The notes under the pieces: generated by a model
What the model was told of the DNA's origin: nothing
Databases searched by the model: none
The model's input: only the letters and a program-made list of their open reading frames with translations
Shown: positions 1-64,000 of the stretch, piece by piece
Numbering within the stretch: position 1 is the stretch's first letter
Layout: every line of letters starts with the position of its first letter
Origin: Woeseiaceae bacterium
GTDB lineage: Bacteria > Pseudomonadota > Gammaproteobacteria > Steroidobacterales > Woeseiaceae
Assembly: GCA_021773135.1 (NCBI GenBank)
Contig: JAJFKP010000018.1
Coordinates: 1-64,000, forward strand
Direction: 5' to 3'
DNA length: 64,000 nucleotides
Translations under genes and position numbers: made by a program

Positions 1-1
1 C

Positions 2-133
2 GCGATATTCGGAGCCTGCGCTATTGCGATGGGATCAATCGTCGATCGGCATGGTGTGGTGATCAAGCTGCGCCTGGTCAAATGGTTCGATGCCATTAGT
101 GAGCAGCGGGCGCGAATAGCTCTGGAAGACTAA
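2..133 (+). CDS. C-terminal end of an unidentified protein (5' truncated by window edge)
   Basis: An open frame runs from the window edge to a TAA at 131-133, giving about 43 residues. It begins with a hydrophobic stretch (AIFGACAIAMGSIV) and ends in a charged tail (SEQRARIALED), so it could be the last membrane segment and cytoplasmic tail of a membrane protein. It is followed by a clear intrinsic terminator, as expected at the end of a real gene. The family cannot be identified from this fragment. Confidence 0.4.
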   Translation, partial: AIFGACAIAMGSIVDRHGVVIKLRLVKWFDAISEQRARIALED

Positions 134-158
134 CGTCAAAGGAGGTAGTGCAAAACGG

Positions 159-192
159 CTGCCGCGGTTCATCGAATCGCGGCAGTTTTTTT
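159..192 (+). terminator. Rho-independent terminator
   Basis: Inverted repeat CTGCCGCG (159-166) / CGCGGCAG (178-185) with an 11-nt loop, followed by seven T residues (186-192). It lies 26 nt after the stop of the truncated upstream gene. The A-run on its other side could also serve the converging sulfatase gene. Confidence 0.85.
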
Positions 193-283
193 GTTCTTGG
201 GAGTCGGCCTGGCTGCAGGGACCGAAATGAACGAAAGTTTGTTGATCCGCCCGCAGAAATTGAGGAAATCCGGGTCGCAGGAA

Positions 284-1705
284 TTACGGATCTGGTGCGC
301 CAGGGTCCTCCTCAATCGAGGCTTCATGATCTTCCAGAACCTGGTACAACGGAAAATCGACCCAGGTGTCATTGAGATAGTTGAGTTCGGGCACTTCTTC
401 TTTTGGATCGACGAGCAGATTGTACACCGAGGGATAGGCCATCTCCCTGATCGCGTAAGTGTCTTCATCCATTTCCCTGAGCAATATTTTCCAATTGCGC
501 CACTTCGCGCCAAACAGCACGTTGCCGATGTAAATGATGACGGACTCTCGAGCTGACTTTTCGGTCTTGCCCGTAAAAAAATCAGCCTGATCGACGCCGT
601 CATATACGCGGTCGGTCGGGAGCCTGGCACCGATGATGCTGGCTAGTGTCGGAAACAGGTCGATTTGGTGAACGACGTCATTAGATACCTGTCCAGCCGG
701 AATTTTCCCGGGCCAGCGAATCAGAAACGGCACACGCAATGATCCTTCGTACGGTGAGAACATGCCGGCACGCCAGGGACCGGTGAATCCAAACGACCTG
801 GGTACGCCTTCCCGGCCATTGTCGGAAGTGAAAATGAAAATAGTGTTGTCTTTCAGTCCCAGCTGCTCGATCGTATGCAATAGTTCTCCCATATAGTCAT
901 CCGTCTGCGCCAGAACGTCTGCAAAACTCCCGTTACCGGTTTTACCGTAGTAATCGGGATGAGGGTCAACTGGTTCATGCGTTTGCGTATAGGGAAGATA
1001 GGCGAAAAACGGCTGCTCATCCTCGGCTTTACGCTTAATAAAATCGATGGCCTGGTCGGTGATTTCACGATCGATTGTCTTGCGTTTTTCGCGCCCGAAA
1101 ACCTCCAGTTCCGTGGGTTTTTCACCGCGCTTGGCGGCCATCACGTGAGTGAATACTGCGTCCGGGTGACTATCGGGCGTGAAGCTGTTGCTATCCGGCC
1201 AGAAGGCCCGGTCTGACGACCGCGGCAGTCCGATCCATTCATCAAAGCCCTGGTCAGTGGGAAATCGGCCCTGCGTATCGCCCAGGTGCCATTTTCCGAA
1301 AATACCGGTCGCATACCCGGAATCAGACAGCATCTCGGCCAGGGTAATTTCCCACTTGGTAATGCCGTACCACACACCTCGGGGAGGTCCGTCAGGCCGT
1401 TGTCGGGTTCGTATTCCGTAACGGCCTGTCATCAATGCTGAACGCGACGGCGTGCACTCAGCTTCAACATTGAAATTCGTTAACTGAAATCCCTCGGCGG
1501 CAATGCTGTCAATATTGGGCGTTGGCGCACCGCGCATCACCCCGCCGCCATAAACGCCAATCTCACCGTAGCCGAAGTTATCCATGAGGACGAGGACAAT
1601 ATTGGGTTTATCGTCACTGCCCGCAGCAACTGCTGCCAGCGGCACAGACACAAACAGGGCTAACAGGCAGATGGGAACTCGCTGACATCGCACCATCTCG
1701 GCCAT
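284..1705 (-). CDS. Secreted arylsulfatase-type sulfatase (S1 family)
   Basis: Predicted to hydrolyse sulfate esters in the periplasm or outside the cell. The 473-residue protein has an N-terminal signal sequence (LLALFVSVPLAAVAA). The sulfatase signature CTPSR has Cys84 as the residue normally converted to formylglycine. Other typical motifs are KWHLG, THEP and FTSDNG. The first metal site reads M-D-N rather than the usual D-D, so one acidic ligand is Asn. The start at 1705 is chosen because GGAG lies 8 nt upstream and the signal peptide then begins directly. A longer reading to 1798 would add a non-signal-like extension. No anaerobic or FGE-type maturase is visible nearby. The substrate is unknown. 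Confidence 0.85.
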   Translation of the reverse strand: MAEMVRCQRVPICLLALFVSVPLAAVAAGSDDKPNIVLVLMDNFGYGEIGVYGGGVMRGAPTPNIDSIAAEGFQLTNFNVEAECTPSRSALMTGRYGIRTRQRPDGPPRGVWYGITKWEITLAEMLSDSGYATGIFGKWHLGDTQGRFPTDQGFDEWIGLPRSSDRAFWPDSNSFTPDSHPDAVFTHVMAAKRGEKPTELEVFGREKRKTIDREITDQAIDFIKRKAEDEQPFFAYLPYTQTHEPVDPHPDYYGKTGNGSFADVLAQTDDYMGELLHTIEQLGLKDNTIFIFTSDNGREGVPRSFGFTGPWRAGMFSPYEGSLRVPFLIRWPGKIPAGQVSNDVVHQIDLFPTLASIIGARLPTDRVYDGVDQADFFTGKTEKSARESVIIYIGNVLFGAKWRNWKILLREMDEDTYAIREMAYPSVYNLLVDPKEEVPELNYLNDTWVDFPLYQVLEDHEASIEEDPGAPDP

Positions 1706-1927
1706 TAAAGTCTCCAGTTGCGTAAGTTTTGACGATAGCAGGTATAACAATATGACGCTTCTCTGCGCAATAGCGTGGAGTTTGTATTGAAAGTGCAATC
1801 GGAAAAGGGACTCGTGAGCGGCGCATTGATTCGCCAGGCGGCCTGGAATGGCAGACCTGTGTTCGCTTTGTTGAAGTACGGGTGCCGTGCGTTTTCGCGG
1901 CTAAAGTCGTTTCCGCAAGGTTATTTG

Positions 1928-2316
1928 TGGTGGAGAAAGCGGGGTTGATTTGCTCGTTTCACTCACTCACCCTTCGGGCGCACTGCGTGCGTCCAAGAAA
2001 GGCGGGGCCTGTTTGTCGAACCCGATTGTCTAACTTCGAGGGTTCGAACCTCGTAGTGGCGGAGAGGGAGGGATGGATTCGCTCGTTTTACTCGCTCACC
2101 CCTTCGGGGCGCACTTCGTGCGTCCAAACAGGCCGAGCCTGTTTGTCGAACCCTATTGTCTATATTCGAGGGTTCGAACCTCGTAGTGGCGGAGAGGGGG
2201 GGATGGATTCGCTCGTTTTACTCGCTCACCCCTTCGGGGCGCACTTCGTGCGTCCAAACAGGCCGAGCCTGTTTGTCGAACCCTATTGTCTAACTTCGAG
2301 GGTTCGAACCTCGTAG
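1928..2316 (-). repeat. Three ~130-bp tandem repeats downstream of tRNA-Ser, each starting with the tRNA 3' end
   Basis: Units lie at about 1928-2056 (degenerate), 2057-2186 and 2187-2316, with a period of 130 bp for the last two. The next unit in register would be the real tRNA 3' end at 2317. Each unit opens with the acceptor/T-stem sequence of the tRNA gene (TGGCGGAGAGGGAGGGAT on the plus strand). It also holds short hairpins (CCCCTTCGGGG; GCGCACTTCGTGCG; AAACAGG..CCTGTTT) and a T-arm-like inverted repeat (CGAGGGTTCGAACCTCG). Translating the array gives a repetitive 144-residue frame that is not taken as a gene. The layout resembles the rtT repeats after E. coli tyrT. Confidence 0.9.
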
Positions 2317-2407
2317 TGGCGGAGAGGGAGGGATTCGAACCCTCGAAGGGCTTTTAACCCTTACTCCCTTAGCAGGGGAGCGCTTTCGACCACTCAGCCA
2401 CCTCTCC
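2317..2407 (-). tRNA. tRNA-Ser(GCU)
   Basis: Read on the minus strand, the 7-bp acceptor stem is GGAGAGG/CCTCTCC and the discriminator plus CCA (GCCA) is encoded. The D arm contains GGCTGAGTGGTCGAAAG. The anticodon loop is CCCTGCTAAGGG with anticodon GCT. The long variable arm (AAGGGTTAAAAGCCCTT) is typical of tRNA-Ser, and the T arm is GAGGGTTCGAATCCCTC. Its place just downstream of csrA matches serV in E. coli. It decodes AGC/AGU. Confidence 0.97.
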
Positions 2408-2464
2408 GAACTTCACAAGTTGTTAGTCAGTCAATTTCGATATTCAATCTGCCATTAGCGCTCC

Positions 2465-2547
2465 GTCGCGCGTTGACTCGGAGCTCCGCTCCTCGCCCTG
2501 CGGGCGCACTGCGTGCGTCTGTCGGCACCCTCTGGGTGCCTCGGATC
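2465..2547. repeat. 83-bp repeat, copy 1 (beside tRNA-Ser remnant)
   Basis: This segment, beginning GTCGCGCGTTGACTCGGAGC and ending CTCGGATC, recurs with a few differences at 2677-2757. It contains the GCGCACTGCGTGCG hairpin also present in the tandem array after the tRNA, plus a GGCACCC..GGGTGCC hairpin. It abuts the 22-nt tRNA-Ser fragment at 2546-2567. Confidence 0.75.
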
Positions 2548-2567
2548 GACCACTCAGCCACCTCTCC
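2546..2567 (-). pseudogene. 5' fragment of a second tRNA-Ser gene
   Basis: The minus strand reads GGAGAGGTGGCTGAGTGGTC plus GA, identical to the first 22 nt of the intact tRNA-Ser at 2407. It then breaks off into the 83-bp repeat. The anticodon and T arm are missing, so it cannot be a functional tRNA. It looks like debris from duplication or recombination at the tRNA locus. Confidence 0.75.
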
Positions 2568-2676
2568 GTTCTTTGTTTAACCACACCGGTCGTGAAACCG
2601 GCACAGATTTGTTTATGTTACTAAAGGTCAGTCCGCGATTCGCTACAAACGTCCCCGTCATCATCTGCGGACTGCC

Positions 2677-2757
2677 GTCGCGCGTTGACTCGGAGCTGCG
2701 CCTCGACCTGCAGGCGCACTGCGTGCGTCTGTCGGCACCCTCTGGACGCCTCGGATC
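2677..2757. repeat. 83-bp repeat, copy 2
   Basis: Second copy of the segment at 2465-2547, starting GTCGCGCGTTGACTCGGAGC and ending CCTCGGATC. No tRNA fragment adjoins this copy. It lies between the tRNA remnant and csrA. Confidence 0.7.
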
Positions 2758-2863
2758 AATCACCCCGGCATAGTTCCCATAGTCGAGCGACCGCGGTCGG
2801 GACAGACAACGGACGTGAATCTTACTGATGGGATACCGCTAGGTAAAGCCGGAATGCGGCCCG

Positions 2864-3064
2864 CTAATCGCCAGGATCAGCTCCCCCCTGCGCGGCACTT
2901 TTTTCGCTCTGAATTCGCTCGTAAATCTCTTCCCGGTGGACGGCTACGTCTTTCGGGGCATTGATTCCAATGCGAACCTGATTCCCTTTCACGCCAAGGA
3001 CAGTGATCGTGACATCGCTCCCGATCATTACCGTCTCTCCAGCGCGTCGCGTAAGGATCAGCAT
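2864..3064 (-). CDS. csrA: Carbon storage regulator CsrA
   Basis: Small RNA-binding global regulator that binds GGA motifs in mRNA leaders to alter translation and stability. The 66-residue sequence starts [18 protein letters not shown] and includes the conserved [11 protein letters not shown] and HREEI segments, so the fold and RNA-binding edges are intact. An AGGA motif lies just before the start codon. It follows alaS and precedes tRNA-Ser(GCU), the usual gammaproteobacterial order. Its leader has GGA motifs suited to autoregulation (see the separate site entry). Confidence 0.98.
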
Positions 3065-3065
3065 A

Positions 3066-3085
3066 GCTTCCTACTCCTGCCTTTT
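3066..3085 (-). promoter_or_regulatory. Candidate CsrA autoregulatory site at the csrA ribosome binding site
   Basis: Immediately upstream of the csrA ATG the transcript reads GCAGGAGTAGGAAGCT, with two GGA motifs overlapping the Shine-Dalgarno region. The first, CAGGAG, is close to the CsrA consensus. Known CsrA homologues repress their own translation through such sites. That this happens here is inferred. Confidence 0.4.
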
Positions 3086-3209
3086 TCGGGCCTCTAGCCC
3101 TTTCTTATTACGCACGTTTTTTCGATAAGCGCTTGTTATTGTAGACGAATTTCGACACCAGTGTTCTCATTGCCGAAAGGATCCGACTTAACATATTGAA
3201 TTATATCGA

Positions 3210-5822
3210 CTAAAGCTGGCTTATGTGTGCCGAAACCCAGTCCGGAACTGACGCCAGGGCCGCGTCGAGGCTGCCTGCATCACTGCCTCCGGCCTGGGCA
3301 AAGTCCGGCCTGCCGCCACCCTTCCCACCGACCTGCTCGGCGACCGGCTTTATCACATCGCCGGCGCGAATTCGGTCAGTGTTGTTTTTCGTTACGCCGG
3401 CGGCCAGGCGAACCTTGCCGTTCTCAACAGAACCCAGCACGATTACGGCGCTTTGTAGTTTGTCTTTGAACCTGTCGACAGCATCACGCAGTGTCTTTGC
3501 GTCAGCGCCGTCCATGCGACTCGACAGCACCTTGATATCGCCGATTTCCGTCACGGTTTCGGTCAGGCTTGTACCACCGGTCAGAAGCTGCTGCCTGGTC
3601 GCGGCGAGTTCTCGCTCCAGTTCCCTGTTGCGGCGCAACAGCTGTTCAACTTTGGCTGCCGCCTGCTCCCGCGAACTCTTGAGCTTGCTCGCTATGGAAT
3701 TCAGCGACTGCTGATTGGCATCGATCCATTCCAGCGCGCCTTTTCCAGTCACGGCTTCAATACGTCTGACACCGGAAGCAACGCCGCTTTCCGAGATAAT
3801 CTTGAACACACCAATATCGCCAGTGGCTGACACGTGGGTGCCACCACAGAGTTCCACCGAGTAGCCATTGCCCAGTCTCAGGACCCGTACCTGGTCAGCA
3901 TACTTTTCACCGAACAGGGCGATGGCGCCTGAGGCGACGGCATCGTCATATCCCATCAGTTTCGTTTCGGCGGGAATGTTACTTCGAATCTGCGCATTCA
4001 CCGCAGCTTCTATTTGCTGCAGCTGCGAGGCGGTGACAGGTTCATAGTGCGAAAAATCGAAGCGCAGCCTGTCGGGTGCAACCAGTGATCCCTTTTGCTG
4101 CACATGATCGCCCAGGATCTGGCGTAACGCCGCATGCATCAGATGCGTCGCGGAATGATTTAATATTATCGCTGCGCGTCGTTCGGCATCGATTCTCGCA
4201 ACAATCTCGTCACCAACGCTTACAACGCCCTGCCGCAGGCGTCCGATATGCAAGTTGGCATTGCCAGACTTTTGTGTATCGACCACCTCAAACGCACTGA
4301 TGGCACCTTCAATAACACCGGTGTCACCGACCTGGCCGCCACTTTCTGCGTAGAACGGCGTTGAGTCGAGGACGATCACGCCCTCGTCTCCGGCGACCAG
4401 GGAATCGACTGACTCGCCGCTGCGGAACAGCGCAACGATCGAGCCTGAATCTTCTATTTTCTGGTAACCGGAAAACTCCGTTTCGTTGTCCGTTCTAATA
4501 GCAGCGCTGTCGCTGGTCCCAAACTTGCTGGCAGCCCGGGCCCGCTCTCGCTGCGTCAACATTGCCGCCTCAAATCCGCCCTGGTCAACGGTCAGGTTTC
4601 TCTCACGGGCGATGTCGGCAGTCAGGTCTACCGGAAAGCCGTACGTGTCATAGAGCTTGAAAACGACTTCGCCGGGCAATTCGTCTCCATCGAAATCTGC
4701 AATTGCGTTCTCAAGTATTTCCATGCCCTGGTCGAGCGTTTCCGCAAAGCGCCGCTCTTCCTTGGCCAGCACTTTTTCCACATGCGCTTGACCCTTGGAC
4801 AGTTCCGGGTAGGCCTCTCCCATCTCGGCAACCAGAGGCGCAACCAGTTTGTGAAAGAAGGTGTCATCGACGCCCAGTTTTTTACCGTGCCGGATCGCGC
4901 GACGAATAATACGTCGCAGCACGTAGCCCCTGCCTTCGTTGCCAGGCAATACGCCATCGATAATCAGGAAGGAACAGGCTCTGATGTGATCGACGATAAC
5001 GTTCAATGAGCTTGAACCGTCTTTTGGGACCTGCAGAACCTTCGCCGTTACATCGATGAGGTTTGCAAAGAGATCGATATCGTAATTGCTATGCACACCC
5101 TGCATTACCGCAGCCGTGCGTTCGAGCCCCATGCCGGTATCAACAGACGGTTTTGGCAATGCCGACATCTTGCCGTCAGCTGACCGCTCAAACTGCATGA
5201 AGACCAGATTCCATATCTCGACATAGCGGTCGCCGTCTTCATCCGCCGAGCCGGGCGGGCCGCCTGTTACCTCTGCACCGTGGTCGTAGAATATTTCGCT
5301 GCAGGGACCACAGGGACCTGTGTCACCCATGGACCAGAAATTATCCTTGGCGCCTAAGCGCGAAAATCGATCCGGATCGATTTTCATTGTCTTCAGCCAG
5401 ATGTCTGCTGCTTCATCGTCTTCTTCAAATACAGTTACCCAGAGTTTCTCTGCGGGCAGACCAAGCGTTTCAGTCAGGAATTCCCACGCGTACCTGATTG
5501 CGTCTTCCTTGAAATAGTCGCCAAAGCTGAAGTTGCCGAGCATTTCGAAGAACGTGTGGTGCCTTGCGGTATAACCCACATTCTCCAGGTCGTTATGCTT
5601 GCCGCCTGCCCGGACGCAACGCTGCGAGGTAACGGCACGACTGTATTGGCGTTTTTCTTCACCTAGGAACACATCCTTGAACTGGACCATTCCGGCATTG
5701 GTAAACAACAGGGTCGGGTCATTGCCGGGCACGAGCGGTGAACTCGACACAATTTCGTGGCCGTGCCTTTGGAAGAAATCCAGAAAAGCCTGGCGTAACT
5801 CGTTGCTGGTCATTCTTTTCAT
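3210..5822 (-). CDS. alaS: Alanyl-tRNA synthetase
   Basis: Charges tRNA-Ala with alanine in the cytoplasm. The 870-residue protein has the usual full length. The N-terminal class II catalytic part includes [27 protein letters not shown] and [15 protein letters not shown]. The editing domain has the zinc-site motif [12 protein letters not shown] and the CGGTH motif. A C-terminal DHHA1-type domain ends with [12 protein letters not shown]. It sits between recX and csrA, as in E. coli and Pseudomonas. The first ATG at 5822 or the in-frame ATG three codons later could be the start. Confidence 0.98.
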
Positions 5823-5948
5823 GCGTTGGTGTTATTCGCGGCTGACGCCGCCCCTGCAAATAGTTTCTGATTGCGCGGCTGAAGCAGCGATGATCCAGCT
5901 GCTCCTGCGAGGCCGCTTCTCTAAAAGCCGGTAGTCTATAGGGAACTG

Positions 5949-6470
5949 CTAGTGTTCACCATGCGCGGCGATGGCCGCCTGGATATGATCATGCTCGAAA
6001 CCGCGATACTGCAGGAAGCGCATCTGGCGCGCTTTTTCCTTGAACTCTGCGGGCATATCGAAGCCGAATTTCTTACGCCGAATCTCGAGCGCTATTGCAT
6101 ACCAATCCGCACCGGCATTTTCCAGGGCGTCACTGGTATCCACGGACCGAATGCCGCGCTCCGCGAGCTCCTGGCGTATCCGCACAGGCCCCTTGCCCTG
6201 GTTAATGCGCGACTGAACGAAGCTCTCTGCGAATCTCTGGTCACTTTGCAGACCATCGTCACGCAATACGCTCACGACATCCGCAGCGACGTCGGCTTCG
6301 AAGCCAGCCTTTGTAAGCTTTGCTATCAATTCGTCGTGCCCGTATTCGCGCCTGGCAAGGTAGTCCATTGCCTTTTTTCGCGCTTCTTTCGGGTCCCCAA
6401 AACGATCGACCTCTTCCGGCTGGAAGAGGTCGGTGTTCATTTCGTTGATGGACTTAGCTTCGCTGGACAT
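5949..6470 (-). CDS. recX: Regulatory protein RecX
   Basis: Modulates RecA by binding its filaments and limiting strand exchange and SOS signalling. The 173-residue sequence shows the three-helix RecX repeats, for example AMDYLARREYGHDELIAKL and FAESFVQSRINQGKGPVRI. It starts 28 nt after the recA stop, so it is probably co-transcribed with recA. Length is normal for the family. Confidence 0.95.
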   Translation of the reverse strand: MSSEAKSINEMNTDLFQPEEVDRFGDPKEARKKAMDYLARREYGHDELIAKLTKAGFEADVAADVVSVLRDDGLQSDQRFAESFVQSRINQGKGPVRIRQELAERGIRSVDTSDALENAGADWYAIALEIRRKKFGFDMPAEFKEKARQMRFLQYRGFEHDHIQAAIAAHGEH

Positions 6471-6498
6471 CCGCGCTTCCGACTATTCGGGCATCGCT

Positions 6499-7554
6499 TT
6501 ACGCCTGCTTCGCGACAGCCTCATCCGCGTCGGCATCACCGGTGGTACTTTCTACCGGCGTTTTCTCCGGCATCAGTGTGGCCCGGATCTGCGCCTCAAT
6601 TTCCGCGGCAATTTCAGGATTGCTTTGCAGGTAAACCCTGACGTTCTCCTTGCCCTGGCCGATGCGATCAGATCCGTAGCTGTACCAGGATCCTGCTTTG
6701 TCGATGATGCCCTGATCGACACCGTGATCGATAATCTCGCCTTCACGGGAGATACCCTTGCCGTAAAGAATCTCGAACTCTGCCTGTTTGAAGGGCGGCG
6801 AAACCTTGTTCTTGACGACCTTCACGCGGGTCTGGTTGCCGATAACCTCGTCACCCTTTTTAATTGCGCCAATGCGCCGAATGTCGAGCCGTACAGAAGA
6901 GTAGAACTTGAGCGCGTTGCCACCGGTCGTCGTCTCCGGACTGCCGAACATCACGCCAATCTTCATTCGAATCTGGTTAATGAAGATCACCATGGTGTTC
7001 GAACGCTTGATGTTGCCGGTCAGTTTGCGCAGTGCCTGGGACATCAGACGAGCCTGCAACCCCATGTGTGAATCACCCATCTCGCCTTCGATTTCAGCCT
7101 TGGGCGTGAGCGCCGCCACCGAGTCGATGACGACGACGTCGATCGCGCCAGAACGAACCAGCATGTCCGTAATTTCCAACGCCTGCTCACCGGTATCCGG
7201 CTGGGAAACGAGGAGTTCGTCCACGTTGACACCCAGGTTTTCAGCATATTGCGGGTCCAGCGCGTGCTCAGCATCGACAAACGCCGCGGTGCCGCCGAGT
7301 TTCTGCGCCTCAGCAACGACCTGCAATGTCAGGGTCGTTTTACCGGAGGACTCAGGGCCGTAGATCTCGACGACACGACCTCTCGGCAATCCGCCTATAC
7401 CCAGCGAGGTATCCAGGCCGATTGAGCCGGTCGATATCGCCTCGATATCCTTGATGACACCGCCATCACCAAGGCGCATGACAGACCCCTTGCCGAATTG
7501 TTTTTCAATTTGTCCCAGTGCGGCGGCCAGCGCCTTCTTACGATTGTCATCCAT
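6499..7554 (-). CDS. recA: Recombinase RecA
   Basis: DNA-dependent ATPase for homologous recombination and SOS induction. The 351-residue protein has Walker A GPESSGKT (66-73), the Walker B-type segment [12 protein letters not shown], the [13 protein letters not shown] motif and an acidic C-terminal tail. Gene order pncC/thpR-recA-recX-alaS is classical. I could not find a clean LexA box in the 118 nt upstream by eye. Confidence 0.99.
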
Positions 7555-7672
7555 TATTTATGAGCCATTCCGGTGTTAAAAGTTAAGCCAGGGATTATTC
7601 CACTAATTCAGTCGTCGCGACAGTCAAAGCCGCGGCCACTAATTGAGCAATCCATGAAGAATTACACAGAAG

Positions 7673-8182
7673 CTATTGTTTCAAAGGGCGGTACTGCACA
7701 TCGCCACGCTGACCGATCGACTCCACCAGCTCGAAGTCCGTCCACAGCAGCTCGACAGGTCGCGCCAGCCGTACATCCTGGAACATGCGGGCCCGGCGTG
7801 AGACCGTGATATGGGGTCGATAAACGCGGTCTTCCGGCGCAAAGCCGAAGGGCAACAGCGCCTGCTGGAGCGACTCGACCAGGCGCGTGAGCTCGGGCGG
7901 TATGATCTTGGCGTGCATACAGGCGATTTTTGGCCGTTGCCAGAAGGTCAGCGTGTCGAATCGCAGGCGAATTTCTCCGGGAGTGATGACATCTACCGCC
8001 GGCTGCAGGCCGGCGATCTTCTCCTCAGGAAAATCGCCGATGAAAACGAGGGTTACGTGCCAATTGCGGCGATCGACGGGATTTCCCTCAATTTCAGAAA
8101 GCACGGGATTGATCGTGTCGCGCAGCAGCTCCCGTTGCCGGTGAGACGGCCACAGTGCAAAAAACAGTTTCTTGTCAGCCAT
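7673..8182 (-). CDS. thpR: RNA 2',3'-cyclic phosphodiesterase (ThpR/LigT family)
   Basis: Member of the 2H phosphoesterase superfamily that opens 2',3'-cyclic phosphates. The 169-residue protein carries both signature HxT motifs: HVT at 42-44 and HIT at 124-126. It opens with KLFFALWPSHRQRELL, typical of ThpR. Its start overlaps the end of pncC by 8 nt, so the two genes are translated from one message. The biological substrate in bacteria is uncertain. Confidence 0.93.
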   Translation of the reverse strand: MADKKLFFALWPSHRQRELLRDTINPVLSEIEGNPVDRRNWHVTLVFIGDFPEEKIAGLQPAVDVITPGEIRLRFDTLTFWQRPKIACMHAKIIPPELTRLVESLQQALLPFGFAPEDRVYRPHITVSRRARMFQDVRLARPVELLWTDFELVESIGQRGDVQYRPLKQ

Positions 8183-8681
8183 GCTTCAGCCGCTCACCTA
8201 TACCCTGTAACGCCAGAACTACTGTTTGTGCGCGTACCGCTGCTCTATCGCCGGCTAAATGGTGCATGCTGCACTGAGTGCTAACCCCATCTTCATTACG
8301 GCTCGCCCAGCCAAACCAGACCGTACCCACCGGCTTCTCCGCGGTGCCACCGTCAGGCCCCGCGATGCCGCTGACAGCGACCGCATAGTCGGCGCCGCTT
8401 TGCAGAAGCGCGCCAACTGCCATTTCGCTGACCACCTGTTCACTAACCGCGCCAAATTTATCGATGCTCGCGGGATCGACACCCAGCAGAGACGTCTTTG
8501 CGTCGTTTGAGTAGCTGACTATACCGTAACCAAAACATTGCGAACTGCCGGCAATATCTGTCAGTGTTTTTGCGATCCACCCGCCCGTGCACGATTCTGC
8601 CGTCGCGAGGGTCTTACCGGTGGCGACCAGCTCCACCACGACTGCTTCTGCGGCGACAGCAAGCGGATCCGTGCTATTCAT
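8175..8681 (-). CDS. pncC: Nicotinamide-nucleotide amidohydrolase (PncC/CinA C-terminal type)
   Basis: Deamidates NMN to nicotinic acid mononucleotide in pyridine nucleotide recycling. The 168-residue stand-alone domain shows TAESCTGGWIAKTLTDIAGSS near the N terminus, then VSYSNDAK and VSGIAGPDGGTAEKPVGTVW. All are hallmarks of the family. It overlaps the glycosyltransferase stop upstream and thpR downstream by 8 nt each. Location just upstream of recA is conserved in relatives. Confidence 0.95.
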   Translation of the reverse strand: MNSTDPLAVAAEAVVVELVATGKTLATAESCTGGWIAKTLTDIAGSSQCFGYGIVSYSNDAKTSLLGVDPASIDKFGAVSEQVVSEMAVGALLQSGADYAVAVSGIAGPDGGTAEKPVGTVWFGWASRNEDGVSTQCSMHHLAGDRAAVRAQTVVLALQGIGERLKHG

Positions 8682-9771
8682 TCAAAACCTGCTCATACAA
8701 ATTAATATGACCTTCTACCATGGTCGTGACGGAAAATTCTTCCTGCATGCGCTGCCGACCGGCATCCCCGAGATTGCGCCGCATCTCGGGCTCGTCAATC
8801 ATCAGCTCAATGGCCTTTTGCAAACTTTCGAGATCCCCAACGGGAATCAAAGCACCTGTCTTACCATGACCAACCGCTTCTTTTGCACCCGCCACATCGA
8901 AGGCAATGACCGGCAGGCCCGCTGCGGCACCCTTGAGCATGGCGACACCCAGGCCTTCCTGTTCGGCCGGGTGAACCAGCAGGTCAAATGCGGCGAGGTA
9001 CTGGTCGAGATCAAGTCGGAATCCGGCGAATATAACGGCACCGCTTAAGCCCAGTTTGCGGACCAGGGCCCGCAGGTGCTCCTCCTCCGGACCGACGCCA
9101 AAAATGACAACCTTCATTTGCGGATGCTTGAGACACAGCCCCGGAAGCACATCGAACAGAAACCGATGACCCTTGCGTCTGATGAGTTGCGCCACTACGG
9201 CGATGGCAAAATGATTCTCGTTGATACCGAACAGTGTCTGCAGCACATCTGCCGCCGGCTCAGGATCGACGCACGTAACGTCGACAGCGTCGCGTATGAC
9301 TTGGAGTCGTTCGTCGTCAAGCCCATTGCGTTGCAAAACGGACGCAATGTTATTTGAAACCGCGATGACCCGCTGGAATGGCCGGTAGCGCAATGCCGCG
9401 ATGCTTGCGGATTCCGGGTTGTCGACCCGGCGCGACAAGATGGCCGGGATGCCGGCCGAGCTTGCCGCCCAGCCGCCGAGAAAGTCCGCACCACGGCGGC
9501 TGTGACAGTGAACAAGATCCGGCCGGGACAGGCGCAGGAAACGCCTGAGTCGCCACGCGAACCGGATGTCAAGATCGCCTGCGCAGGGAATAGGCTGAAC
9601 GTCCAGCCCAGCATTCACCGCGGCCGCCTGGATGTCCGAGTCAGGCGGGCAGACGAGCTGACAGGCGACGCCAGCCGCACTCAATCCTTCCAGCAGCCAT
9701 ACAACCTGCTGCGCGCCCCCATAAAAATGGCGCCCTGTTTCCACGTGGACGGTCTTCAAACCTTCATTCAC
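8674..9771 (-). CDS. GT4-type glycosyltransferase
   Basis: Probable retaining glycosyltransferase of the GT-B fold acting on a surface polysaccharide or LPS. In the 365-residue protein the N-terminal half includes GRHFYGGAQQVVWLLEGL. The C-terminal half carries the nucleotide-sugar region with AEQEGLGVAMLKGAAAGLPV, including the E-x7-E pattern of GT4 enzymes. The first codon is GTG at 9771; no strong ribosome site is visible, so the exact start is open. It is divergent from mutS and overlaps pncC by 8 nt. Donor and acceptor cannot be told from sequence. Confidence 0.85.
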   Translation of the reverse strand: MNEGLKTVHVETGRHFYGGAQQVVWLLEGLSAAGVACQLVCPPDSDIQAAAVNAGLDVQPIPCAGDLDIRFAWRLRRFLRLSRPDLVHCHSRRGADFLGGWAASSAGIPAILSRRVDNPESASIAALRYRPFQRVIAVSNNIASVLQRNGLDDERLQVIRDAVDVTCVDPEPAADVLQTLFGINENHFAIAVVAQLIRRKGHRFLFDVLPGLCLKHPQMKVVIFGVGPEEEHLRALVRKLGLSGAVIFAGFRLDLDQYLAAFDLLVHPAEQEGLGVAMLKGAAAGLPVIAFDVAGAKEAVGHGKTGALIPVGDLESLQKAIELMIDEPEMRRNLGDAGRQRMQEEFSVTTMVEGHINLYEQVLNE

Positions 9772-9850
9772 GGAGCATCGACTTCATTACAGGCACAGGC
9801 TAGCATGTCTCGATCGGATCGCTTAGAAAAACAAAAACCGAACAATACGC

Positions 9851-12421
9851 ATGCACGCCAACGTCACTCCCGTACATACACCGATGATGCAGCAATACCT
9901 GCGCATCAAAGCCGACTATCCGGACATGCTCGTCTTCTATCGCATGGGTGATTTTTACGAACTGTTTTTCGACGACGCACGCCGGGCGGCCAAACTCCTC
10001 GATATCACACTGACGGCTCGTGGGAAATCAGGTGGCAATGCCATTCCAATGGCGGGCGTGCCCTACCACGCCGCCGAAGGCTATCTCGCCAAGCTGGTGC
10101 GCAAAGGGGAGTCCGTCGCAATCTGTGAACAGGTTGGTGATCCTGCTACCAGCAAGGGCCCGGTGGAGCGCAAAGTCATGCGCGTGGTCACGCCAGGTAC
10201 GCTGACCGATGAGGCGCTCTTGTCAGAGGCGCGCGACAACCTTGTTGCCGCGGTGCACGAAAGTGGCGAACGCATCGGGCTCGCCTGGCTCGATCTGGCC
10301 GGCGGTCGATTTCGTCTGACGGAACTGGAAAATAGCGATGCGCTGCGTGGCGAGCTGGAAAGACTGCGGCCCGCCGAAATTATTATCGACGAAGATTCGC
10401 GGCGCGTGCAGTTTCACGACAACACTCGCGTAACCGGGCGACCGCCCTGGCACTTCGACCTGGACAGCGGCACACGGCTGCTGTGTGCACAGTTTAAAAC
10501 CAGGGATTTGTCCGGATTCGGCTGCGGCTCGATGCCGCTTGGGGTTGCGGCGGCTGGCGCGTTACTGCAATACGTAACCGACACGCAGAAGACCAGCCTC
10601 CCACACCTGAATTCAGTCACCGTGGAGCAGCCTGGTGACGCCGTCATCATGGATGGCCCGACCAGGCGAAATCTGGAGCTGAATGACAGCCTGACCGGTC
10701 ACGATGAATACACGCTCGCAGGCATAATGGATAAGTGCCAAAGCCCTATGGGCTCACGTCTGCTGCGACGCTGGATTCAGCGGCCGATGCGGGATGTGAC
10801 CATGCTGGGCAATCGCTATCAGGCGGTTGAGACATTGCTGTTGGGACAGCGCGCCGAGATGCTGCAGAAAATCCTGTACGGAATCGGTGACGTCGAACGG
10901 ATTCTGTCGCGCATCGCGCTACGCTCAGCAAGACCGCGGGATCTGCGTCAGCTCGCAACAACGCTTGCAAAAATTCCCGATCTGAAAAGCGAACTTAAAT
11001 CGCTGGACTCCCCGCTGCTCGCCTCGTTGAGCGAGCAAATCGGGGACCACGGCCGGCAACGGGACCTGTTGGGCAATGCGATCGTCGACAGTCCGCCCAT
11101 GTTAATCAGGGATGGCGGCGTCATCGCCCCAGGTTTCGACGACGAACTTGACGAGCTGCGGGCGATCGCTGAAAACGCCGATCAATACCTGCTCGACCTG
11201 GAAGCTCGTGAAAAAGAACGCACCGGGATTGCAACATTAAAGCTTGGCTACAACCGGGTGCACGGTTACTACATCGAGATCAGCAAAACCCTGGCAGCGA
11301 AAGCGCCGCAAGAATATGTCAGGCGGCAAACGCTGAAGAATGCTGAGCGATTTATAACACCTGAACTAAAAGAATTTGAAGACAAGGTGCTCAGTGCGCG
11401 GGAGCGCGCACTTGGCCGTGAGAAATACCTCTACGAAGCGCTGTTGGATGCACTGAATGAGGTGCTGGCGGCGTTGCAAGATTCAGCATTCGGGCTCGCC
11501 GAGCTCGACGTAATTACTGCATTTGCCGAGCGAGCCGACAGCCTTTCTTTGGTCAAGCCTGAACTTGCAAAAGAACCCTGCATGGAAATTCGTGGCGGTC
11601 GACACCTGGTCGTCGAACAGGTGATTGAAACGCCATTCGTGGCGAATGACCTGTCAATGAATGACCAGCAAAAATTGCTGGTGATCACGGGCCCGAATAT
11701 GGGCGGTAAATCGACCTACATGCGCCAGGCTGCGCTCATTGCCATTCTTGCGCATATCGGCAGTTTTGTACCTGCCGATAGTCTGCGCATCGGTCCGATC
11801 GATCGGATCTTCACCCGCATAGGCGCATCAGACGACATCGCCGGTGGACGCTCGACTTTCATGGTGGAGATGACTGAGACCGCAACTATTCTCAATAACG
11901 CGACAGAGAATAGCCTCGTTCTCATGGATGAAATCGGTCGCGGCACAAGCACATTCGATGGTCTGTCGCTGGCGTGGGCTGCGGCGCACTACATGGGGGA
12001 ATCAGCCAAAGCCTTCACCCTGTTTGCAACGCACTATTTTGAGCTGACGGCGCTCGCCGATGAAATCCCGGCCTGCAATAATGCGCACCTCGATGCGACG
12101 CAACACCGCGGCCAGCTGGTCTTCTTGCACGCCGTCAAACCCGGGCCGGCCAACCAGAGCTATGGATTGCAGGTTGCGGCACTGGCGGGCGTTCCACCGG
12201 TCGTTATCCGGCGCGCCAGGAAATATCTCGCGGCGCTCGAAGCACTACAGGTACACGAGCATCCGCAATCCCAGCTGCCCTTCAGCGCACCAATCGAACC
12301 GGATCCTGACCTGCTCGCCAGCGCTCTGGACGACCTCGATCCCGACGGGCTTTCGCCAAGGGATGCGCTCGATGCGCTTTATCGTCTCAAGAAAATGCGA
12401 GATGAAGATCAATCGCGTTAG
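9851..12421 (+). CDS. mutS: DNA mismatch repair protein MutS
   Basis: Recognises mismatches and starts repair with MutL. The 856-residue protein has the mismatch-binding [15 protein letters not shown] motif near the N terminus (Phe-x-Glu). The ATPase has Walker [10 protein letters not shown] (614-622), Walker [16 protein letters not shown] and the later [11 protein letters not shown]. The C-terminal tail is of normal length. Its stop overlaps the convergent PAP2 gene by 4 nt. Confidence 0.99.
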
Positions 12422-13128
12422 AGCGTCGGTGCCAGCTGCCAGACGATCCAGCCAAGCCCGATACCTGGAAGGATATCGGCGATCTGATGTTGTTTGACAA
12501 ACAGGCAGGAAATCGCGATCAACCCGACAAAGATCCAGCTGTAACCGCCGAGCACGGGATGAAGTACGAGACTCACGTACATCGCTACGGAGCAATGCAT
12601 GCTCGGCATGCAGTTCCGGCCATTGTCTTTTCCCTGAACAAAGCGCAGAAATTTGGTTGCAATGGTATTCGATTCATACTGCCGATATTCCGGCGGAACG
12701 GTGGACGGGAACAGGTAGAAGAACGTCACCTGTGATAACAGCAACAGCACCGCACCGAATATCAGGTAGACGCCTTCAGCGATCGATTGAATAGAGGCAA
12801 CGACGAATCCTATTGCGATGTAATAAAGAAAGGAATAGATCCAGACCCAGGATGGCCAGAACGGAATGTAGGCATCCAGCGGGGTAACGTAGCAGCGCGA
12901 TTCAAATCGATAGTTGTTTCTTTGAACCCAGAAAAACAGCTGGTAGCAGCCGGTTACCACAATGGCCACCAGGGTCGTGAATACGACGTACTCCTCGAGA
13001 GATAGCGGTGAATCGAAAAAGGTCGTGCCGACCAGGTAATAAAGCCAGGCAAAACCGGGAATGGACACGATCAGCAGGAACATATAGCGGGGAGTAATGC
13101 GCGCTTCCTCGGTAACCTGTGTATTCAT
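12418..13128 (-). CDS. PAP2-superfamily membrane phosphatase / phosphotransferase
   Basis: Integral membrane protein of 236 residues with about six hydrophobic segments. It carries the PAP2 catalytic motifs [12 protein letters not shown] (Ser and His) and [11 protein letters not shown] (His and Asp). The arrangement resembles the Aur1/inositolphosphotransferase-like branch of PAP2 proteins. Likely substrates are lipid phosphates such as phosphatidic acid or undecaprenyl pyrophosphate, but no specific substrate can be assigned. It is tail-to-tail with mutS and 52 nt downstream of nudB. Confidence 0.8.
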
Positions 13129-13180
13129 GGGGTTCCTTGTCTGTCGTATCGTCTGCCGTGGGCGGCTTGCATCATACCGC

Positions 13181-13705
13181 TTACGGTGTCGCGCGCAATT
13201 CCGCCCGCAGCATTCGCAATGCGTCCTTGTTGGTCCAAGACCAGACGCGACTTATCGCTTCGCCGATAGGGACCCATTGACATTCACTATGTTCAGCAGC
13301 GTCTAGTTTTACGTCGCACCACGCCGGCAACCTGAAATGCCATTCATGCTCCGTATTTTCCGTAACTCCGGGGGCGTAGCGACTGCGCCAGCGTGGATCG
13401 ATGGTGAATACGCGGCGGCGATCGGCGTCGTATAGCCTGCCTTCGTTCGCCAGTCCCGTTTCTTCGAATAATTCACGACGCGCGGTAACGCCAGCGGTCT
13501 CATCAATCTCCAGCGATCCGGTAACGGACTGCCAGAAATCAAAAGGTGCCGAACGCCTGAGCAGCAGGACATCTGCATTGTCCGTGTAAACAATGACCAG
13601 CACAGATTCAGGAATTCTGGAGCGTTCGACTGGACTATTCCAAGTCGGCGGGTTGGCGTTGTCGCGGCTGGAAATCGAACCGGTTGCTACGACTTCTGCC
13701 TGCAA
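13181..13705 (-). CDS. nudB: Dihydroneopterin triphosphate diphosphatase (Nudix)
   Basis: Removes pyrophosphate from dihydroneopterin triphosphate in folate synthesis. The Nudix box reads GSLEIDETAGVTARRELFEE plus TGL. The flanking segments FDFWQSVTGS and RYAPGVTENTEHEW are characteristic of NudB. It follows aspS by 85 nt, the usual partner in gammaproteobacteria. The only usable start in the frame is TTG at 13705, since an in-frame stop lies about 60 nt further upstream. This gives a longer N terminus than E. coli NudB. Confidence 0.88.
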   Translation of the reverse strand: MQAEVVATGSISSRDNANPPTWNSPVERSRIPESVLVIVYTDNADVLLLRRSAPFDFWQSVTGSLEIDETAGVTARRELFEETGLANEGRLYDADRRRVFTIDPRWRSRYAPGVTENTEHEWHFRLPAWCDVKLDAAEHSECQWVPIGEAISRVWSWTNKDALRMLRAELRATP

Positions 13706-13790
13706 CGACGATAAGATGCTGCGCCTGCTTTGAGACCTGCGGCACTCTCTCCTGCAGGGTCTTGGTCATGTGGCGAATTCAAGGATGGTT

Positions 13791-15563
13791 CTACTCCGAT
13801 CGCGGCACGCGAACTCGAATTCCGGTTTCCTTCAGCTGCGCCGCCGATACTTCGCCTGGCGCATTGGTCAGCGGACAGCTTGCTGTCTGCGTTTTTGGAA
13901 ATGCAATCACATCGCGGATGCTGTCTGCACCTGCCATTAACATCACCATACGATCAAGACCGAACGCAATGCCACCGTGTGGCGGGCAGCCGTATTCAAG
14001 CGCCTGCAGCAGGAAACCGAATTTCTCGTCAGCCTCTGCAGCACTGATGCCGAGCAGGTCAAACACCGCCGCCTGCATCTCTCTGTCGTGAATTCGAATT
14101 GATCCGCCGCCAATTTCCGAGCCGTTAAGTACCATATCGTATGCACGCGACAGCACGGTGCCTGGTTCTGCCCGCACAGCATCAGCCTCGTCGACGGCGG
14201 GCGCTGTGAATGGATGATGCAGAGACGTCCAGCCCTTCGACTGCGCATCCTGTTCAAACATCGGGAAATCGACGACCCACACGGGCTGCCAGCCCTCGGC
14301 AACCAGGCCGCGATCAAGCCCCACTTTCACACGCAGTGCCCCGAGCGCATCGTTAACCACGCGCGCCTTGTCGGCGCCAAAGAAAATAAGATCTCCGTCT
14401 TTGGCCGCGGTACGTTCCATGATTCCAGTTACCGCGTCGTCCGGCAGGAATTTGAGTATGGGTGACTGCAGGCCGTCTCGGCCGGCACTGGCGTCATTGA
14501 CTTTAATGTACGCGAGCCCTTTAGCGCCGTAGCGACCGACGTAGGCCGTGTAGTCGTCAATCTCTTTGCGGCTGAGCTCGCTGCCACCGGGAACACACAG
14601 TGCCGCAACTCGCCCCTGCGGGTCTGCTGCCGGACCGGCAAACACCTTGAACTCGACCGATGCCATCAGGTCGGCAATCTCGACCAGTTCGAGCGGGATT
14701 CGTAAATCTGGCTTGTCAGATCCGTAGCGATGCATTGCATCTGCGTAAGTCAGCCGCGGAAATGGTGCTGGCAGATCAATGTGCATCACTTCCTTGAACA
14801 ACGCTGTGACCATGCCTTCCATAGCGCCGGTTACAGCGGCTTCGTCGACAAAGCTCATCTCGATATCAAGCTGAGTAAACTCGGGCTGGCGATCGGCGCG
14901 CAGGTCTTCGTCACGGAAACAACGAACGATCTGGTAGTAGCGGTCGAGCCCGGACATCATCAGCAGCTGTTTGAATATTTGCGGCGATTGCGGAAGGGCA
15001 AAAAACTTGCCGGGATGCGTGCGGCTTGGAACGATGTAATCGCGTGCGCCTTCGGGGGTCGCCCGCGTCAGCATCGGTGTCTCGACGTCGACGAATCCTT
15101 TGCTGTCGAGATAGCTGCGCATTGCCCGGGTGACGGCATGGCGCAGGCGCAGATTGCCCAACATGCCTTCCCGACGCAGGTCGAGGTAGCGGTATTTCAG
15201 TCGCAGCTCTTCATTCGCCTGTTCGTCATGGTGAAACGGTGGCGTCTCGGCATCATTGAGCGTAACCAGTTCATGGGCCAGAACCTCAATTTTGCCCGTC
15301 GGCATGTTCGGATTGACCGTGCCCTCCGGCCGGTCCCGGACGACACCTTTCACGGCAAGAACGTATTCACTGCGAATCCGCTCCGCCTCGGCGAAAATCT
15401 CCGGACGATCAGGATCGAACACGACCTGCAGCAGCCCTTCACGATCGCGCAAGTCGACGAATATCACACCACCGTGATCGCGACGACGATGCACCCAGCC
15501 GCACACGGAGATTTCCTGCCCGATCAGGCTTTCATCAACTTGTCCACAATAATGGCTACGCAT
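13791..15563 (-). CDS. aspS: Aspartyl-tRNA synthetase
   Basis: Class IIb enzyme charging tRNA-Asp. The 590-residue protein has the OB-fold anticodon domain ([20 protein letters not shown]). The catalytic domain with YLDLRR, the bacterial insertion domain and the terminal [14 protein letters not shown] motif 3 follow. Whether it also charges tRNA-Asn cannot be judged here. It lies in an fmdB-DUF502-aspS-nudB block, a conserved gammaproteobacterial arrangement. Confidence 0.98.
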
Positions 15564-15652
15564 TGTAAGTTCCGGTGGTGACCCAGTTTTTTGGAGGCGG
15601 AATGGTACGGCTTGCCGGGATAGGCTGCAACAGCAACCCGATTGTTACGCCG

Positions 15653-16318
15653 CTAATCCGTTGCCTTGTCAGGCATTTTCAGCGGCAGCTGACCGATTTG
15701 ATCCGCGCGCCAGGTGGGGACTACCACGCCGAGCGAGATAATCATTTTCAATGCTTCGTCAACTTCCATATCAAGCACCGTGACTTCTTTTCTCGGCACG
15801 ATAATGATAAATCCCGAGGTCGGATTGGGCGTGGTTGGAACGAATGTGCAGACAACCTCTTCACCGGTACGACCCTGGACTTCACCCAGCTCGCTGGACG
15901 TCTGGAAAGCGAGGCTGTAAATACCCTTCCGCGGGTATTGAATCAGCAGGACATTCTTGAATGATTCGCTCTTGTCAGAAAATACCATTTCCGCAAATTT
16001 CTTCACCGCGGAATAGACGGCCCGCACGAAAGGGATGCGATCCAGTAAGGACTCCCATCCGTTTACGAAAGCACGGCCGACGAAATTCGCTGCCAGCATG
16101 CCGGTTATGACGAGCAGCAGGAACGTAAAAATAACGCCGAGTCCCGGAATCGCAACGCCGAGTAATTGATCGGGATGATATGTCGGCGGTAGCCATTCGA
16201 GGAAATTGTCGAGCCAGCGGTCCATTTGGCTGACCACAAACTTGAGTAGCTGATAGGTCACCGCCAGGGGCAGCCAGACAAGGAGTCCTGCAATAATATA
16301 TTTGCGTAAGTTTTTCAT
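15653..16318 (-). CDS. DUF502 family membrane protein
   Basis: A 221-residue inner-membrane protein with two hydrophobic segments near the N terminus (YIIAGLLVWLPLAVTY; IPGLGVIFTFLLLVITGML). The conserved DUF502 soluble part includes IPFVRAVYSAVKKF and TTPNPTSGF. The function of the family is not established. Its ATG overlaps the fmdB stop by 4 nt, so translation is coupled, and aspS follows. This neighbourhood is widely conserved. Confidence 0.92.
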   Translation of the reverse strand: MKNLRKYIIAGLLVWLPLAVTYQLLKFVVSQMDRWLDNFLEWLPPTYHPDQLLGVAIPGLGVIFTFLLLVITGMLAANFVGRAFVNGWESLLDRIPFVRAVYSAVKKFAEMVFSDKSESFKNVLLIQYPRKGIYSLAFQTSSELGEVQGRTGEEVVCTFVPTTPNPTSGFIIIVPRKEVTVLDMEVDEALKMIISLGVVVPTWRADQIGQLPLKMPDKATD

Positions 16319-16665
16319 GCGTCCTTGGTTTTGCTGGATTCCTTGGCCTTGGTTTCTGTTTTTTTGGTGTCTTTCGTCTCGGTCTTCGAATCTTTTTTGG
16401 ATTCTCCCTTGGAATCGCCTTTCGATTCACTCTTTGAAACTCCGGACGACTCTGTATCGCCCTTCGCGAGATTGCGCTGGTTGTCTTTCTTGAAGTCTGT
16501 TTCGTACCAACCTTCTCCCTTGAGTCGAAACCGCGGCGCGGAAATCAGGCGTTTAAGCGCCGGCTTGCCGCACGCCGGGCACTCGACGAGTGGATCGTCG
16601 CTCATTTTCTGCAACGCATCCAATGTGTGGTCACAGCTCTTACAAGCATACTCGTAAATCGGCAT
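16315..16665 (-). CDS. FmdB-family zinc ribbon protein
   Basis: A 116-residue protein with a CxxC...CxxC zinc ribbon (YACKSCDHTL; VECPACGKPA) in the first 45 residues, typical of the FmdB putative regulatory family. The rest is a low-complexity tail rich in Lys, Ser, Glu and Thr (repeated SKGDSKGESKKDSK-like units), probably disordered. Start MPIYEYACKSCDH is the family consensus. The biological role is unproven. It heads the block with DUF502 and aspS. Confidence 0.9.
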   Translation of the reverse strand: MPIYEYACKSCDHTLDALQKMSDDPLVECPACGKPALKRLISAPRFRLKGEGWYETDFKKDNQRNLAKGDTESSGVSKSESKGDSKGESKKDSKTETKDTKKTETKAKESSKTKDA

Positions 16666-16697
16666 GCACTACTCTCCGTCTCATAAAATGGCCGCGG

Positions 16698-16756
16698 CCC
16701 AATCCGCCGGCGGTCTGAATTGAACAATGATTATTGCTGCGGATTGATCTTTAGCC
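16698..16756. repeat. Solo copy of the nadE-type downstream hairpin element
   Basis: This 59-bp stretch begins CCCAATCCGCC and ends GCGGATTGATCTTTAGC. Both words occur at the same spacing in the repeats at 38827-38885 downstream of nadE. The CAATCCGC and GCGGATTG arms are complementary and would fold into a hairpin with a loop of about 30 nt. It lies in the 234-bp gap between clpB and fmdB, in which I see no gene. Confidence 0.6.
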
Positions 16757-16899
16757 ATTTGCCTGGAATATTCGCCAGCACCATTCAAGTGCCAGTCAGC
16801 GGCCGCCTGTCACGCAATTCATTCCAGGCGGGCTGACTCCGGGGCGCCGACATGATAGGTACAGCGGTTCTCTCAATCAATTATATTTTTCTTGCGGCT

Positions 16900-19479
16900 T
16901 CAGGCAGCGTTCTGAAACTCGAGGTGATCCTCGCTGACACCGACCTCGATCGTGTCACCCGGTTTGAATCGCCCATGCAGGATTTCCTGGGCCAGCGGAT
17001 TTTCGATCTGCTGCTGAATCGCCCGTTTTAACGGCCTGGCGCCATAGACTGGGTCGAAACCGGCCTCCGCCAGTCGGTCCCGCGCGGCTTCCGACAGGAC
17101 AATCTTCATGTCCCTCCCCGCCAACCGTTCGTGCAGGTAGCCGAGCTGTATATCGACGATTGCGCGTATGTGCTCCCGACTCAAGGGATGGAACACGACC
17201 GTGTCGTCAACGCGATTGATAAACTCCGGCCTGAAATGCTGTGACACGATTTCCATCACCGAGTCTTTCATCGCCGCGTAGTTTTGTTCACCTGCGAGTT
17301 CCTGAATTCGCTGCGAGCCGAGGTTTGACGTCATCACGATGACGGTATTGCGAAAGTCCACGGTACGACCCTGGCCATCGGTCAGTCGACCGTCGTCCAG
17401 AACCTGCAGTAGCACGTTGAACACGTCCGGATGCGCTTTCTCAACTTCATCGAGAAGTATGACGGAGTAGGGTCGCCGCCGTACCGCCTCTGTTAGATAG
17501 CCGCCCTCATCGTAACCAACGTAGCCTGGCGGCGCACCGATCAGGCGCGCAACTGAATGCTTCTCCATAAACTCGGACATATCCAGTCGTACCATGGCGT
17601 CCTCGGTATCAAACAGGAAGCTCGCGAGTGCTTTGGTCAGTTCGGTCTTGCCGACACCGGTCGGGCCGAGAAACAGGAACGAACCAATCGGCTTGTTCGG
17701 GTCCGACAGGCCGGCCCGAGACCGGCGGATCGCATTCGCGACCGCGGTAAGTGCTTCAGATTGACCTATTACCCGCTGCTGCACGATCGACTCCATTTTC
17801 AGGAGCTTGTCTTTTTCGCCCTCGAGCATTTTGGAAACCGGTATGCCGGTCCACGCGGAAACAATCTCGGCGACCTCCTCGTCGGTTACATTATTGCGTA
17901 ACAGGGTCGTTTCCTGATCCTCCGCGTCGAGCGCATCCTTAAGCTGCTTTTCAAGTTCCGGAATTCGGCCGTACTGCAATTCGGACATCCGCGCGAGATC
18001 ATTGGCCCGGTGTGCTGTTTCCAGGTCCAGGCGCGCTCGTTCCAGCTCTTCCTTGATATGCGTAGTGCCCTGCATAGCCGCTTTCTCGGACTTCCATATC
18101 TCTTCGAGATCCGCAAATTCGCGCTCGAGTCCCTGTAACTGTTCTTCGAGGTCATCGAGACGTTTGCGGGACGCATCGTCAGATTCTTTCTTGAGTGCTT
18201 CCCGCTCGATTTTGAGCTGGATAATGCGACGCTCCAGCTTGTCCATCGCTTCAGGCTTCGAATCGATTTCGATCCGGATCCGCGACGCCGCTTCGTCAAT
18301 CAGATCGATCGCCTTATCCGGTAACTGTCGATCGGAAATGTAGCGGTGCGAGAGGGTTGCTGCGGCAACAATAGCCGGATCCGTGATCTCGACGCCGTGA
18401 TGTACTTCGTAACGCTCCTTCAGGCCGCGCAGGATCGCGATCGTATCCTCGACCGTCGGCTCGACCACCAGCACTTTCTGAAAACGTCGCTCCAGCGCTG
18501 CGTCTTTCTCAAGGTATTGCCGATATTCGTCCAGCGTTGTCGCGCCAACGCAATGCAATTCTCCGCGGGCCAACGCCGGCTTGAGCATATTGCCTGCGTC
18601 CATTGAACCCTCGGCCTTACCGGCACCGACCATCGTGTGCAGTTCGTCGATGAACAATATGATCTGACCTTCCTGCTTTGCCAGGTCGCTCAGAACGGCT
18701 TTGAGGCGTTCTTCAAATTCGCCGCGAAACTTGGCGCCGGCGATAAGCGAACCCATGTCAAGTGAAAGAATGCGTTTGTTGCGCAGTCCTTCCGGAATTT
18801 CATTATTTACGATGCGCTGCGCGAGACCCTCAATGATCGCCGTTTTACCGACGCCCGGCTCGCCGATCAAAACCGGGTTGTTCTTGGTACGCCGTTGCAG
18901 AATCTGGATCGTACGGCGGATTTCATCGTCGCGGCCGATGATCGGGTCGAGCTTGCCTTGCTCGGCCCGCTCTGTCAGATCGATCGTATATTTCTCAAGT
19001 GCCTGCCGGGTATCTTCCGCGTTGGGATCGTCAATCTGCTGGCCGCCGCGTATGTCGTCAATAGACTGCTCCAGCGCGCTGCGAATTGCACCGGCCTGTT
19101 CCAGGGTGGGCGCCAGTGGAGAAGATTTGTCCATTGCCGCCAGGACAAAAAGTTCGCTGGATATGTATTGGTCATTGCGATCCTGCGCGAGCTTGTCGGT
19201 AATATTCAGTAGCTTTGCAACATCGTTGCCGAAATGAACCTCGCCACCTGAACCTTCCACTTTCGGCAGTCGATCCAGCGCGTCGCCCAACTGCGACCGC
19301 AACAGGTTCACGTTGACTCCGGATTTGGCGAGCAGACCTCGCACTGTACTGCCCTGCTGATCTAGCAATGCAGCCATGACGTGCGCCGGTTCGATGAACT
19401 GATGATCCATCCCGACCGCAAGTGACTGCGCCTCTGATAGCGCCATCTGAAATTTGCTTGTGAGTTTGTCCATTCTCAT
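16900..19479 (-). CDS. clpB: Protein disaggregase ClpB
   Basis: Hsp100 ATPase that resolubilises aggregated proteins together with DnaK. The 859-residue protein has the Clp N domain and first AAA+ module with GEPGVGKT (206-213). A coiled-coil middle domain spans about residues 410-520. The second AAA+ module has GPTGVGKT and ends with the D2 small domain. There is no ClpP-loop tripeptide, in keeping with ClpB rather than ClpA. Order clpB-pgeF-rluD matches E. coli. A heat-shock promoter was not identified by eye. Confidence 0.98.
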
Positions 19480-19544
19480 TGTGTAGGCTCTTGAAGTTTG
19501 AACTCCGCCTTAGATTGCACCGAATTGGCGTATTTCAAGCGGTT

Positions 19545-20297
19545 TCAGGCTTTTTCCTCATTGCGCAAAACGAAACATGCCATGCGACCACATTGACCGT
19601 CACGTCGATACGAAAAAAAACGAGCGGAATCGGCGTAAGTACAATAGTCACCGCCGGAAATACGTCGAATTCCTGCACCGTGCAGGCGCAGACGCGCCAG
19701 GGCAAACAGATCGGCCTGCCAGCGATTCCGTGCATTGCGGCAAAAACAACGGGCCGCCGCCCGGTCGTGCTCTGTGAATGCACTGCGCACCTCCTCTCCG
19801 ACCTCAAAATGCGCTTTCGATATCGCAGGCCCCATCCAGGCAAGCATGTCGCCGGGCGCGCCTTGCATGGCCTCCAGCGTAGCTTCCACGACGCCGCCAG
19901 CGAGTCCACGCCAGCCCGCGTGAATAGCCGCAATTTCGGCACCGTTGCCTGATAGCAGCAATATCGGCAGGCAGTCAGCGATCATCACCGCGCACACCGA
20001 CCCGGTCTTTCGACTGACAATGGCATCCGCCTGCGGCCTGCTGCCTGCTGGCGGATCAATCACAATCTGGGTGCCATGCACCTGATTAAGCCACAGCGGC
20101 TCGGCCGGCAAGCCAGCGCCGGCGACCAGGCGATGGCGATTTTCACTCACGCAGCCGGGATCGTCACCGACATGTTCGCCCAAATTCAGCGACGCATACG
20201 GCGCCGCGCTGACACCACCGGTCCGCGTGGTGCACCCGGCTATGATGTTCTCCGGTGCGGGCCAGTTTGCAGGAATCCAGTCCAGTCCAGCCGTCAT
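19545..20297 (-). CDS. pgeF: PgeF/YfiH-family polyphenol oxidase (purine nucleoside phosphorylase)
   Basis: The family is known for purine nucleoside phosphorylase/adenosine deaminase activity and for editing of peptidoglycan precursors. The 250-residue protein shows the conserved metal-site segments ADCLPILLL and HAGWRGLAGG, and the GPAISKAHFEVG motif. Its start overlaps the rluD stop by 4 nt, indicating translational coupling. clpB follows downstream on the same strand, as in enterobacteria. Confidence 0.93.
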   Translation of the reverse strand: MTAGLDWIPANWPAPENIIAGCTTRTGGVSAAPYASLNLGEHVGDDPGCVSENRHRLVAGAGLPAEPLWLNQVHGTQIVIDPPAGSRPQADAIVSRKTGSVCAVMIADCLPILLLSGNGAEIAAIHAGWRGLAGGVVEATLEAMQGAPGDMLAWMGPAISKAHFEVGEEVRSAFTEHDRAAARCFCRNARNRWQADLFALARLRLHGAGIRRISGGDYCTYADSARFFSYRRDGQCGRMACFVLRNEEKA

Positions 20298-21247
20298 CCT
20301 GTTTTTTCCGCGTCGGCGCGCATGACCTGCAGCAGGTTAGAAAAATCCTGCGGTGGCGGTGCCGACAGATCGATGCTTTCGCCACTGACCGGATGGGTGA
20401 ACTTGAGGCGTGCCGCGTGCAGCGCCTGACGTCGAAACCGACGCAATTCCTCGCGCAATTCCTCAGTTGCGCCGGCGGGCATCGCCAACCTGCCGCCGTA
20501 TACCGGATCGCCGACCAGGGGGTTTCGACGATGGGCAAAATGGACTCTTATCTGGTGTGTTCGCCCGGTCTCCAGCTGCACATCTATATAGGTGTGCGCA
20601 CGAAAACGCTCTTTGACACGAAAGTGGGTAATCGCCGCTTTGCCGCGTTCCTGCACACTCATGCGCAATCGATCGACCGGATGTCGGGCAATCGGTGCAG
20701 CAATCTTGCCACCCCCGGTCAGGACCCCGGCACATACGGCAAGGTAGTGCCTTGATATGTCGCGCTCAGCCAGCGCGCGCACGAGTGCCGTGTGTGCCGC
20801 GAGATTCTTGCCAACCAGCATGAGGCCGCTCGTATCCTTGTCGAGGCGATGCACGATGCCGGCGCGCGGCAGTGTCTCGAGCGACGGAGCATGATGCAGC
20901 AGGCCATTCATCAGCGTGCCACGGGTGTTGCCGGCGCCAGGATGAACCACCAGACCAGCGGGTTTATTGACGACCAGCAAAGCCTCATCCTCGAAGGCGA
21001 TATTGAGTTCAATCGGTTCCGGGCGACTGGTAACGCTTTGCTCCGGCTGCGGCTTCACAATTACGAGCTCGCCACCGGCTACGCTATCGCGCGGCCGCGG
21101 TGTCTGGCCGTCGACGGTCACGTTCCCCTGGAGCAGCCAGCTTTTAAGGCGGCTACGTGAATATTCCGGAAACATGATGGCCAATGCCCGGTCTAAACGT
21201 TGACCGGACAGGTCCGCGGGGACGTGATTTTCGAGTATTTCAGTCAC
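20294..21247 (-). CDS. rluD: 23S rRNA pseudouridine synthase RluD
   Basis: Isomerises uridines 1911, 1915 and 1917 of 23S rRNA in E. coli. The 317-residue protein has an N-terminal S4 RNA-binding domain (QRLDRALAIMFPEYSRSRL). The RluA-type catalytic motif HRLDKDTSGLMLVGK contains the active Asp. In most relatives rluD lies divergently next to bamD. Here bamD is 16.5 kb away, on the far side of an integrated element. The start is 38 bp from the candidate att site. Confidence 0.97.
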   Translation of the reverse strand: MTEILENHVPADLSGQRLDRALAIMFPEYSRSRLKSWLLQGNVTVDGQTPRPRDSVAGGELVIVKPQPEQSVTSRPEPIELNIAFEDEALLVVNKPAGLVVHPGAGNTRGTLMNGLLHHAPSLETLPRAGIVHRLDKDTSGLMLVGKNLAAHTALVRALAERDISRHYLAVCAGVLTGGGKIAAPIARHPVDRLRMSVQERGKAAITHFRVKERFRAHTYIDVQLETGRTHQIRVHFAHRRNPLVGDPVYGGRLAMPAGATEELREELRRFRRQALHAARLKFTHPVSGESIDLSAPPPQDFSNLLQVMRADAEKTG

Positions 21248-21284
21248 TTGGGCCTTACGGACTCACCGGTCAGAAGACGCATAA

Positions 21285-21295
21285 GTTTACGGTAT
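21285..21295. repeat. Candidate attL core (11-bp direct repeat)
   Basis: GTTTACGGTAT here recurs exactly at 37725-37735. The two copies bracket the integrase-bearing element and lie just outside the rluD and bamD genes, whose close pairing is normal in relatives. The match is short, so chance is not excluded. Confidence 0.45.
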
Positions 21296-21648
21296 TACAG
21301 GTGGTTGGTCGCGACAGCCGCCGTCGTTGTTAGCGTTGAGCGGCATCACTTGAGACCCATGCAAAGACCTATGCAAAGACACTACATCATTTGCGCCGCT
21401 TTATTAGTTTGTCTTGCGCGATCATTGGGCGACATCATCGCATAGGCTGGTAATCTACAATCCGCGTCCCGTTCGACAATTGCCCAACGTCTGCTCTCAC
21501 CCAAAGCAGCCGTTCGAACCGCGTCGATCTCGACAATCTGACTGGCTGGAAACGGCCAGAAGCAGCCAGTCATTATCTTGCCGTAGACGACTATGTCTGC
21601 TTTCATTGTCAGCATCAACGCTGAAATCCACTAGGTGGACCCCGAAAC
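21296..21648. other. Gene-poor left end of the integrated element
   Basis: No convincing coding frame is seen in these 353 bp. The only structure noted is the decamer ATGCAAAGAC repeated with a 12-bp period near 21360-21381. The segment separates the candidate att core from the first cargo gene. Confidence 0.4.
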
Positions 21649-22440
21649 ATGAAAAGCAATCCAACGGGTCGTGTTGCGACACGCCTGCTAGATCGACGCT
21701 GGGCATTGCTTGCAGCGGAACTCGCCTTACTGGTTTTAGGCATCCTTATCGCGCTCGCGATTGACGATTGGGCCGACGCACGGAATGACCGCGTCTCGGA
21801 GAGAGTTTACCTCGAACTGCTTGTTCGAGATTTGAAACATATAGAACTGGACCTCTTGGAGCAGATCGAATACGAAGATGCAATCGCGAAACTCGCCGTA
21901 TCAGCATATGAGAAAATTCATGCAGGTGTCTCCGAGGCTGACACTCAATCAATCGGGGGGATGCTTACTGCGATTGCTAGCCGCCGAACGATATTCCTGC
22001 AAAGCGCGGCCTTTGAGGATTTAACGAGTACTGGGAATCTAGGGTTGATCAAAGATCGCGATCTTCGAGATCATATCGTTCAAACCTTTTCCCAAATGGC
22101 ACGATCGGAGATTGTCATGGAAAAGAACAACCGTGAGTACTCCGATGAGGGATTCTCGCCGTTCTTGCGAAGTCTTGGAGTGAGTTACAGAGATTCGCCA
22201 CTTGATCCAACGGGAACGCAGGAGTTTACAGCGCTCTTAGAATCGTACTTAAGTGAAGAAATGCTTGTCCCAACGGATGAGGTGCTACTGCTTCCTAATG
22301 ACGCAAGGGAGTGGCGCGCTTTGGAGAAAGAGCTTACGTGGCGCGCCGTGTCAGCAATCAACATGCTGGCCCAGGCTAAGGTCCAATTGGCGTCCGCGGT
22401 TAGTCTTCGGGAGAGAATCGAGAGTCATTTGCTTAAATGA
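21649..22440 (+). CDS. DUF6090-like membrane-anchored protein of unknown function
   Basis: A 263-residue protein with one N-terminal membrane segment (LLAAELALLVLGILIALAID) followed by DWADARNDRVSERVYLELL, the pattern typical of DUF6090-type proteins. The remainder is a long helical, mostly acidic soluble domain. The function of the family is unknown. A purine-rich AGGTGGA lies about 9 nt before the ATG. Position just inside the left candidate att site suggests it is cargo of the integrated element, though it could be host DNA. Confidence 0.7.
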   Translation: MKSNPTGRVATRLLDRRWALLAAELALLVLGILIALAIDDWADARNDRVSERVYLELLVRDLKHIELDLLEQIEYEDAIAKLAVSAYEKIHAGVSEADTQSIGGMLTAIASRRTIFLQSAAFEDLTSTGNLGLIKDRDLRDHIVQTFSQMARSEIVMEKNNREYSDEGFSPFLRSLGVSYRDSPLDPTGTQEFTALLESYLSEEMLVPTDEVLLLPNDAREWRALEKELTWRAVSAINMLAQAKVQLASAVSLRERIESHLLK

Positions 22441-22633
22441 CATGGGGCAACCTATCGCACAGTAGCGTGACTATTGACGACCGTCTGCTTTGGGTCACAA
22501 GCAGTCAGCCAACATCATATCAGGCGACCGGCCGCTTCTCGCATGAAACCGGACGCTCATTTCTCGCCATTCTGACAACTTTCTCGCCGTGCGTCACGGA
22601 GTCCACGGCCCTACCCTTGGATACATGGAGCCG

Positions 22634-22810
22634 ATGCATATCACCATTATCTCAGTGCGAGAACGCGATGGTCAGCTCGTCGCTAGAGCAACAGCGAAGG
22701 CGGCGGAAGCGCGAATATGGCTTGAGGTAACTTTTGTCCGATCAATTCAGTTCGCTGATCCGTGGGATGACGCCAGAAATCAGGTCCTAAGGTACCTCGA
22801 TCCCGCATAG
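22634..22810 (+). CDS. Hypothetical small protein (58 aa)
   Basis: A short frame starting MHITIISVRERDGQLVARAT and ending DDARNQVLRYLDPA, with GGAG three bases before the ATG (an unusually close spacing). The amino-acid mix looks like a folded small domain rather than noise. Other frames overlap it and no family is recognised. The rest of the 22441-22963 gap shows only the regulatory region of the XRE gene. Confidence 0.3.
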   Translation: MHITIISVRERDGQLVARATAKAAEARIWLEVTFVRSIQFADPWDDARNQVLRYLDPA

Positions 22811-22823
22811 CCTCTCGGAAGGC

Positions 22824-22882
22824 TTGACAAATCACCCCCAAAGGTTCAAGATTTGCACACTTAGTGTAAATATTTAGTGAAC
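22824..22882 (+). promoter_or_regulatory. Probable promoter/operator of the XRE-ImmA pair
   Basis: A TTGACA hexamer lies at 22824-22829 with a weak -10 region (CAAGAT) 17 nt later. It is followed at once by the near-perfect palindrome ACACTTAGTGT (22857-22867) and a related half-site TTTAGTGAAC. An operator for the neighbouring XRE repressor is a natural reading, but it is inferred from position only. Confidence 0.4.
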
Positions 22883-22963
22883 TTTTTAAGAAAACTGTGG
22901 TCAAACAATAACATAAACGACAAAACAGACATTGAGAAACCAAAAAAATGACCGAGGGCCGAC

Positions 22964-23344
22964 ATGAAATCAGAAAAACTCACCAATTTTGGGATCGAGG
23001 TTCGAAAATACCGCGTGGAGCTAGGTGAGACGCTATATGACATGGCAACGACATTGGGCGTGAGCTCGTCGTACCTATCAGGAGTTGAAACAGGAAGAAA
23101 AAAAGCATCAGAGGATCTGGTTGAGGGACTCATAAAGCATCTCAATCTCGACATGATCAACGCAGTACAGCTGAAAAAGGCGGCTGCTGAGACCGGGCCG
23201 GAACTACGGATTCCTCTAAAGGGCAAAGGAAATGAAGCGCGGTATGTCGCGGCGATGTTCGCCAGAAAATTCTCCAGCGGAGAGTTTTCAGACTTAAAAG
23301 AGGCGCTGGAATCTATCAACAATGAGGGATCTGGGGAAAAATGA
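22964..23344 (+). CDS. XRE-family transcriptional regulator
   Basis: A 126-residue protein with an N-terminal helix-turn-helix (TLYDMATTLGVSSSYLSGVE TGR pattern, about residues 24-47) and a charged C-terminal part. Its stop overlaps the ATG of the ImmA-type peptidase by 4 nt. In mobile elements such as ICEBs1 this pair acts as repressor plus a peptidase that removes it on induction. By analogy it probably controls the element's lysogeny-like state. Confidence 0.85.
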   Translation: MKSEKLTNFGIEVRKYRVELGETLYDMATTLGVSSSYLSGVETGRKKASEDLVEGLIKHLNLDMINAVQLKKAAAETGPELRIPLKGKGNEARYVAAMFARKFSSGEFSDLKEALESINNEGSGEK

Positions 23345-23883
23345 GTGACCTGCAAGTTCGAGTAGCACCAACAAGTAGACTAAAACTACGAAAAAGCGCC
23401 GAGAAGGTTAGATCCTTGCTCGGCGTTAAGGTGCCCGGATTCCCCAGCGACGCATTTGACCTGCTTCTCAGCGGCAATTTTCCCGAGTACAAATTTGACG
23501 TTCTGGAAGCCGATATCATGGGGCCGCACCACGGCCTCACAGAACCCGACCAAAAAATAATGTTCTTAAGGGAGGACGTATACGAGGGCGCCATGCGAGG
23601 GGACGGCCGAGACCGTTTTACTTTCGCACACGAACTCGGACACCTACTCCTACACTCTGGCAATTACCTCGCCAGATACGACCCATCTGCACCAAATCCC
23701 ACACACAAGAAATATGAAGACTCAGAATGGCAAGCAGACAACTTCGCTGCGGAGTTGCTGATGCCTATAGCTGCAGTGAAAAAATGCGCGGACCCGACAG
23801 AGCTGATGGAAATGTGCGAAGTCTCGTACATGGCCGCCAGTGTCCGGTTCGACGTACTGCGCCAGGGGGGATTAATCAAGTAA
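23341..23883 (+). CDS. ImmA/IrrE-family metallo-endopeptidase
   Basis: A 180-residue protein with the zinc peptidase motif HELGH (97-101) inside DRFTFAHELGHLLLH. The downstream EWQADNFAAELLMP segment supplies the third ligand (Glu129), typical of the IrrE/ImmA (DUF955) family. It is translationally coupled to the XRE regulator, its likely cleavage target. A toxin-antitoxin role is an alternative for XRE/DUF955 pairs. It is followed by an intrinsic terminator. Confidence 0.9.
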   Translation: MSDLQVRVAPTSRLKLRKSAEKVRSLLGVKVPGFPSDAFDLLLSGNFPEYKFDVLEADIMGPHHGLTEPDQKIMFLREDVYEGAMRGDGRDRFTFAHELGHLLLHSGNYLARYDPSAPNPTHKKYEDSEWQADNFAAELLMPIAAVKKCADPTELMEMCEVSYMAASVRFDVLRQGGLIK

Positions 23884-23893
23884 ACACAAAAAA

Positions 23894-23914
23894 ACGGACC
23901 AGAGGTCCGTCTTT
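23894..23914 (+). terminator. Rho-independent terminator after the ImmA gene
   Basis: ACGGACC / GGTCCGT inverted repeat with a 3-4 nt loop (about 23894-23910) followed by CTTT, 10 nt after the ImmA stop codon. The T-tract is short. Confidence 0.6.
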
Positions 23915-24085
23915 CAGTCCATAAAAGCATCCGAAACGGTAGGTCGGGTGCTCTTGCAGATGGTCTAACTTTTAGTTCACACCTTAATGTTAGTCCTTAT
24001 CGCAGGTTTTTTAAACCCCTCTCCGGGGTTCGATCCCCTTCGGCCTGCAAGTTTGTGATCCCTGCCACAAAACGGAGAGTTCGCA

Positions 24086-24220
24086 ATGAAGCGCACTAGC
24101 CAAAATACCGTTGTGATTTTCAGACGGTTCAGACGAACCAAGAACGGAAAGGTTCTCGACGCATTCAATTATGGATTGCGTGCGTGGCCTATTCAGGTTC
24201 CGAAGAACAAGAAGAGCTAG
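24086..24220 (+). CDS. Small basic protein (44 aa)
   Basis: The frame starts MKRTSQNTVVIFRRFRRTKN and continues with KVLDAFNYGLRAWPIQVP before TAG. A GGAGAG ribosome site lies about 8 nt upstream. It is strongly basic, and the LDAxxYGxxAWPI pattern resembles small phage-encoded proteins of unknown role. It lies between the ImmA gene and DUF2188 and is followed by a GC-rich hairpin (24238-24262). No function can be given. Confidence 0.5.
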   Translation: MKRTSQNTVVIFRRFRRTKNGKVLDAFNYGLRAWPIQVPKNKKS

Positions 24221-24295
24221 CAACGGCAGCATAGGGATCGCCCGGCCTTCGGGTCGGGCGTGAACTTAAATTGACTTTCAAAGAGGTAACTTCAA

Positions 24296-24532
24296 ATGGG
24301 TAAGAAACGTGATGTTCATGTTGTTCCACACAAAGAGGGGTGGGCAACAAAACGCGAAGGGGCGAGCCGTGCTGGCTCTGTTCATCGCACTCAAGGCGAC
24401 GCGATCAATCGTGGTCGTGATCAAGCGAAGCGCATAAAGACTGAGCTTGTCATCCACGGTCGTGACGGAAAGATTCGGGATTCAGACAGCTACGGCAATG
24501 ACCCGCATCCACCAAAGGATCGCAAGCACTAG
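24296..24532 (+). CDS. DUF2188 family protein
   Basis: A 78-residue protein with the family hallmarks HVVPHKEGWATKREGASRAG, the central Gln-Gly-Asp-Ala-Ile, and the terminal HGRDGKIRDSDSYGNDP. The family is common in bacteria and often sits on mobile elements; its function is unknown. An AGAGGTAA ribosome site precedes the ATG and a strong terminator follows directly, so it is an independent small unit. Confidence 0.85.
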   Translation: MGKKRDVHVVPHKEGWATKREGASRAGSVHRTQGDAINRGRDQAKRIKTELVIHGRDGKIRDSDSYGNDPHPPKDRKH

Positions 24533-24539
24533 GCAACAC

Positions 24540-24570
24540 TGGGCCCGGTGGACGCCGGGCCCATTTTTTT
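24540..24570 (+). terminator. Rho-independent terminator after the DUF2188 gene
   Basis: Stem TGGGCCCGG (24540-24548) / CCGGGCCCA (24555-24563) with a 6-nt loop, followed by seven T residues. Confidence 0.92.
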
Positions 24571-24891
24571 CTGTCGTGAATTAGACTGTACTCCACAGGG
24601 CCAATCGCCACGATGTTATCGACATCACCGCTACGGCTTCTGACATGGTGAAGCAGTCCGTTGACGTGCTCATTCAACGGAGCGACGTTCAATATCATCG
24701 GCGATCCTACGGTCAGCGCAGCCGTTGAGACGACAGAAATCCTTCGGTCGCTTGCCGCCCAATTCCGCCGTTTGGGTTTCCCCACTAATTGCCAATTAAA
24801 ACGATGATATATTGCCTCGTCTTCATATCATACTGATTAACCGTTACGAAGCTGATCAATCGAACGCACATAAACGACATTTGGAACTTGA
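24571..24891. other. Gap with possible decayed coding sequence
   Basis: No intact gene is seen. Two adjacent plus-strand stretches in different frames look protein-like: DVIDITATASDMVKQSVDVL (about 24615-24675) and DPTVSAAVETTEILRSLAAQ (about 24700-24760). This could be a frameshifted gene remnant. The last ~80 bp are AT-rich and probably carry the promoter of the methyltransferase. Confidence 0.3.
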
Positions 24892-26001
24892 ATGGCAGCA
24901 AAAGAAAAAGGTCGAAACCTTCACAAAGCGAAAAGCTCCAAGAAAGACGAGTTCTATACTCAGCTCGTTGATATTGAAAAGGAGCTAAAGCACTACAAGA
25001 AACAGTTTCGTGGAAAAGTGGTGTATTGCAACTGCGACGATCCCTTTGAGAGCAACTTCTTCAAATACTTTGCTGCCAACTTCAATGCCCTCAAACTCAA
25101 GAAACTCATCACCACAAGTTTCGTGCCATCACCGATCGTTGGGGGGCAATTGCCGCTGATTGAAGTTGAGGGGTTAAAGCCTGACGGAAAGGGCCCGTTC
25201 AAAATAGAAATTAACGAAGTTAAAGACCTCGACTCTGACGGAGCTATCGGTCTGTCAGATGTTGAACTATTGCTAAAGCTTGATGCCAATGTCACCACTC
25301 CACTCGACGGCGATGGGGATTTTCGAGGTGACCAATGTGTCGAACTACTCAAAGAGTCAGATATTGTCGTAACAAACCCCCCGTTTTCACTATTTCGTGA
25401 ATACGTTGAACAACTGTCGACGCACGAGAAGCAATTTCTAATTCTCGGAAATCAAAATGCCGTCAAATACAATTTTGTCTTCAAGCTAATTAAGGAAAAC
25501 AAAGTCTGGCTCGGCTACGACAATGGAGGAACGAAGTGGTTCCAGGTGCCTGATGACTACGACATTAAGACCGAGTCGCGAAAAAAGATTGTAGACGGGG
25601 TCCAATACTTCAGCATGGGGAGCATAGTTTGGTTCACAAACTTGGAGACCACGAAGCGACATGAAACTCTTACGCTATATAGAAAATATACTCCCGAAGA
25701 ATACGCAACTTATGACAATTACGATGCGATAAACGTAGGTCGATACATCGACATACCACATGATTTCGATGGCCCAATGGGAGTGCCAATCACATTTCTC
25801 GGCAAATTCAATCCCGATCAGTTTGAGATTCTTGGAATATTTGACGACAAGAGAGAAAAATCAGACGCGTTCATTCAAGGCGCACCAACATACGTGGATG
25901 AGCAGCATAAGAAATATGTTGGGCCCGTTATAAACGGCAAAGCTCTTTACACAAGAGTATTAATTAGAAATAGGACGCCAACAAAACATCATGAAAATTG
26001 A
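24892..26001 (+). CDS. EcoRI-family adenine-specific DNA methyltransferase
   Basis: Predicted to transfer a methyl group from SAM to N6 of adenine in DNA. The 369-residue protein has the catalytic NPPF motif (162-165), preceded by DIVVT. An N-terminal CDDPFESNFFKYF segment (48-60) is characteristic of the M.EcoRI family. Length is a little above M.EcoRI. It overlaps the DUF262-HNH gene by 11 nt, so the two are made together. Codon use is AT-rich beside host genes, in keeping with transfer. The target need not be GAATTC. Confidence 0.88.
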   Translation: MAAKEKGRNLHKAKSSKKDEFYTQLVDIEKELKHYKKQFRGKVVYCNCDDPFESNFFKYFAANFNALKLKKLITTSFVPSPIVGGQLPLIEVEGLKPDGKGPFKIEINEVKDLDSDGAIGLSDVELLLKLDANVTTPLDGDGDFRGDQCVELLKESDIVVTNPPFSLFREYVEQLSTHEKQFLILGNQNAVKYNFVFKLIKENKVWLGYDNGGTKWFQVPDDYDIKTESRKKIVDGVQYFSMGSIVWFTNLETTKRHETLTLYRKYTPEEYATYDNYDAINVGRYIDIPHDFDGPMGVPITFLGKFNPDQFEILGIFDDKREKSDAFIQGAPTYVDEQHKKYVGPVINGKALYTRVLIRNRTPTKHHEN

Positions 26002-27088
26002 ACTCCACAAGATATCGGTGCGTGACGTGATCGCCGACTTTGAAGACAGCGCCGAAGAAGGCGTTACCGCTTATGGCGGCAAGCTCGACATACGTCCAAA
26101 ATATCAGCGTGAATTTGTGTATACCGGCAAGCAGCGGGACGCTGTAATCGAAACCATCAAACAGGATTTTCCGCTTAACGTGATGTATTGGATGGTGAAA
26201 GATGACGGTGGATACGAGGTGCTGGACGGACAGCAGCGTACCATCAGTATCGGGCAGTATGTAAACGGCGATTTCTCACTCGAGAACCGCTTTATTCATA
26301 ACCTAACGTCCGAAGAACAGAATCAAATACTGGATTATGAACTGATGATCTATTTCTGTGAGGGTACAGATAAAGAGCGTTTGGATTGGTTCAAAATTAT
26401 CAATATTGCCGGCGAAAAACTGACGGACCAAGAACTACGAAATGCGGTATATACAGGCCCGTGGCTTTCCGATGCGAAGCTAAAATTTAGCAAAACTAAC
26501 TGTGCTGCGTATCTCTTGGCGAACGACGGTGGTTCGCTCCTAAAGGGGTCGCCAATTAGGCAAGAATACCTTGAGACTTCTCTTTCGTGGATTAACAGCG
26601 GGGAAGTAGCAGACTACATGGCAGTACATCAGCACGATTCAGATGCTGACGCGCTTTGGAATTATTTCCAAAATGTAATCGCATGGGTGCGAACTAATTT
26701 CGCGATTTATCGCAAAGAGATGAAGGGTGTGGCGTGGGGAGAACTCTACAATGACTTCAAAGAGTCAGAACTAGACGCTGGAAAGTTGGAGACCGAAATC
26801 AAGGAATTGATGTTGGATGAAGATGTAACCAAGAAATCTGGTATTTATCCTTACGTCCTTACAAGACAGGAGAAACATCTTAACCTCCGTTCGTTTACCG
26901 ACAAAACGAAACGAGAGGTTTACGAAAAACAAAAAGGCATATGCCCTCGATGCAAAGAAGAAAAGCCATTCGACATTTCCGACATGGAGGCAGATCACAT
27001 CACGCCATGGCATGAAGGAGGAAAGACCACAGCAGAGAATTGTCAGATGCTATGCAAACCGTGCAATAGAACTAAGTCTGGAAAATAG
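25991..27088 (+). CDS. DUF262 and HNH endonuclease domain protein
   Basis: A 365-residue two-domain protein. The N-terminal DUF262 (GmrS/ParB-nuclease-like) part has PKYQREFVY and the DGQQR motif at 79-83. The C-terminal HNH nuclease has CPRC (318-321), DH (335-336), Asn350 and CKPC (355-358), so metal- and zinc-binding residues are complete. DUF262-HNH proteins are known in modification-dependent or phage-defence restriction (GmrSD, SspE, BrxU types). Translational coupling to the methyltransferase suggests a two-gene restriction-modification unit. Whether it cuts unmodified or modified DNA is unknown. Confidence 0.85.
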   Translation: MKIELHKISVRDVIADFEDSAEEGVTAYGGKLDIRPKYQREFVYTGKQRDAVIETIKQDFPLNVMYWMVKDDGGYEVLDGQQRTISIGQYVNGDFSLENRFIHNLTSEEQNQILDYELMIYFCEGTDKERLDWFKIINIAGEKLTDQELRNAVYTGPWLSDAKLKFSKTNCAAYLLANDGGSLLKGSPIRQEYLETSLSWINSGEVADYMAVHQHDSDADALWNYFQNVIAWVRTNFAIYRKEMKGVAWGELYNDFKESELDAGKLETEIKELMLDEDVTKKSGIYPYVLTRQEKHLNLRSFTDKTKREVYEKQKGICPRCKEEKPFDISDMEADHITPWHEGGKTTAENCQMLCKPCNRTKSGK

Positions 27089-27111
27089 AAAGACGACGTT
27101 GAGATCGTATC

Positions 27112-27147
27112 CAAAAAAAATACCCCGGCGGGCAATTCCTGCCGGGG
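27112..27147 (-). terminator. Rho-independent terminator for the leftward phage block
   Basis: On the minus strand CCCCGGC / GCCGGGG (27141-27147 with 27123-27129) forms a stem. The following bases are TATTTTTTTT, a good T-run. It lies 30 nt beyond the stop of the leftward gene at 27176 and also separates it from the convergent nuclease gene. Confidence 0.85.
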
Positions 27148-27175
27148 CAAATACTACAGACATGACATCTGAAAT

Positions 27176-27547
27176 CTAGGCGACGATCCAGCGATCACCA
27201 TCTTTCACAGAGTTGACGACCTCACCCGCTGCGTATTTCGGGTTTCTAAGATCCGTCAGACCTGTTTCGACACTGCCTTCTTTCACTCCGCATTCACGAG
27301 CGATGGCCTTGATGTCCTCTCGCGTGACGTAGCCGTTCTTCGCGAACAGAGCGCGGAGGAGGTTTTTGCTCGACTTGCGAGCTTTCTTCGCCTTGGGTTT
27401 GTCGACAATCTTCTGCTCGAATGATACGAGCAATTCTGACAGTTGAGCGACAGTGGCTTTGCTCGGTATTTTGGTGTCCGGACGCAGAGCGGTGATCTTC
27501 GCGCGGAGTTCAGACTTGGTTGGTGCTTTTGATTTTGCTGTGGACAT
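27176..27547 (-). CDS. Hypothetical basic protein with a winged-helix-like C terminus
   Basis: A 123-residue protein with a Lys/Ala-rich first half (STAKSKAPTKSELRAKITAL). A C-terminal region (LLRALFAKNGYVTREDIKAI and later) has the look of a small winged-helix or SAP-like DNA-binding fold. The start at 27547 is chosen over 27577 because AAGGAG sits 6 nt before it. It is the last gene of the leftward phage block. The function is unknown. Confidence 0.6.
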   Translation of the reverse strand: MSTAKSKAPTKSELRAKITALRPDTKIPSKATVAQLSELLVSFEQKIVDKPKAKKARKSSKNLLRALFAKNGYVTREDIKAIARECGVKEGSVETGLTDLRNPKYAAGEVVNSVKDGDRWIVA

Positions 27548-27671
27548 TTCAGTCTCCTTTCCTGTGATGTAACTCACGTAAAAAGTAAGACCACGCCGGG
27601 GCGCAGGGCCAGAACTGATTTTCCGTTAAATTCGTCTGCCAAGAATCGTGGCAGTTTGATGTTGGTGGCAA

Positions 27672-28037
27672 TTATCGGACGTGGTTTTCTCTTTCTGATT
27701 TGCGCCTATTTAGGCGGAAGCGAATGTAGTTTTCACTCTCTTCAAAAACGGTTGACAGAACATCAACGCGGGTGGTGATTTGGATCATTTCATTCCAATG
27801 TGCCACCGAGAATTTCTTGTGAGCTTCAAGGTCATAGACTGATCCTGATGGCTCCTTTGGTTCGTCACCGACGTGGCCGGTTGTGATCCAGTGGCGGTAG
27901 GGTTCACAGGCCAATGCTTCTTCACGACACTTCTCTTGAAATTGACAGTCGTTGCATGGAGCCGTCAGCCACAGCTTCTTCAGGAAGGCGAAACTCTGAG
28001 CGAAGTCACGTTCTCCGTGGAGGCTCTTCAAGGCCAT
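27672..28037 (-). CDS. Hypothetical phage protein with a four-cysteine cluster
   Basis: A 121-residue protein. Residues about 28-45 (CNDCQFQEKCREEALAC) hold four closely spaced cysteines that could bind zinc or an iron-sulfur cluster. The C terminus is basic (RFRLNRRKSERENHVR). There is no clear ribosome site before the ATG. It lies downstream of the Gly-rich small protein gene in the same leftward block. No family recognised. Confidence 0.5.
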   Translation of the reverse strand: MALKSLHGERDFAQSFAFLKKLWLTAPCNDCQFQEKCREEALACEPYRHWITTGHVGDEPKEPSGSVYDLEAHKKFSVAHWNEMIQITTRVDVLSTVFEESENYIRFRLNRRKSERENHVR

Positions 28038-28058
28038 TAGGCTAGTTTCAGGCAGGCA

Positions 28059-28262
28059 CTAAGGACCGCCACTTTTCACACCGTCGCCGCTGCCGCGCAT
28101 GTTAGGGCTGACACCGTTGCCGGAACCTTGCTTCTTGATGTTGCCGTTCCCCGTGCCAGCGCCCGGTGTACCAGATTTCTGGTCATTACCACTGCCGCCG
28201 GGTGTCCCACTTTTCTGTGCGTTGCTGGTGCCCCGCATATTCTTGCTCACGCCATTTGCCAC
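28059..28262 (-). CDS. Small Gly/Ser-rich repeat protein
   Basis: A 67-residue protein starting at a GTG with AGGAG 7 nt upstream. It is almost wholly built from short repeats: a NMRGxS/SG unit near both ends and QKSGTPGGSG-like units between. It has few hydrophobic residues and is probably disordered. It sits among late-type phage genes after the scaffold-like gene. A role as a flexible structural or decoration peptide is a guess only. Confidence 0.55.
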   Translation of the reverse strand: MANGVSKNMRGTSNAQKSGTPGGSGNDQKSGTPGAGTGNGNIKKQGSGNGVSPNMRGSGDGVKSGGP

Positions 28263-28328
28263 TTTCGTTCTCCTATCTCATAGTCGTCCATGCCCAATGG
28301 GCGATGGTCAGAATGAAAACCGCATCGA

Positions 28329-28565
28329 TCACGCGGCCTTCAGCTTCGGTGGCTTGCTTGGGTGGTAGGTGCCGTCATCCCAGATGTTGAATAGATGCTG
28401 GTGCTTCGGCTCTTGCTTCAGCTTGCTGAGGATAAATTCCCAGTGGCCTTCAAGCTCCTCAACGGTGTTCTGTTGCATCAAGTCCATCACGCCATTGACA
28501 TCGTGCCCTGCGTCAACAAGGTGGTGAAGAATAGTGTTCTGTATCATTCTGGATCTGTCTAGCAT
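28329..28565 (-). CDS. Hypothetical phage protein (78 aa)
   Basis: A small protein with a helical N-terminal half (MIQNTILHHLVDAGHDVNGV) and a Lys-rich C terminus (HPSKPPKLKAA). AGGAGAAGG lies just before the ATG, a strong ribosome site. It is one of a run of short genes between the scaffold-like gene and the end of the leftward block. No family or function recognised. Confidence 0.6.
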   Translation of the reverse strand: MLDRSRMIQNTILHHLVDAGHDVNGVMDLMQQNTVEELEGHWEFILSKLKQEPKHQHLFNIWDDGTYHPSKPPKLKAA

Positions 28566-28585
28566 GGTCCTTCTCCTGGTGGCTT

Positions 28586-29320
28586 CTATGCGGGTAGCTT
28601 CATGAAGGCGTCTTCACCGTGTTCTTTGATGAAGGCGACCTTGTCTTTTGTTTGCATCTGGCTGCGAGGTTTCGTATCAATTGTACGACCGCGCGATCCG
28701 CCTTTGTTGTTGCCGCCGCCGGTAGGCGGTGTGCCTCCGCCGCTGTGGCCACTGGCTTTGAACATCCGTCCCAGCCCCTCGGTGTACAGAGGATGCGATT
28801 TATCGCCAGCAGCCGCCGAGAGTTGGGCCGTGTAGTCGTTCACAGTGAGCTTCGCTCCGTCGTGCTCAATGTGGACAGTGACCTTGTCGCCGTCTACCTC
28901 GACCTTGACCTTTTCTTTTAGGTAAGCAGGCCCAAGCTCGGCGAATCCGTTGTTCGCTTCAATCGCTTCCGTGATCGCCTTGTCGCGGACTACCGTCTTC
29001 AGCGTCTTTGACAGCCCGCCGAAATTCTTCTCAAGGTCAGCAAGTTTCGTCTGAGCGGCTTGAAGTTCTTCCGCGCTGCCACCGCTTGTCTTCAGCGTTT
29101 CGATCTTCTCCTCCAGCGCCTTCACTTGCGCGTTGGACGCTTTGAAATTGTCGCGCTCTTTCTTCAGCGCGGATTTCAGACCAGAGACTTCCTCTAATCC
29201 TTCGACTTCAAGGCGGTAGATGGTGTGGTCCTCGCTGTCTTTTCGCTCGACGTAGTTCTCGTGGAGGTCTTCGTTGAGTGCGGTGTACTCGTCTTCAGTG
29301 AGTATGGTTTTAAGTTTCAT
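28586..29320 (-). CDS. Scaffold-like coiled-coil phage protein
   Basis: A 244-residue acidic protein. Residues about 45-110 are strongly predicted coiled coil (LKSALKKERDNFKASNAQVK; EELQAAQTKLADLEKNF). A compact region and a Gly-rich linker (GHSGGGTPPTGGGNNKGGS) follow, then a short C-terminal domain ending KEHGEDAFMKLPA. This layout resembles gp20-type capsid scaffolding proteins, which usually precede a major capsid gene. No capsid gene follows here. It overlaps the upstream gene by 11 nt. The assignment is tentative. Confidence 0.5.
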   Translation of the reverse strand: MKLKTILTEDEYTALNEDLHENYVERKDSEDHTIYRLEVEGLEEVSGLKSALKKERDNFKASNAQVKALEEKIETLKTSGGSAEELQAAQTKLADLEKNFGGLSKTLKTVVRDKAITEAIEANNGFAELGPAYLKEKVKVEVDGDKVTVHIEHDGAKLTVNDYTAQLSAAAGDKSHPLYTEGLGRMFKASGHSGGGTPPTGGGNNKGGSRGRTIDTKPRSQMQTKDKVAFIKEHGEDAFMKLPA

Positions 29321-30074
29321 CTGTGGCGTCCTCAGTTTGGAGTTTTATGCTGCCGCCATCAGCCAGGGATTTGGTTTTGTCCGGTGGTGACGGTTCATGT
29401 GTTTGGTCTTCGAGCATCGCGATATCGCTTTCACTGAATTCGGCTAACTCGGCGAGCACCTGCGTCGCGGTGCCAAAGGCTTTTTCAGCAGCCGTGATCT
29501 GCTTGTCAGCGAGTTCGACATCGCGCAGGACATCCATGTCGTCTTCGCTCAAGAGGCTTTCTTGAATGCGCTCTCGCTCGTCCTCCTGTACGCCGCTCAC
29601 CATCGCGTTTTCAGCGATCAGTGCTCGCGCCAATTCGGGATTCGCTTGCAGGTTGTGCGGCAGCAGGGCTGATGCACGTTGCTTGGGGTTGAGGTTCGTG
29701 AACGCTTGGATCAGGCGGTGGTGTGCCATGTTCGTCGCCGTGTCGTAGTCCGTGAGGGCGAGTGCCTTATCGGCAGTGGCCTTTAGCTTTTCGCGCTCCC
29801 TCAATGCCGTTGCGATGAACTTCGCTTTGGCACTGAAGAACGGTAGCGTGGCGTCGCGCAGTGCTGCCAACTGTCCTTGCGGCGTGAGGTTTTCGTCGCT
29901 GGCCAACGCACCTTTGATCTTCTCCACTTCCTCCGCGGCTTGGATCGCTTGGTTGTAGGCTTTGAAGATCGGGCTCTGGTCATTTCGTTCGCCCCACCAG
30001 TGTCCGAAATGACGCCGTTTGCCGTTGATGTGTCGGCTGACGTATTCATCGGGCTGCGGGCGAACCGTTGACAT
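29310..30074 (-). CDS. Hypothetical phage protein downstream of the large terminase
   Basis: A 254-residue, largely helical and charged protein (AYNQAIQAAEEVEKIKGALA; RQRASALLPHNL-type stretches), with an acidic C terminus. It occupies the slot where a portal gene normally follows terL, but it is much too short for a portal and shows no portal features. The start at 30074 is chosen because GAGGA lies about 6 nt upstream. No family recognised. Confidence 0.6.
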   Translation of the reverse strand: MSTVRPQPDEYVSRHINGKRRHFGHWWGERNDQSPIFKAYNQAIQAAEEVEKIKGALASDENLTPQGQLAALRDATLPFFSAKAKFIATALREREKLKATADKALALTDYDTATNMAHHRLIQAFTNLNPKQRASALLPHNLQANPELARALIAENAMVSGVQEDERERIQESLLSEDDMDVLRDVELADKQITAAEKAFGTATQVLAELAEFSESDIAMLEDQTHEPSPPDKTKSLADGGSIKLQTEDATDET

Positions 30075-30113
30075 CTGTCCTCTTCCTTTCTGTATGACTG
30101 GCATTTCGTTACC

Positions 30114-31703
30114 TCATGAAAATTGAGTTGGCTCCACGCCCGACATGGACGTGGGTAGCTTCTTGGGTTTGGTTGGGGCTGTGGGCTTCACCATGGTTGC
30201 TGACGATAGGTCTACGACGGTTCGCCTTTGACGTAACCGCTCGCGATATTTGGGATCGTCAATCTGACGCTTGTCGACTTTCACCGTTGACGCCGCCCAC
30301 GGCGCCGAGGTGACGTAGACGTAATTTTCAGGCCGCAGTGCCCACACCAGTCCGTACCGCAGTGAATCAAGAACGTGGTCAGCCGTGTCCGTATCGAGGT
30401 CTTCACGGTTACGGTCATCGTTCTTCGCCGCGAATGCGCATTCTTCGAAATAGACGCAGTTGGAGGCGTAGTAGAACGCGGGGTCAACGCGGTGCTGGGC
30501 GGGCTCGGCTTTCGCCATCAGGTCTCGCAGAATAGTCCAGCCCGCTACGCGGCCACCCTTCTGTGCGGGCAGGAGTCTCACGCCGTATTGGCTGAAAACA
30601 GATGCGATGCTCGTCGTACCGTGGTCGGCGAAACACGCATCGTCAGCAATCGCGCGCGGTGCTAGGTCTCGTCGCTCCAACCACTCGATTGCCCGTTCGG
30701 CGATCTCCTCAATCGGCCAGCCTTGACCTTTGTTGGGGTGCTCTTGCTGCGCGCTGTGAAGCTCGTCAATCAGGACTACGCTGTCGCGCGGGTAATGGGT
30801 GCCGTCGCCACCTCGACAATTTTCATTGGCGATGGCGATCAGTGTGAAGGCACAGGGCGCGCTGGTGCCATGGTCATAGCCGATCACGAATGACCAGAAT
30901 GGTCTGTCGCCCCATGTTTCGAGCCACGGCTTCGTCTTGTTGCGCTGAGTGCTGAGGACGGTCGCAAAATAGTTCCCCGACATGATCGTCCAGCTGCCTG
31001 TGATCCACGCTTCAGCGAGGGCGGGATCGCGTTCACTCATCGCATCAATTTGACGACGGTAGGACGGCGGCAGAAATGGATTGTCCGCGAGCGTTGAATG
31101 GACATAGGCAAAAATCTCGCCTGTCGTCTTTTCGACGAACGTGCTGATGCGCTCGCCCTCGCGGTGGTGCTTGGCGAAGGCCTCATAGACCCAGCCGTGA
31201 CCGACGCCGCCGGGGTTGCCTGTGCAGATGATGCGGCGGATCGTGTTCGGTTGTCGCAGCGTACTTCTGAGACGGTCGAACAGGAGCGGGTTATCCCAGC
31301 TTGGCAACTCTTCGAAGATGAGCATGGAGTAGGATTTGCCGTGGTGCCGCTCGTAATCTTCCCGCGTATCGCACTGACTGAACTCGACGGTTGCTCCGTT
31401 GGGGAGCGTCCATTTGGATTCGGCTTTGTTCCAATATTTTCTGACATCGCGGTCTTGCAGTAGCATCGCGAACACAGAGATAAATAAGTCTTTCAGTTGC
31501 GCTAGATCACGCCACTGACGTCTGAAGATTTCTACCTTGGCGTGTTCGCCGTACTGCATACAGTGGCGAAAGACGATGAAGGGCAGGACTTGGGTCTTAC
31601 CCCCGCCGCGACCCCCACCCAAGAACAGATGCACGTCTTCAGGTATTGCCAGAATGTCAGCTTGGAATTCACTGAGGTCGATTGCGGTGGCTTCTTGGGA
31701 CAT
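30114..31703 (-). CDS. Phage terminase large subunit
   Basis: Motor ATPase and nuclease that packages DNA into proheads. The 529-residue protein has Walker A GGRGGGKT (30-37), Walker B MLIFEE (127-132), a coupling CTGNPGG motif and a C-terminal RNase H-like nuclease beginning VIGYDHGTSAP. A further acidic motif follows around ADDACFAD. Full length for a Terminase_6-type TerL. Its ATG overlaps the small subunit stop by one base, as is usual for terS-terL pairs. Confidence 0.92.
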   Translation of the reverse strand: MSQEATAIDLSEFQADILAIPEDVHLFLGGGRGGGKTQVLPFIVFRHCMQYGEHAKVEIFRRQWRDLAQLKDLFISVFAMLLQDRDVRKYWNKAESKWTLPNGATVEFSQCDTREDYERHHGKSYSMLIFEELPSWDNPLLFDRLRSTLRQPNTIRRIICTGNPGGVGHGWVYEAFAKHHREGERISTFVEKTTGEIFAYVHSTLADNPFLPPSYRRQIDAMSERDPALAEAWITGSWTIMSGNYFATVLSTQRNKTKPWLETWGDRPFWSFVIGYDHGTSAPCAFTLIAIANENCRGGDGTHYPRDSVVLIDELHSAQQEHPNKGQGWPIEEIAERAIEWLERRDLAPRAIADDACFADHGTTSIASVFSQYGVRLLPAQKGGRVAGWTILRDLMAKAEPAQHRVDPAFYYASNCVYFEECAFAAKNDDRNREDLDTDTADHVLDSLRYGLVWALRPENYVYVTSAPWAASTVKVDKRQIDDPKYRERLRQRRTVVDLSSATMVKPTAPTKPKKLPTSMSGVEPTQFS

Positions 31704-32287
31704 CAGAAGCGGCCTTTGAAGAGTGGGGTTGCGTCCTTCAGTTCGTCGCTTTGCTGGATGATGATTTGTTCGTCGCGCTGCTTCAACCAGTCCTTGGTAT
31801 CCGCTGCTGGGGGAATGATATTCAACTGGAGATTCAGGTTCGTGGTTGCTATGCCACGCTGCTCTTCAGACAGGTCCTTGCGGAAGTACCGCATCCACAT
31901 GGAGACGGCTGTCAGATTGCCCTCTTTCGCCTCCTTCTCAACCACGTTGATCATGGTCTTGGTCTTGCGGCTGCGAGCCTTGTTGATCGCGGTCTCTATA
32001 TCGGGGTTTTCTTTGCGCCATTTGGCGAGGGTGGTCTCATGTATTCCGAGGGTGGCTGCTATGTCCGCATAGGTGGGGAGATCAATTGCGGCTTTGTACA
32101 CCTTAGGGATGATGTCGTGGGGTATCAGAATCTCCTGCGATCCGACCGTCTTCTGTAGGGCTCTCAATTCGAGGTTCTGAAGGTATTCAGGATCGTGCTT
32201 TGCAGTGCCTTTCCTCACCATCCGCCAGCGCTGTCCTGAACCGTCCAGGTATTCGCGTTCGTGAGTGCCTTTGTTGATCGATGCCAT
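31703..32287 (-). CDS. Phage terminase small subunit-like protein
   Basis: A 194-residue protein directly upstream of and coupled to terL. It has a helix-turn-helix near residues 75-105 (TYADIAATLGIHETTLAKWR), as expected of a TerS that binds the packaging site. A helical region (KTKTMINVVEKEAKEGNLTA) follows. The start at 32287 is preferred because the longer frame to 32383 adds an Arg-rich, atypical extension. The ribosome site is weak, so the start is uncertain. Confidence 0.75.
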   Translation of the reverse strand: MASINKGTHEREYLDGSGQRWRMVRKGTAKHDPEYLQNLELRALQKTVGSQEILIPHDIIPKVYKAAIDLPTYADIAATLGIHETTLAKWRKENPDIETAINKARSRKTKTMINVVEKEAKEGNLTAVSMWMRYFRKDLSEEQRGIATTNLNLQLNIIPPAADTKDWLKQRDEQIIIQQSDELKDATPLFKGRF

Positions 32288-33024
32288 GCCCACAAATTGC
32301 GATGATCTGGGGGTGATCTGCAACCGAACCCGCCATGAGCTTGCTTTGTCTCTGCATGGTCGCGGTGTCGTTGCCAACGACATTACGAGTCGCGGCGGTT
32401 TGAGAGCGACTCGTGGAGTATTGGCTAAACTACTGGGCTCGCTAGAAAGTGCGCCTATTGCCTATTTGGCGCTGCCTGTTTGACAGGGTTTCTATTAGGC
32501 GACAAGGCGCGTCCAATAGCAGTAAACCAATGGTGGTATGAAAGCGTGAGAGATCGGCGATGATTTGGGCTCGTCGCGGTTTACCGGGGGTGGCTTTGCA
32601 GCGGATCGCAGGTAATGGACTGCTGGCGGTGGTGAAATGGTGGTGATCAGGCCGAATTAAGGAAGGCGTCTGTCTAACTCCTCGGCCAGTCCGGTCAACA
32701 AGCACTTACCTTCAGAGACCCTCTGCATCGCAGTGAAACTCACCAGAATCGCACCCCTTACATCCGTAACGCACCCGTAACGCCCTCAACCTACCGTCGC
32801 TCCGCCGTTTGTTATTGGTGTTACGGGTGTTACTTATAGAATTAAGTTATGTAAGCAATCAATCAAACACTCCATAAGCAACGCTTCAACAACACTGCGT
32901 TTTTGATTCTTTATATAGTCTGAATGCCGAAATACCCGTACAGCCCTAACACCCGTTACAAATCGCTCAACGACGGTGCTTTGGCCTTCCCCGGATCCAG
33001 CACGGACACCCCTGCACCCCATGC
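32288..33024. other. Non-coding region between terS and the primase gene, with iterated CCGTAAC motifs
   Basis: No convincing gene is seen in 737 bp. CCGTAACGC occurs at 32764-32772 and 32775-32783 (11-bp period). The inverse GGTGTTACGGGTGTTAC is at 32817-32833, and a looser copy (CTAACACCCGTTAC) is near 32945. An AT-rich stretch follows at 32833-32935. An origin of replication, an operator, or the packaging (cos/pac) site expected near terS are all possible. Confidence 0.45.
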
Positions 33025-35391
33025 TCAAAACGTCGGATTCCCGTCGTCGATGTCTTTTGGCCACTCAATAACGCGCCCAAGGTACTTTTCAAACTCGGCT
33101 CGGCAGACGTCAATCGTCGGCAGGTTGTACCAACATCCACTCCGCTGCTGACCTCTTGGCCACTCATATCCGCTCGCTCGTCGCCGCGGATTGTAATTCT
33201 CCGGCAGCACCATTCGCACATAATCGCGCGCGAAAATCGCCTTCGATTCAGGTCCATCCTTGTTCGGAGATCGCTGTCGGTGAGTGAGATACGTTTCCCA
33301 GATTACGTCGATAGGTACGCGCTCGAATTCAAACGGCGCTCCACCGAAATTGCCTTCATGCAGACTGTCATACCAGAAGCTCTCGAACGCGTTCAATGAC
33401 AGGTCTTTCTGCGCGTCTTTGGCAGCGGTTTTCGGCAATAGTCGATGGTTCCAATCTGTTACCTCAATTTCGTGAAGCAAGCGATGCATCAGGACGTTCA
33501 TTCCGCCGCCGTCCATCTCCTTCACGACGTTGTCAAACCAGTCGAAATTTCCCTTCATTTTCTCGCTGACATTTGTCACGACAAAGCGGCGGTCGTCACC
33601 CTCGATGTCAGCCACTTGTTTCTGGTTCGTCGCGAACATCAATTTGAGGCGATTTCGCATCTGGGTCACGTCAATGAACTTTGCTTGGATGGACAGCGAC
33701 GGCTCGGTGATGATCGCTTTCATTTGGCTCGCCTGAACACTGCTCTTTGGCCTGACGGCTTCATCAGCGAACCCGAACAAAAGGTCGACCATGTGCATAT
33801 TGAAATCCGCCAGCAGGTCGCTGGTCTTGCTGAAGTGATACCAGTGGTTTCCGAACAGCCGACCGTAGGTTCTCGCGTACATGCCTTTGCCAATTCCTTG
33901 ACCGCCGAGCATCGCGAGCGCGACCTCACCGAGCAGTCCGGGTCGCTGAATTCCGCGCGCTTTCCACTTCCAGAAATATTCTGCGAGTTCCGCGTTGCCA
34001 TCACAGATAATCTCGTTCACCAGTTCGTCGAAATACGGTATGGAACCGGCCTTGGGTTCGTACGGAAAGCCAGCCCACATATTGAACACGCCGTTGCCTA
34101 AATATCCGCAGTCACGTGAGGGGTCCATAATCATGCTTTCGTAGGTGCGCCTTTCAGGATGCTCCATCCAGAGCTTGAATTTCGGGACAGGTCGGTCGCC
34201 AACTTCGATCAGGTTGTTGGCTTCGAAGATTGCGAGGTCGCTGGGTTTGAAGAAACGATATTCGATCCGTCGCTCCTTGCCCATGGTCGTTCTGAACTGC
34301 TCGACAATCGCCACCTTGCCGCCGCGCTTGGCCACCGCGTATTTCTGGTTGAGTTCGTTGCAGGCTGCGTTCTTCGCTTTGTCAGTCTCCTCGTTTATCG
34401 GTCCGAGGTTTCCGAAGCGCCGTTTGGCGCAGACCGATTTGTCACAGAAGTGCTTCATCGGTTGTTTGTTGCAGGCGTAGCCATAGTCTTTTCGGGCCGC
34501 TGATTTGAGTACCGTGTTGTTCAGTTCCTTTTCCGTGAGCGGCATAGGTAGCTTCGCGTTGAACGCGAGCATTGCGTCGCGCCAGTCGTCACCATGCTTG
34601 TCTTTGGCGTAGACCGAGAAGTGCATCAGCGCTTCATTGCGGCCGTCGCTGATGCGGGCGTCAATCATGTCTTGAAGGCAGGGCGGACCATCGGCATAGT
34701 CGCCAGCCGCTTTGGGTTTGGTCTTCGTAGGTACTTTCAGAGCCGTCAGCTGCTCCGCAGTCATCAATCGTGACTCGGCGAAGTCCAAGAAAGGAATCAG
34801 GTCCAGCCGCTTGCCCATCGCGTCGAGGCCGTAGCGCGTTGACACTTCATGATCGAAGTACGGCATGTTCAGCCAGTTGCCGACGCCACCCTCCTCCAGC
34901 TTTGTCTGCTTTGGGAATATCTCGCAGCCGTCATGCCCCATCGCTGTCGCCAGCTTCGCGAGCTTCGTGTTCACGGTCTTCGCGGAAACGCCTTCGCTGA
35001 AGAACGCCAGCACATGCGCGCCACCGCTCTTGCTCCTGCAAACAACCAGCGGCCAGTTCTGCTCTGTGATGAACTGGTGACACTGTTTCACCGCGTCGCC
35101 GTCGTAAGTGTCAACGTCGATGCAAGCCCAGTGACACGTCGCGTCATCGGTGATCGGTATGATGCCAAGTCCAACCTTGCCGGAAAGATGATCGCGCCAC
35201 GTCTCCGTCGTCGCGGGTTCGCCGATGGTCAGCGCCTTGCCGCCTTTCTTGTTCTTGCCTTTGCTCAGGTTGTCGTCAACTTGGTACTGGCCGTGAGCGC
35301 GATCCAAGCCTGTGAACAGCTTCGCCATTCGTGTGATGGTGGCGTCCGGTTTTGGTTTCGTCTTCGCCAACTTCGCAAAAGGGTCTGTCAC
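33025..35391 (-). CDS. Primase-polymerase with D5/SF3-like helicase
   Basis: A 788-residue replication protein. The N-terminal archaeo-eukaryotic-type primase domain has the metal motif DVD (92-94) and SGGAH (122-126), like the TOTE-system primase domain. A Cys-rich segment (HFCDKSVCAKRRFG) and a C-terminal helicase with Walker A GGQGIGKG (496-503) follow, then the Walker B-like DLLFGFADEA. The GTG at 35391 is chosen as start because a perfect GGAGGT lies 6 nt before it and the GTGA overlaps the upstream stop by 4 nt. It probably starts replication of the element. Confidence 0.85.
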   Translation of the reverse strand: MTDPFAKLAKTKPKPDATITRMAKLFTGLDRAHGQYQVDDNLSKGKNKKGGKALTIGEPATTETWRDHLSGKVGLGIIPITDDATCHWACIDVDTYDGDAVKQCHQFITEQNWPLVVCRSKSGGAHVLAFFSEGVSAKTVNTKLAKLATAMGHDGCEIFPKQTKLEEGGVGNWLNMPYFDHEVSTRYGLDAMGKRLDLIPFLDFAESRLMTAEQLTALKVPTKTKPKAAGDYADGPPCLQDMIDARISDGRNEALMHFSVYAKDKHGDDWRDAMLAFNAKLPMPLTEKELNNTVLKSAARKDYGYACNKQPMKHFCDKSVCAKRRFGNLGPINEETDKAKNAACNELNQKYAVAKRGGKVAIVEQFRTTMGKERRIEYRFFKPSDLAIFEANNLIEVGDRPVPKFKLWMEHPERRTYESMIMDPSRDCGYLGNGVFNMWAGFPYEPKAGSIPYFDELVNEIICDGNAELAEYFWKWKARGIQRPGLLGEVALAMLGGQGIGKGMYARTYGRLFGNHWYHFSKTSDLLADFNMHMVDLLFGFADEAVRPKSSVQASQMKAIITEPSLSIQAKFIDVTQMRNRLKLMFATNQKQVADIEGDDRRFVVTNVSEKMKGNFDWFDNVVKEMDGGGMNVLMHRLLHEIEVTDWNHRLLPKTAAKDAQKDLSLNAFESFWYDSLHEGNFGGAPFEFERVPIDVIWETYLTHRQRSPNKDGPESKAIFARDYVRMVLPENYNPRRRASGYEWPRGQQRSGCWYNLPTIDVCRAEFEKYLGRVIEWPKDIDDGNPTF

Positions 35392-35822
35392 GCGAACACC
35401 TCCACCCACTTCGCGCGGAAGTCATCAACCGACAGTCCGTCGATTCCGAACTTGCGATACTTCTCGTGTTTCAGAACGATCTTGCGTTGAGGCTCGTCAC
35501 AGTCGGTTGGTCGGTGACGCCACAGCGCCATGGCCTCATCACACTTCCACGCATCAGTAATCAGCTCACTATCGTTGAAGCGGGCGGCATAGTATTTCGA
35601 CGCTAGAATGTCGGTCCGCAAAGCTATGCCGTGCTGGCGAACGAAGACTTTTCTGAGTTTCGCGTAGGAGTCGATTTGATCCGCCCAGCGAACGCGAATG
35701 ACGAACAAGGGTGCTGACGGTCGGTCCGCTAGTCTCACGGTCATTGACGCCAGCATGGTGCCCATAGGCTCGTAACAAAGATCCGGCACCAGGAATCGTT
35801 TGTTGATATGAAGTAATTGCAT
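35388..35822 (-). CDS. Hypothetical phage protein coupled to the primase
   Basis: A 144-residue protein starting MQLLHINKRFLVPDLCYEPM, with a GGAG ribosome site 8 nt before the ATG. Its stop codon overlaps the primase start by 4 nt, so it is likely made with it and may act in replication. It has basic and aromatic-rich segments (YAKLRKVFVRQHGIALRTDI) but no motif I recognise. Confidence 0.6.
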   Translation of the reverse strand: MQLLHINKRFLVPDLCYEPMGTMLASMTVRLADRPSAPLFVIRVRWADQIDSYAKLRKVFVRQHGIALRTDILASKYYAARFNDSELITDAWKCDEAMALWRHRPTDCDEPQRKIVLKHEKYRKFGIDGLSVDDFRAKWVEVFA

Positions 35823-35898
35823 CTCTGCTTCTCCGGTTGCCCGGGCGCAGGTGATTTCGTATGGTTAGCTAGCTCTGTTGAAGCTCATCGCACCAAGA

Positions 35899-35931
35899 CC
35901 CTCATCACCATTGCTCGGTGATGGGGGTTTA
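35899..35931. terminator. Terminator-like hairpin after the excisionase-like gene
   Basis: CCCTCATCACC (35899-35909) pairs with GGTGATGGGG (35917-35926), directly beyond the stop of the leftward gene. The T-rich side faces the plus strand, so termination of the leftward gene would be weak or bidirectional. Confidence 0.5.
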
Positions 35932-36159
35932 TTTTGGGCTCATGTCGAGCGCCACCGCTTGCGCAGTAGATGTCACCTTTCGTGATTCAATCCAATTACG
36001 AACATCTTGCGGCGCGTATTTCACCATGCCGTTGATGCCTTTCCCTGCTTTGGTGAATACCGGGCCGCCACCGCTGACGCGATAACGGATGAGAGTATTC
36101 AACGGCAGGCCGAAGGTGTTGGCCACTTCTTCAGTTGATAACAGTTTTTCATCGGACAC
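35929..36159 (-). CDS. AlpA/excisionase-like helix-turn-helix protein
   Basis: A 76-residue protein with LLSTEEVANTFGLPLNTLIR followed by a wing-like PVFTKAGKG and VKYAPQDVRNWIE. This is the pattern of MerR/HTH_17-type DNA-binding proteins used as excisionases or AlpA regulators. The GTG at 36159 is preferred because GGAGG sits 8 nt upstream; an ATG at 36207 has no ribosome site. It lies between the integrase and the replication genes, a usual place for xis/alpA. Confidence 0.75.
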   Translation of the reverse strand: MSDEKLLSTEEVANTFGLPLNTLIRYRVSGGGPVFTKAGKGINGMVKYAPQDVRNWIESRKVTSTAQAVALDMSPK

Positions 36160-36293
36160 GACAATGCCCTCCAGATCAATGTTGAAACCTGAAGCCCGCA
36201 ATGTCATCTTTGGTTGTAGTATTTAGCTGGGTTGACGCCCCACAATGGCGACCTGATGAGTTTGGGCAACTCGAGTCACTACGCTAACATCTG

Positions 36294-37565
36294 TTAGACG
36301 CTTACCGCAACTCCATGCTTGTCTAGCAACGCTTTCAGCCTGTCGCCGACCACGATTTCCGCGCTGTACAGGTGCTCGTCGTAGATGTCGCCGTATTCAG
36401 ATTCTGCGATTCCAAGCTCCTTGATGCTGTGATCTGTGAGGGCGTATCGATACTTCGCCTCAATGTCACAGCGGTCTCGCTGGTTGATGTAGAAGCGGCG
36501 CATGGAGTAGTAGACGACCCGGTATTCAAGTTCGTCCTTAACCGTCTCCAAGAGTTCGCCGGGCGAGGTCATCTGAAATCGAGTGCTATTCCGTGACGGA
36601 AAAACGAAGTCACGTCGCTGGTCGAACATATATCGTTCGCGCCTCATATCGTTGTGCCACCTTCGCAGTGCTGCCACGGCAAGCGGATTCAGATACTTCC
36701 TGAAAACATCCGGTCGCATTTCAGCATCGTGTCGCTTGGCTCCATTGATTTTTTGCTCGGTGGCATCAAAGTCGATGTAGGGAGCGTCGTCGAATAGGTC
36801 TTGCAGCATGCTCCACTTCACCCGTGCCGCCTCCTCCCACGTCCGTAGCCCTGTGAAAGCACATACGAGCCAATGAGTGGCGGCGACAGGGTTTCTACTG
36901 TAGCTGGACTCCGCGAGTGCCACGGCGGTCGCCCAATCGCCGTCTCGCGCAAATGCGGGATGATGTGTCGTGCGATGTTTGGCCTGCCTGTACGCGAGAT
37001 TGATGCCCGCAATCGGAAATGGAAACACGCCGCGCGGCAGTCGCTCATTCCAGTGTTTCGCGACCATGGCTAATCGGCTGAAAGCCTTTTTGACATTGTG
37101 CTCGCTTTCGCCGCTCTTCCGCATCTTGATCGCTTTGGTTTCAAATTCTCGTGGATTCGAGAATGACACCATCAGCCTGTCGTTCCAGCCCAGCCTGTCA
37201 AGGTAGCTTTCGTAGGCCCTCGCAGTGCTGTCCTTCAGACTGGTGACGTTCAGATAATCTGCGAGCGACTGCTCCACTGTCCATTCTTGGAGTTCACTGG
37301 TTCGCTGCTCCTCGCCTTTCTTGATGGATCGCAGGATATCTAGCGATTCACCCTCAGCCTGTTCAACGTTCACGACAGGCCACGTTCCAATCTTTTTCTG
37401 AACTGATCGGCCTTGGATGGTCTTAATGAACTGAAAGGTCTTTGTTCCGCCCGGACTGTGAAGCAAGTAGAGCGGATAGGATCGATCAGGATGGCGAAGT
37501 CGACACTGACTTGACGGTGGTGGCAATTTCGCAATACCAGTATCGGTGGTTGGCATTTTTTTCAT
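36294..37565 (-). CDS. Tyrosine-type integrase
   Basis: A 423-residue site-specific recombinase, probably responsible for insertion next to bamD. The C-terminal catalytic domain shows Arg241 in FTGLRTWEEAARV, Arg356/357 in YSMRRFYINQ, His379 in ALTDHSIKELG and a candidate nucleophile Tyr400 in DEHLYS. The usual box II His before Arg is not obvious, so the protein is divergent. The start at 37565 is chosen because GGGAG lies 7 nt upstream; the longer frame to 37763 would run through the candidate att site. It is adjacent to attR, as is typical. Confidence 0.8.
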   Translation of the reverse strand: MKKMPTTDTGIAKLPPPSSQCRLRHPDRSYPLYLLHSPGGTKTFQFIKTIQGRSVQKKIGTWPVVNVEQAEGESLDILRSIKKGEEQRTSELQEWTVEQSLADYLNVTSLKDSTARAYESYLDRLGWNDRLMVSFSNPREFETKAIKMRKSGESEHNVKKAFSRLAMVAKHWNERLPRGVFPFPIAGINLAYRQAKHRTTHHPAFARDGDWATAVALAESSYSRNPVAATHWLVCAFTGLRTWEEAARVKWSMLQDLFDDAPYIDFDATEQKINGAKRHDAEMRPDVFRKYLNPLAVAALRRWHNDMRRERYMFDQRRDFVFPSRNSTRFQMTSPGELLETVKDELEYRVVYYSMRRFYINQRDRCDIEAKYRYALTDHSIKELGIAESEYGDIYDEHLYSAEIVVGDRLKALLDKHGVAVSV

Positions 37566-37724
37566 GGTTGGCTCCCGTATGCAAAAATTATGCAGACACT
37601 TGGCGCGATTGAGTGTTACTACATGCGTGAACATGCACTGACATACACTCAAAAACTCCTTGTATAACAGTGTCTTACGGTTACCGTACGGCCTAAGGCC
37701 AATGACTGCAACAAGAGCGATTTT

Positions 37725-37735
37725 GTTTACGGTAT
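37725..37735. repeat. Candidate attR core (11-bp direct repeat)
   Basis: GTTTACGGTAT matches 21285-21295 exactly. It lies between the integrase start (37565) and bamD (37811). A TATACT at 37733 overlaps its end and might be a -10 element of bamD, in which case insertion kept that part of the host promoter. Confidence 0.45.
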
Positions 37736-37810
37736 ACTTGCCGATTCCGCCGGTTTCATGCACAGTCCGGCCGCTCTCTCGCCGACGCCGGCAAAAACAA
37801 TGTTAACTCC

Positions 37811-38614
37811 GTGAAAATGAATCCTTTCAACAAATTGCTCAAGCACACGATGACAACGCTACGCCGGAAACGCGCTGTGCCAATGCTGCTGCTGATTGCA
37901 TTGCTGTGTGTAGGCTGCGGTGGCAATGAGGAGGATTTTGACCTCAACACGAGCATTGCCGAGGCCTACAAGGAAGCACAGCAGGCCGTCAACGTTGGCA
38001 ACTATCGCAAGGCAATTTCGATATTCGAGCAGCTGCAGGCGCGCTTCCCGTTCAGCGAGTTTGCCACCCAGATGCAACTGGAGCTGAGTCACGCTTATTA
38101 CAAAGACGGGCGCACCGAACAGGCCATCGAAGCAGCGGAAACGTTTCTGCGCGAGAACCCAACTCATCCTCGAGTTGACTATGCATTATATATTCAGGCG
38201 CTCGCCTATTTTGAACGCGGCCAGACATTCATCGAACGGCTGTTCAGGAAAAGCGTCGACAGACGCCCGCCAAGAGACGGCCAGCGGGCATTTTCTATCC
38301 TGAGCCGCCTGGTCGAACGATACCCGGCCAGTCCGTATGCACCGGATGCGCGGCAGCGCATGGTCTATCTCAAGAACAGATTGGCGTCGTACGAAAATTC
38401 GGTTGCGCGCTTTTACCTCGAACGAGATGCCTATGTGGCGGCGCTGAACAGGGCCAAGACAGCGCTGGAGACCTATCACGGCGCGGAAAGCGGCGAAGAG
38501 TCTCTCCGCATCATGATTGCCGCATATGAAGGCCTGGGAATGACCAGCCTTGCCGAGGACGCACGTCGGGTCCTTGAGAAAAACTTTCGGGAAGATCCTG
38601 TCGCGTCCAACTGA
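37811..38614 (+). CDS. bamD: Outer membrane assembly lipoprotein BamD
   Basis: Essential lipoprotein of the BAM complex that inserts beta-barrel proteins. Up to 267 residues, with a lipobox CVGC (lipidated Cys36 in this numbering) and five TPR-like repeats (AYKEAQQAVNVGNYRKAI; ELSHAYYKDGRTEQAIEAAE). The frame opens at GTG 37811. The in-frame ATG at 37850 gives a more typical lipoprotein signal peptide, though neither start has a clear ribosome site. It is normally divergent from rluD; here an integrated element lies between them. Confidence 0.95.
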   Translation: MKMNPFNKLLKHTMTTLRRKRAVPMLLLIALLCVGCGGNEEDFDLNTSIAEAYKEAQQAVNVGNYRKAISIFEQLQARFPFSEFATQMQLELSHAYYKDGRTEQAIEAAETFLRENPTHPRVDYALYIQALAYFERGQTFIERLFRKSVDRRPPRDGQRAFSILSRLVERYPASPYAPDARQRMVYLKNRLASYENSVARFYLERDAYVAALNRAKTALETYHGAESGEESLRIMIAAYEGLGMTSLAEDARRVLEKNFREDPVASN

Positions 38615-38639
38615 AGCCGCATAGTGACTGGCAGCGCTC

Positions 38640-39080
38640 CATCGGGACGGGTGGCAGCTGCTGAAACCGCGATTTTTACTCCGGCAAGTTGTAGCGAGAG
38701 TTTATCGGATACCGCCCGCCTGACTGATAACTTTACAACGCTCAGTGCGGATTGATCTTTGGTGCACCGCCAGACAGAAGCGCGATCTCACTCCGGAAAG
38801 GTATACCGAGAAGTTATTGGGCATCTCCCAATCCGCCCGCGTACTCGAAAGCAAGTTTACGATTACAGCGGATTGATCTTTAGCGCACCGGTAAACAGAT
38901 GTGCGATCCTACTCCGGAAAGGTGTAACGAGAAGTTATCGGATACCGCCCAATCCGCCCGCCCGGTCAAATACTCCGCAGAGCTTGGTGCGGTTTGATCT
39001 TTAGCACGACCGCAAACAAGTAAGCGATTCTACTCAGGAAAGGTATAGCGGGACGTAATCGGGTAGCGCCAATCCCGTCC
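38640..39080 (-). repeat. ~121-bp tandem repeats of the nadE 3' end and its flank
   Basis: Read leftward from nadE, the native stop codon (TAG at 39032-39030) is followed by three further copies of the gene end. Their stop-equivalents lie at about 38909, 38788 and 38676, giving periods of 121, 121 and ~112 bp. Each copy keeps the last codons (RYTFPE-stop, RYTFPE-stop, RYNLPE-stop) and the downstream GCTAAAGATCAATCCGC-type hairpin arm. Stops differ (TAG, TGA, TAA). Upstream of the last ~14 codons the copies are out of frame with NadE. This fills the 415-bp gap between bamD and nadE. Confidence 0.85.
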
Positions 39081-40661
39081 GAAGGCCCGGCCGGAAATTC
39101 GAATTCCCGGCGGTGCCTGGCGACGCTTGTATTCGTTGCGCTTGACCAGCTCCAGGACGCGCACAACGACGTCTTTATCAAAGCCGCTCGCCACGATCTC
39201 GGCGACCGACATGTCCTTCTCAATAAATGCTTCAAGAATCGGGTCCAGCACGTTGTAGTCCGGTAACGAATCAGTGTCTTTCTGGTTCGGCCGCAACTCC
39301 GCTGACGGTGGCCGGGTGATGACGCGCTCCGGGATGACTTCGCTGACGGAATTGCGATAACGGGCCAACGCGTAGACCTGCGACTTGCTGCAGTCCTTGA
39401 TAGGCGCAAAACCACCAGCCATGTCGCCATATAACGTGGCGTAGCCTACCGCCATCTCGCTCTTGTTGCCGGTCGTCAACAGCATTCGTCCGGACTTGTT
39501 CGATATGGACATTAGCAGCAGGCCGCGACAGCGGGCCTGAATATTCTCCTCAGTCACATCCGGTTCGCAGCCGGCGAACAGTCCCTGCAGCTGCCGCACG
39601 GTCGCCTCATAGATCGGCTCAATAGGAATTACGTCGTAGCGAATACCCAGCAAGCCTGCCTGCTTGGCAGCGTCTTCCTGGCTCATATTGCTGGTGTAGC
39701 GGAACGGCATCATCACGGCCTGCACCTGTTCTGCACCCAGCGCGTCACAGGCTATCGCCAGCACGAGCGCAGAATCGATTCCGCCGGATAAACCGAGGAT
39801 AATTCCCGGAAACCCGTTCTTGCGCACGTAGTCCCGCGTGCCACAAACGAGCGCCTCATAGTCGTTCCTGTCGCCTGGCAGGATCGGCACCACCTCACCG
39901 TCACGTGGCGCGACACCCGCCGCGTTCGCAGCAAGTTCGACCTTATAAAGGTCTTCTTTGAAAGGCTCAGCGCGAAACGTAACGTCGCCGTTCGCGGCCA
40001 TTGCGAACGAGCCGCCGTCAAACACCAGCTCATCCTGACCACCGACCATGTTCAGATACACGGTTGGAATGCCCGTCTCCCGAACACGCTGCTGCACCGC
40101 ACGCTCTCTCTGGCGCTGGCTGTCGCGTTCGTAGGGCGAGCCGTTGATGGCAATGATGACTTCGGCACCAGCCGCTCTGCTGGCAGCGGCCGGCCCGCTC
40201 TTCCATAAGTCTTCACAGATATTGATGCCGACCCGGATACCATTAAGAGAGAACACTGCGGGTTCCTTGCCGGCTATAAAATATCGTTGCTCGTCGAAGA
40301 CGCGATAGTTCGGCAACAGGTTTTTGCGATAGTGGGCCAGCACCTTGCCGTCTTTAAAAACGACGCAGGCATTGTAAATATCGTCGCCGTCATATTCCGG
40401 AAAACCGAGCATGACCGCGATATCTCGTACTGATTCACGAATGCTTGCAAGCGCTTCGTCAACACGCCGCCGCAGGCCGGTGTGAAACAGGAGGTCTTCG
40501 GGTGGATAACCGCAAATACTGAGCTCAGGAAATACGATAAGATCCGCGCGCATGTCATCATGCGCGCGACCGGCATAGTCGATAATTTTTTCTGTGTTGC
40601 CCGCGACGTCCCCAACGACCAGGTCCAGCTGTGCCAGCGCGATCGTGATTTCTTCACTCAT
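39030..40661 (-). CDS. nadE: Glutamine-dependent NAD+ synthetase
   Basis: Converts nicotinic acid adenine dinucleotide to NAD+ using ammonia released from glutamine. The N-terminal nitrilase-type amidase domain has the triad Glu46, Lys113 and Cys149 (INICEDLW). The C-terminal synthetase domain has the PP-loop LGLSGGIDSALVLAIACDAL. The 543 residues are a normal length for the two-domain enzyme. Its final codons are duplicated in the downstream repeats. sucD lies 81 nt upstream on the same strand. Confidence 0.97.
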   Translation of the reverse strand: MSEEITIALAQLDLVVGDVAGNTEKIIDYAGRAHDDMRADLIVFPELSICGYPPEDLLFHTGLRRRVDEALASIRESVRDIAVMLGFPEYDGDDIYNACVVFKDGKVLAHYRKNLLPNYRVFDEQRYFIAGKEPAVFSLNGIRVGINICEDLWKSGPAAASRAAGAEVIIAINGSPYERDSQRQRERAVQQRVRETGIPTVYLNMVGGQDELVFDGGSFAMAANGDVTFRAEPFKEDLYKVELAANAAGVAPRDGEVVPILPGDRNDYEALVCGTRDYVRKNGFPGIILGLSGGIDSALVLAIACDALGAEQVQAVMMPFRYTSNMSQEDAAKQAGLLGIRYDVIPIEPIYEATVRQLQGLFAGCEPDVTEENIQARCRGLLLMSISNKSGRMLLTTGNKSEMAVGYATLYGDMAGGFAPIKDCSKSQVYALARYRNSVSEVIPERVITRPPSAELRPNQKDTDSLPDYNVLDPILEAFIEKDMSVAEIVASGFDKDVVVRVLELVKRNEYKRRQAPPGIRISGRAFGRDWRYPITSRYTFPE

Positions 40662-40742
40662 GTCTCAGGGTATCCCCAAGTAAGAAGAATGTGTGCCTGC
40701 CGACTGGCTGGGCGGAAAGCAGCACCCGGTTTGTGTCAACAA

Positions 40743-41615
40743 TCAGTTTGGAAGCAGTTCCAGCATTTTGCTGCCGAGCTCGGCGGGTGATCTGACGGTG
40801 GCAACACCCGCTGCATCCAGCGCTTTAAACTTGTCGTCCGCCGTGCCTTTGCCGCCGGCAACAATCGCACCGGCGTGACCCATGCGCTTGCCCGGGGGTG
40901 CCGTGACGCCGGCAATATAGGCGACGACAGGTTTCGACACTTCAGATTGGATGAACTCTGCCGCAGCTTCTTCATCCGTGCCACCGATTTCGCCCACCAT
41001 GACAACCCCATCAGTTTCGGGATCTGCTTCGAAGAGCGCCAGGCAATCGATAAAACTCATGCCTCGCACCGGATCGCCACCAATACCGACACAGGTACTC
41101 TGACCCAGCCCGTTCTGCGTGGTCTGATATACCGCCTCGTAGGTCAGCGTGCCAGAACGAGAGACGACGCCAATCCGGCCCTTCTGATGTATGAAGCCGG
41201 GCATGATGCCGATCTTGCATTCTTCCGGTGTGATAACGCCCGGACAGTTCGGCCCAATCAGCCTGCAACTGTAATCCTTCAGCGCAGACTTGACCTTGAC
41301 CATATCCAATACGGGGATGCCCTCGGTAATGCACACAATCAGGTCTACACCCGAATCTGCTGCCTCGAGAATGGCATCGGCAGCAAACGGTGCCGGCACG
41401 TAGATCATGCTGACATCCGCATCAGTTTCGCCAACGGCCTCCCGCATCGTGTCAAAGACCGGCACGCCAAGATGTTCCTCGCCGCCGCGTCCGGGAGTGA
41501 CGCCCGCTACGACCTTTGTGCCGTAGTCGATGCATTGCTCGGTATGAAACGAGCCCTGGTTGCCGGTGATACCCTGGCAAATAATCCTGCTGTTCTGGTT
41601 AACCAATATACTCAT
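40743..41615 (-). CDS. sucD: Succinyl-CoA ligase, alpha subunit
   Basis: TCA-cycle enzyme that makes ATP or GTP from succinyl-CoA, with SucC. The 290-residue subunit has the CoA-binding [13 protein letters not shown] segment, the [10 protein letters not shown] motif and the phosphohistidine loop [13 protein letters not shown] at 41615 is chosen: it begins [15 protein letters not shown], the family start, with AGGA upstream. The longer frame to 41651 would overlap sucC. It follows sucC by 16 nt. Confidence 0.97.
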
Positions 41616-41631
41616 TAGACGGTCATTCCTG

Positions 41632-42795
41632 TTACCGTTTCGACGCAGCAACGGCTTTCTGCGCTGCGTCGGTCAGATCTTCTGCTGCAATTATGTTGAG
41701 CCCGCTTTTCGCGAGAAGTGAGCGGCCCTTGTCGACGTTGGTCCCCTCCAGGCGTGCAATAACCGGCACGCTTACGCCAACTTCTTTAACGGCGCTGATA
41801 ATGCCCTCTGCAATCAAATCGCAGCGCACGATACCGCCAAATATATTGACCAGGATCGCGGTGACGTTATCGTTGGAAAGAATCAATTTGAATGCGGCGG
41901 CAACGCGTTCGCTGGTTGCCCCGCCTCCCACATCGAGAAAGTTCGCCGGCTCGCCACCGTGCAGCTTGATCAGATCCATGGTTGCCATCGCCAGGCCGGC
42001 ACCGTTGACCATACAGGCGATATTGCCATCGAGGGATACGTAGTTGAGATCGTGTGCTGCCGCATCGCGCTCTTTTTCGTCTTCCTGACTGGGATCGCGC
42101 ATCTCCTCGAGCCGCGCCTGGCGAAAAATCGCGTTGTCGTCGATATTGATTTTGCCGTCCAGCGCTACGACATCGCCGGCCGCCGTTACGATGAGCGGAT
42201 TGATCTCAACAAGGCTGGCGTCGCATTCAAGGTAAAGGCGATACAGTTTCTGCAGCAAGTCGGCAAATTGGCGACTCTGTTTTTTGTCGAGATCCAGCCC
42301 GAAAGCCAGCTGGCGAGCCTGGTAAGGCTGCAACCCGGCATCGGAGGAGACGGCCACCGTCAAAATTTGTTCCGGAGTATCCTCCGCTACCTGCTCGATA
42401 TCCATGCCGCCTGCAGCTGACGCGATAAAAGATACTTTGCTGACTTCTCGGTCGACCAGCATACTTAAATAAAGCTCACGCTCGATGTCCGAGCCAGACT
42501 CCACGTAAACAACATTGACCGGCAACCCCTCTGGCCCGGATTGGTGGGTCACCAGCATCGTCCCCAGCATGTCCGCGGCAAACTGGCGCACCTCTTCGGC
42601 TGATCGGGCGAGTTTGACGCCGCCTGCCTTGCCGCGACCACCGGCATGCACCTGTGCTTTTACGACCCACAGGTCCCCGCCCAGTTCGTCCATGGCGGCC
42701 ACCGCATCAGCAGCCGAGCTCGCTGGAACGCCTTTCGGCACCGGAATGCCGTACTCGGCAAAGAGTTGCTTTGATTGATACTCGTGAAGATTCAT
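41632..42795 (-). CDS. sucC: Succinyl-CoA ligase, beta subunit
   Basis: Nucleotide-binding subunit of succinyl-CoA synthetase. The 387-residue protein has the ATP-grasp fold with [20 protein letters not shown] at the start, [18 protein letters not shown] and the [12 protein letters not shown] segment. Forms an operon with sucD. The neighbourhood (nadE rather than sucAB) differs from E. coli. Confidence 0.98.
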
Positions 42796-42876
42796 TAGAC
42801 TGGGATTCTTTTGGCTTCTAAAAAAGTCGGCGTATTTTGTAGGAAAGCCACTTAAGACGCAAAATTAACGGCAGTC

Positions 42877-44601
42877 ATGGACTACAATCTGCGCTGGCCG
42901 GGACCACACCTGGCGACAGATGCGGAGAATATGGCCCAGTCACTGACAGATACGAGGATTCTGCGAAACGATTCCCCGCTGCAACGCGCCATTGACGAAT
43001 CTGATCTGACGTGGCGAGTTCTCGGCACGCTAAACCTGTTCCGGCTGTTTATCGCCGTCATGTTACTGGGCCTCTTTTTCGCCGGCGGCGAACCGCGACT
43101 TTTCGGGGCCCGCTACCCGGCCCTTTTTTCGGCGATGGCGGCTGCCTACCTGGTTTTCTCGGTGGTGACGGGCTTCGCTATTAAGGGGCGGTGGGTTAGC
43201 GCGGGCCTGCAAACGTATACCCAGGTCACTGCAGACATATTGGCGGTCGTAGTGCTGATGCATGCCAGTGGTGGCATCAGCAGTGGCCTGGGCGGCCTTC
43301 TCGTCGTTTTTGTAGGTGCCGGCAGCCTGGTGCTGCCGCTGCAGGTTCCGGCGTTTTTCGCCGCCGTCGCAACGCTCGCGGTGCTTGGCGAACAGATATT
43401 TTCGCAGTTAGGTGGGGCCAGCAACACCAGCAACTACAGCGCTGCCGGTATCCTCGGTGCGATCATATTCGCGATCTCGCTGGCAGCACGGCCACTTGCC
43501 AGGCGCCTGCAGTTCAGTGAGGCGCTGGCGCGCCAACGCGGGGTCGATCTCGCCAACCTGTCCGAGCTGAATCAATATATCGTGCAGCACCTGCGGGAAA
43601 GTATCGTGGTGGTTGATGCCGAGAATCGGGTGCGACTCATTAATGCCTCGGCTGCGCAACTCCTCGGGGCACCGGCCGATTGCCACGGCACCAAAATAGC
43701 CGAGGCCTCCGCGGACCTGGCCGCCTATATTACCGGCTGGCGTAACAATCCGGACGCCAGCTCGCACACGGATCTGACGATGAGTGGCCATGATGACTCG
43801 ACGCGGATCAAGGCGCATTTCGCGCCGCTGGGCAAAGGGGTGCAAAGACGGGGGCCGATTCTGGTATTCCTCGAGGACGCAAGCCTCATGAATGCACGCG
43901 TACAGCAGTCCAAGCTCGCGTCGCTTGGTCGTTTAAGCGCGAGCATTGCACATGAAATCCGCAATCCCGTTGGCGCAATGAGCCATGCCGGCCAGCTTCT
44001 TGCCGAATCGGCCACGCTGACCGAGGAAGACCTGCGTTTGACCTCCATCATCAGCACCCATGCGGAACGCGTCAGCCATATCATCGACAACGTGCTGCAG
44101 CTATCCCGCCGCGACGCAAGTCAACCGGAGCGATTCAAGCTAGGCCCGTGGCTTGCCGATTTCGTGCAGGAATTTACGCGCACGCTCGAGTTGCAGGAAG
44201 GTGAACTGAGTGCCAGCGGCATTCCGAGTGACCTGGAAATTCGCATGGACCCCAGCCACCTGCGGCAGGTGCTGTGGAACCTTTGTGACAATGCTGTGAA
44301 ATATGCCAGCGAAACCGGCGGTATTTGCGTCGAACTGGAGGCCGGCAGAACGGCGCGCACCGGCCAGCCCTTTCTCGAAGTTCTTGACCAGGGTCACGGT
44401 GTCGATGCCACGACTGAAGATAAGATATTCGAGCCTTTTTATACCGCCCGCAGCGGTGGTACCGGCTTGGGGCTGTATATTTCGAGAGAATTGTGTGAGT
44501 TGAACCGCGCTACCCTCGTGTATCAGGCTCGCGAAACCGGCGGCAGTATTTTCAGAATTGTTTTCGCGGACCCTGATCGCTGGGAAGCCGTAGAGAGTTG
44601 A
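42877..44601 (+). CDS. pilS: Sensor histidine kinase PilS
   Basis: Membrane sensor kinase controlling pilin transcription through PilR. The 574-residue protein has about six membrane segments in the first ~200 residues, a PAS-like region (QHLRESIVVVDAENRVRLIN), and the kinase core. The core has phospho-acceptor His359 in SIAHEIRNPVGA, NLCDNAVKYA (N box) and GTGLGLYISRELC (G box). It lies 12 nt upstream of pilR. An ATG at 42931 is an alternative start. In Pseudomonas PilS senses pilin levels in the inner membrane. Confidence 0.92.
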   Translation: MDYNLRWPGPHLATDAENMAQSLTDTRILRNDSPLQRAIDESDLTWRVLGTLNLFRLFIAVMLLGLFFAGGEPRLFGARYPALFSAMAAAYLVFSVVTGFAIKGRWVSAGLQTYTQVTADILAVVVLMHASGGISSGLGGLLVVFVGAGSLVLPLQVPAFFAAVATLAVLGEQIFSQLGGASNTSNYSAAGILGAIIFAISLAARPLARRLQFSEALARQRGVDLANLSELNQYIVQHLRESIVVVDAENRVRLINASAAQLLGAPADCHGTKIAEASADLAAYITGWRNNPDASSHTDLTMSGHDDSTRIKAHFAPLGKGVQRRGPILVFLEDASLMNARVQQSKLASLGRLSASIAHEIRNPVGAMSHAGQLLAESATLTEEDLRLTSIISTHAERVSHIIDNVLQLSRRDASQPERFKLGPWLADFVQEFTRTLELQEGELSASGIPSDLEIRMDPSHLRQVLWNLCDNAVKYASETGGICVELEAGRTARTGQPFLEVLDQGHGVDATTEDKIFEPFYTARSGGTGLGLYISRELCELNRATLVYQARETGGSIFRIVFADPDRWEAVES

Positions 44602-44613
44602 CGATAAATATCA

Positions 44614-45921
44614 ATGCGTAAACCGATTGCACTGGTGGTTGATGACGAACCTGACATCCGGGAGCTACTGTCCCTGACCCTGGGTCGGATGGGTATTGAA
44701 ACCGTTGCTGCTGAAGATGTTGGCAGCGCCAGGAAAGAACTGGGCAACCATGATTTCGATATTTGCCTGACCGATATGCGCCTGCCCGATGGCGACGGCC
44801 TGGAGCTGGTCGAATGGATGCAGGGCAACGCTGCGGGCATACCCGTTGCGGTGATTACGGCCCACGGCAACGTTGAGACCGCGGTCCAGGCGCTGAAAAT
44901 GGGCGCGTTTGACTTCATCTCGAAACCGCTGGATCTGCAGAATCTGCGCAATATCGTGGAAAATGCGCTCAAACTCGGTAATACGCGCGCCAATGAGGGC
45001 TCTCGACTACTGGGCGAATCGCAGCCCATGCATGAGCTCAGGCAGCTCATCGATCGGGTCGCACGCAGCCAGGCACCGGTCCATATTTCCGGCGAATCCG
45101 GCACCGGTAAGGAGCTGGTCGCGCGCCTGATCCATGACAGCGGACCGCGCAAAGATGGACCTTTCGTCCCGGTCAACTGTGGTGCGATTCCGGCCGAGCT
45201 GATGGAGAGTGAGTTTTTCGGTCATCGCAAAGGCGCATTCACCGGTGCTGTCCACGACAAGGTCGGCCTGTCGCAATCCGCTCATACGGGCACGCTGTTC
45301 CTCGATGAAATCGCCGATTTGCCGCTATCCATGCAGGTCAAACTGTTACGCGTTATTCAGGAACAGGCTGTGCGCCCGGTCGGCGCGGCAAAAGAGGAAT
45401 CCGTCGATGTGCGGATTCTGTCGGCCACTCACAAAGACCTCGCTGGCATGGTGAAGTCCGGCGAATTTCGGGAAGACCTTTTTTACAGGATCAATGTCAT
45501 CGAATTACACGTGCCGGCGCTGCGCGAACGCGGCTCGGACGTTTTGCTGCTGGCCGAACATATTCTGCGACGACTCGGGTCGTCTGCCGACAAGCTGGAT
45601 GACAGTGCCCGCAAAGGCCTGCGCAACTATGCATTCCCCGGCAACGTGCGTGAGCTTGAGAATATGCTCGAGCGTGCGGTTACGCTATCTGCCGGCGCGC
45701 AGATCAGCGCGGCTGATCTGGCGATGCGGCCGACGGAAAGAGAGACTGCGGGCGTAACGCCCACGGGCACAGACCTTGGACATCAGATCGATGATGTACA
45801 GCGGCAGGCAATTGTCGAGGCGCTTGAAAAGACACGCTATAACAAAACCGCGGCGGCGCGATTGCTGGGACTCACCTTTCGTCAGCTCCGCTACCGGATC
45901 AAGAAACTCGAAATAGAGTAG
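44614..45921 (+). CDS. pilR: Sigma-54-dependent response regulator PilR
   Basis: NtrC-family activator. The receiver domain has phospho-acceptor Asp54. The AAA+ domain has Walker A GESGTGKE (160-167) and the sigma-54 contact loop GAFTGA (207-212). A C-terminal Fis-type helix-turn-helix (NKTAAARLLGLTFRQLRYRI) completes it. The 435 residues are normal. It is encoded directly before pilA, whose promoter has perfect -24/-12 elements, and presumably activates it. Confidence 0.95.
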   Translation: MRKPIALVVDDEPDIRELLSLTLGRMGIETVAAEDVGSARKELGNHDFDICLTDMRLPDGDGLELVEWMQGNAAGIPVAVITAHGNVETAVQALKMGAFDFISKPLDLQNLRNIVENALKLGNTRANEGSRLLGESQPMHELRQLIDRVARSQAPVHISGESGTGKELVARLIHDSGPRKDGPFVPVNCGAIPAELMESEFFGHRKGAFTGAVHDKVGLSQSAHTGTLFLDEIADLPLSMQVKLLRVIQEQAVRPVGAAKEESVDVRILSATHKDLAGMVKSGEFREDLFYRINVIELHVPALRERGSDVLLLAEHILRRLGSSADKLDDSARKGLRNYAFPGNVRELENMLERAVTLSAGAQISAADLAMRPTERETAGVTPTGTDLGHQIDDVQRQAIVEALEKTRYNKTAAARLLGLTFRQLRYRIKKLEIE

Positions 45922-45957
45922 CGGGCAGCAAAGCCATGCCGCCGGCTACAGCGCCAG

Positions 45958-45996
45958 GTGACACTTTTTGTCACATAGCGACAAAAGGTGACATAA
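45958..45996. promoter_or_regulatory. Candidate PilR binding region
   Basis: A cluster of inverted GTGACA/TGTCAC words (GTGACAC, TTTTTGTCAC, GCGACAAAAGGTGACA) lies about 100 bp upstream of the pilA sigma-54 promoter. PilR sites in Pseudomonas contain TGTC half-sites at such distances. The assignment is by pattern and position. Confidence 0.5.
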
Positions 45997-46092
45997 ATTG
46001 CCCTTGAGACGATCCCGATGGCACCTTCTGTGCGCGGCCATTTCCTTATTTTAGACAGTAAAAACAGATCCTTACGTCAATTCTAACAGAGT

Positions 46093-46108
46093 TGGCACGA
46101 GGCTTGCT
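46093..46108 (+). promoter_or_regulatory. Sigma-54 promoter of pilA
   Basis: TGGCACGAGGCTTGCT matches the -24/-12 consensus, with GG and GC separated by exactly 10 nt. Transcription should start near 46118, about 64 nt before the pilA ATG. Confidence 0.92.
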
Positions 46109-46181
46109 TTATAGATCCTACAGGCGGAATCGCCGTATACGAAAACTGACTAACACTCTCATATTCACGGAGATTACTGAG

Positions 46182-46625
46182 ATGAAGAAACAACAGGGTT
46201 TTACATTGATCGAACTCATGATCGTAGTTGCCATTATCGGCATTCTGGCTGCGATCGCCATTCCGGCATACCAGGACTACACGATTCGTGCACAGGTTTC
46301 TGAAGGTTTGAACCTGACGGGTGGTGCAAAAGCGGCCGCTACTGAGTTTTACCAGGACCAGGGCGCTTTCCCGGCTAACAATACGCAAGCCGGTCTTGCA
46401 GCGGCCACTGCCATTAATGGCAAGTACGTTTCACAGGTAGCGGTTGCGGGCAACACCATCACCGTAACCTATTCAAGCACTGCGCCGCGTTCAGCAAACA
46501 GCAATATCAACTCTGCTACGTTGACGCTGACCGGTGCCGACTCAGGCGGCAGTATCGTTTGGGACTGCGCTGGCGGTACAACGCTCAGCACCAATCCGAA
46601 GTGGCTCCCGGCTGCTTGCCGATAA
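46182..46625 (+). CDS. pilA: Type IV major pilin PilA
   Basis: Subunit of the type IV pilus. The 147-residue prepilin has a six-residue leader MKKQQG, the cleavage/methylation site before Phe, Glu at +5, and the hydrophobic helix [22 protein letters not shown]-terminal disulfide loop lies between Cys in VWDCAGG and the final PAACR. ATG at 46182 is set by GGAG 9 nt upstream and by the class III leader. It is driven by a sigma-54 promoter and followed by a strong terminator. Confidence 0.97.
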
Positions 46626-46679
46626 CATTATCGGTTGATCGGCAGATGTCTGTGTGACATCTGGCATCAGGAACGCAAG

Positions 46680-46708
46680 AAAGCCCCGGCAGTGCCGGGG
46701 CTTTTTTT
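46680..46708 (+). terminator. Rho-independent terminator after pilA
   Basis: AAGCCCCGGC / GCCGGGGCTT with a 3-nt loop followed by a T-run. It lies about 55 nt after the pilA stop and isolates pilA from the second pilin. Confidence 0.95.
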
Positions 46709-46722
46709 GGCCTGTGAATTGC
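46708..46722 (+). promoter_or_regulatory. Possible sigma-54 promoter of the second pilin
   Basis: TGGCCTGTGAATTGC has GG and GC at the -24/-12 spacing (10 nt), but the bases between fit the consensus less well than at pilA. It overlaps the end of the pilA terminator, and TGTCAC-type words follow at 46729-46734. It is about 125 nt from the start of the second pilin gene. Confidence 0.35.
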
Positions 46723-46845
46723 GACATTTGTCACACAGCGTGAGGCTGGGTCGTCGCGTGAAAATCGCGTCCGATAGCGGTAGGCTTGCCCCACGTATGC
46801 CAGTGCTCTCTGGCGACATCATCCGGGCTGGGTCGAAATTAGAAA

Positions 46846-47331
46846 ATGTCGCAACGATATCGTGGTTTTACCCTTTTTGAGCTGATCATCGTGGTGGCAA
46901 TCATTGGCGTTCTCGCCTCGTTAGCCGTGGCGGCTTACCAGACCTACACGGTTCGGGCCCAGGTGTCCGAAGGACTGTTTTTCGCCGCCGGTGCCAAGGC
47001 GCCCGTGGTCGATGCCTATACGAATAGCGGCGTGGCGCCCGCTAGCAGAATCGCCGCGGGCATGACGCCGATTGCTACTGACATGCGCGGCAGCTTTGTA
47101 ACGTCAGTGGAAATCGACAACGGCCGCATCGACGTCACCTTTGGCGGCCCGCTCGCGCATCAGGACATTATCGGTACCGTCGTCTCAATGACCCCTTACG
47201 AGACCGCTGAAAAAACCGTCGTGTGGCGTTGCGGACTGGCCGCACCGCCGGGCGGCGCGCTGCTGAACGGGGGCTCCGGACACGCTGCCCCAACCGTCGA
47301 ACCGCGCTATTTACCGGCAGATTGCCGCTAG
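46846..47331 (+). CDS. Second type IV pilin (PilA-like)
   Basis: A 161-residue prepilin with a seven-residue leader MSQRYRG, Glu at +5 (FTLFE) and the hydrophobic helix LIIVVAIIGVLASLAVAAYQ. The body differs greatly from PilA, but the C-terminal CysxxxC-type closure (WRCGLAAPP... LPADCR) is kept. It lies just after pilA and before pilB. It could be an alternative major pilin or a pilin-like protein with another partner. Confidence 0.85.
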   Translation: MSQRYRGFTLFELIIVVAIIGVLASLAVAAYQTYTVRAQVSEGLFFAAGAKAPVVDAYTNSGVAPASRIAAGMTPIATDMRGSFVTSVEIDNGRIDVTFGGPLAHQDIIGTVVSMTPYETAEKTVVWRCGLAAPPGGALLNGGSGHAAPTVEPRYLPADCR

Positions 47332-47508
47332 AATTGGGGGGTAAAAACCCTATCTTTTTCAGTTAAATGTCGGCTATTTGCTTGTTTGACTTAATGAAAT
47401 TCCTCAACTGTGAACAACAGCACAAAATGCGGTTGATCCCCGCCCCCAGATCAGTGAGACTGTGAAACTCACAATCTTCATGTTGTAGGGCGAGGGCACC
47501 TGGGTTTA

Positions 47509-49227
47509 ATGGCTGTTACGGCATCTCAATCGACACTTTCGGGTTTGCCGCGGCGCCTGGTACAGGACGGTATTGTCTCCGAAGAGGTAGTCCTGGAAGC
47601 CAACAATGCCGCCCGCAAAGCGAAGGAACCGCTGGTCGCCTACCTGGTTAGCAATGAGCTGGCCGACTCGCGCGCGGTCGCCGTTGCCGCCTCACATGAA
47701 TTCGGCGTACCCCTGATGGATCTTGATGCGATCGAGATCGAACTGGAAACATTGCGTGCCGTCGATCAGAAACTGCTGACCAAGCATCGCGTGTTGCCAC
47801 TGGTCAAACGCGGCCAGCGATTGTTTCTCGGCATTTCCGACCCGACCAACCTGCAGGCTATCGACGACGTCAAGTTCCAGACGAGCCTGCGTATCGATCC
47901 CGTCGTTGTGGAGGAAGCGAAACTCCAGGAGCGAATATCGAAAGCGCTGGAAGCCGTCGATACGACCATGTCCTCGCTCGATGATGAAGATTTCGATCTG
48001 GAAAATCTCGATATCGGTGGCGATGAGCAGGAAGACGAAGGCGTCACCAAGGACGACATTGAAGACGCCCCGGTCGTTCGCTTTGTTAACAAGGTTTTGC
48101 TGGACGCAATCAAACGCGGTGCTTCCGATATTCACTTCGAACCATACGAAAAGATATTTCGCGTCAGGACGCGACTGGATGGTGTGCTCTCGGAAGTTGC
48201 GATGCCACCGGTGGCCCTGGCCAACAAAGTCTGTGCCCGTCTTAAAGTCATGTCGCGCATGGACATTGCCGAACGCCGGGTGCCGCAGGATGGGCGTATC
48301 AAGATGCGCCTGTCAAAAAATCGCGCTATCGACTTTCGTGTCAATACCTGCCCGACACTGTTCGGCGAGAAAATCGTACTGCGAATACTCGATCCGTCAA
48401 GTGCGAAGCTTGGCATCGACGCGCTGGGTTACGACGAAAAGCAGAAAGCGCTATACCAGAAACATCTCGACAAACCGTACGGGATGATCCTTGTGACAGG
48501 GCCGACCGGCTCCGGTAAAACGGTGTCGCTCTACACAGGGCTCAACATACTGAATACAGAAGATCGCAACATATCAACTGCGGAAGATCCCGCGGAAATC
48601 AACTTGCCCGGGATCAACCAGGTTAACGTTAATCCCAAGGTCGGCCTGACCTTTGCGTCATCATTGAAAGCATTCCTGCGACAGGATCCGGACGTAATCA
48701 TGGTCGGCGAGATTCGTGACCTTGAAACGGCGGAAATTGCGATCAAGGCCGCCCAGACCGGCCACCTTGTATTGTCTACGCTGCATACCAACGATGCCCC
48801 ACGCACGCTGACCCGGCTGGTGGACATGGGCGTCAAGCCGTACGCAATAGCGACGTCAGTCAGCCTGATCATCGCTCAGCGATTGGCTCGACGGTTATGC
48901 GACAACTGCAAGGAAGTGCAGGAAATTCCCAAGGAAGCATTGGAAAAAGAAGGTTTTGATGCCGACGACATCGATAACGGCTTAACCATTTTCGGCCCGG
49001 TTGGCTGCAAGAGCTGCAATGACGGATATAAGGGTCGGCTAGGCATTTTCCAGGTAATGGAAGTGTCGGAGGTAATGGGAAGAATAATAATGGAAGGCGG
49101 CAATGCACTACAGATTGCCGACCAGGCGAATGAAGAGGGGGTTCTCGATTTGCGTCGTGCTGGTCTGAATAAAGTTAAGGATGGACTGACCAGTCTTGTG
49201 GAAATCAACAGGGTGACGATTGAGTAA
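47509..49227 (+). CDS. pilB: Type IV pilus extension ATPase PilB
   Basis: Hexameric ATPase powering pilus assembly. The 572-residue protein has a PilB N-terminal domain and Walker A GPTGSGKT (331-338). The Asp and His boxes are in GEIRDLETAEIAIKAAQTGH and LSTLHTNDAP. A four-cysteine zinc motif (CDNC ... CKSC) follows. It starts an apparent pilB-pilC-pilD-coaE-zapD run on the plus strand. Confidence 0.97.
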   Translation: MAVTASQSTLSGLPRRLVQDGIVSEEVVLEANNAARKAKEPLVAYLVSNELADSRAVAVAASHEFGVPLMDLDAIEIELETLRAVDQKLLTKHRVLPLVKRGQRLFLGISDPTNLQAIDDVKFQTSLRIDPVVVEEAKLQERISKALEAVDTTMSSLDDEDFDLENLDIGGDEQEDEGVTKDDIEDAPVVRFVNKVLLDAIKRGASDIHFEPYEKIFRVRTRLDGVLSEVAMPPVALANKVCARLKVMSRMDIAERRVPQDGRIKMRLSKNRAIDFRVNTCPTLFGEKIVLRILDPSSAKLGIDALGYDEKQKALYQKHLDKPYGMILVTGPTGSGKTVSLYTGLNILNTEDRNISTAEDPAEINLPGINQVNVNPKVGLTFASSLKAFLRQDPDVIMVGEIRDLETAEIAIKAAQTGHLVLSTLHTNDAPRTLTRLVDMGVKPYAIATSVSLIIAQRLARRLCDNCKEVQEIPKEALEKEGFDADDIDNGLTIFGPVGCKSCNDGYKGRLGIFQVMEVSEVMGRIIMEGGNALQIADQANEEGVLDLRRAGLNKVKDGLTSLVEINRVTIE

Positions 49228-49258
49228 ATCGTTATCCGGCTAATAGAAGAGAACTACG

Positions 49259-50479
49259 ATGGCAGAAACAGCAACATTAGGAAGTAAACCGTTCCTTTGG
49301 GAAGGCACTGATCGCAAAGGCAACAAAGTCAAGGGCAAGGCGATGGCGGCCGATGAAGCTGCGGTGCGCGCTGACCTGAGACGCCAGGGCGTCGTGCCGA
49401 GTCGAGTCCGCAAACAAAGTGCGGGCTTATTCAAAGGACAGTCCAAAATCACGCCGGGCGATATTGCCATTTTCAGTCGCCAGCTGGCGACGATGCTTGC
49501 AGCCGGTATCCCACTGGTGCAGGCATTCGAAATTGTTGGTTCGGGCCATGAGAACGCTTCGATGCAAAAACTCATCATGGCAATCAAGGGTGACGTCGAA
49601 GGCGGCAGTGCACTGGCGGAAGCGCTGGCCAAGCACCCAATCTATTTTGATGATCTGTTTGTTAACCTTGTCGAGGCCGGTGAACAGGCTGGTGCACTGG
49701 AAACCCTGCTGGACAAAGTAGCGACCTATAAAGAAAAGACCGAGGCCATCAAGAAAAAGATCAAGAAGGCGCTGACCTACCCGATGGCGGTTCTGGTCGT
49801 TGCCTTTGTCGTGACGATCATCCTGCTTATTTTCGTGATCCCGGCTTTTGAGGATCTGTTCCAGGGCTTTGGTGCCGATCTGCCGGCTTTCACACGCATG
49901 GTGATCGACCTGTCGCAATTCGTGCGCAATCAGGGTTGGTATCTTGCCATCATGATTGCCGCCGGCATTTATGCGTTCCTGTATTTCAAGAAGCGCTCGC
50001 GACCAATGCGCCATTTTCTTGATCGCATGGCGTTGCGCATGCCGATCATCGGGCCGATTATGCAAAAGGCATCCATCGCCCGCTACGCGCGCACGCTCTC
50101 AACGATGTTTTCTGCCGGCGTACCGCTGGTTGAAGCGCTGGAGTCAGTGGCTGGCGCTACCGGCAACATCGTTTACGAAGTGGGCGTACTGCAAATGAAA
50201 GATGAGGTCGCCACCGGACAACGGCTACAGCAATCGATGGAAAACACTGATCTGTTCCCCAACATGGTTATCCAGATGATCGCGGTTGGCGAAGAATCGG
50301 GATCACTTGACGAGATGTCGGCGAAAGTGGCCGACTTCTATGAAGAGGACGTCGACAACGCGGTCGATAACCTCTCAAGCCTGCTGGAACCGATGATCAT
50401 GGCCATCCTCGGCGTTCTCGTTGGCGGCCTGGTGGTGGCGATGTACCTGCCCATCTTCAAAATGGGCTCTGTCATCTAA
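49259..50479 (+). CDS. pilC: Type IV pilus inner-membrane platform protein PilC
   Basis: The 406-residue protein has two GspF domains (IFSRQLATMLAAGIPLVQAF; RYARTLSTMFSAGVPLVEAL) and membrane segments around residues 175-200, 220-240 and at the C terminus. It works with PilB in the inner membrane. It lies 31 nt after pilB. Confidence 0.97.
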   Translation: MAETATLGSKPFLWEGTDRKGNKVKGKAMAADEAAVRADLRRQGVVPSRVRKQSAGLFKGQSKITPGDIAIFSRQLATMLAAGIPLVQAFEIVGSGHENASMQKLIMAIKGDVEGGSALAEALAKHPIYFDDLFVNLVEAGEQAGALETLLDKVATYKEKTEAIKKKIKKALTYPMAVLVVAFVVTIILLIFVIPAFEDLFQGFGADLPAFTRMVIDLSQFVRNQGWYLAIMIAAGIYAFLYFKKRSRPMRHFLDRMALRMPIIGPIMQKASIARYARTLSTMFSAGVPLVEALESVAGATGNIVYEVGVLQMKDEVATGQRLQQSMENTDLFPNMVIQMIAVGEESGSLDEMSAKVADFYEEDVDNAVDNLSSLLEPMIMAILGVLVGGLVVAMYLPIFKMGSVI

Positions 50480-50525
50480 CGACCTGCGGAATTGGCTGGC
50501 CCCGAATCGGGCCAGAGCTGATAAC

Positions 50526-50573
50526 GAAACGGCGTTTAGCGGTCACCGCTGGCGCCGTTTCTGTCTTCCGGAG
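50526..50573 (+). terminator. Weak hairpin between pilC and pilD
   Basis: AAACGGCG and CGCCGTTT form an 8-bp stem around a loop that can itself pair (AGCGG/CCGCT). It is followed by CTGTCTT, only moderately T-rich, so it may be an attenuating hairpin rather than a full terminator. Confidence 0.35.
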
Positions 50574-50584
50574 CATTTTGACTC

Positions 50585-51469
50585 ATGCAAGACCTGTTGA
50601 TTCAGTCACCGCCGTTGTTTATTGCGATTGCGTTTGCCGTGGCGCTGCTGGTCGGCAGCTTTCTGAACGTCGTAATTTATCGCCTGCCACTTATGATGGA
50701 GCGAGAGTGGCGCGCCCAGTGTGACGAATTGATGGCCGAACCGGCAAAGGACCTGCCTGAGGGACGCTTCGACCTCGTCGCACCACGATCGAGATGTCCG
50801 AACTGTGGGCAGCAGATCACGGCCCTGCAGAACATTCCTGTTGTGAGCTATGTGATCTTGGGTGGCAAGTGCGCGGGTTGCAAAGCGCCAATTGCGCTCC
50901 GCTACCCCGTCATAGAGCTGCTGACTGCGATGCTTACAGGCATTGTGGCCTGGCACTTCGGCTTCGGCTGGGAGGCAGTCGCGGCAATTGGGTTAACCTG
51001 GATGCTCATCGCAATCAGCGTAATCGACATCGATCATCAGCTGATTCCGGATTCAATGTCACTGCCACTACTTTGGGCGGGCCTTGCAATGAGCCTGTTT
51101 TACCCGATGGAGGGCGCTCGATACCTGTTTGTCGACCCGAAAACGGCCATTGTTGGTGCGCTGGCCGGCTATTTGAGCCTCTGGAGCATCTATCACATCT
51201 TTCGCCTGATTACCGGCAAGGAAGGTATGGGCTACGGCGACTTCAAGCTCCTCGGCGCGCTGGGTGCCTGGCTTGGCTGGAAAATGCTGCCCGTCATCAT
51301 TCTCATGTCCGCGGTCGTTGGCGCTGCAGTCGGCATTCTGCTGATTGTCACCAAGCGTCACGAACGAAGTGTTCCCATTCCGTTCGGACCCTATCTTGCT
51401 GCCGCCGGCTGGATCGCCATGCTGTGGGGACCTGCGATCGTCAATTGGTACCTGGACCTGATGATTTGA
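50585..51469 (+). CDS. pilD: Prepilin peptidase / N-methyltransferase PilD
   Basis: Cleaves and N-methylates prepilins at the inner membrane. The 294-residue protein has about seven membrane segments and the cytoplasmic zinc loop CPNCGQQ ... CAGCKAP. The catalytic aspartates are in IDIDHQLIPD and GMGYGDFKLLG. Both pilins in this window are expected substrates. Confidence 0.96.
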   Translation: MQDLLIQSPPLFIAIAFAVALLVGSFLNVVIYRLPLMMEREWRAQCDELMAEPAKDLPEGRFDLVAPRSRCPNCGQQITALQNIPVVSYVILGGKCAGCKAPIALRYPVIELLTAMLTGIVAWHFGFGWEAVAAIGLTWMLIAISVIDIDHQLIPDSMSLPLLWAGLAMSLFYPMEGARYLFVDPKTAIVGALAGYLSLWSIYHIFRLITGKEGMGYGDFKLLGALGAWLGWKMLPVIILMSAVVGAAVGILLIVTKRHERSVPIPFGPYLAAAGWIAMLWGPAIVNWYLDLMI

Positions 51470-51529
51470 TTGCCTGCTGCGAAAATTAACAGGGAGCCGA
51501 TTCAAATCGACAACAAGCATCGACACCTA

Positions 51530-52123
51530 ATGCGGATTGGCGTGACGGGTGGAATTGCCAGCGGCAAATCACTGGTCGCAAGTTATTTCGAAGACCTGGG
51601 TGTGCCGGTCATCGACACCGACGTAATCGCGCGCGACGTAGTAGCGCCCGGCATGCCAGCTCTGGATGAGATTCGGCAGAGTTTCGGTGCGGTCGCGATA
51701 GCGACAGATGGCTCGCTGAATCGCCAGGCCATGCGCCGCATTGTATTCTCGGACGACGAAAAGCGCCGCCAGCTCGAAAAAATACTGCATCCCCTTATCC
51801 GCGCATCTGCGGACCAACAGGTTAAGGTGGCCGAGGGGCCGTACGTCATTATCGTTGTGCCACTGCTGTTTGAATCCCCAATGAAGGATTCGATGGACCG
51901 TATCCTGGTCGTCGATTGCAGCGAGCAGACGCAGCTAAGTCGCCTGACGGCGCGCGACAATGAAGACGTGACAAGCGCGCGTCGCATAATGGCGACACAG
52001 GCGAGCCGCCAGCAACGCCTGTCAATCGCAGATGACATTATTACCAATGACGGCAGCCCGGACGAGACGCGCGCCGCCGTAGCCGCGCTGCACGAATTCT
52101 ATCTAAGCCTCGATTGCAACTAA
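51530..52123 (+). CDS. coaE: Dephospho-CoA kinase
   Basis: Last step of coenzyme A synthesis, phosphorylating dephospho-CoA. The 197-residue P-loop kinase starts MRIGVTGGIASGKSLVASYF and carries DTDVIARDVV and the lid region RLTARDNEDVTSARRIMATQ. The ATG at 51530 is chosen by family alignment although the ribosome site is weak. A TTG at 51470 would add 20 atypical residues. It follows pilD, as in Pseudomonas. Confidence 0.95.
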   Translation: MRIGVTGGIASGKSLVASYFEDLGVPVIDTDVIARDVVAPGMPALDEIRQSFGAVAIATDGSLNRQAMRRIVFSDDEKRRQLEKILHPLIRASADQQVKVAEGPYVIIVVPLLFESPMKDSMDRILVVDCSEQTQLSRLTARDNEDVTSARRIMATQASRQQRLSIADDIITNDGSPDETRAAVAALHEFYLSLDCN

Positions 52124-52284
52124 GGTATTTTCCAAATGGGCGCCCTGCTCATCGTGCTACGACTTTGTTGTGCTATCAGCACCGTGCAGCGATCTTTGGT
52201 GCATCCGGGTCCGACGTTGTCGAGAAAAAATTGACGGAGCGCATTACATTTGCCTGAAAAGTTCCGGTAGCGCAGAATACCGCC

Positions 52285-53088
52285 ATGGTCGCCACCGCTC
52301 CCTCTTCCCCGCTGCAAGCCTCAGCGCGTCGCCAGCCAGAATATGAGCAGCCACTCAGTGAGCGGATGCGCACGTTCATGCGTCTCGAATTCCTGTACCA
52401 GCAGCTCCTGTTCAGCTGCGAAGGTGATTCCGACTGGGCAACGCGCGGAGCGATATCGAGCCTGCTCGACATCATGGCAGTTCTAACCCGTGGTGACGTT
52501 CGGTCTGAAGTGCATAAAGAACTCGACCTGCAGATTGAAACCCTGTCGAAATTCCAGAGTCAGCCCGGCGTTGACAGTGGCCGATTGGGAACATTGTTGG
52601 CAAACCTGGTCGCGAGTCGTGAAGAGGTGGATGCAGTGGGCACCAAGTTTTTGCAACCCCTCAAGGATTGCGAATTTCTGAGCTCCATCAAACACCGCAG
52701 CTCGATTCCTGGCGGCACCTGCGAATTCGATTTGCCGGAATACAGCCATTGGTTACGGCAATCACCGGAAAGACGCGCGAAGGATATTGAGGGCTGGCTG
52801 GTACTCGTACGACCCGTCTGCGATGCAGTCAGCGAATTGCTCTGGCTAATCCGCGAGAGCGCACGACCGACCGCAAAAATGGCTATCAATGGCATGTACC
52901 AGCATCGCATGCAGAAGGACGCGAGCTGCCGCTTGCTGCGGGTTTCGATGCCGGACGGTAGTCAGCTATATCCGGAGATCAGCGGCAGCCAGCATCGTTT
53001 CACCGTGCGTTTTCTCGAGTGGTCGACGATCGACGCTCGCGCGGTGCAAACCGGTCACGACGTCGATTTCAAAATCAGCATTTGCTGA
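52285..53088 (+). CDS. zapD: Cell division protein ZapD
   Basis: Cross-links FtsZ filaments at the division ring. The 267-residue protein matches the family in YEQPLSERMRTFMRLEFLYQ near the N terminus and in the C-terminal region (DGSQLYPEISGSQHRFTVRF). It follows coaE after 161 nt, in which the 13-mer GATCTTTGGTGCA also seen in the nadE repeats occurs. It overlaps the convergent mutT gene by 14 nt. yacG, its usual next neighbour, is absent here. Confidence 0.95.
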   Translation: MVATAPSSPLQASARRQPEYEQPLSERMRTFMRLEFLYQQLLFSCEGDSDWATRGAISSLLDIMAVLTRGDVRSEVHKELDLQIETLSKFQSQPGVDSGRLGTLLANLVASREEVDAVGTKFLQPLKDCEFLSSIKHRSSIPGGTCEFDLPEYSHWLRQSPERRAKDIEGWLVLVRPVCDAVSELLWLIRESARPTAKMAINGMYQHRMQKDASCRLLRVSMPDGSQLYPEISGSQHRFTVRFLEWSTIDARAVQTGHDVDFKISIC

Positions 53089-53478
53089 CGTCGCACAACG
53101 CTGCAACGATCGGCACGTCCGCAGGCAAAATTCGCTCAAGAACCAGGCTGTCCTGTGCGACCCAGCGCAGCGCCTGTCCTTCCTTGCCGTCCGGTTTGCC
53201 TTGCCAGCGGGTCACTGTAAAAAATTCGATTTCAACCGACAGATCAGGATAGTCGTGACGGATGGTCTTGAAATGTTTGTACTGCAGGCCGGTAATTCCG
53301 AGCTCCTCGTACAGCTCTCGAGTTAGTGCCGCTGCCGGAGACTCTCCAGGCCGCACCTTGCCACCCGGAAACTCCCAGTAGTCCTGCATTGAGCGCGCCT
53401 GCGCGCGATCGCTTAAAAGAATCCGGCCGTTCTCGCTAAGGATGCCGGCAACCACGCTTAACCGGGCCAAATTAGTGG

Positions 53479-53500
<22 letters not shown>
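53075..53500 (-). CDS. mutT: 8-oxo-dGTP diphosphatase MutT
   Basis: Sanitises the nucleotide pool by hydrolysing 8-oxo-dGTP. The 141-residue protein has the Nudix box [20 protein letters not shown] plus ELG, and the preceding YWEFPGGK typical of MutT. The ATG at 53500 lies inside the end of secA (22-nt overlap). No ribosome site is obvious, and a GTG at 53452 is an alternative. The secA-mutT order matches E. coli. Confidence 0.93.
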
Positions 53501-56415
<2,915 letters not shown>

Positions 56416-56596
56416 TCAGGGCTCCTGGAACGGCCGACAGCTTATTCTGCCGACGATTGACAAAAAACGGGTATTTTACGGACTAATGAGGAATTTGCAC
56501 GATCCATCCACGCAGAATCAATACTCGACTGCCGCATGGATATAGGACCTGTTCCGGCAAAGACAAGTTACCGGAAGCATGCTTTTTTCTGGGTAG

Positions 56597-57526
56597 TTAG
56601 TCGGCCTGACTAATGAATGCGGCCGGATTGACGCGTCGGCCGTTGCGGAGGACTTCGAAGTGCAGATTCGGGCCCGTGGCGCGGCCTGTGTCGCCCATCA
56701 GAGCAACCGTCTGACCTTTCCTGACCTCTTCACCGACCGCCACCAGGTTCTCTTCGTTGTGCGCATAGCGGGTCGAGTAGCCGTTGCCATGGTTGATCTC
56801 GACGAGATTGCCGAAGCCGTAACGATCCGACGACCAGGTAACGACGCCATCCGCGACAGCGATGATTTCCGCGCCCGCCTTGCCGGCGAAGTCAACACCC
56901 TGATGATTGGCCGGCTTGCCGGTGAACGGATCGGTGCGTCGCCCGAAATAGGAAGACATGTAGCCGGACCGAACAGGTAATCCTTTCGGGTAGACGCGGT
57001 CTGAGAGGTTCTGATTCGACAGGACGTTTTGCAGGACGCCCAGTTGCGCCTCACGATTATCAAGCTGCGTATCCAGTTGTGCCATAACGGTCAGCACTTC
57101 GGGAACCGCGATATTCGAACCAGCGACATAGTTTTCTTCCGGGCCGCCCATGGCTGGCTCAGACTCAAAGTCAAATTCGCCGTCTTCAAGTTCGGCCATT
57201 TCAGTCAGGCGCCGCCCGACGGCATCAAGTCGAATCACCCGCGCATTCAGTTGGCCAATGCGAATGGCTAAAGCGTCCAGGGTATCCTCGGTTTGCTGTC
57301 GGGTTTCCGCAATACTTTCCTGTTGTGCGACGACCTCCTGCGAGAGAATTGACACCTCCGTCTGACTGATACCTGAACCGGTTTGCGCAGAATACCAGTA
57401 GCCGGCACCGAACATAACGCTTCCCAGAACGCCTACAATCAACACCGCCAATGCCCCGGCAGAACGCCCGGACAGGTTGATTTGCAGAGGTTGTCCGAAC
57501 CCCTTGCCGAATATAACTACATTCAT
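56597..57526 (-). CDS. M23-family murein endopeptidase-like protein
   Basis: A 309-residue inner-membrane-anchored protein with one membrane segment near residues 24-45 and a periplasmic coiled coil (about 55-110). The C-terminal LytM domain has complete zinc/catalytic residues: His208 and Asp212 in HQGVDF, His256, and His289 in LHFEV. An active peptidoglycan hydrolase is therefore plausible. Homologues sit upstream of secA in Pseudomonas. The transcript leader carries a c-di-GMP-I riboswitch, so expression is probably tied to c-di-GMP. The start ATG has GAGGAA about 8 nt upstream. Confidence 0.9.
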   Translation of the reverse strand: MNVVIFGKGFGQPLQINLSGRSAGALAVLIVGVLGSVMFGAGYWYSAQTGSGISQTEVSILSQEVVAQQESIAETRQQTEDTLDALAIRIGQLNARVIRLDAVGRRLTEMAELEDGEFDFESEPAMGGPEENYVAGSNIAVPEVLTVMAQLDTQLDNREAQLGVLQNVLSNQNLSDRVYPKGLPVRSGYMSSYFGRRTDPFTGKPANHQGVDFAGKAGAEIIAVADGVVTWSSDRYGFGNLVEINHGNGYSTRYAHNEENLVAVGEEVRKGQTVALMGDTGRATGPNLHFEVLRNGRRVNPAAFISQAD

Positions 57527-57639
57527 TGAGCATTCCTCGGGACCAGCCCGTTTAGCTTATAAGTTATTGATTTATAACTAATTTTGCCACAGACCGGTGA
57601 CCGATTTTGGCGGCGTTTCATTGTTGTAGGTCTGCTAGT

Positions 57640-57736
57640 ACTAGTCACTTCGGTAGCCCCGCTGTCGTAGGACTTAACGTCCCTTAGATCGGTGGTTTTG
57701 CGTCCCCGTCTTTCGGCGGGTATGCCCTTGTCGGAT
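57640..57736 (-). ncRNA. Cyclic di-GMP-I (GEMM) riboswitch
   Basis: The minus strand reads AAGGGCATACCCGCCGAAAG, then ACGGGGACGCAAAACCACCG, ATCTAAGGGACG, TAAGTCCTACGACAGCGGGG and CTACCGAAGTG. The hallmarks of the GEMM-I aptamer are present. They are the P1b stem CCCG-C-CGAAAG-A-CGGG with a GAAA tetraloop, the invariant GGACGCAAA, the CTAAGG / TACG tetraloop-receptor region and the closing GGGGCTACCG. It ends about 115 nt upstream of the M23 peptidase start. The expression platform is not obvious; a short GTTAT/ATAAC inverted repeat lies in between. Confidence 0.88.
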
Positions 57737-57740
57737 GATC

Positions 57741-57769
57741 AATATGCAAAATTCCGCTTTTTATTACAA
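57741..57769 (-). promoter_or_regulatory. Candidate promoter of the riboswitch-M23 transcript
   Basis: On the minus strand TTGTAA (57769-57764) and CATATT (57746-57741) are separated by 17 nt. Transcription from about 57734 would begin right at the riboswitch aptamer, which supports both calls. Confidence 0.5.
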
Positions 57770-57840
57770 GATCAGCGGATCCGAACCATGATTCCGTTCA
57801 CTGCAAGCCCGGAAAAAACGCCGACTCCGTCACACTTCTG

Positions 57841-58137
57841 ATGCCGATTAAAAAACTGGAAACATTGCTCAATTCAGGCACTGACAGCAGCCTGGAAAAA
57901 ATTATCCAACGTGCTCAAAATATGGATTCGCTGACCTCGGGAATCAGGGCAAGAATTGCCCCTGAATTGGCTGAAAACTTAGTCGCTGCAACGATTAACG
58001 ACCAGGAGGAATTAGTCCTGCTGTGCAGTTCGTCAGCCTGGGCATCACGATTGCGTTTCGAGGCTGACGCGATTCTCGTGCAGGTTCGGGAATCCGGCCA
58101 ACAAGCGGCTCACTGCGTCGTTAAGGTAAGCCGGTAG
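57841..58137 (+). CDS. DUF721 / DciA-like protein
   Basis: A 98-residue protein starting MPIKKLETLLNSGTDSSLEK, with the DUF721 pattern AENLVAATINDQEELVLLCS and SSAWASRLRFEADAILVQVR. DUF721 proteins of the DciA type help load the replicative helicase in bacteria lacking DnaC. Its place divergent from M23-secA matches Pseudomonas. Confidence 0.82.
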   Translation: MPIKKLETLLNSGTDSSLEKIIQRAQNMDSLTSGIRARIAPELAENLVAATINDQEELVLLCSSSAWASRLRFEADAILVQVRESGQQAAHCVVKVSR

Positions 58138-58184
58138 GTACAGGTGACCACCGCTGCCGGGCCGCAGTAAATCAATAAGACCGA

Positions 58185-59120
58185 TTAATTTCGATCAACC
58201 AGAGAACGCTGCCGCTGCTCTTCCAGCAATTTTCGATTGGCTGCGAGCAGGTCCGCGACAAAGGCAATCAGGATGGTCTGAAAACCCATTCCCAGCAGGA
58301 CGGATGCAAGTATCAGTGATTGCACATGGCCGTCACCTTCACCAGCAATATAGAACAGCAGGAATCTGATACCCACCAGCAGGCCCGCGGTAAACAGGAT
58401 AGTCCCGATGGTGATAAAGAAGCGGAATGGGCGGTAAACAATGAATATTCTCACGATGGTCATGAATGATCGCGAGACATAGGATGGCAAACTGCGGACC
58501 AGGCGCGACGGGCGCATATCTGCGTTTGTGCCGATCGGCACAGACACGATTGGAATATTCTTCTGGCCCGCCTGGATGATGGTCTCGAGGGTATAGGTGT
58601 ATTCGCTGAAGACCATCAGCTTGCTGGCTGCACTGCGGGTGAATGCCCGAAACCCGCTTGGCGCGTCTTCGATGCTGGTCCCGCTAACCACGCGCACTAC
58701 CCAACTGCCCAGGCGTTGCAGCATTTTTTTCAGGAATGAGAAGTGTGCCGTCTGCGCAATTGGCCGCGCCCCGATGACGATCTCCGCTTCGTGCCCGAGA
58801 ATTGGGCCTACCAGTTGTTCGATGTCACTGGCACGGTACTGATTGTCAGCGTCAGTATTTACGATTACGTCGGCGCCTGCCGCCAGCGCCGCATCCAGCC
58901 CGGTCATGAAGGCTCTTGCCAGCCCCTGGTTTTGCACATGTCTGACAACGTGATGCACGCCATGTTTATTGGCCACTTCTGCGGTATTGTCGGTGCTGCC
59001 GTCGTCTACTACGAGCCATTCGACGGTATCGAATCCGGTAACGGTTTTCGGCAATTCAGACAACGTCACTGGCAGACTGGACTCTTCGTTGAAACAGGGT
59101 ATCTGAATGATGAGTTTCAT
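58185..59120 (-). CDS. Polyprenyl-phosphate sugar transferase-like GT2 enzyme
   Basis: A 311-residue inverting glycosyltransferase of the DPM1/ArnC/GtrB type. The N-terminal GT-A domain begins KLIIQIPCFNEESSLPVTL, with the VDDGSTDNTAE motif and the metal-binding NTDADNQY (DxD). Two C-terminal membrane segments (about 230-255 and 265-290) follow. Such enzymes load a sugar onto undecaprenyl phosphate for use on the periplasmic side. The sugar is unknown. It is divergent from the second GT2 gene. Confidence 0.85.
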   Translation of the reverse strand: MKLIIQIPCFNEESSLPVTLSELPKTVTGFDTVEWLVVDDGSTDNTAEVANKHGVHHVVRHVQNQGLARAFMTGLDAALAAGADVIVNTDADNQYRASDIEQLVGPILGHEAEIVIGARPIAQTAHFSFLKKMLQRLGSWVVRVVSGTSIEDAPSGFRAFTRSAASKLMVFSEYTYTLETIIQAGQKNIPIVSVPIGTNADMRPSRLVRSLPSYVSRSFMTIVRIFIVYRPFRFFITIGTILFTAGLLVGIRFLLFYIAGEGDGHVQSLILASVLLGMGFQTILIAFVADLLAANRKLLEEQRQRSLVDRN

Positions 59121-59271
59121 ACTTTATTGCCTGTGTGATGCTGCACTGAGATTGACCAAGCCGGATTCACTGCGTCCGATTAGATCCGCAAGGCTGTACT
59201 AGATTGCCGGGCAAGAAGTGGCGCGCTCCGGGTTCGAAGTTTATGCGATATGTGGCACAAAGGGCACTTGA

Positions 59272-60246
59272 TTGATTCACAAATTGGACACTGAAGCTGA
59301 CCGTCACACGGACCTCGATATCGCGGTGCTGATTCCCTGCTATAACGAAGAGGCGACGATAGCCAGTGTCGTTGCTTCATTCCGCGAACAACTCCCGACA
59401 GCGACCGTATACGTCTACGACAATAATTCCAGTGACAAGACCATGGAAGTAGCCGCACAGAGCGGCGCTGTCGTTCGGCGCGAAAAGCAACAGGGCAAGG
59501 GACACGTTGTGCGGCGCATGTTTTCAGATATTGATGCCTCGGTATATGTACTGGTTGATGGCGACGATACCTACGAAAGTGGACGCATCCAGTCAATGCT
59601 GGAAACTTTCATGCGCGATCATTGCGACATGCTGAACGGCCGCCGCGTTACAGAAATCGCCGCGGCGTATCGATTCGGACATCAGTTCGGCAACCGTCTG
59701 CTCACCGGCATTGTTAACTGGATTTTTGGCAAGCGATGCGATGACATCTTGTCCGGATATCGTATTTTTTCACGGCGCTTCGTCAAATCGTTTCCCGCGC
59801 TGTCGACTGGATTCGAAATAGAAACCGAGCTGACCGTACATGCCCTGTCGCTAAACATGCCAATCGCCGAAGTAGATACCCAGTACAAGGACCGGCCGGA
59901 GGAAAGCGTCAGCAAACTCAACACGTATCGTGACGGATTGAGGATTCTGTGGACGATCCTGGTCCTGACTAAAGACGAACGTCCGTTTTTCTTTTACTCG
60001 ATATTGTTTGGGCTGATGGCAGCATCCTCACTCGCACTGGGCATACCGGTCGCGCTGGAATTTCTTGACACCGGTTTGGTACTGCGCTTTCCCACCGCTA
60101 TTCTTGCGGCCAGCATCATGGTTTTGGCATTTCTTTCACTGACGACCGGCCTGGTACTTGATTCCGTAGCCCGCGGCAGACGAGAGAGCAAGCGCCTGCA
60201 TTACCTGTCGCTCTCCTGGCTCGGTCAGGATCGGCGCAAATCCTGA
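59272..60246 (+). CDS. GT2 glycosyltransferase with C-terminal membrane segments
   Basis: A 324-residue protein with IAVLIPCYNEEATIASVVAS at the N terminus, YDNNSSDKTMEVA, and the DxD-type VDGDDTYES. Two or three hydrophobic segments follow at the C terminus (about 240-300). The start must be upstream of DIAVLIPCYNEE. TTG at 59272, just after a stop and with AAGGG upstream, is the only candidate. Its stop overlaps the methyltransferase ATG by one base. It probably makes a lipid-linked sugar. Confidence 0.82.
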   Translation: MIHKLDTEADRHTDLDIAVLIPCYNEEATIASVVASFREQLPTATVYVYDNNSSDKTMEVAAQSGAVVRREKQQGKGHVVRRMFSDIDASVYVLVDGDDTYESGRIQSMLETFMRDHCDMLNGRRVTEIAAAYRFGHQFGNRLLTGIVNWIFGKRCDDILSGYRIFSRRFVKSFPALSTGFEIETELTVHALSLNMPIAEVDTQYKDRPEESVSKLNTYRDGLRILWTILVLTKDERPFFFYSILFGLMAASSLALGIPVALEFLDTGLVLRFPTAILAASIMVLAFLSLTTGLVLDSVARGRRESKRLHYLSLSWLGQDRRKS

Positions 60247-60998
60247 TGAACCAGCTGACGACAGAATCGCCACTACACCAGCATTCTGGCGGCGAAAATC
60301 TCGAAGTCATGCGCGAAGCACGAAAATATAATCGCTATCTACGAGCGTTGATACGCCAATACGCGGGTGACGCTGAAACCGCGCTGGATTTTGGGGCCGG
60401 TATCGGTACCTTCAGCGACAGCCTCGGAATTCCCGATGAGCACGTCTATTGCATCGAACCGGATGAGTCTTCGCGGACATTCCTCGCTCGCAAAGGACAT
60501 AAACCATACAAAGACCTGCATTGCCTTGACGATGCGATCGTCGATTATGTATTTACGTTGAATGTTCTCGAACACATTGAGGATGACGCTGCGGCGCTTG
60601 CGGAAATTCACCGGGTACTGAAACCCGGTGGGCGCCTGATGATCTATGTTCCTGCATTCATGCTGCTTTATTCTTCAATGGATGCACATGTGGGACATCA
60701 CCGACGCTACCGCATGCGGGGTCTTCAAAACCTCGTTCTACGAGCTGGATTCGAGGTGGAGACATGTGCGTATACCGATGCGCTCGGTTTTTTCGCGACA
60801 TTGGCTTTTAAACTGTTCGATGGACCGGAACCCGCGCCGCTCAATCCACGCACGGTGGGCTTTTACGATCGCTACCTTTTTCCGCTGAGTCGACTCATGT
60901 CGGTTCCACTCGCCAAGGTCCTGGGAAAGAACCTGCTCGTGGTAGCCTCCAAACCAGGCGAGAATAATGGTCATGGTACGTCTACTGGATCACACTGA
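60246..60998 (+). CDS. SAM-dependent methyltransferase
   Basis: A 250-residue class I methyltransferase with motif I ALDFGAGIGTFSD (about 47-59), the acidic CIEPDES end of strand 2, VFTLNVLEHIEDD (post-motif) and the HRVLKPGGRLMIYVP stretch typical of this family. Translation is coupled to the upstream GT2 gene (TGATG overlap), so it probably acts in the same surface-glycan or lipid pathway. The substrate is unknown. Confidence 0.82.
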   Translation: MNQLTTESPLHQHSGGENLEVMREARKYNRYLRALIRQYAGDAETALDFGAGIGTFSDSLGIPDEHVYCIEPDESSRTFLARKGHKPYKDLHCLDDAIVDYVFTLNVLEHIEDDAAALAEIHRVLKPGGRLMIYVPAFMLLYSSMDAHVGHHRRYRMRGLQNLVLRAGFEVETCAYTDALGFFATLAFKLFDGPEPAPLNPRTVGFYDRYLFPLSRLMSVPLAKVLGKNLLVVASKPGENNGHGTSTGSH

Positions 60999-61086
60999 AA
61001 TCGCAGTCATGCCTATAAACTTCATGTTCGAACGATAATTTCCAAGAGAGATTGGCATTGCGCCGGTGAGCCGGTGAAAGAACCAC

Positions 61087-62892
61087 ATGAAAACATCGAC
61101 AGCTTACCTGGTGATCTGGCTGATCGGCACTCTGATTGCGGTGTTGATGGCTTTAAACATGCTGACCGCAGCTTTCGTGGACGGCAGCTATATTCCGGTC
61201 GGCAATGATTCGTTTTACCACGCGCGACGCATACTCGACGCGGCGATCGGTGAACGTGGGTTCTATCAATACGACACCATGATTCATGCTCCCGAGGGCA
61301 GCTGGTTGAACTGGCCCTGGGGTTACGACTACCTCGCGGCATTGGCTTTGTCATTAGCGCTCGCGATAAGCCCGGCACTGGATCCGATGGCTTTCCTCGC
61401 CCACATTCCGGTGTTCTGGTTACTGATTAATGCTGGATTGCTGACACTCATTGGCTGGTATAGCGGGCTTCGACCGGCGTTTGCGGCGCTGATGATGGCT
61501 GGCTTCGCACTCTCACCATTAACACAAACCATGCACGGCGTTGGCGTCATCGATCATCACTTCCTGGAGCTGACTTTTGTACTTGCGGCCGTGGTGGCGG
61601 GGCTGCGCTATTTTTCTCGCAACACCAGGCCTGCTGACGCTGTCCTGTTTGGCGTCGCGCTAGGCCTTGCCCCGGCGTTTCATAACGGCCTGTTCATTTT
61701 GCAGGTGCCGGTGCTCGTATGCCTGCTGATATCCTGGATTCGCGCTCAGACACCGGCTGCAGGATCCTTGCGGCTGTTCGCAGGCACCTTATTCGTAACG
61801 ACGCTCGCCATAGCTTTACCTTCGGGCCCGTTCCGCGACCTGCAATTCGAATTCTGGACACTGTCCTGGTTTCATCTGTACATCGCCGGATGTACCGCCA
61901 ACTGCCTCCTGTTTTTCACTATCAAGCCTTTCCGGAAGCGCAATATGGCTGTGCTTGCCGGTATTGGCGGCGTTCTCGCGATTCCCCTCTTTGCGAAAAT
62001 TCTTATTGGAGCAGCTTTCCTTAGCGGCGAGCTAAAGATTATTCAGGAGGTCGCGGAGGTGCAAAGTCCGATCTCGCGATTGCTCGGACCGGGCGGCCTG
62101 ATCTGGATCACAACCTATTACAGCTGGCTTTTCTTTCTAACGCCAGTGTTGGTCGGTTGGTTTGCCATGCGCGCATGGCGATCTGGTGAGCCAACAGATC
62201 GATATATTTCAATTTTCATTGTATTCGGATTGACGCTTTTGTTAGCGCAGTTTCGATTTCATCCGTTCGGGTCCTGGGCGATCTTGCTGGGTGGACTCCT
62301 GCTCGTGCAGGAACACAGCGACAGGCTTAAATTAACTTCGTTGGCCTCTGTCGGCGCGGCAATAATGGTCGTGGCCCTGGCGTATCAGCCGGCGGTAAAA
62401 AATCGCCTATTTCTGCGCTACCCGCCCGGTAACAATGTTGACTATGCGGCGACCCGATCGTTATACCCGGACCTCGCAGCTGCCTGCAGAGAGCAACCTG
62501 GCCTTGCAATCTCATACAACGATGACGGCCACCACGTTCGCTATCACACCGATTGCAGCGTCGTAAGCAACAATTTCCTGATGACGCCGCAGCATGAACA
62601 GAAAGTCGTCGAGCTCGACCGGCTGCTGCAGATGGACCCGGAGCAATTGCTGGTTGAGGCGCCGCACGTTGACTACATTTTTGCGCGCCTGTTTCAGATA
62701 TTTTCGGCTGATCCGGATGGACGCGTGGCGCCCGCACCGATATCTCACATCGTTTCGGTTAATGCGCCGCTCTTCGTCGCCCTGATGTTCGCAGATGAGT
62801 TGCCCGAAGAGTATGTGTTACTCGACGAGGTCAGGCTGGAAGACGAACGCGACTTTGCGTTCGGGCGTGTTTACAAGATCGTACGCGACTAG
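61087..62892 (+). CDS. STT3/oligosaccharyltransferase-like GT-C membrane protein
   Basis: A 601-residue protein with about 11-13 membrane segments and a C-terminal soluble part of about 150 residues. After the first segment comes GNDSFYHARRILDAA, and later GVIDHHFLEL. These resemble the metal-binding first-loop acidic motif and the DHH motif of STT3/AglB/PglB enzymes. The WWDYG peptide motif is not present; NDDGHHVRYHT stands at a similar place. It may transfer a lipid-linked glycan to protein, but another GT-C activity is possible. It is on the same strand as the GT2 and methyltransferase genes. Confidence 0.6.
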   Translation: MKTSTAYLVIWLIGTLIAVLMALNMLTAAFVDGSYIPVGNDSFYHARRILDAAIGERGFYQYDTMIHAPEGSWLNWPWGYDYLAALALSLALAISPALDPMAFLAHIPVFWLLINAGLLTLIGWYSGLRPAFAALMMAGFALSPLTQTMHGVGVIDHHFLELTFVLAAVVAGLRYFSRNTRPADAVLFGVALGLAPAFHNGLFILQVPVLVCLLISWIRAQTPAAGSLRLFAGTLFVTTLAIALPSGPFRDLQFEFWTLSWFHLYIAGCTANCLLFFTIKPFRKRNMAVLAGIGGVLAIPLFAKILIGAAFLSGELKIIQEVAEVQSPISRLLGPGGLIWITTYYSWLFFLTPVLVGWFAMRAWRSGEPTDRYISIFIVFGLTLLLAQFRFHPFGSWAILLGGLLLVQEHSDRLKLTSLASVGAAIMVVALAYQPAVKNRLFLRYPPGNNVDYAATRSLYPDLAAACREQPGLAISYNDDGHHVRYHTDCSVVSNNFLMTPQHEQKVVELDRLLQMDPEQLLVEAPHVDYIFARLFQIFSADPDGRVAPAPISHIVSVNAPLFVALMFADELPEEYVLLDEVRLEDERDFAFGRVYKIVRD

Positions 62893-63990
62893 TCACTGTT
62901 GTTGGCTGCCTGCACCGAGCGAATTGGCAACTTCCACGAATTGAAGTTGATCGCCGACCAGGTTGATGCGAAAAAGGCCATCTCCCAGGCCCCGCCCTAT
63001 TAAGGCTTCGATGGCAGGTTGAAATTCCGGATTCTTATTTGCAACCCAGATGTACTCCCAGTTTCGCAATTCCTCTCGAAGTGAATCGGGATCGGTGAGC
63101 AACCTGACCGAAGTTTCCTCTACGTGCACGCGACCGGGCGACAGCTGATACTGCAGCATTTGTCCGAGGACGCCGTTTTCGACGTCATTCGGGAAGAAGA
63201 CCCACAAGGGCGAATTTCCCGTCAGTTCGCGCATGCGCTCTGTAATCGGTTCTGTTTGTACGCGAAATTCATGCGGCGGCTGTTCCGAATAGAGCGGCCG
63301 CAGATAGGGTGATTCGAACACGTACATCGCCAACAGAAGTATCGCGAATATGAAGAAACGTTTTTCAACGAAAAGTTTTTCACCTAATTTCACTGGTTTG
63401 GCTTGCGCACCTTCAAACAACGGCAGGAGCGGTGAAAAGCAGAACAGCGCAATGGGCAGCAACATCGAATGTGAGTAACGGACATACGAGGACAGCAACA
63501 GGTCGTAGTCTGATTTCGAAGCGTAGCGATAACCGAGATAAAGACCAGCTATATACACTACACCTGTGAGCCACGTGCTTAACGATGCAACCAGCCACCT
63601 GAGACGGATTTCCTTTGCAAGCAGCGCGTACCAGGCCAGGAAAATTGCAATCAGCGAGAAGCCGAGCATGGAAAATGTCGTTAGTCGAAAGCGTTCCGTA
63701 AAGGCACTCATGATCGGGTAGCTGAAGGCGTTGTACTGCGCGGATACTTCGTCTTTACTTATTTGTTGATGCATCAACACTTCGACGAAGCGTCGGGTCA
63801 ACTCCTGCTGCTGCCTGTCGGTCAGGACACTTTGGCCGGATACAATGCTGCCTAATAATGAGGCGGCTTCCCCCTCGCCTGCTTCAACCGCCAGCGAATC
63901 ACGATTCGAATTCCAGACGAACAAGATTGAAAGACACAAGACCAGTGTTACGCTCGGAAAAGCCGCGGCCCGCAACCAACGTCGAGACAT
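62893..63990 (-). CDS. Polytopic membrane protein of unknown function
   Basis: A 365-residue protein with one N-terminal membrane segment, a soluble loop (about 35-100), four further segments (about 102-235) and a periplasmic-type C-terminal domain. The layout recalls GT-C glycosyltransferase fragments, but no catalytic motif is seen. The ATG at 63990 has AGGAAAG directly upstream. The frame stays open to the window end, so a longer protein is not excluded. It converges tail-to-tail with the STT3-like gene (adjacent stops). Confidence 0.6.
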   Translation of the reverse strand: MSRRWLRAAAFPSVTLVLCLSILFVWNSNRDSLAVEAGEGEAASLLGSIVSGQSVLTDRQQQELTRRFVEVLMHQQISKDEVSAQYNAFSYPIMSAFTERFRLTTFSMLGFSLIAIFLAWYALLAKEIRLRWLVASLSTWLTGVVYIAGLYLGYRYASKSDYDLLLSSYVRYSHSMLLPIALFCFSPLLPLFEGAQAKPVKLGEKLFVEKRFFIFAILLLAMYVFESPYLRPLYSEQPPHEFRVQTEPITERMRELTGNSPLWVFFPNDVENGVLGQMLQYQLSPGRVHVEETSVRLLTDPDSLREELRNWEYIWVANKNPEFQPAIEALIGRGLGDGLFRINLVGDQLQFVEVANSLGAGSQQQ

Positions 63991-64000
63991 ACTTTCCTGC

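Follow-up and report, generated by a model that had tools for sequence, protein, structure and literature searches.

What does an adenine methyltransferase of the EcoRI family do when the gene beside it encodes a protein that joins a DUF262 domain to an HNH nuclease domain? Two overlapping genes raise this question in a stretch of 64,000 nucleotides from a Woeseiaceae bacterium (contig JAJFKP010000018.1, positions 1 to 64,000), which is the DNA analysed here and is called the window below. The methylase (M) and the DUF262-HNH protein (R) had been taken in a first-pass annotation as one unit, and we followed both proteins through bacterial genomes, plasmids and viral contigs.

The gene pair and the element that carries it

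The methylase gene overlaps the DUF262-HNH gene by 11 nt, and both reading frames lie on the forward strand (Table 1), as the first-pass annotation had described. It had also pointed to an NPPF motif in the methylase, which we located at residues 162–165 of M, and to intact HNH and DGQQR residues in R, where DGQQR 79–83, D335, H336, N350, N359 and C318/C321/C355/C358 are all present. Against Pfam, M matched the EcoRI_methylase family (PF13651) with an E-value of 2.2e-135 over residues 9–360 of 369; against PADLOC, it matched MTase_II (PDLC03297, E 2e-123), a model that M.EcoRI itself also matches, and a scan of M with NCBIfam returned zero matches. The NPPF motif is unchanged in 159/159 aligned M proteins, the window's included. 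The predicted structure of M had a pLDDT of 79.8, and a search of solved structures for relatives of M.EcoRI gave unrelated weak matches only.

R matched GmrSD_N/DUF262 (PF03235, E 3.5e-18) over residues 34–154 and HNH (PF01844, E 7.2e-13) over residues 318–363. At E-values up to 0.1, the HNH-side Pfam matches were PF01844, HNH_5 and a weak Endonuclease_7; within the same limit, the scan of R found neither DUF1524 (GmrSD_C) nor the EcoRI-type PD-(D/E)XK family PF02963, but PF03235 and HNH-type families only. The PADLOC model REase_II (PDLC03418) spans R from end to end (residues 1–365 on positions 1–372 of 372, E 6.7e-135) and matched all 68 R proteins scanned, that of the window among them, and NCBIfam gave just distant Cas9d/IscB matches far under its cut-offs. 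In an alignment of 131 R proteins, again with the window's, DGQQR, H336 and N350 were each found in 131/131, D335 in 129/131 and N359 in 126/131, and C358 was variable, being present in only 60/131. The invariance of DGQQR makes use of a nucleotide by R likely and suggests an enzyme that uses NTP, which ordinary type II enzymes do not; a plain type II enzyme would not be expected to have such an NTPase-type motif, and its presence counts against R being one.

The model of R had a pLDDT of 88.7 and a pTM of 0.61, so that the placement of its domains is unsure. It contains a ParB/sulfiredoxin-type N-terminal domain that resembles BrxU and SspE over residues 1–142, and residues 303–365 resemble the HNH nucleases Gme HNH, McrA and Cas9. 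In VIA-align comparisons, in which Z values for single R domains were middling, BrxU stood barely above others and residues 143–300 were hardly covered, the best PDB match of the model was BrxU (7p9m; Z 8.6 over 119 residues at rmsd 3.2, and also Z 9.1 over 177 residues at rmsd 12.9), and SspE (6jiv) matched the N-terminal domain with Z 7.3 over 127 residues at rmsd 3.2. By sequence, solved structures were reached from R via the HNH domain only, BrxU being a weak profile match.

Host genes flank an integrated element of ~15 kb, and the pair is located close to one of its ends. Terminase, primase and integrase-like genes belong to the same element (Table 1), in agreement with the first-pass placement of the pair on mobile DNA, and the other scanned neighbours of R in the window were phage-type genes, the partner of R being M. 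Scanning the products of part of the element's open reading frames revealed neither capsid nor tail genes, and for this reason the element is likely to be a phage satellite. A repeat search for attachment sites (seed 14) gave just a tandem array near 38.7–39.1 kb, and an exact-match comparison of the two presumed element ends found at most 11 shared bases. Among 60 relatives of the window's genome, a single same-order genome had any other trace of M, in the form of two fragments; as M is nearly absent from these relatives, the pair probably entered the genome together with the element.

Table 1. Features of the M–R pair and of the surrounding element (positions in the window).
Feature	Position	Strand	Remarks
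XRE repressor	22964	+	Element gene
ImmA-type protease	23341	+	Element gene
DUF2188 protein	24296	+	Element gene, before M
M: EcoRI-family adenine-N6 DNA methyltransferase	24892-26001	+	369 aa, ATG..TGA, intact; PF13651, MTase_II
M stop region / R start overlap	25991-26001	+	11 nt, from sequence
R: DUF262 (GmrSD_N) + HNH nuclease (predicted)	25991-27088	+	365 aa, intact; PF03235, PF01844, REase_II
DUF262 domain of R	26090-26452	+	Residues 34-154, ParB/sulfiredoxin-type fold; DGQQR = residues 79-83
HNH domain of R	26942-27079	+	Residues 318-363, Pfam match
Scaffold-like protein, terminase large and small subunits, primase		-	Element genes
Small helix-turn-helix protein	35929-36207	-	By eye only
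Integrase-like protein, 489 aa	36294-37763	-	PF13356 match below cut-off

Association of M with R

From at least 561 relatives, the 80 best by R similarity, 64–80% identical to the window's R, were taken as genome loci of R; chosen in this way, they give no measure of the share of M that have an R. In 72 of these 80 loci, a same-strand M precedes R. In the remaining eight, the contig starts 1 to 2286 bases before R, with <500 bases upstream in six, and the two longest carry accessory genes directly upstream of R, namely a BRO-domain gene (L053) and AbiJ/Abi_C and RhuM genes (L072). A lone R with a full upstream view was not clearly found among the 80. In viral R loci, M was upstream in 26/26 cases with R present over most of its length, and 2/28 loci held a C-terminal piece of R only.

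Among 379 Patescibacteria-type genomes of one phylum, 38 carried M and 38 carried R (E ≤ 1e-20), with 36 carrying both, against a chance expectation of 3.8, and M and R as chance neighbours were ruled out (Fisher p 1.5e-45). R occurred without M in G209, in which no M was found, and in G271, which has stops inside R; M occurred without R in G178 and G378. When the window's own phylum was sampled by M, four of 398 genomes, including that of the window, had an M over the Pfam cut-off, and R adjoined it in 4/4. The phylum of G068, sampled likewise, gave seven of 299 genomes with eight M genes over the cut-off, of which six adjoined R; of the two without R, one (L207) is truncated and the other (L209), from G068 itself, is part of an open frame of 718 aa. 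No EcoRI-type R was seen in the 12 M loci of these two phyla. Two phylum samples were centred on genomes already known to carry R, G060 and G068, and excluding them changes 36/38 and 6/8 to 35/37 and 5/6, respectively.

Among plasmids, 43 records had R at ≥80% coverage, and M was seen in the same record in all 35 that were checked, a set that excludes eight E. faecium records. NCBI annotation names such neighbours in many plasmids. The EcoRI-type partner was rarer, with one of 80 viral M loci and 17 plasmid records with EcoRI R (≥80% coverage) versus the 43 with DUF262-HNH R, in counts that come from searches seeded with the window's or EcoRI's proteins and are no census. In the samples taken by M, which come from searches seeded in the same way, the DUF262-HNH R is the commonest partner of EcoRI-family M. 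The co-occurrence check (M beside R in 72/80 loci, both in 36/379 genomes) thus upheld the first-pass view of one unit. The further view that the pairing is unusual held in part: an unusual restriction-modification system is our best reading, but pairing with DUF262-HNH is common for this methylase family (36/38, 4/4, 6/8 and, in viruses, 39/80).

Gene layout was compared across 114 distinct loci, the window included, in which both M and R are complete. The genes overlap in 39/114, by 11 nt in 11 loci (the window being one), by 4 nt in 27 and by 1 nt in one; elsewhere, they are spaced by 0 to 10 nt in 49 loci, by 11 to 110 nt in seven and by >250 nt in 19. We infer translational coupling of M and R from the overlap. 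All 17 wide-gap loci that were checked hold an intervening open reading frame, and four of ten gap-encoded proteins scanned had a family over the cut-off: T5orf172 (L008), DUF2130 (L032), Fic (L060) and DUF6602 (L079). By eye, the gap frames of L022 and L040 resemble that of L008.

The kinship of the DUF262 domain of R with GmrSD and BrxU would also fit a type IV-like, modification-dependent nuclease, acting for example against hydroxymethylated phage DNA, with M having another job. The linkage of R to M in 36/38 R genomes of one phylum and in 72/80 loci, the PF01844 rather than DUF1524 identity of its HNH domain, and the viruses described below that retain M and a mere stub of R make this reading very improbable. 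Because R almost always has a methylase partner and lacks DUF1524, type IV is ruled out as the main reading, and we know of no such methylase linkage for type IV enzymes.

A careful tree of 63 M proteins, rooted at its midpoint, places the five M that have an EcoRI-type R, together with two R-less viral M, in a set of seven (100/99). This set adjoins L136, whose R is DUF262-HNH (97/91), and is nested in a set of 25 rows, 13 of them with DUF262 R (98/95). A quick M tree of 105 rows, in which row L192 represents only the initial fragment of an interrupted M gene, agrees with the tree of 63. EcoRI's own nuclease would then represent a partner swap inside a DUF262-HNH-paired family, a direction that is likely, though with a midpoint root not proved. 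Elsewhere, EcoRI-type R is partnered, as annotated, with other methylases: in Acinetobacter schindleri, where R is 48% identical to EcoRI, with a 'DNA methyltransferase', and in Paracoccus marcusii, where the identity is 30% over half the length of R, with a 'DNA adenine methylase'. With M likewise found beside another nuclease, each half of the EcoRI system seems to change partners.

Viral methylases, probable function and target site

Viral M loci were ranked by similarity to the window's M, and the best 80 of 99 were examined; these viral counts include nine contigs entered twice, and the counts of 114, 131 and 159 given above exclude duplicates. An intact R lies downstream of M in 39 of the 80, an N-terminal piece of R only in six, and no R in 31; of the others, one has an EcoRI-type R and three have a remote R homologue upstream. 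An intact R was missing from 37/80 viral M loci compared to 4/50 bacterial M (2/38 genomes, 0/4 and 2/8 genes, a total that includes G060, G068 and the window), for which the Fisher p of 2.3e-6 is optimistic given the viral near-copies L118/L119, L146/L147 and L173/L174. M without intact R is expected if M protects against R. Some of the 31 viral M lacking R may have been without one from the outset, and in three of these 31 loci the contig continues for <2.5 kb past M.

In the six viral stubs and in a mycobacteriophage stub, the R frame is open for 50 to 125 codons and is followed by no R similarity, and the stub-bearing M occupy at least four separate places in the two M trees. The mycobacteriophages Hami1, Marchy and Norz have one M in common (99.6–100% DNA identity), which is identical at 318/358 positions (89%) to the M of the Gordonia plasmid pGKT1, where R is intact. 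DNA homology between the mycobacteriophages and pGKT1 starts 11 bases before M and stops 43 codons into R. In its sequence, the mycobacteriophage M with its R stub is the picture of a stolen antidote.

We consider it likely that M and R form a two-gene restriction-modification system, with M protecting against R, carried as cargo of the satellite-like element. M would methylate adenine in a specific short site on resident DNA. R would bind DNA, with its DUF262 domain serving as a nucleotide-dependent sensor, and would cut with its HNH domain when the site of M is unmodified. Translation of M first, with R coupled to it through the overlap, would put protection before attack. Judged by its domains, R would be a nucleotide-using nuclease that spares M-methylated DNA, and if its domains identify R as an endonuclease, the locus has the separate, adjacent methylase and endonuclease genes of a type II system.

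The first-pass annotation had offered self-marking plus attack on foreign DNA as its second possibility. On the model of SspE, the mark of M on resident DNA would switch on or guide R through the DUF262 domain, and R would then nick or cut invading DNA that is unmodified, whether or not at the site of M. According to the available part of PMC9646914, SspE depends on the host's own mark; the N-terminal domain of R resembles those of SspE and BrxU, DGQQR is found in 131/131 R proteins, and R without M was not clearly found. We nevertheless think such self-marking unlikely, as R is without the DUF1524 nuclease domain of SspE, and the viral M without R are equally well explained by plain protection.

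A role outside defence, such as addiction (post-segregational killing) that keeps the element in its host and has little effect on phage, would suit the presence of M–R on mobile DNA (the satellite-like element, plasmids and viral contigs) and the finding of mere M fragments, in a single same-order genome, among the 60 relatives. The repeated occurrence of phage M with an R stub points instead to restriction pressure, and we regard this alternative as quite unlikely. Type II systems can serve both restriction and addiction; the two roles are compatible, and the odds of addiction overlap those of the restriction-modification reading.

For a restriction-modification system, a shared target site can be sought. 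Among 36 viral loci chosen by M, R was closer to the window's R than M to the window's M in 31, and R is thus the more conserved protein; in usual type II systems M is the more conserved of the two, and this difference counts against the restriction-modification reading. Because R is highly conserved, the target site of M is probably the same across the whole family. The first candidate, GAATTC, came from the kinship of M to M.EcoRI only. Avoidance was measured for all 64 six-base and 16 four-base palindromes in 30 of the 36 carriers versus 60 non-carriers. For GAATTC, the observed/expected ratio was 0.75 in the 30 carriers and 0.73 in the 60 non-carriers (permutation p 0.60). In the flanks of R loci, GAATTC occurred 191 times versus 278 expected under a first-order model (rank 13) and 194 versus 202 under the highest-order model (rank 34), and it was no different when the R clades were taken apart, in viral contigs or in further carrier flanks.

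Of the 64 six-base words, CAATTG came out on top, a choice made after looking, with 0.78 in carriers versus 0.97 in non-carriers (permutation p 0.017); among four-base words, z was larger for TGCA (−3.4) and AGCT (−3.1) than for CAATTG. Further carrier flanks compared with 20 new non-carriers gave 0.76 versus 0.90 for CAATTG (p 0.13, rank 19). With the first non-carriers re-included, p was 0.0076 and the rank was 5, after AGATCT, ATATAT, TGATCA and GATATC. CAATTG was dropped as a site on the p of 0.13 against the new non-carriers alone.

Comparison with known systems

More broadly, we tentatively put forward the possibility that the pair is one of a widespread class of restriction-modification systems that depend on NTP and sense methylation: a compact nuclease resembling BrxU and SspE would read the adenine mark of its own methylase. 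This class would be the original setting of the EcoRI methylase family, EcoRI would have arisen inside it when a PD-(D/E)XK nuclease replaced DUF262-HNH, and phages would, on at least four separate occasions, have acquired the methylase along with no more than the opening part of the gene for the nuclease. If true, a well-known methylase family mostly partners a nuclease that is absent from textbooks, and the DUF262 sensor of modification-dependent and phosphorothioate-linked defence also serves a minimal two-gene methylation system. The pair would then offer a test bed for how an NTPase sensor tells self from non-self DNA with 365 residues, and the viral M without R would be ready-made antidotes for a direct test. 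The pair is present in about one-tenth of the sampled Patescibacteria-type genomes (36/379), a group that is said, in the available part of PMC12455944, to be without most classical defences.

PADLOC already lists R among putative type II enzymes under REase_II (PDLC03418), a database model that gives no mechanism, site or pairing; models of this type presumably derive from REBASE. The first-pass annotation had allowed for a described family that already contains this exact pair. That possibility was borne out in part, for the nuclease through REase_II, and a published description of the pair itself was not found. DUF262+DUF1524 enzymes and HNH type II enzymes are described in the available parts of PMC4619093, PMC10952713, PMC12707154 and PMC4081073. 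In literature that was mostly open-access, lay outside REBASE and also took in parts of PMC8713573, PMC6700114, PMC6329791, PMC7248222, PMC12455944, PMC13059738 and PMC10734518, we found no description of a DUF262-HNH protein paired with an EcoRI-family methylase.

SspE, like R, combines a DUF262 sensor with a nuclease of the His-Me/HNH type (for SspE, as given in the available part of PMC12707154). The partner of SspE is SspABCD, whereas that of R is an adenine methylase, and the nuclease domain of SspE is DUF1524, whereas that of R is PF01844 HNH. GmrSD and BrxU share with R the N-terminal DUF262 domain with DGQQR, and BrxU is the best structural match of R, but the DUF1524 that they contain is absent from R. 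The first-pass annotation had proposed a comparison of the HNH domain of R with those of GmrSD, SspE and BrxU; R has PF01844, and the other three have DUF1524. As type IV enzymes, GmrSD and BrxU work without a cognate methylase, whereas R has M in 72/80 loci and in 36/38 R genomes.

To our knowledge, KpnI, Hpy99I, SphI and MboII are without a DUF262 NTPase-type domain. They are HNH nucleases of type II systems (available part of PMC4081073), as is proposed for R. In the EcoRI system, M.EcoRI and the window's M belong to the same family, with 45% identity by tblastn and 51% over aligned columns, whereas the EcoRI nuclease (PF02963) is unrelated to the DUF262+HNH protein of the window. The gene order also differs, being R then M in the EcoRI-type loci examined and M then R in the window's pair.

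The element carrying the methylase-nuclease pair

The EcoRI-family adenine methyltransferase gene (M) and the DUF262-HNH nuclease gene directly downstream (R) lie in an integrated element that we describe as satellite-like, encoding, besides M and R, XRE, ImmA and DUF2188 proteins, a scaffold-like protein, the large and small terminase subunits, a primase, a small HTH protein and an integrase-like protein. Of its scanned proteins, none was recognised as a capsid or tail component. A tandem repeat array lies next to the integrase end of the element, close to the 3' end of an NAD synthetase gene.

Coordinates of the window element and of features at the fetched loci (L numbers)
Feature	Location	Remark
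Satellite-like integrated element	window 22964-37763	~15 kb
Tandem array, ~121-nt unit	window 38677-39082	3-4 copies
M and first 43 codons of R	L190 2980-4208	Mycobacterium phage Hami1
Methylase fusion	L195 2180-4282	700 aa
Viral M, then 278-aa protein	L131 5001-6904	
Viral M, then 278-aa protein	L132 3142-5051	
Two methylase genes, then DUF262-HNH gene	L210 1288-5125	Variovorax plasmid
EcoRI-family endonuclease beside methylase annotated as another type	L354 917-2807	48% identity to EcoRI R
EcoRI-family endonuclease beside methylase annotated as another type	L355 772-2642	30% identity to EcoRI R

Additional genes and altered gene order

Relatives of the pair often have a third gene situated between M and R (L007, L008, L022, L032, L034, L040, L042, L043, L046, L051, L054, L059, L060, L075, L077, L079 and L080), of the T5orf172, DUF2130, Fic or DUF6602 type or of other, unknown types, and at L072 and L053 AbiJ/Abi_C, RhuM and BRO genes stand immediately upstream of R. 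It is as if the gap between M and R were a landing place for more defence-type genes. On three large viral contigs (L173, L174 and L175), a remote R homologue with 28-29% identity lies upstream of M rather than downstream.

Methylases doubled, fused or captured

Two EcoRI-family methylase genes in tandem precede a single DUF262-HNH gene on the Variovorax plasmid, and at L195 an M.EcoRI-family domain is fused to a cytosine-5 methylase; the 292-aa protein neighbouring this fusion had no family match. Separately, M at L209 sits in an open frame of 718 aa, similar in length to the fusion. At two viral loci lacking R, the gene immediately after M encodes a conserved protein of 278 aa, whose L131 copy matches D12-class adenine methylases; these are two methylases in succession. 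The Hami1 segment is homologous to the Gordonia plasmid pGKT1, where R is intact, and has the form of a precise methylase capture. Among 14 named control genomes, that of Corynebacterium glutamicum gave an EcoRI_methylase family match above the cut-off.

Partners of the EcoRI endonuclease

The EcoRI-family endonucleases of Acinetobacter schindleri (L354) and Paracoccus marcusii (L355) adjoin methylases whose annotation places them in other types. Partner exchange thus seems to occur on the side of EcoRI R as well.
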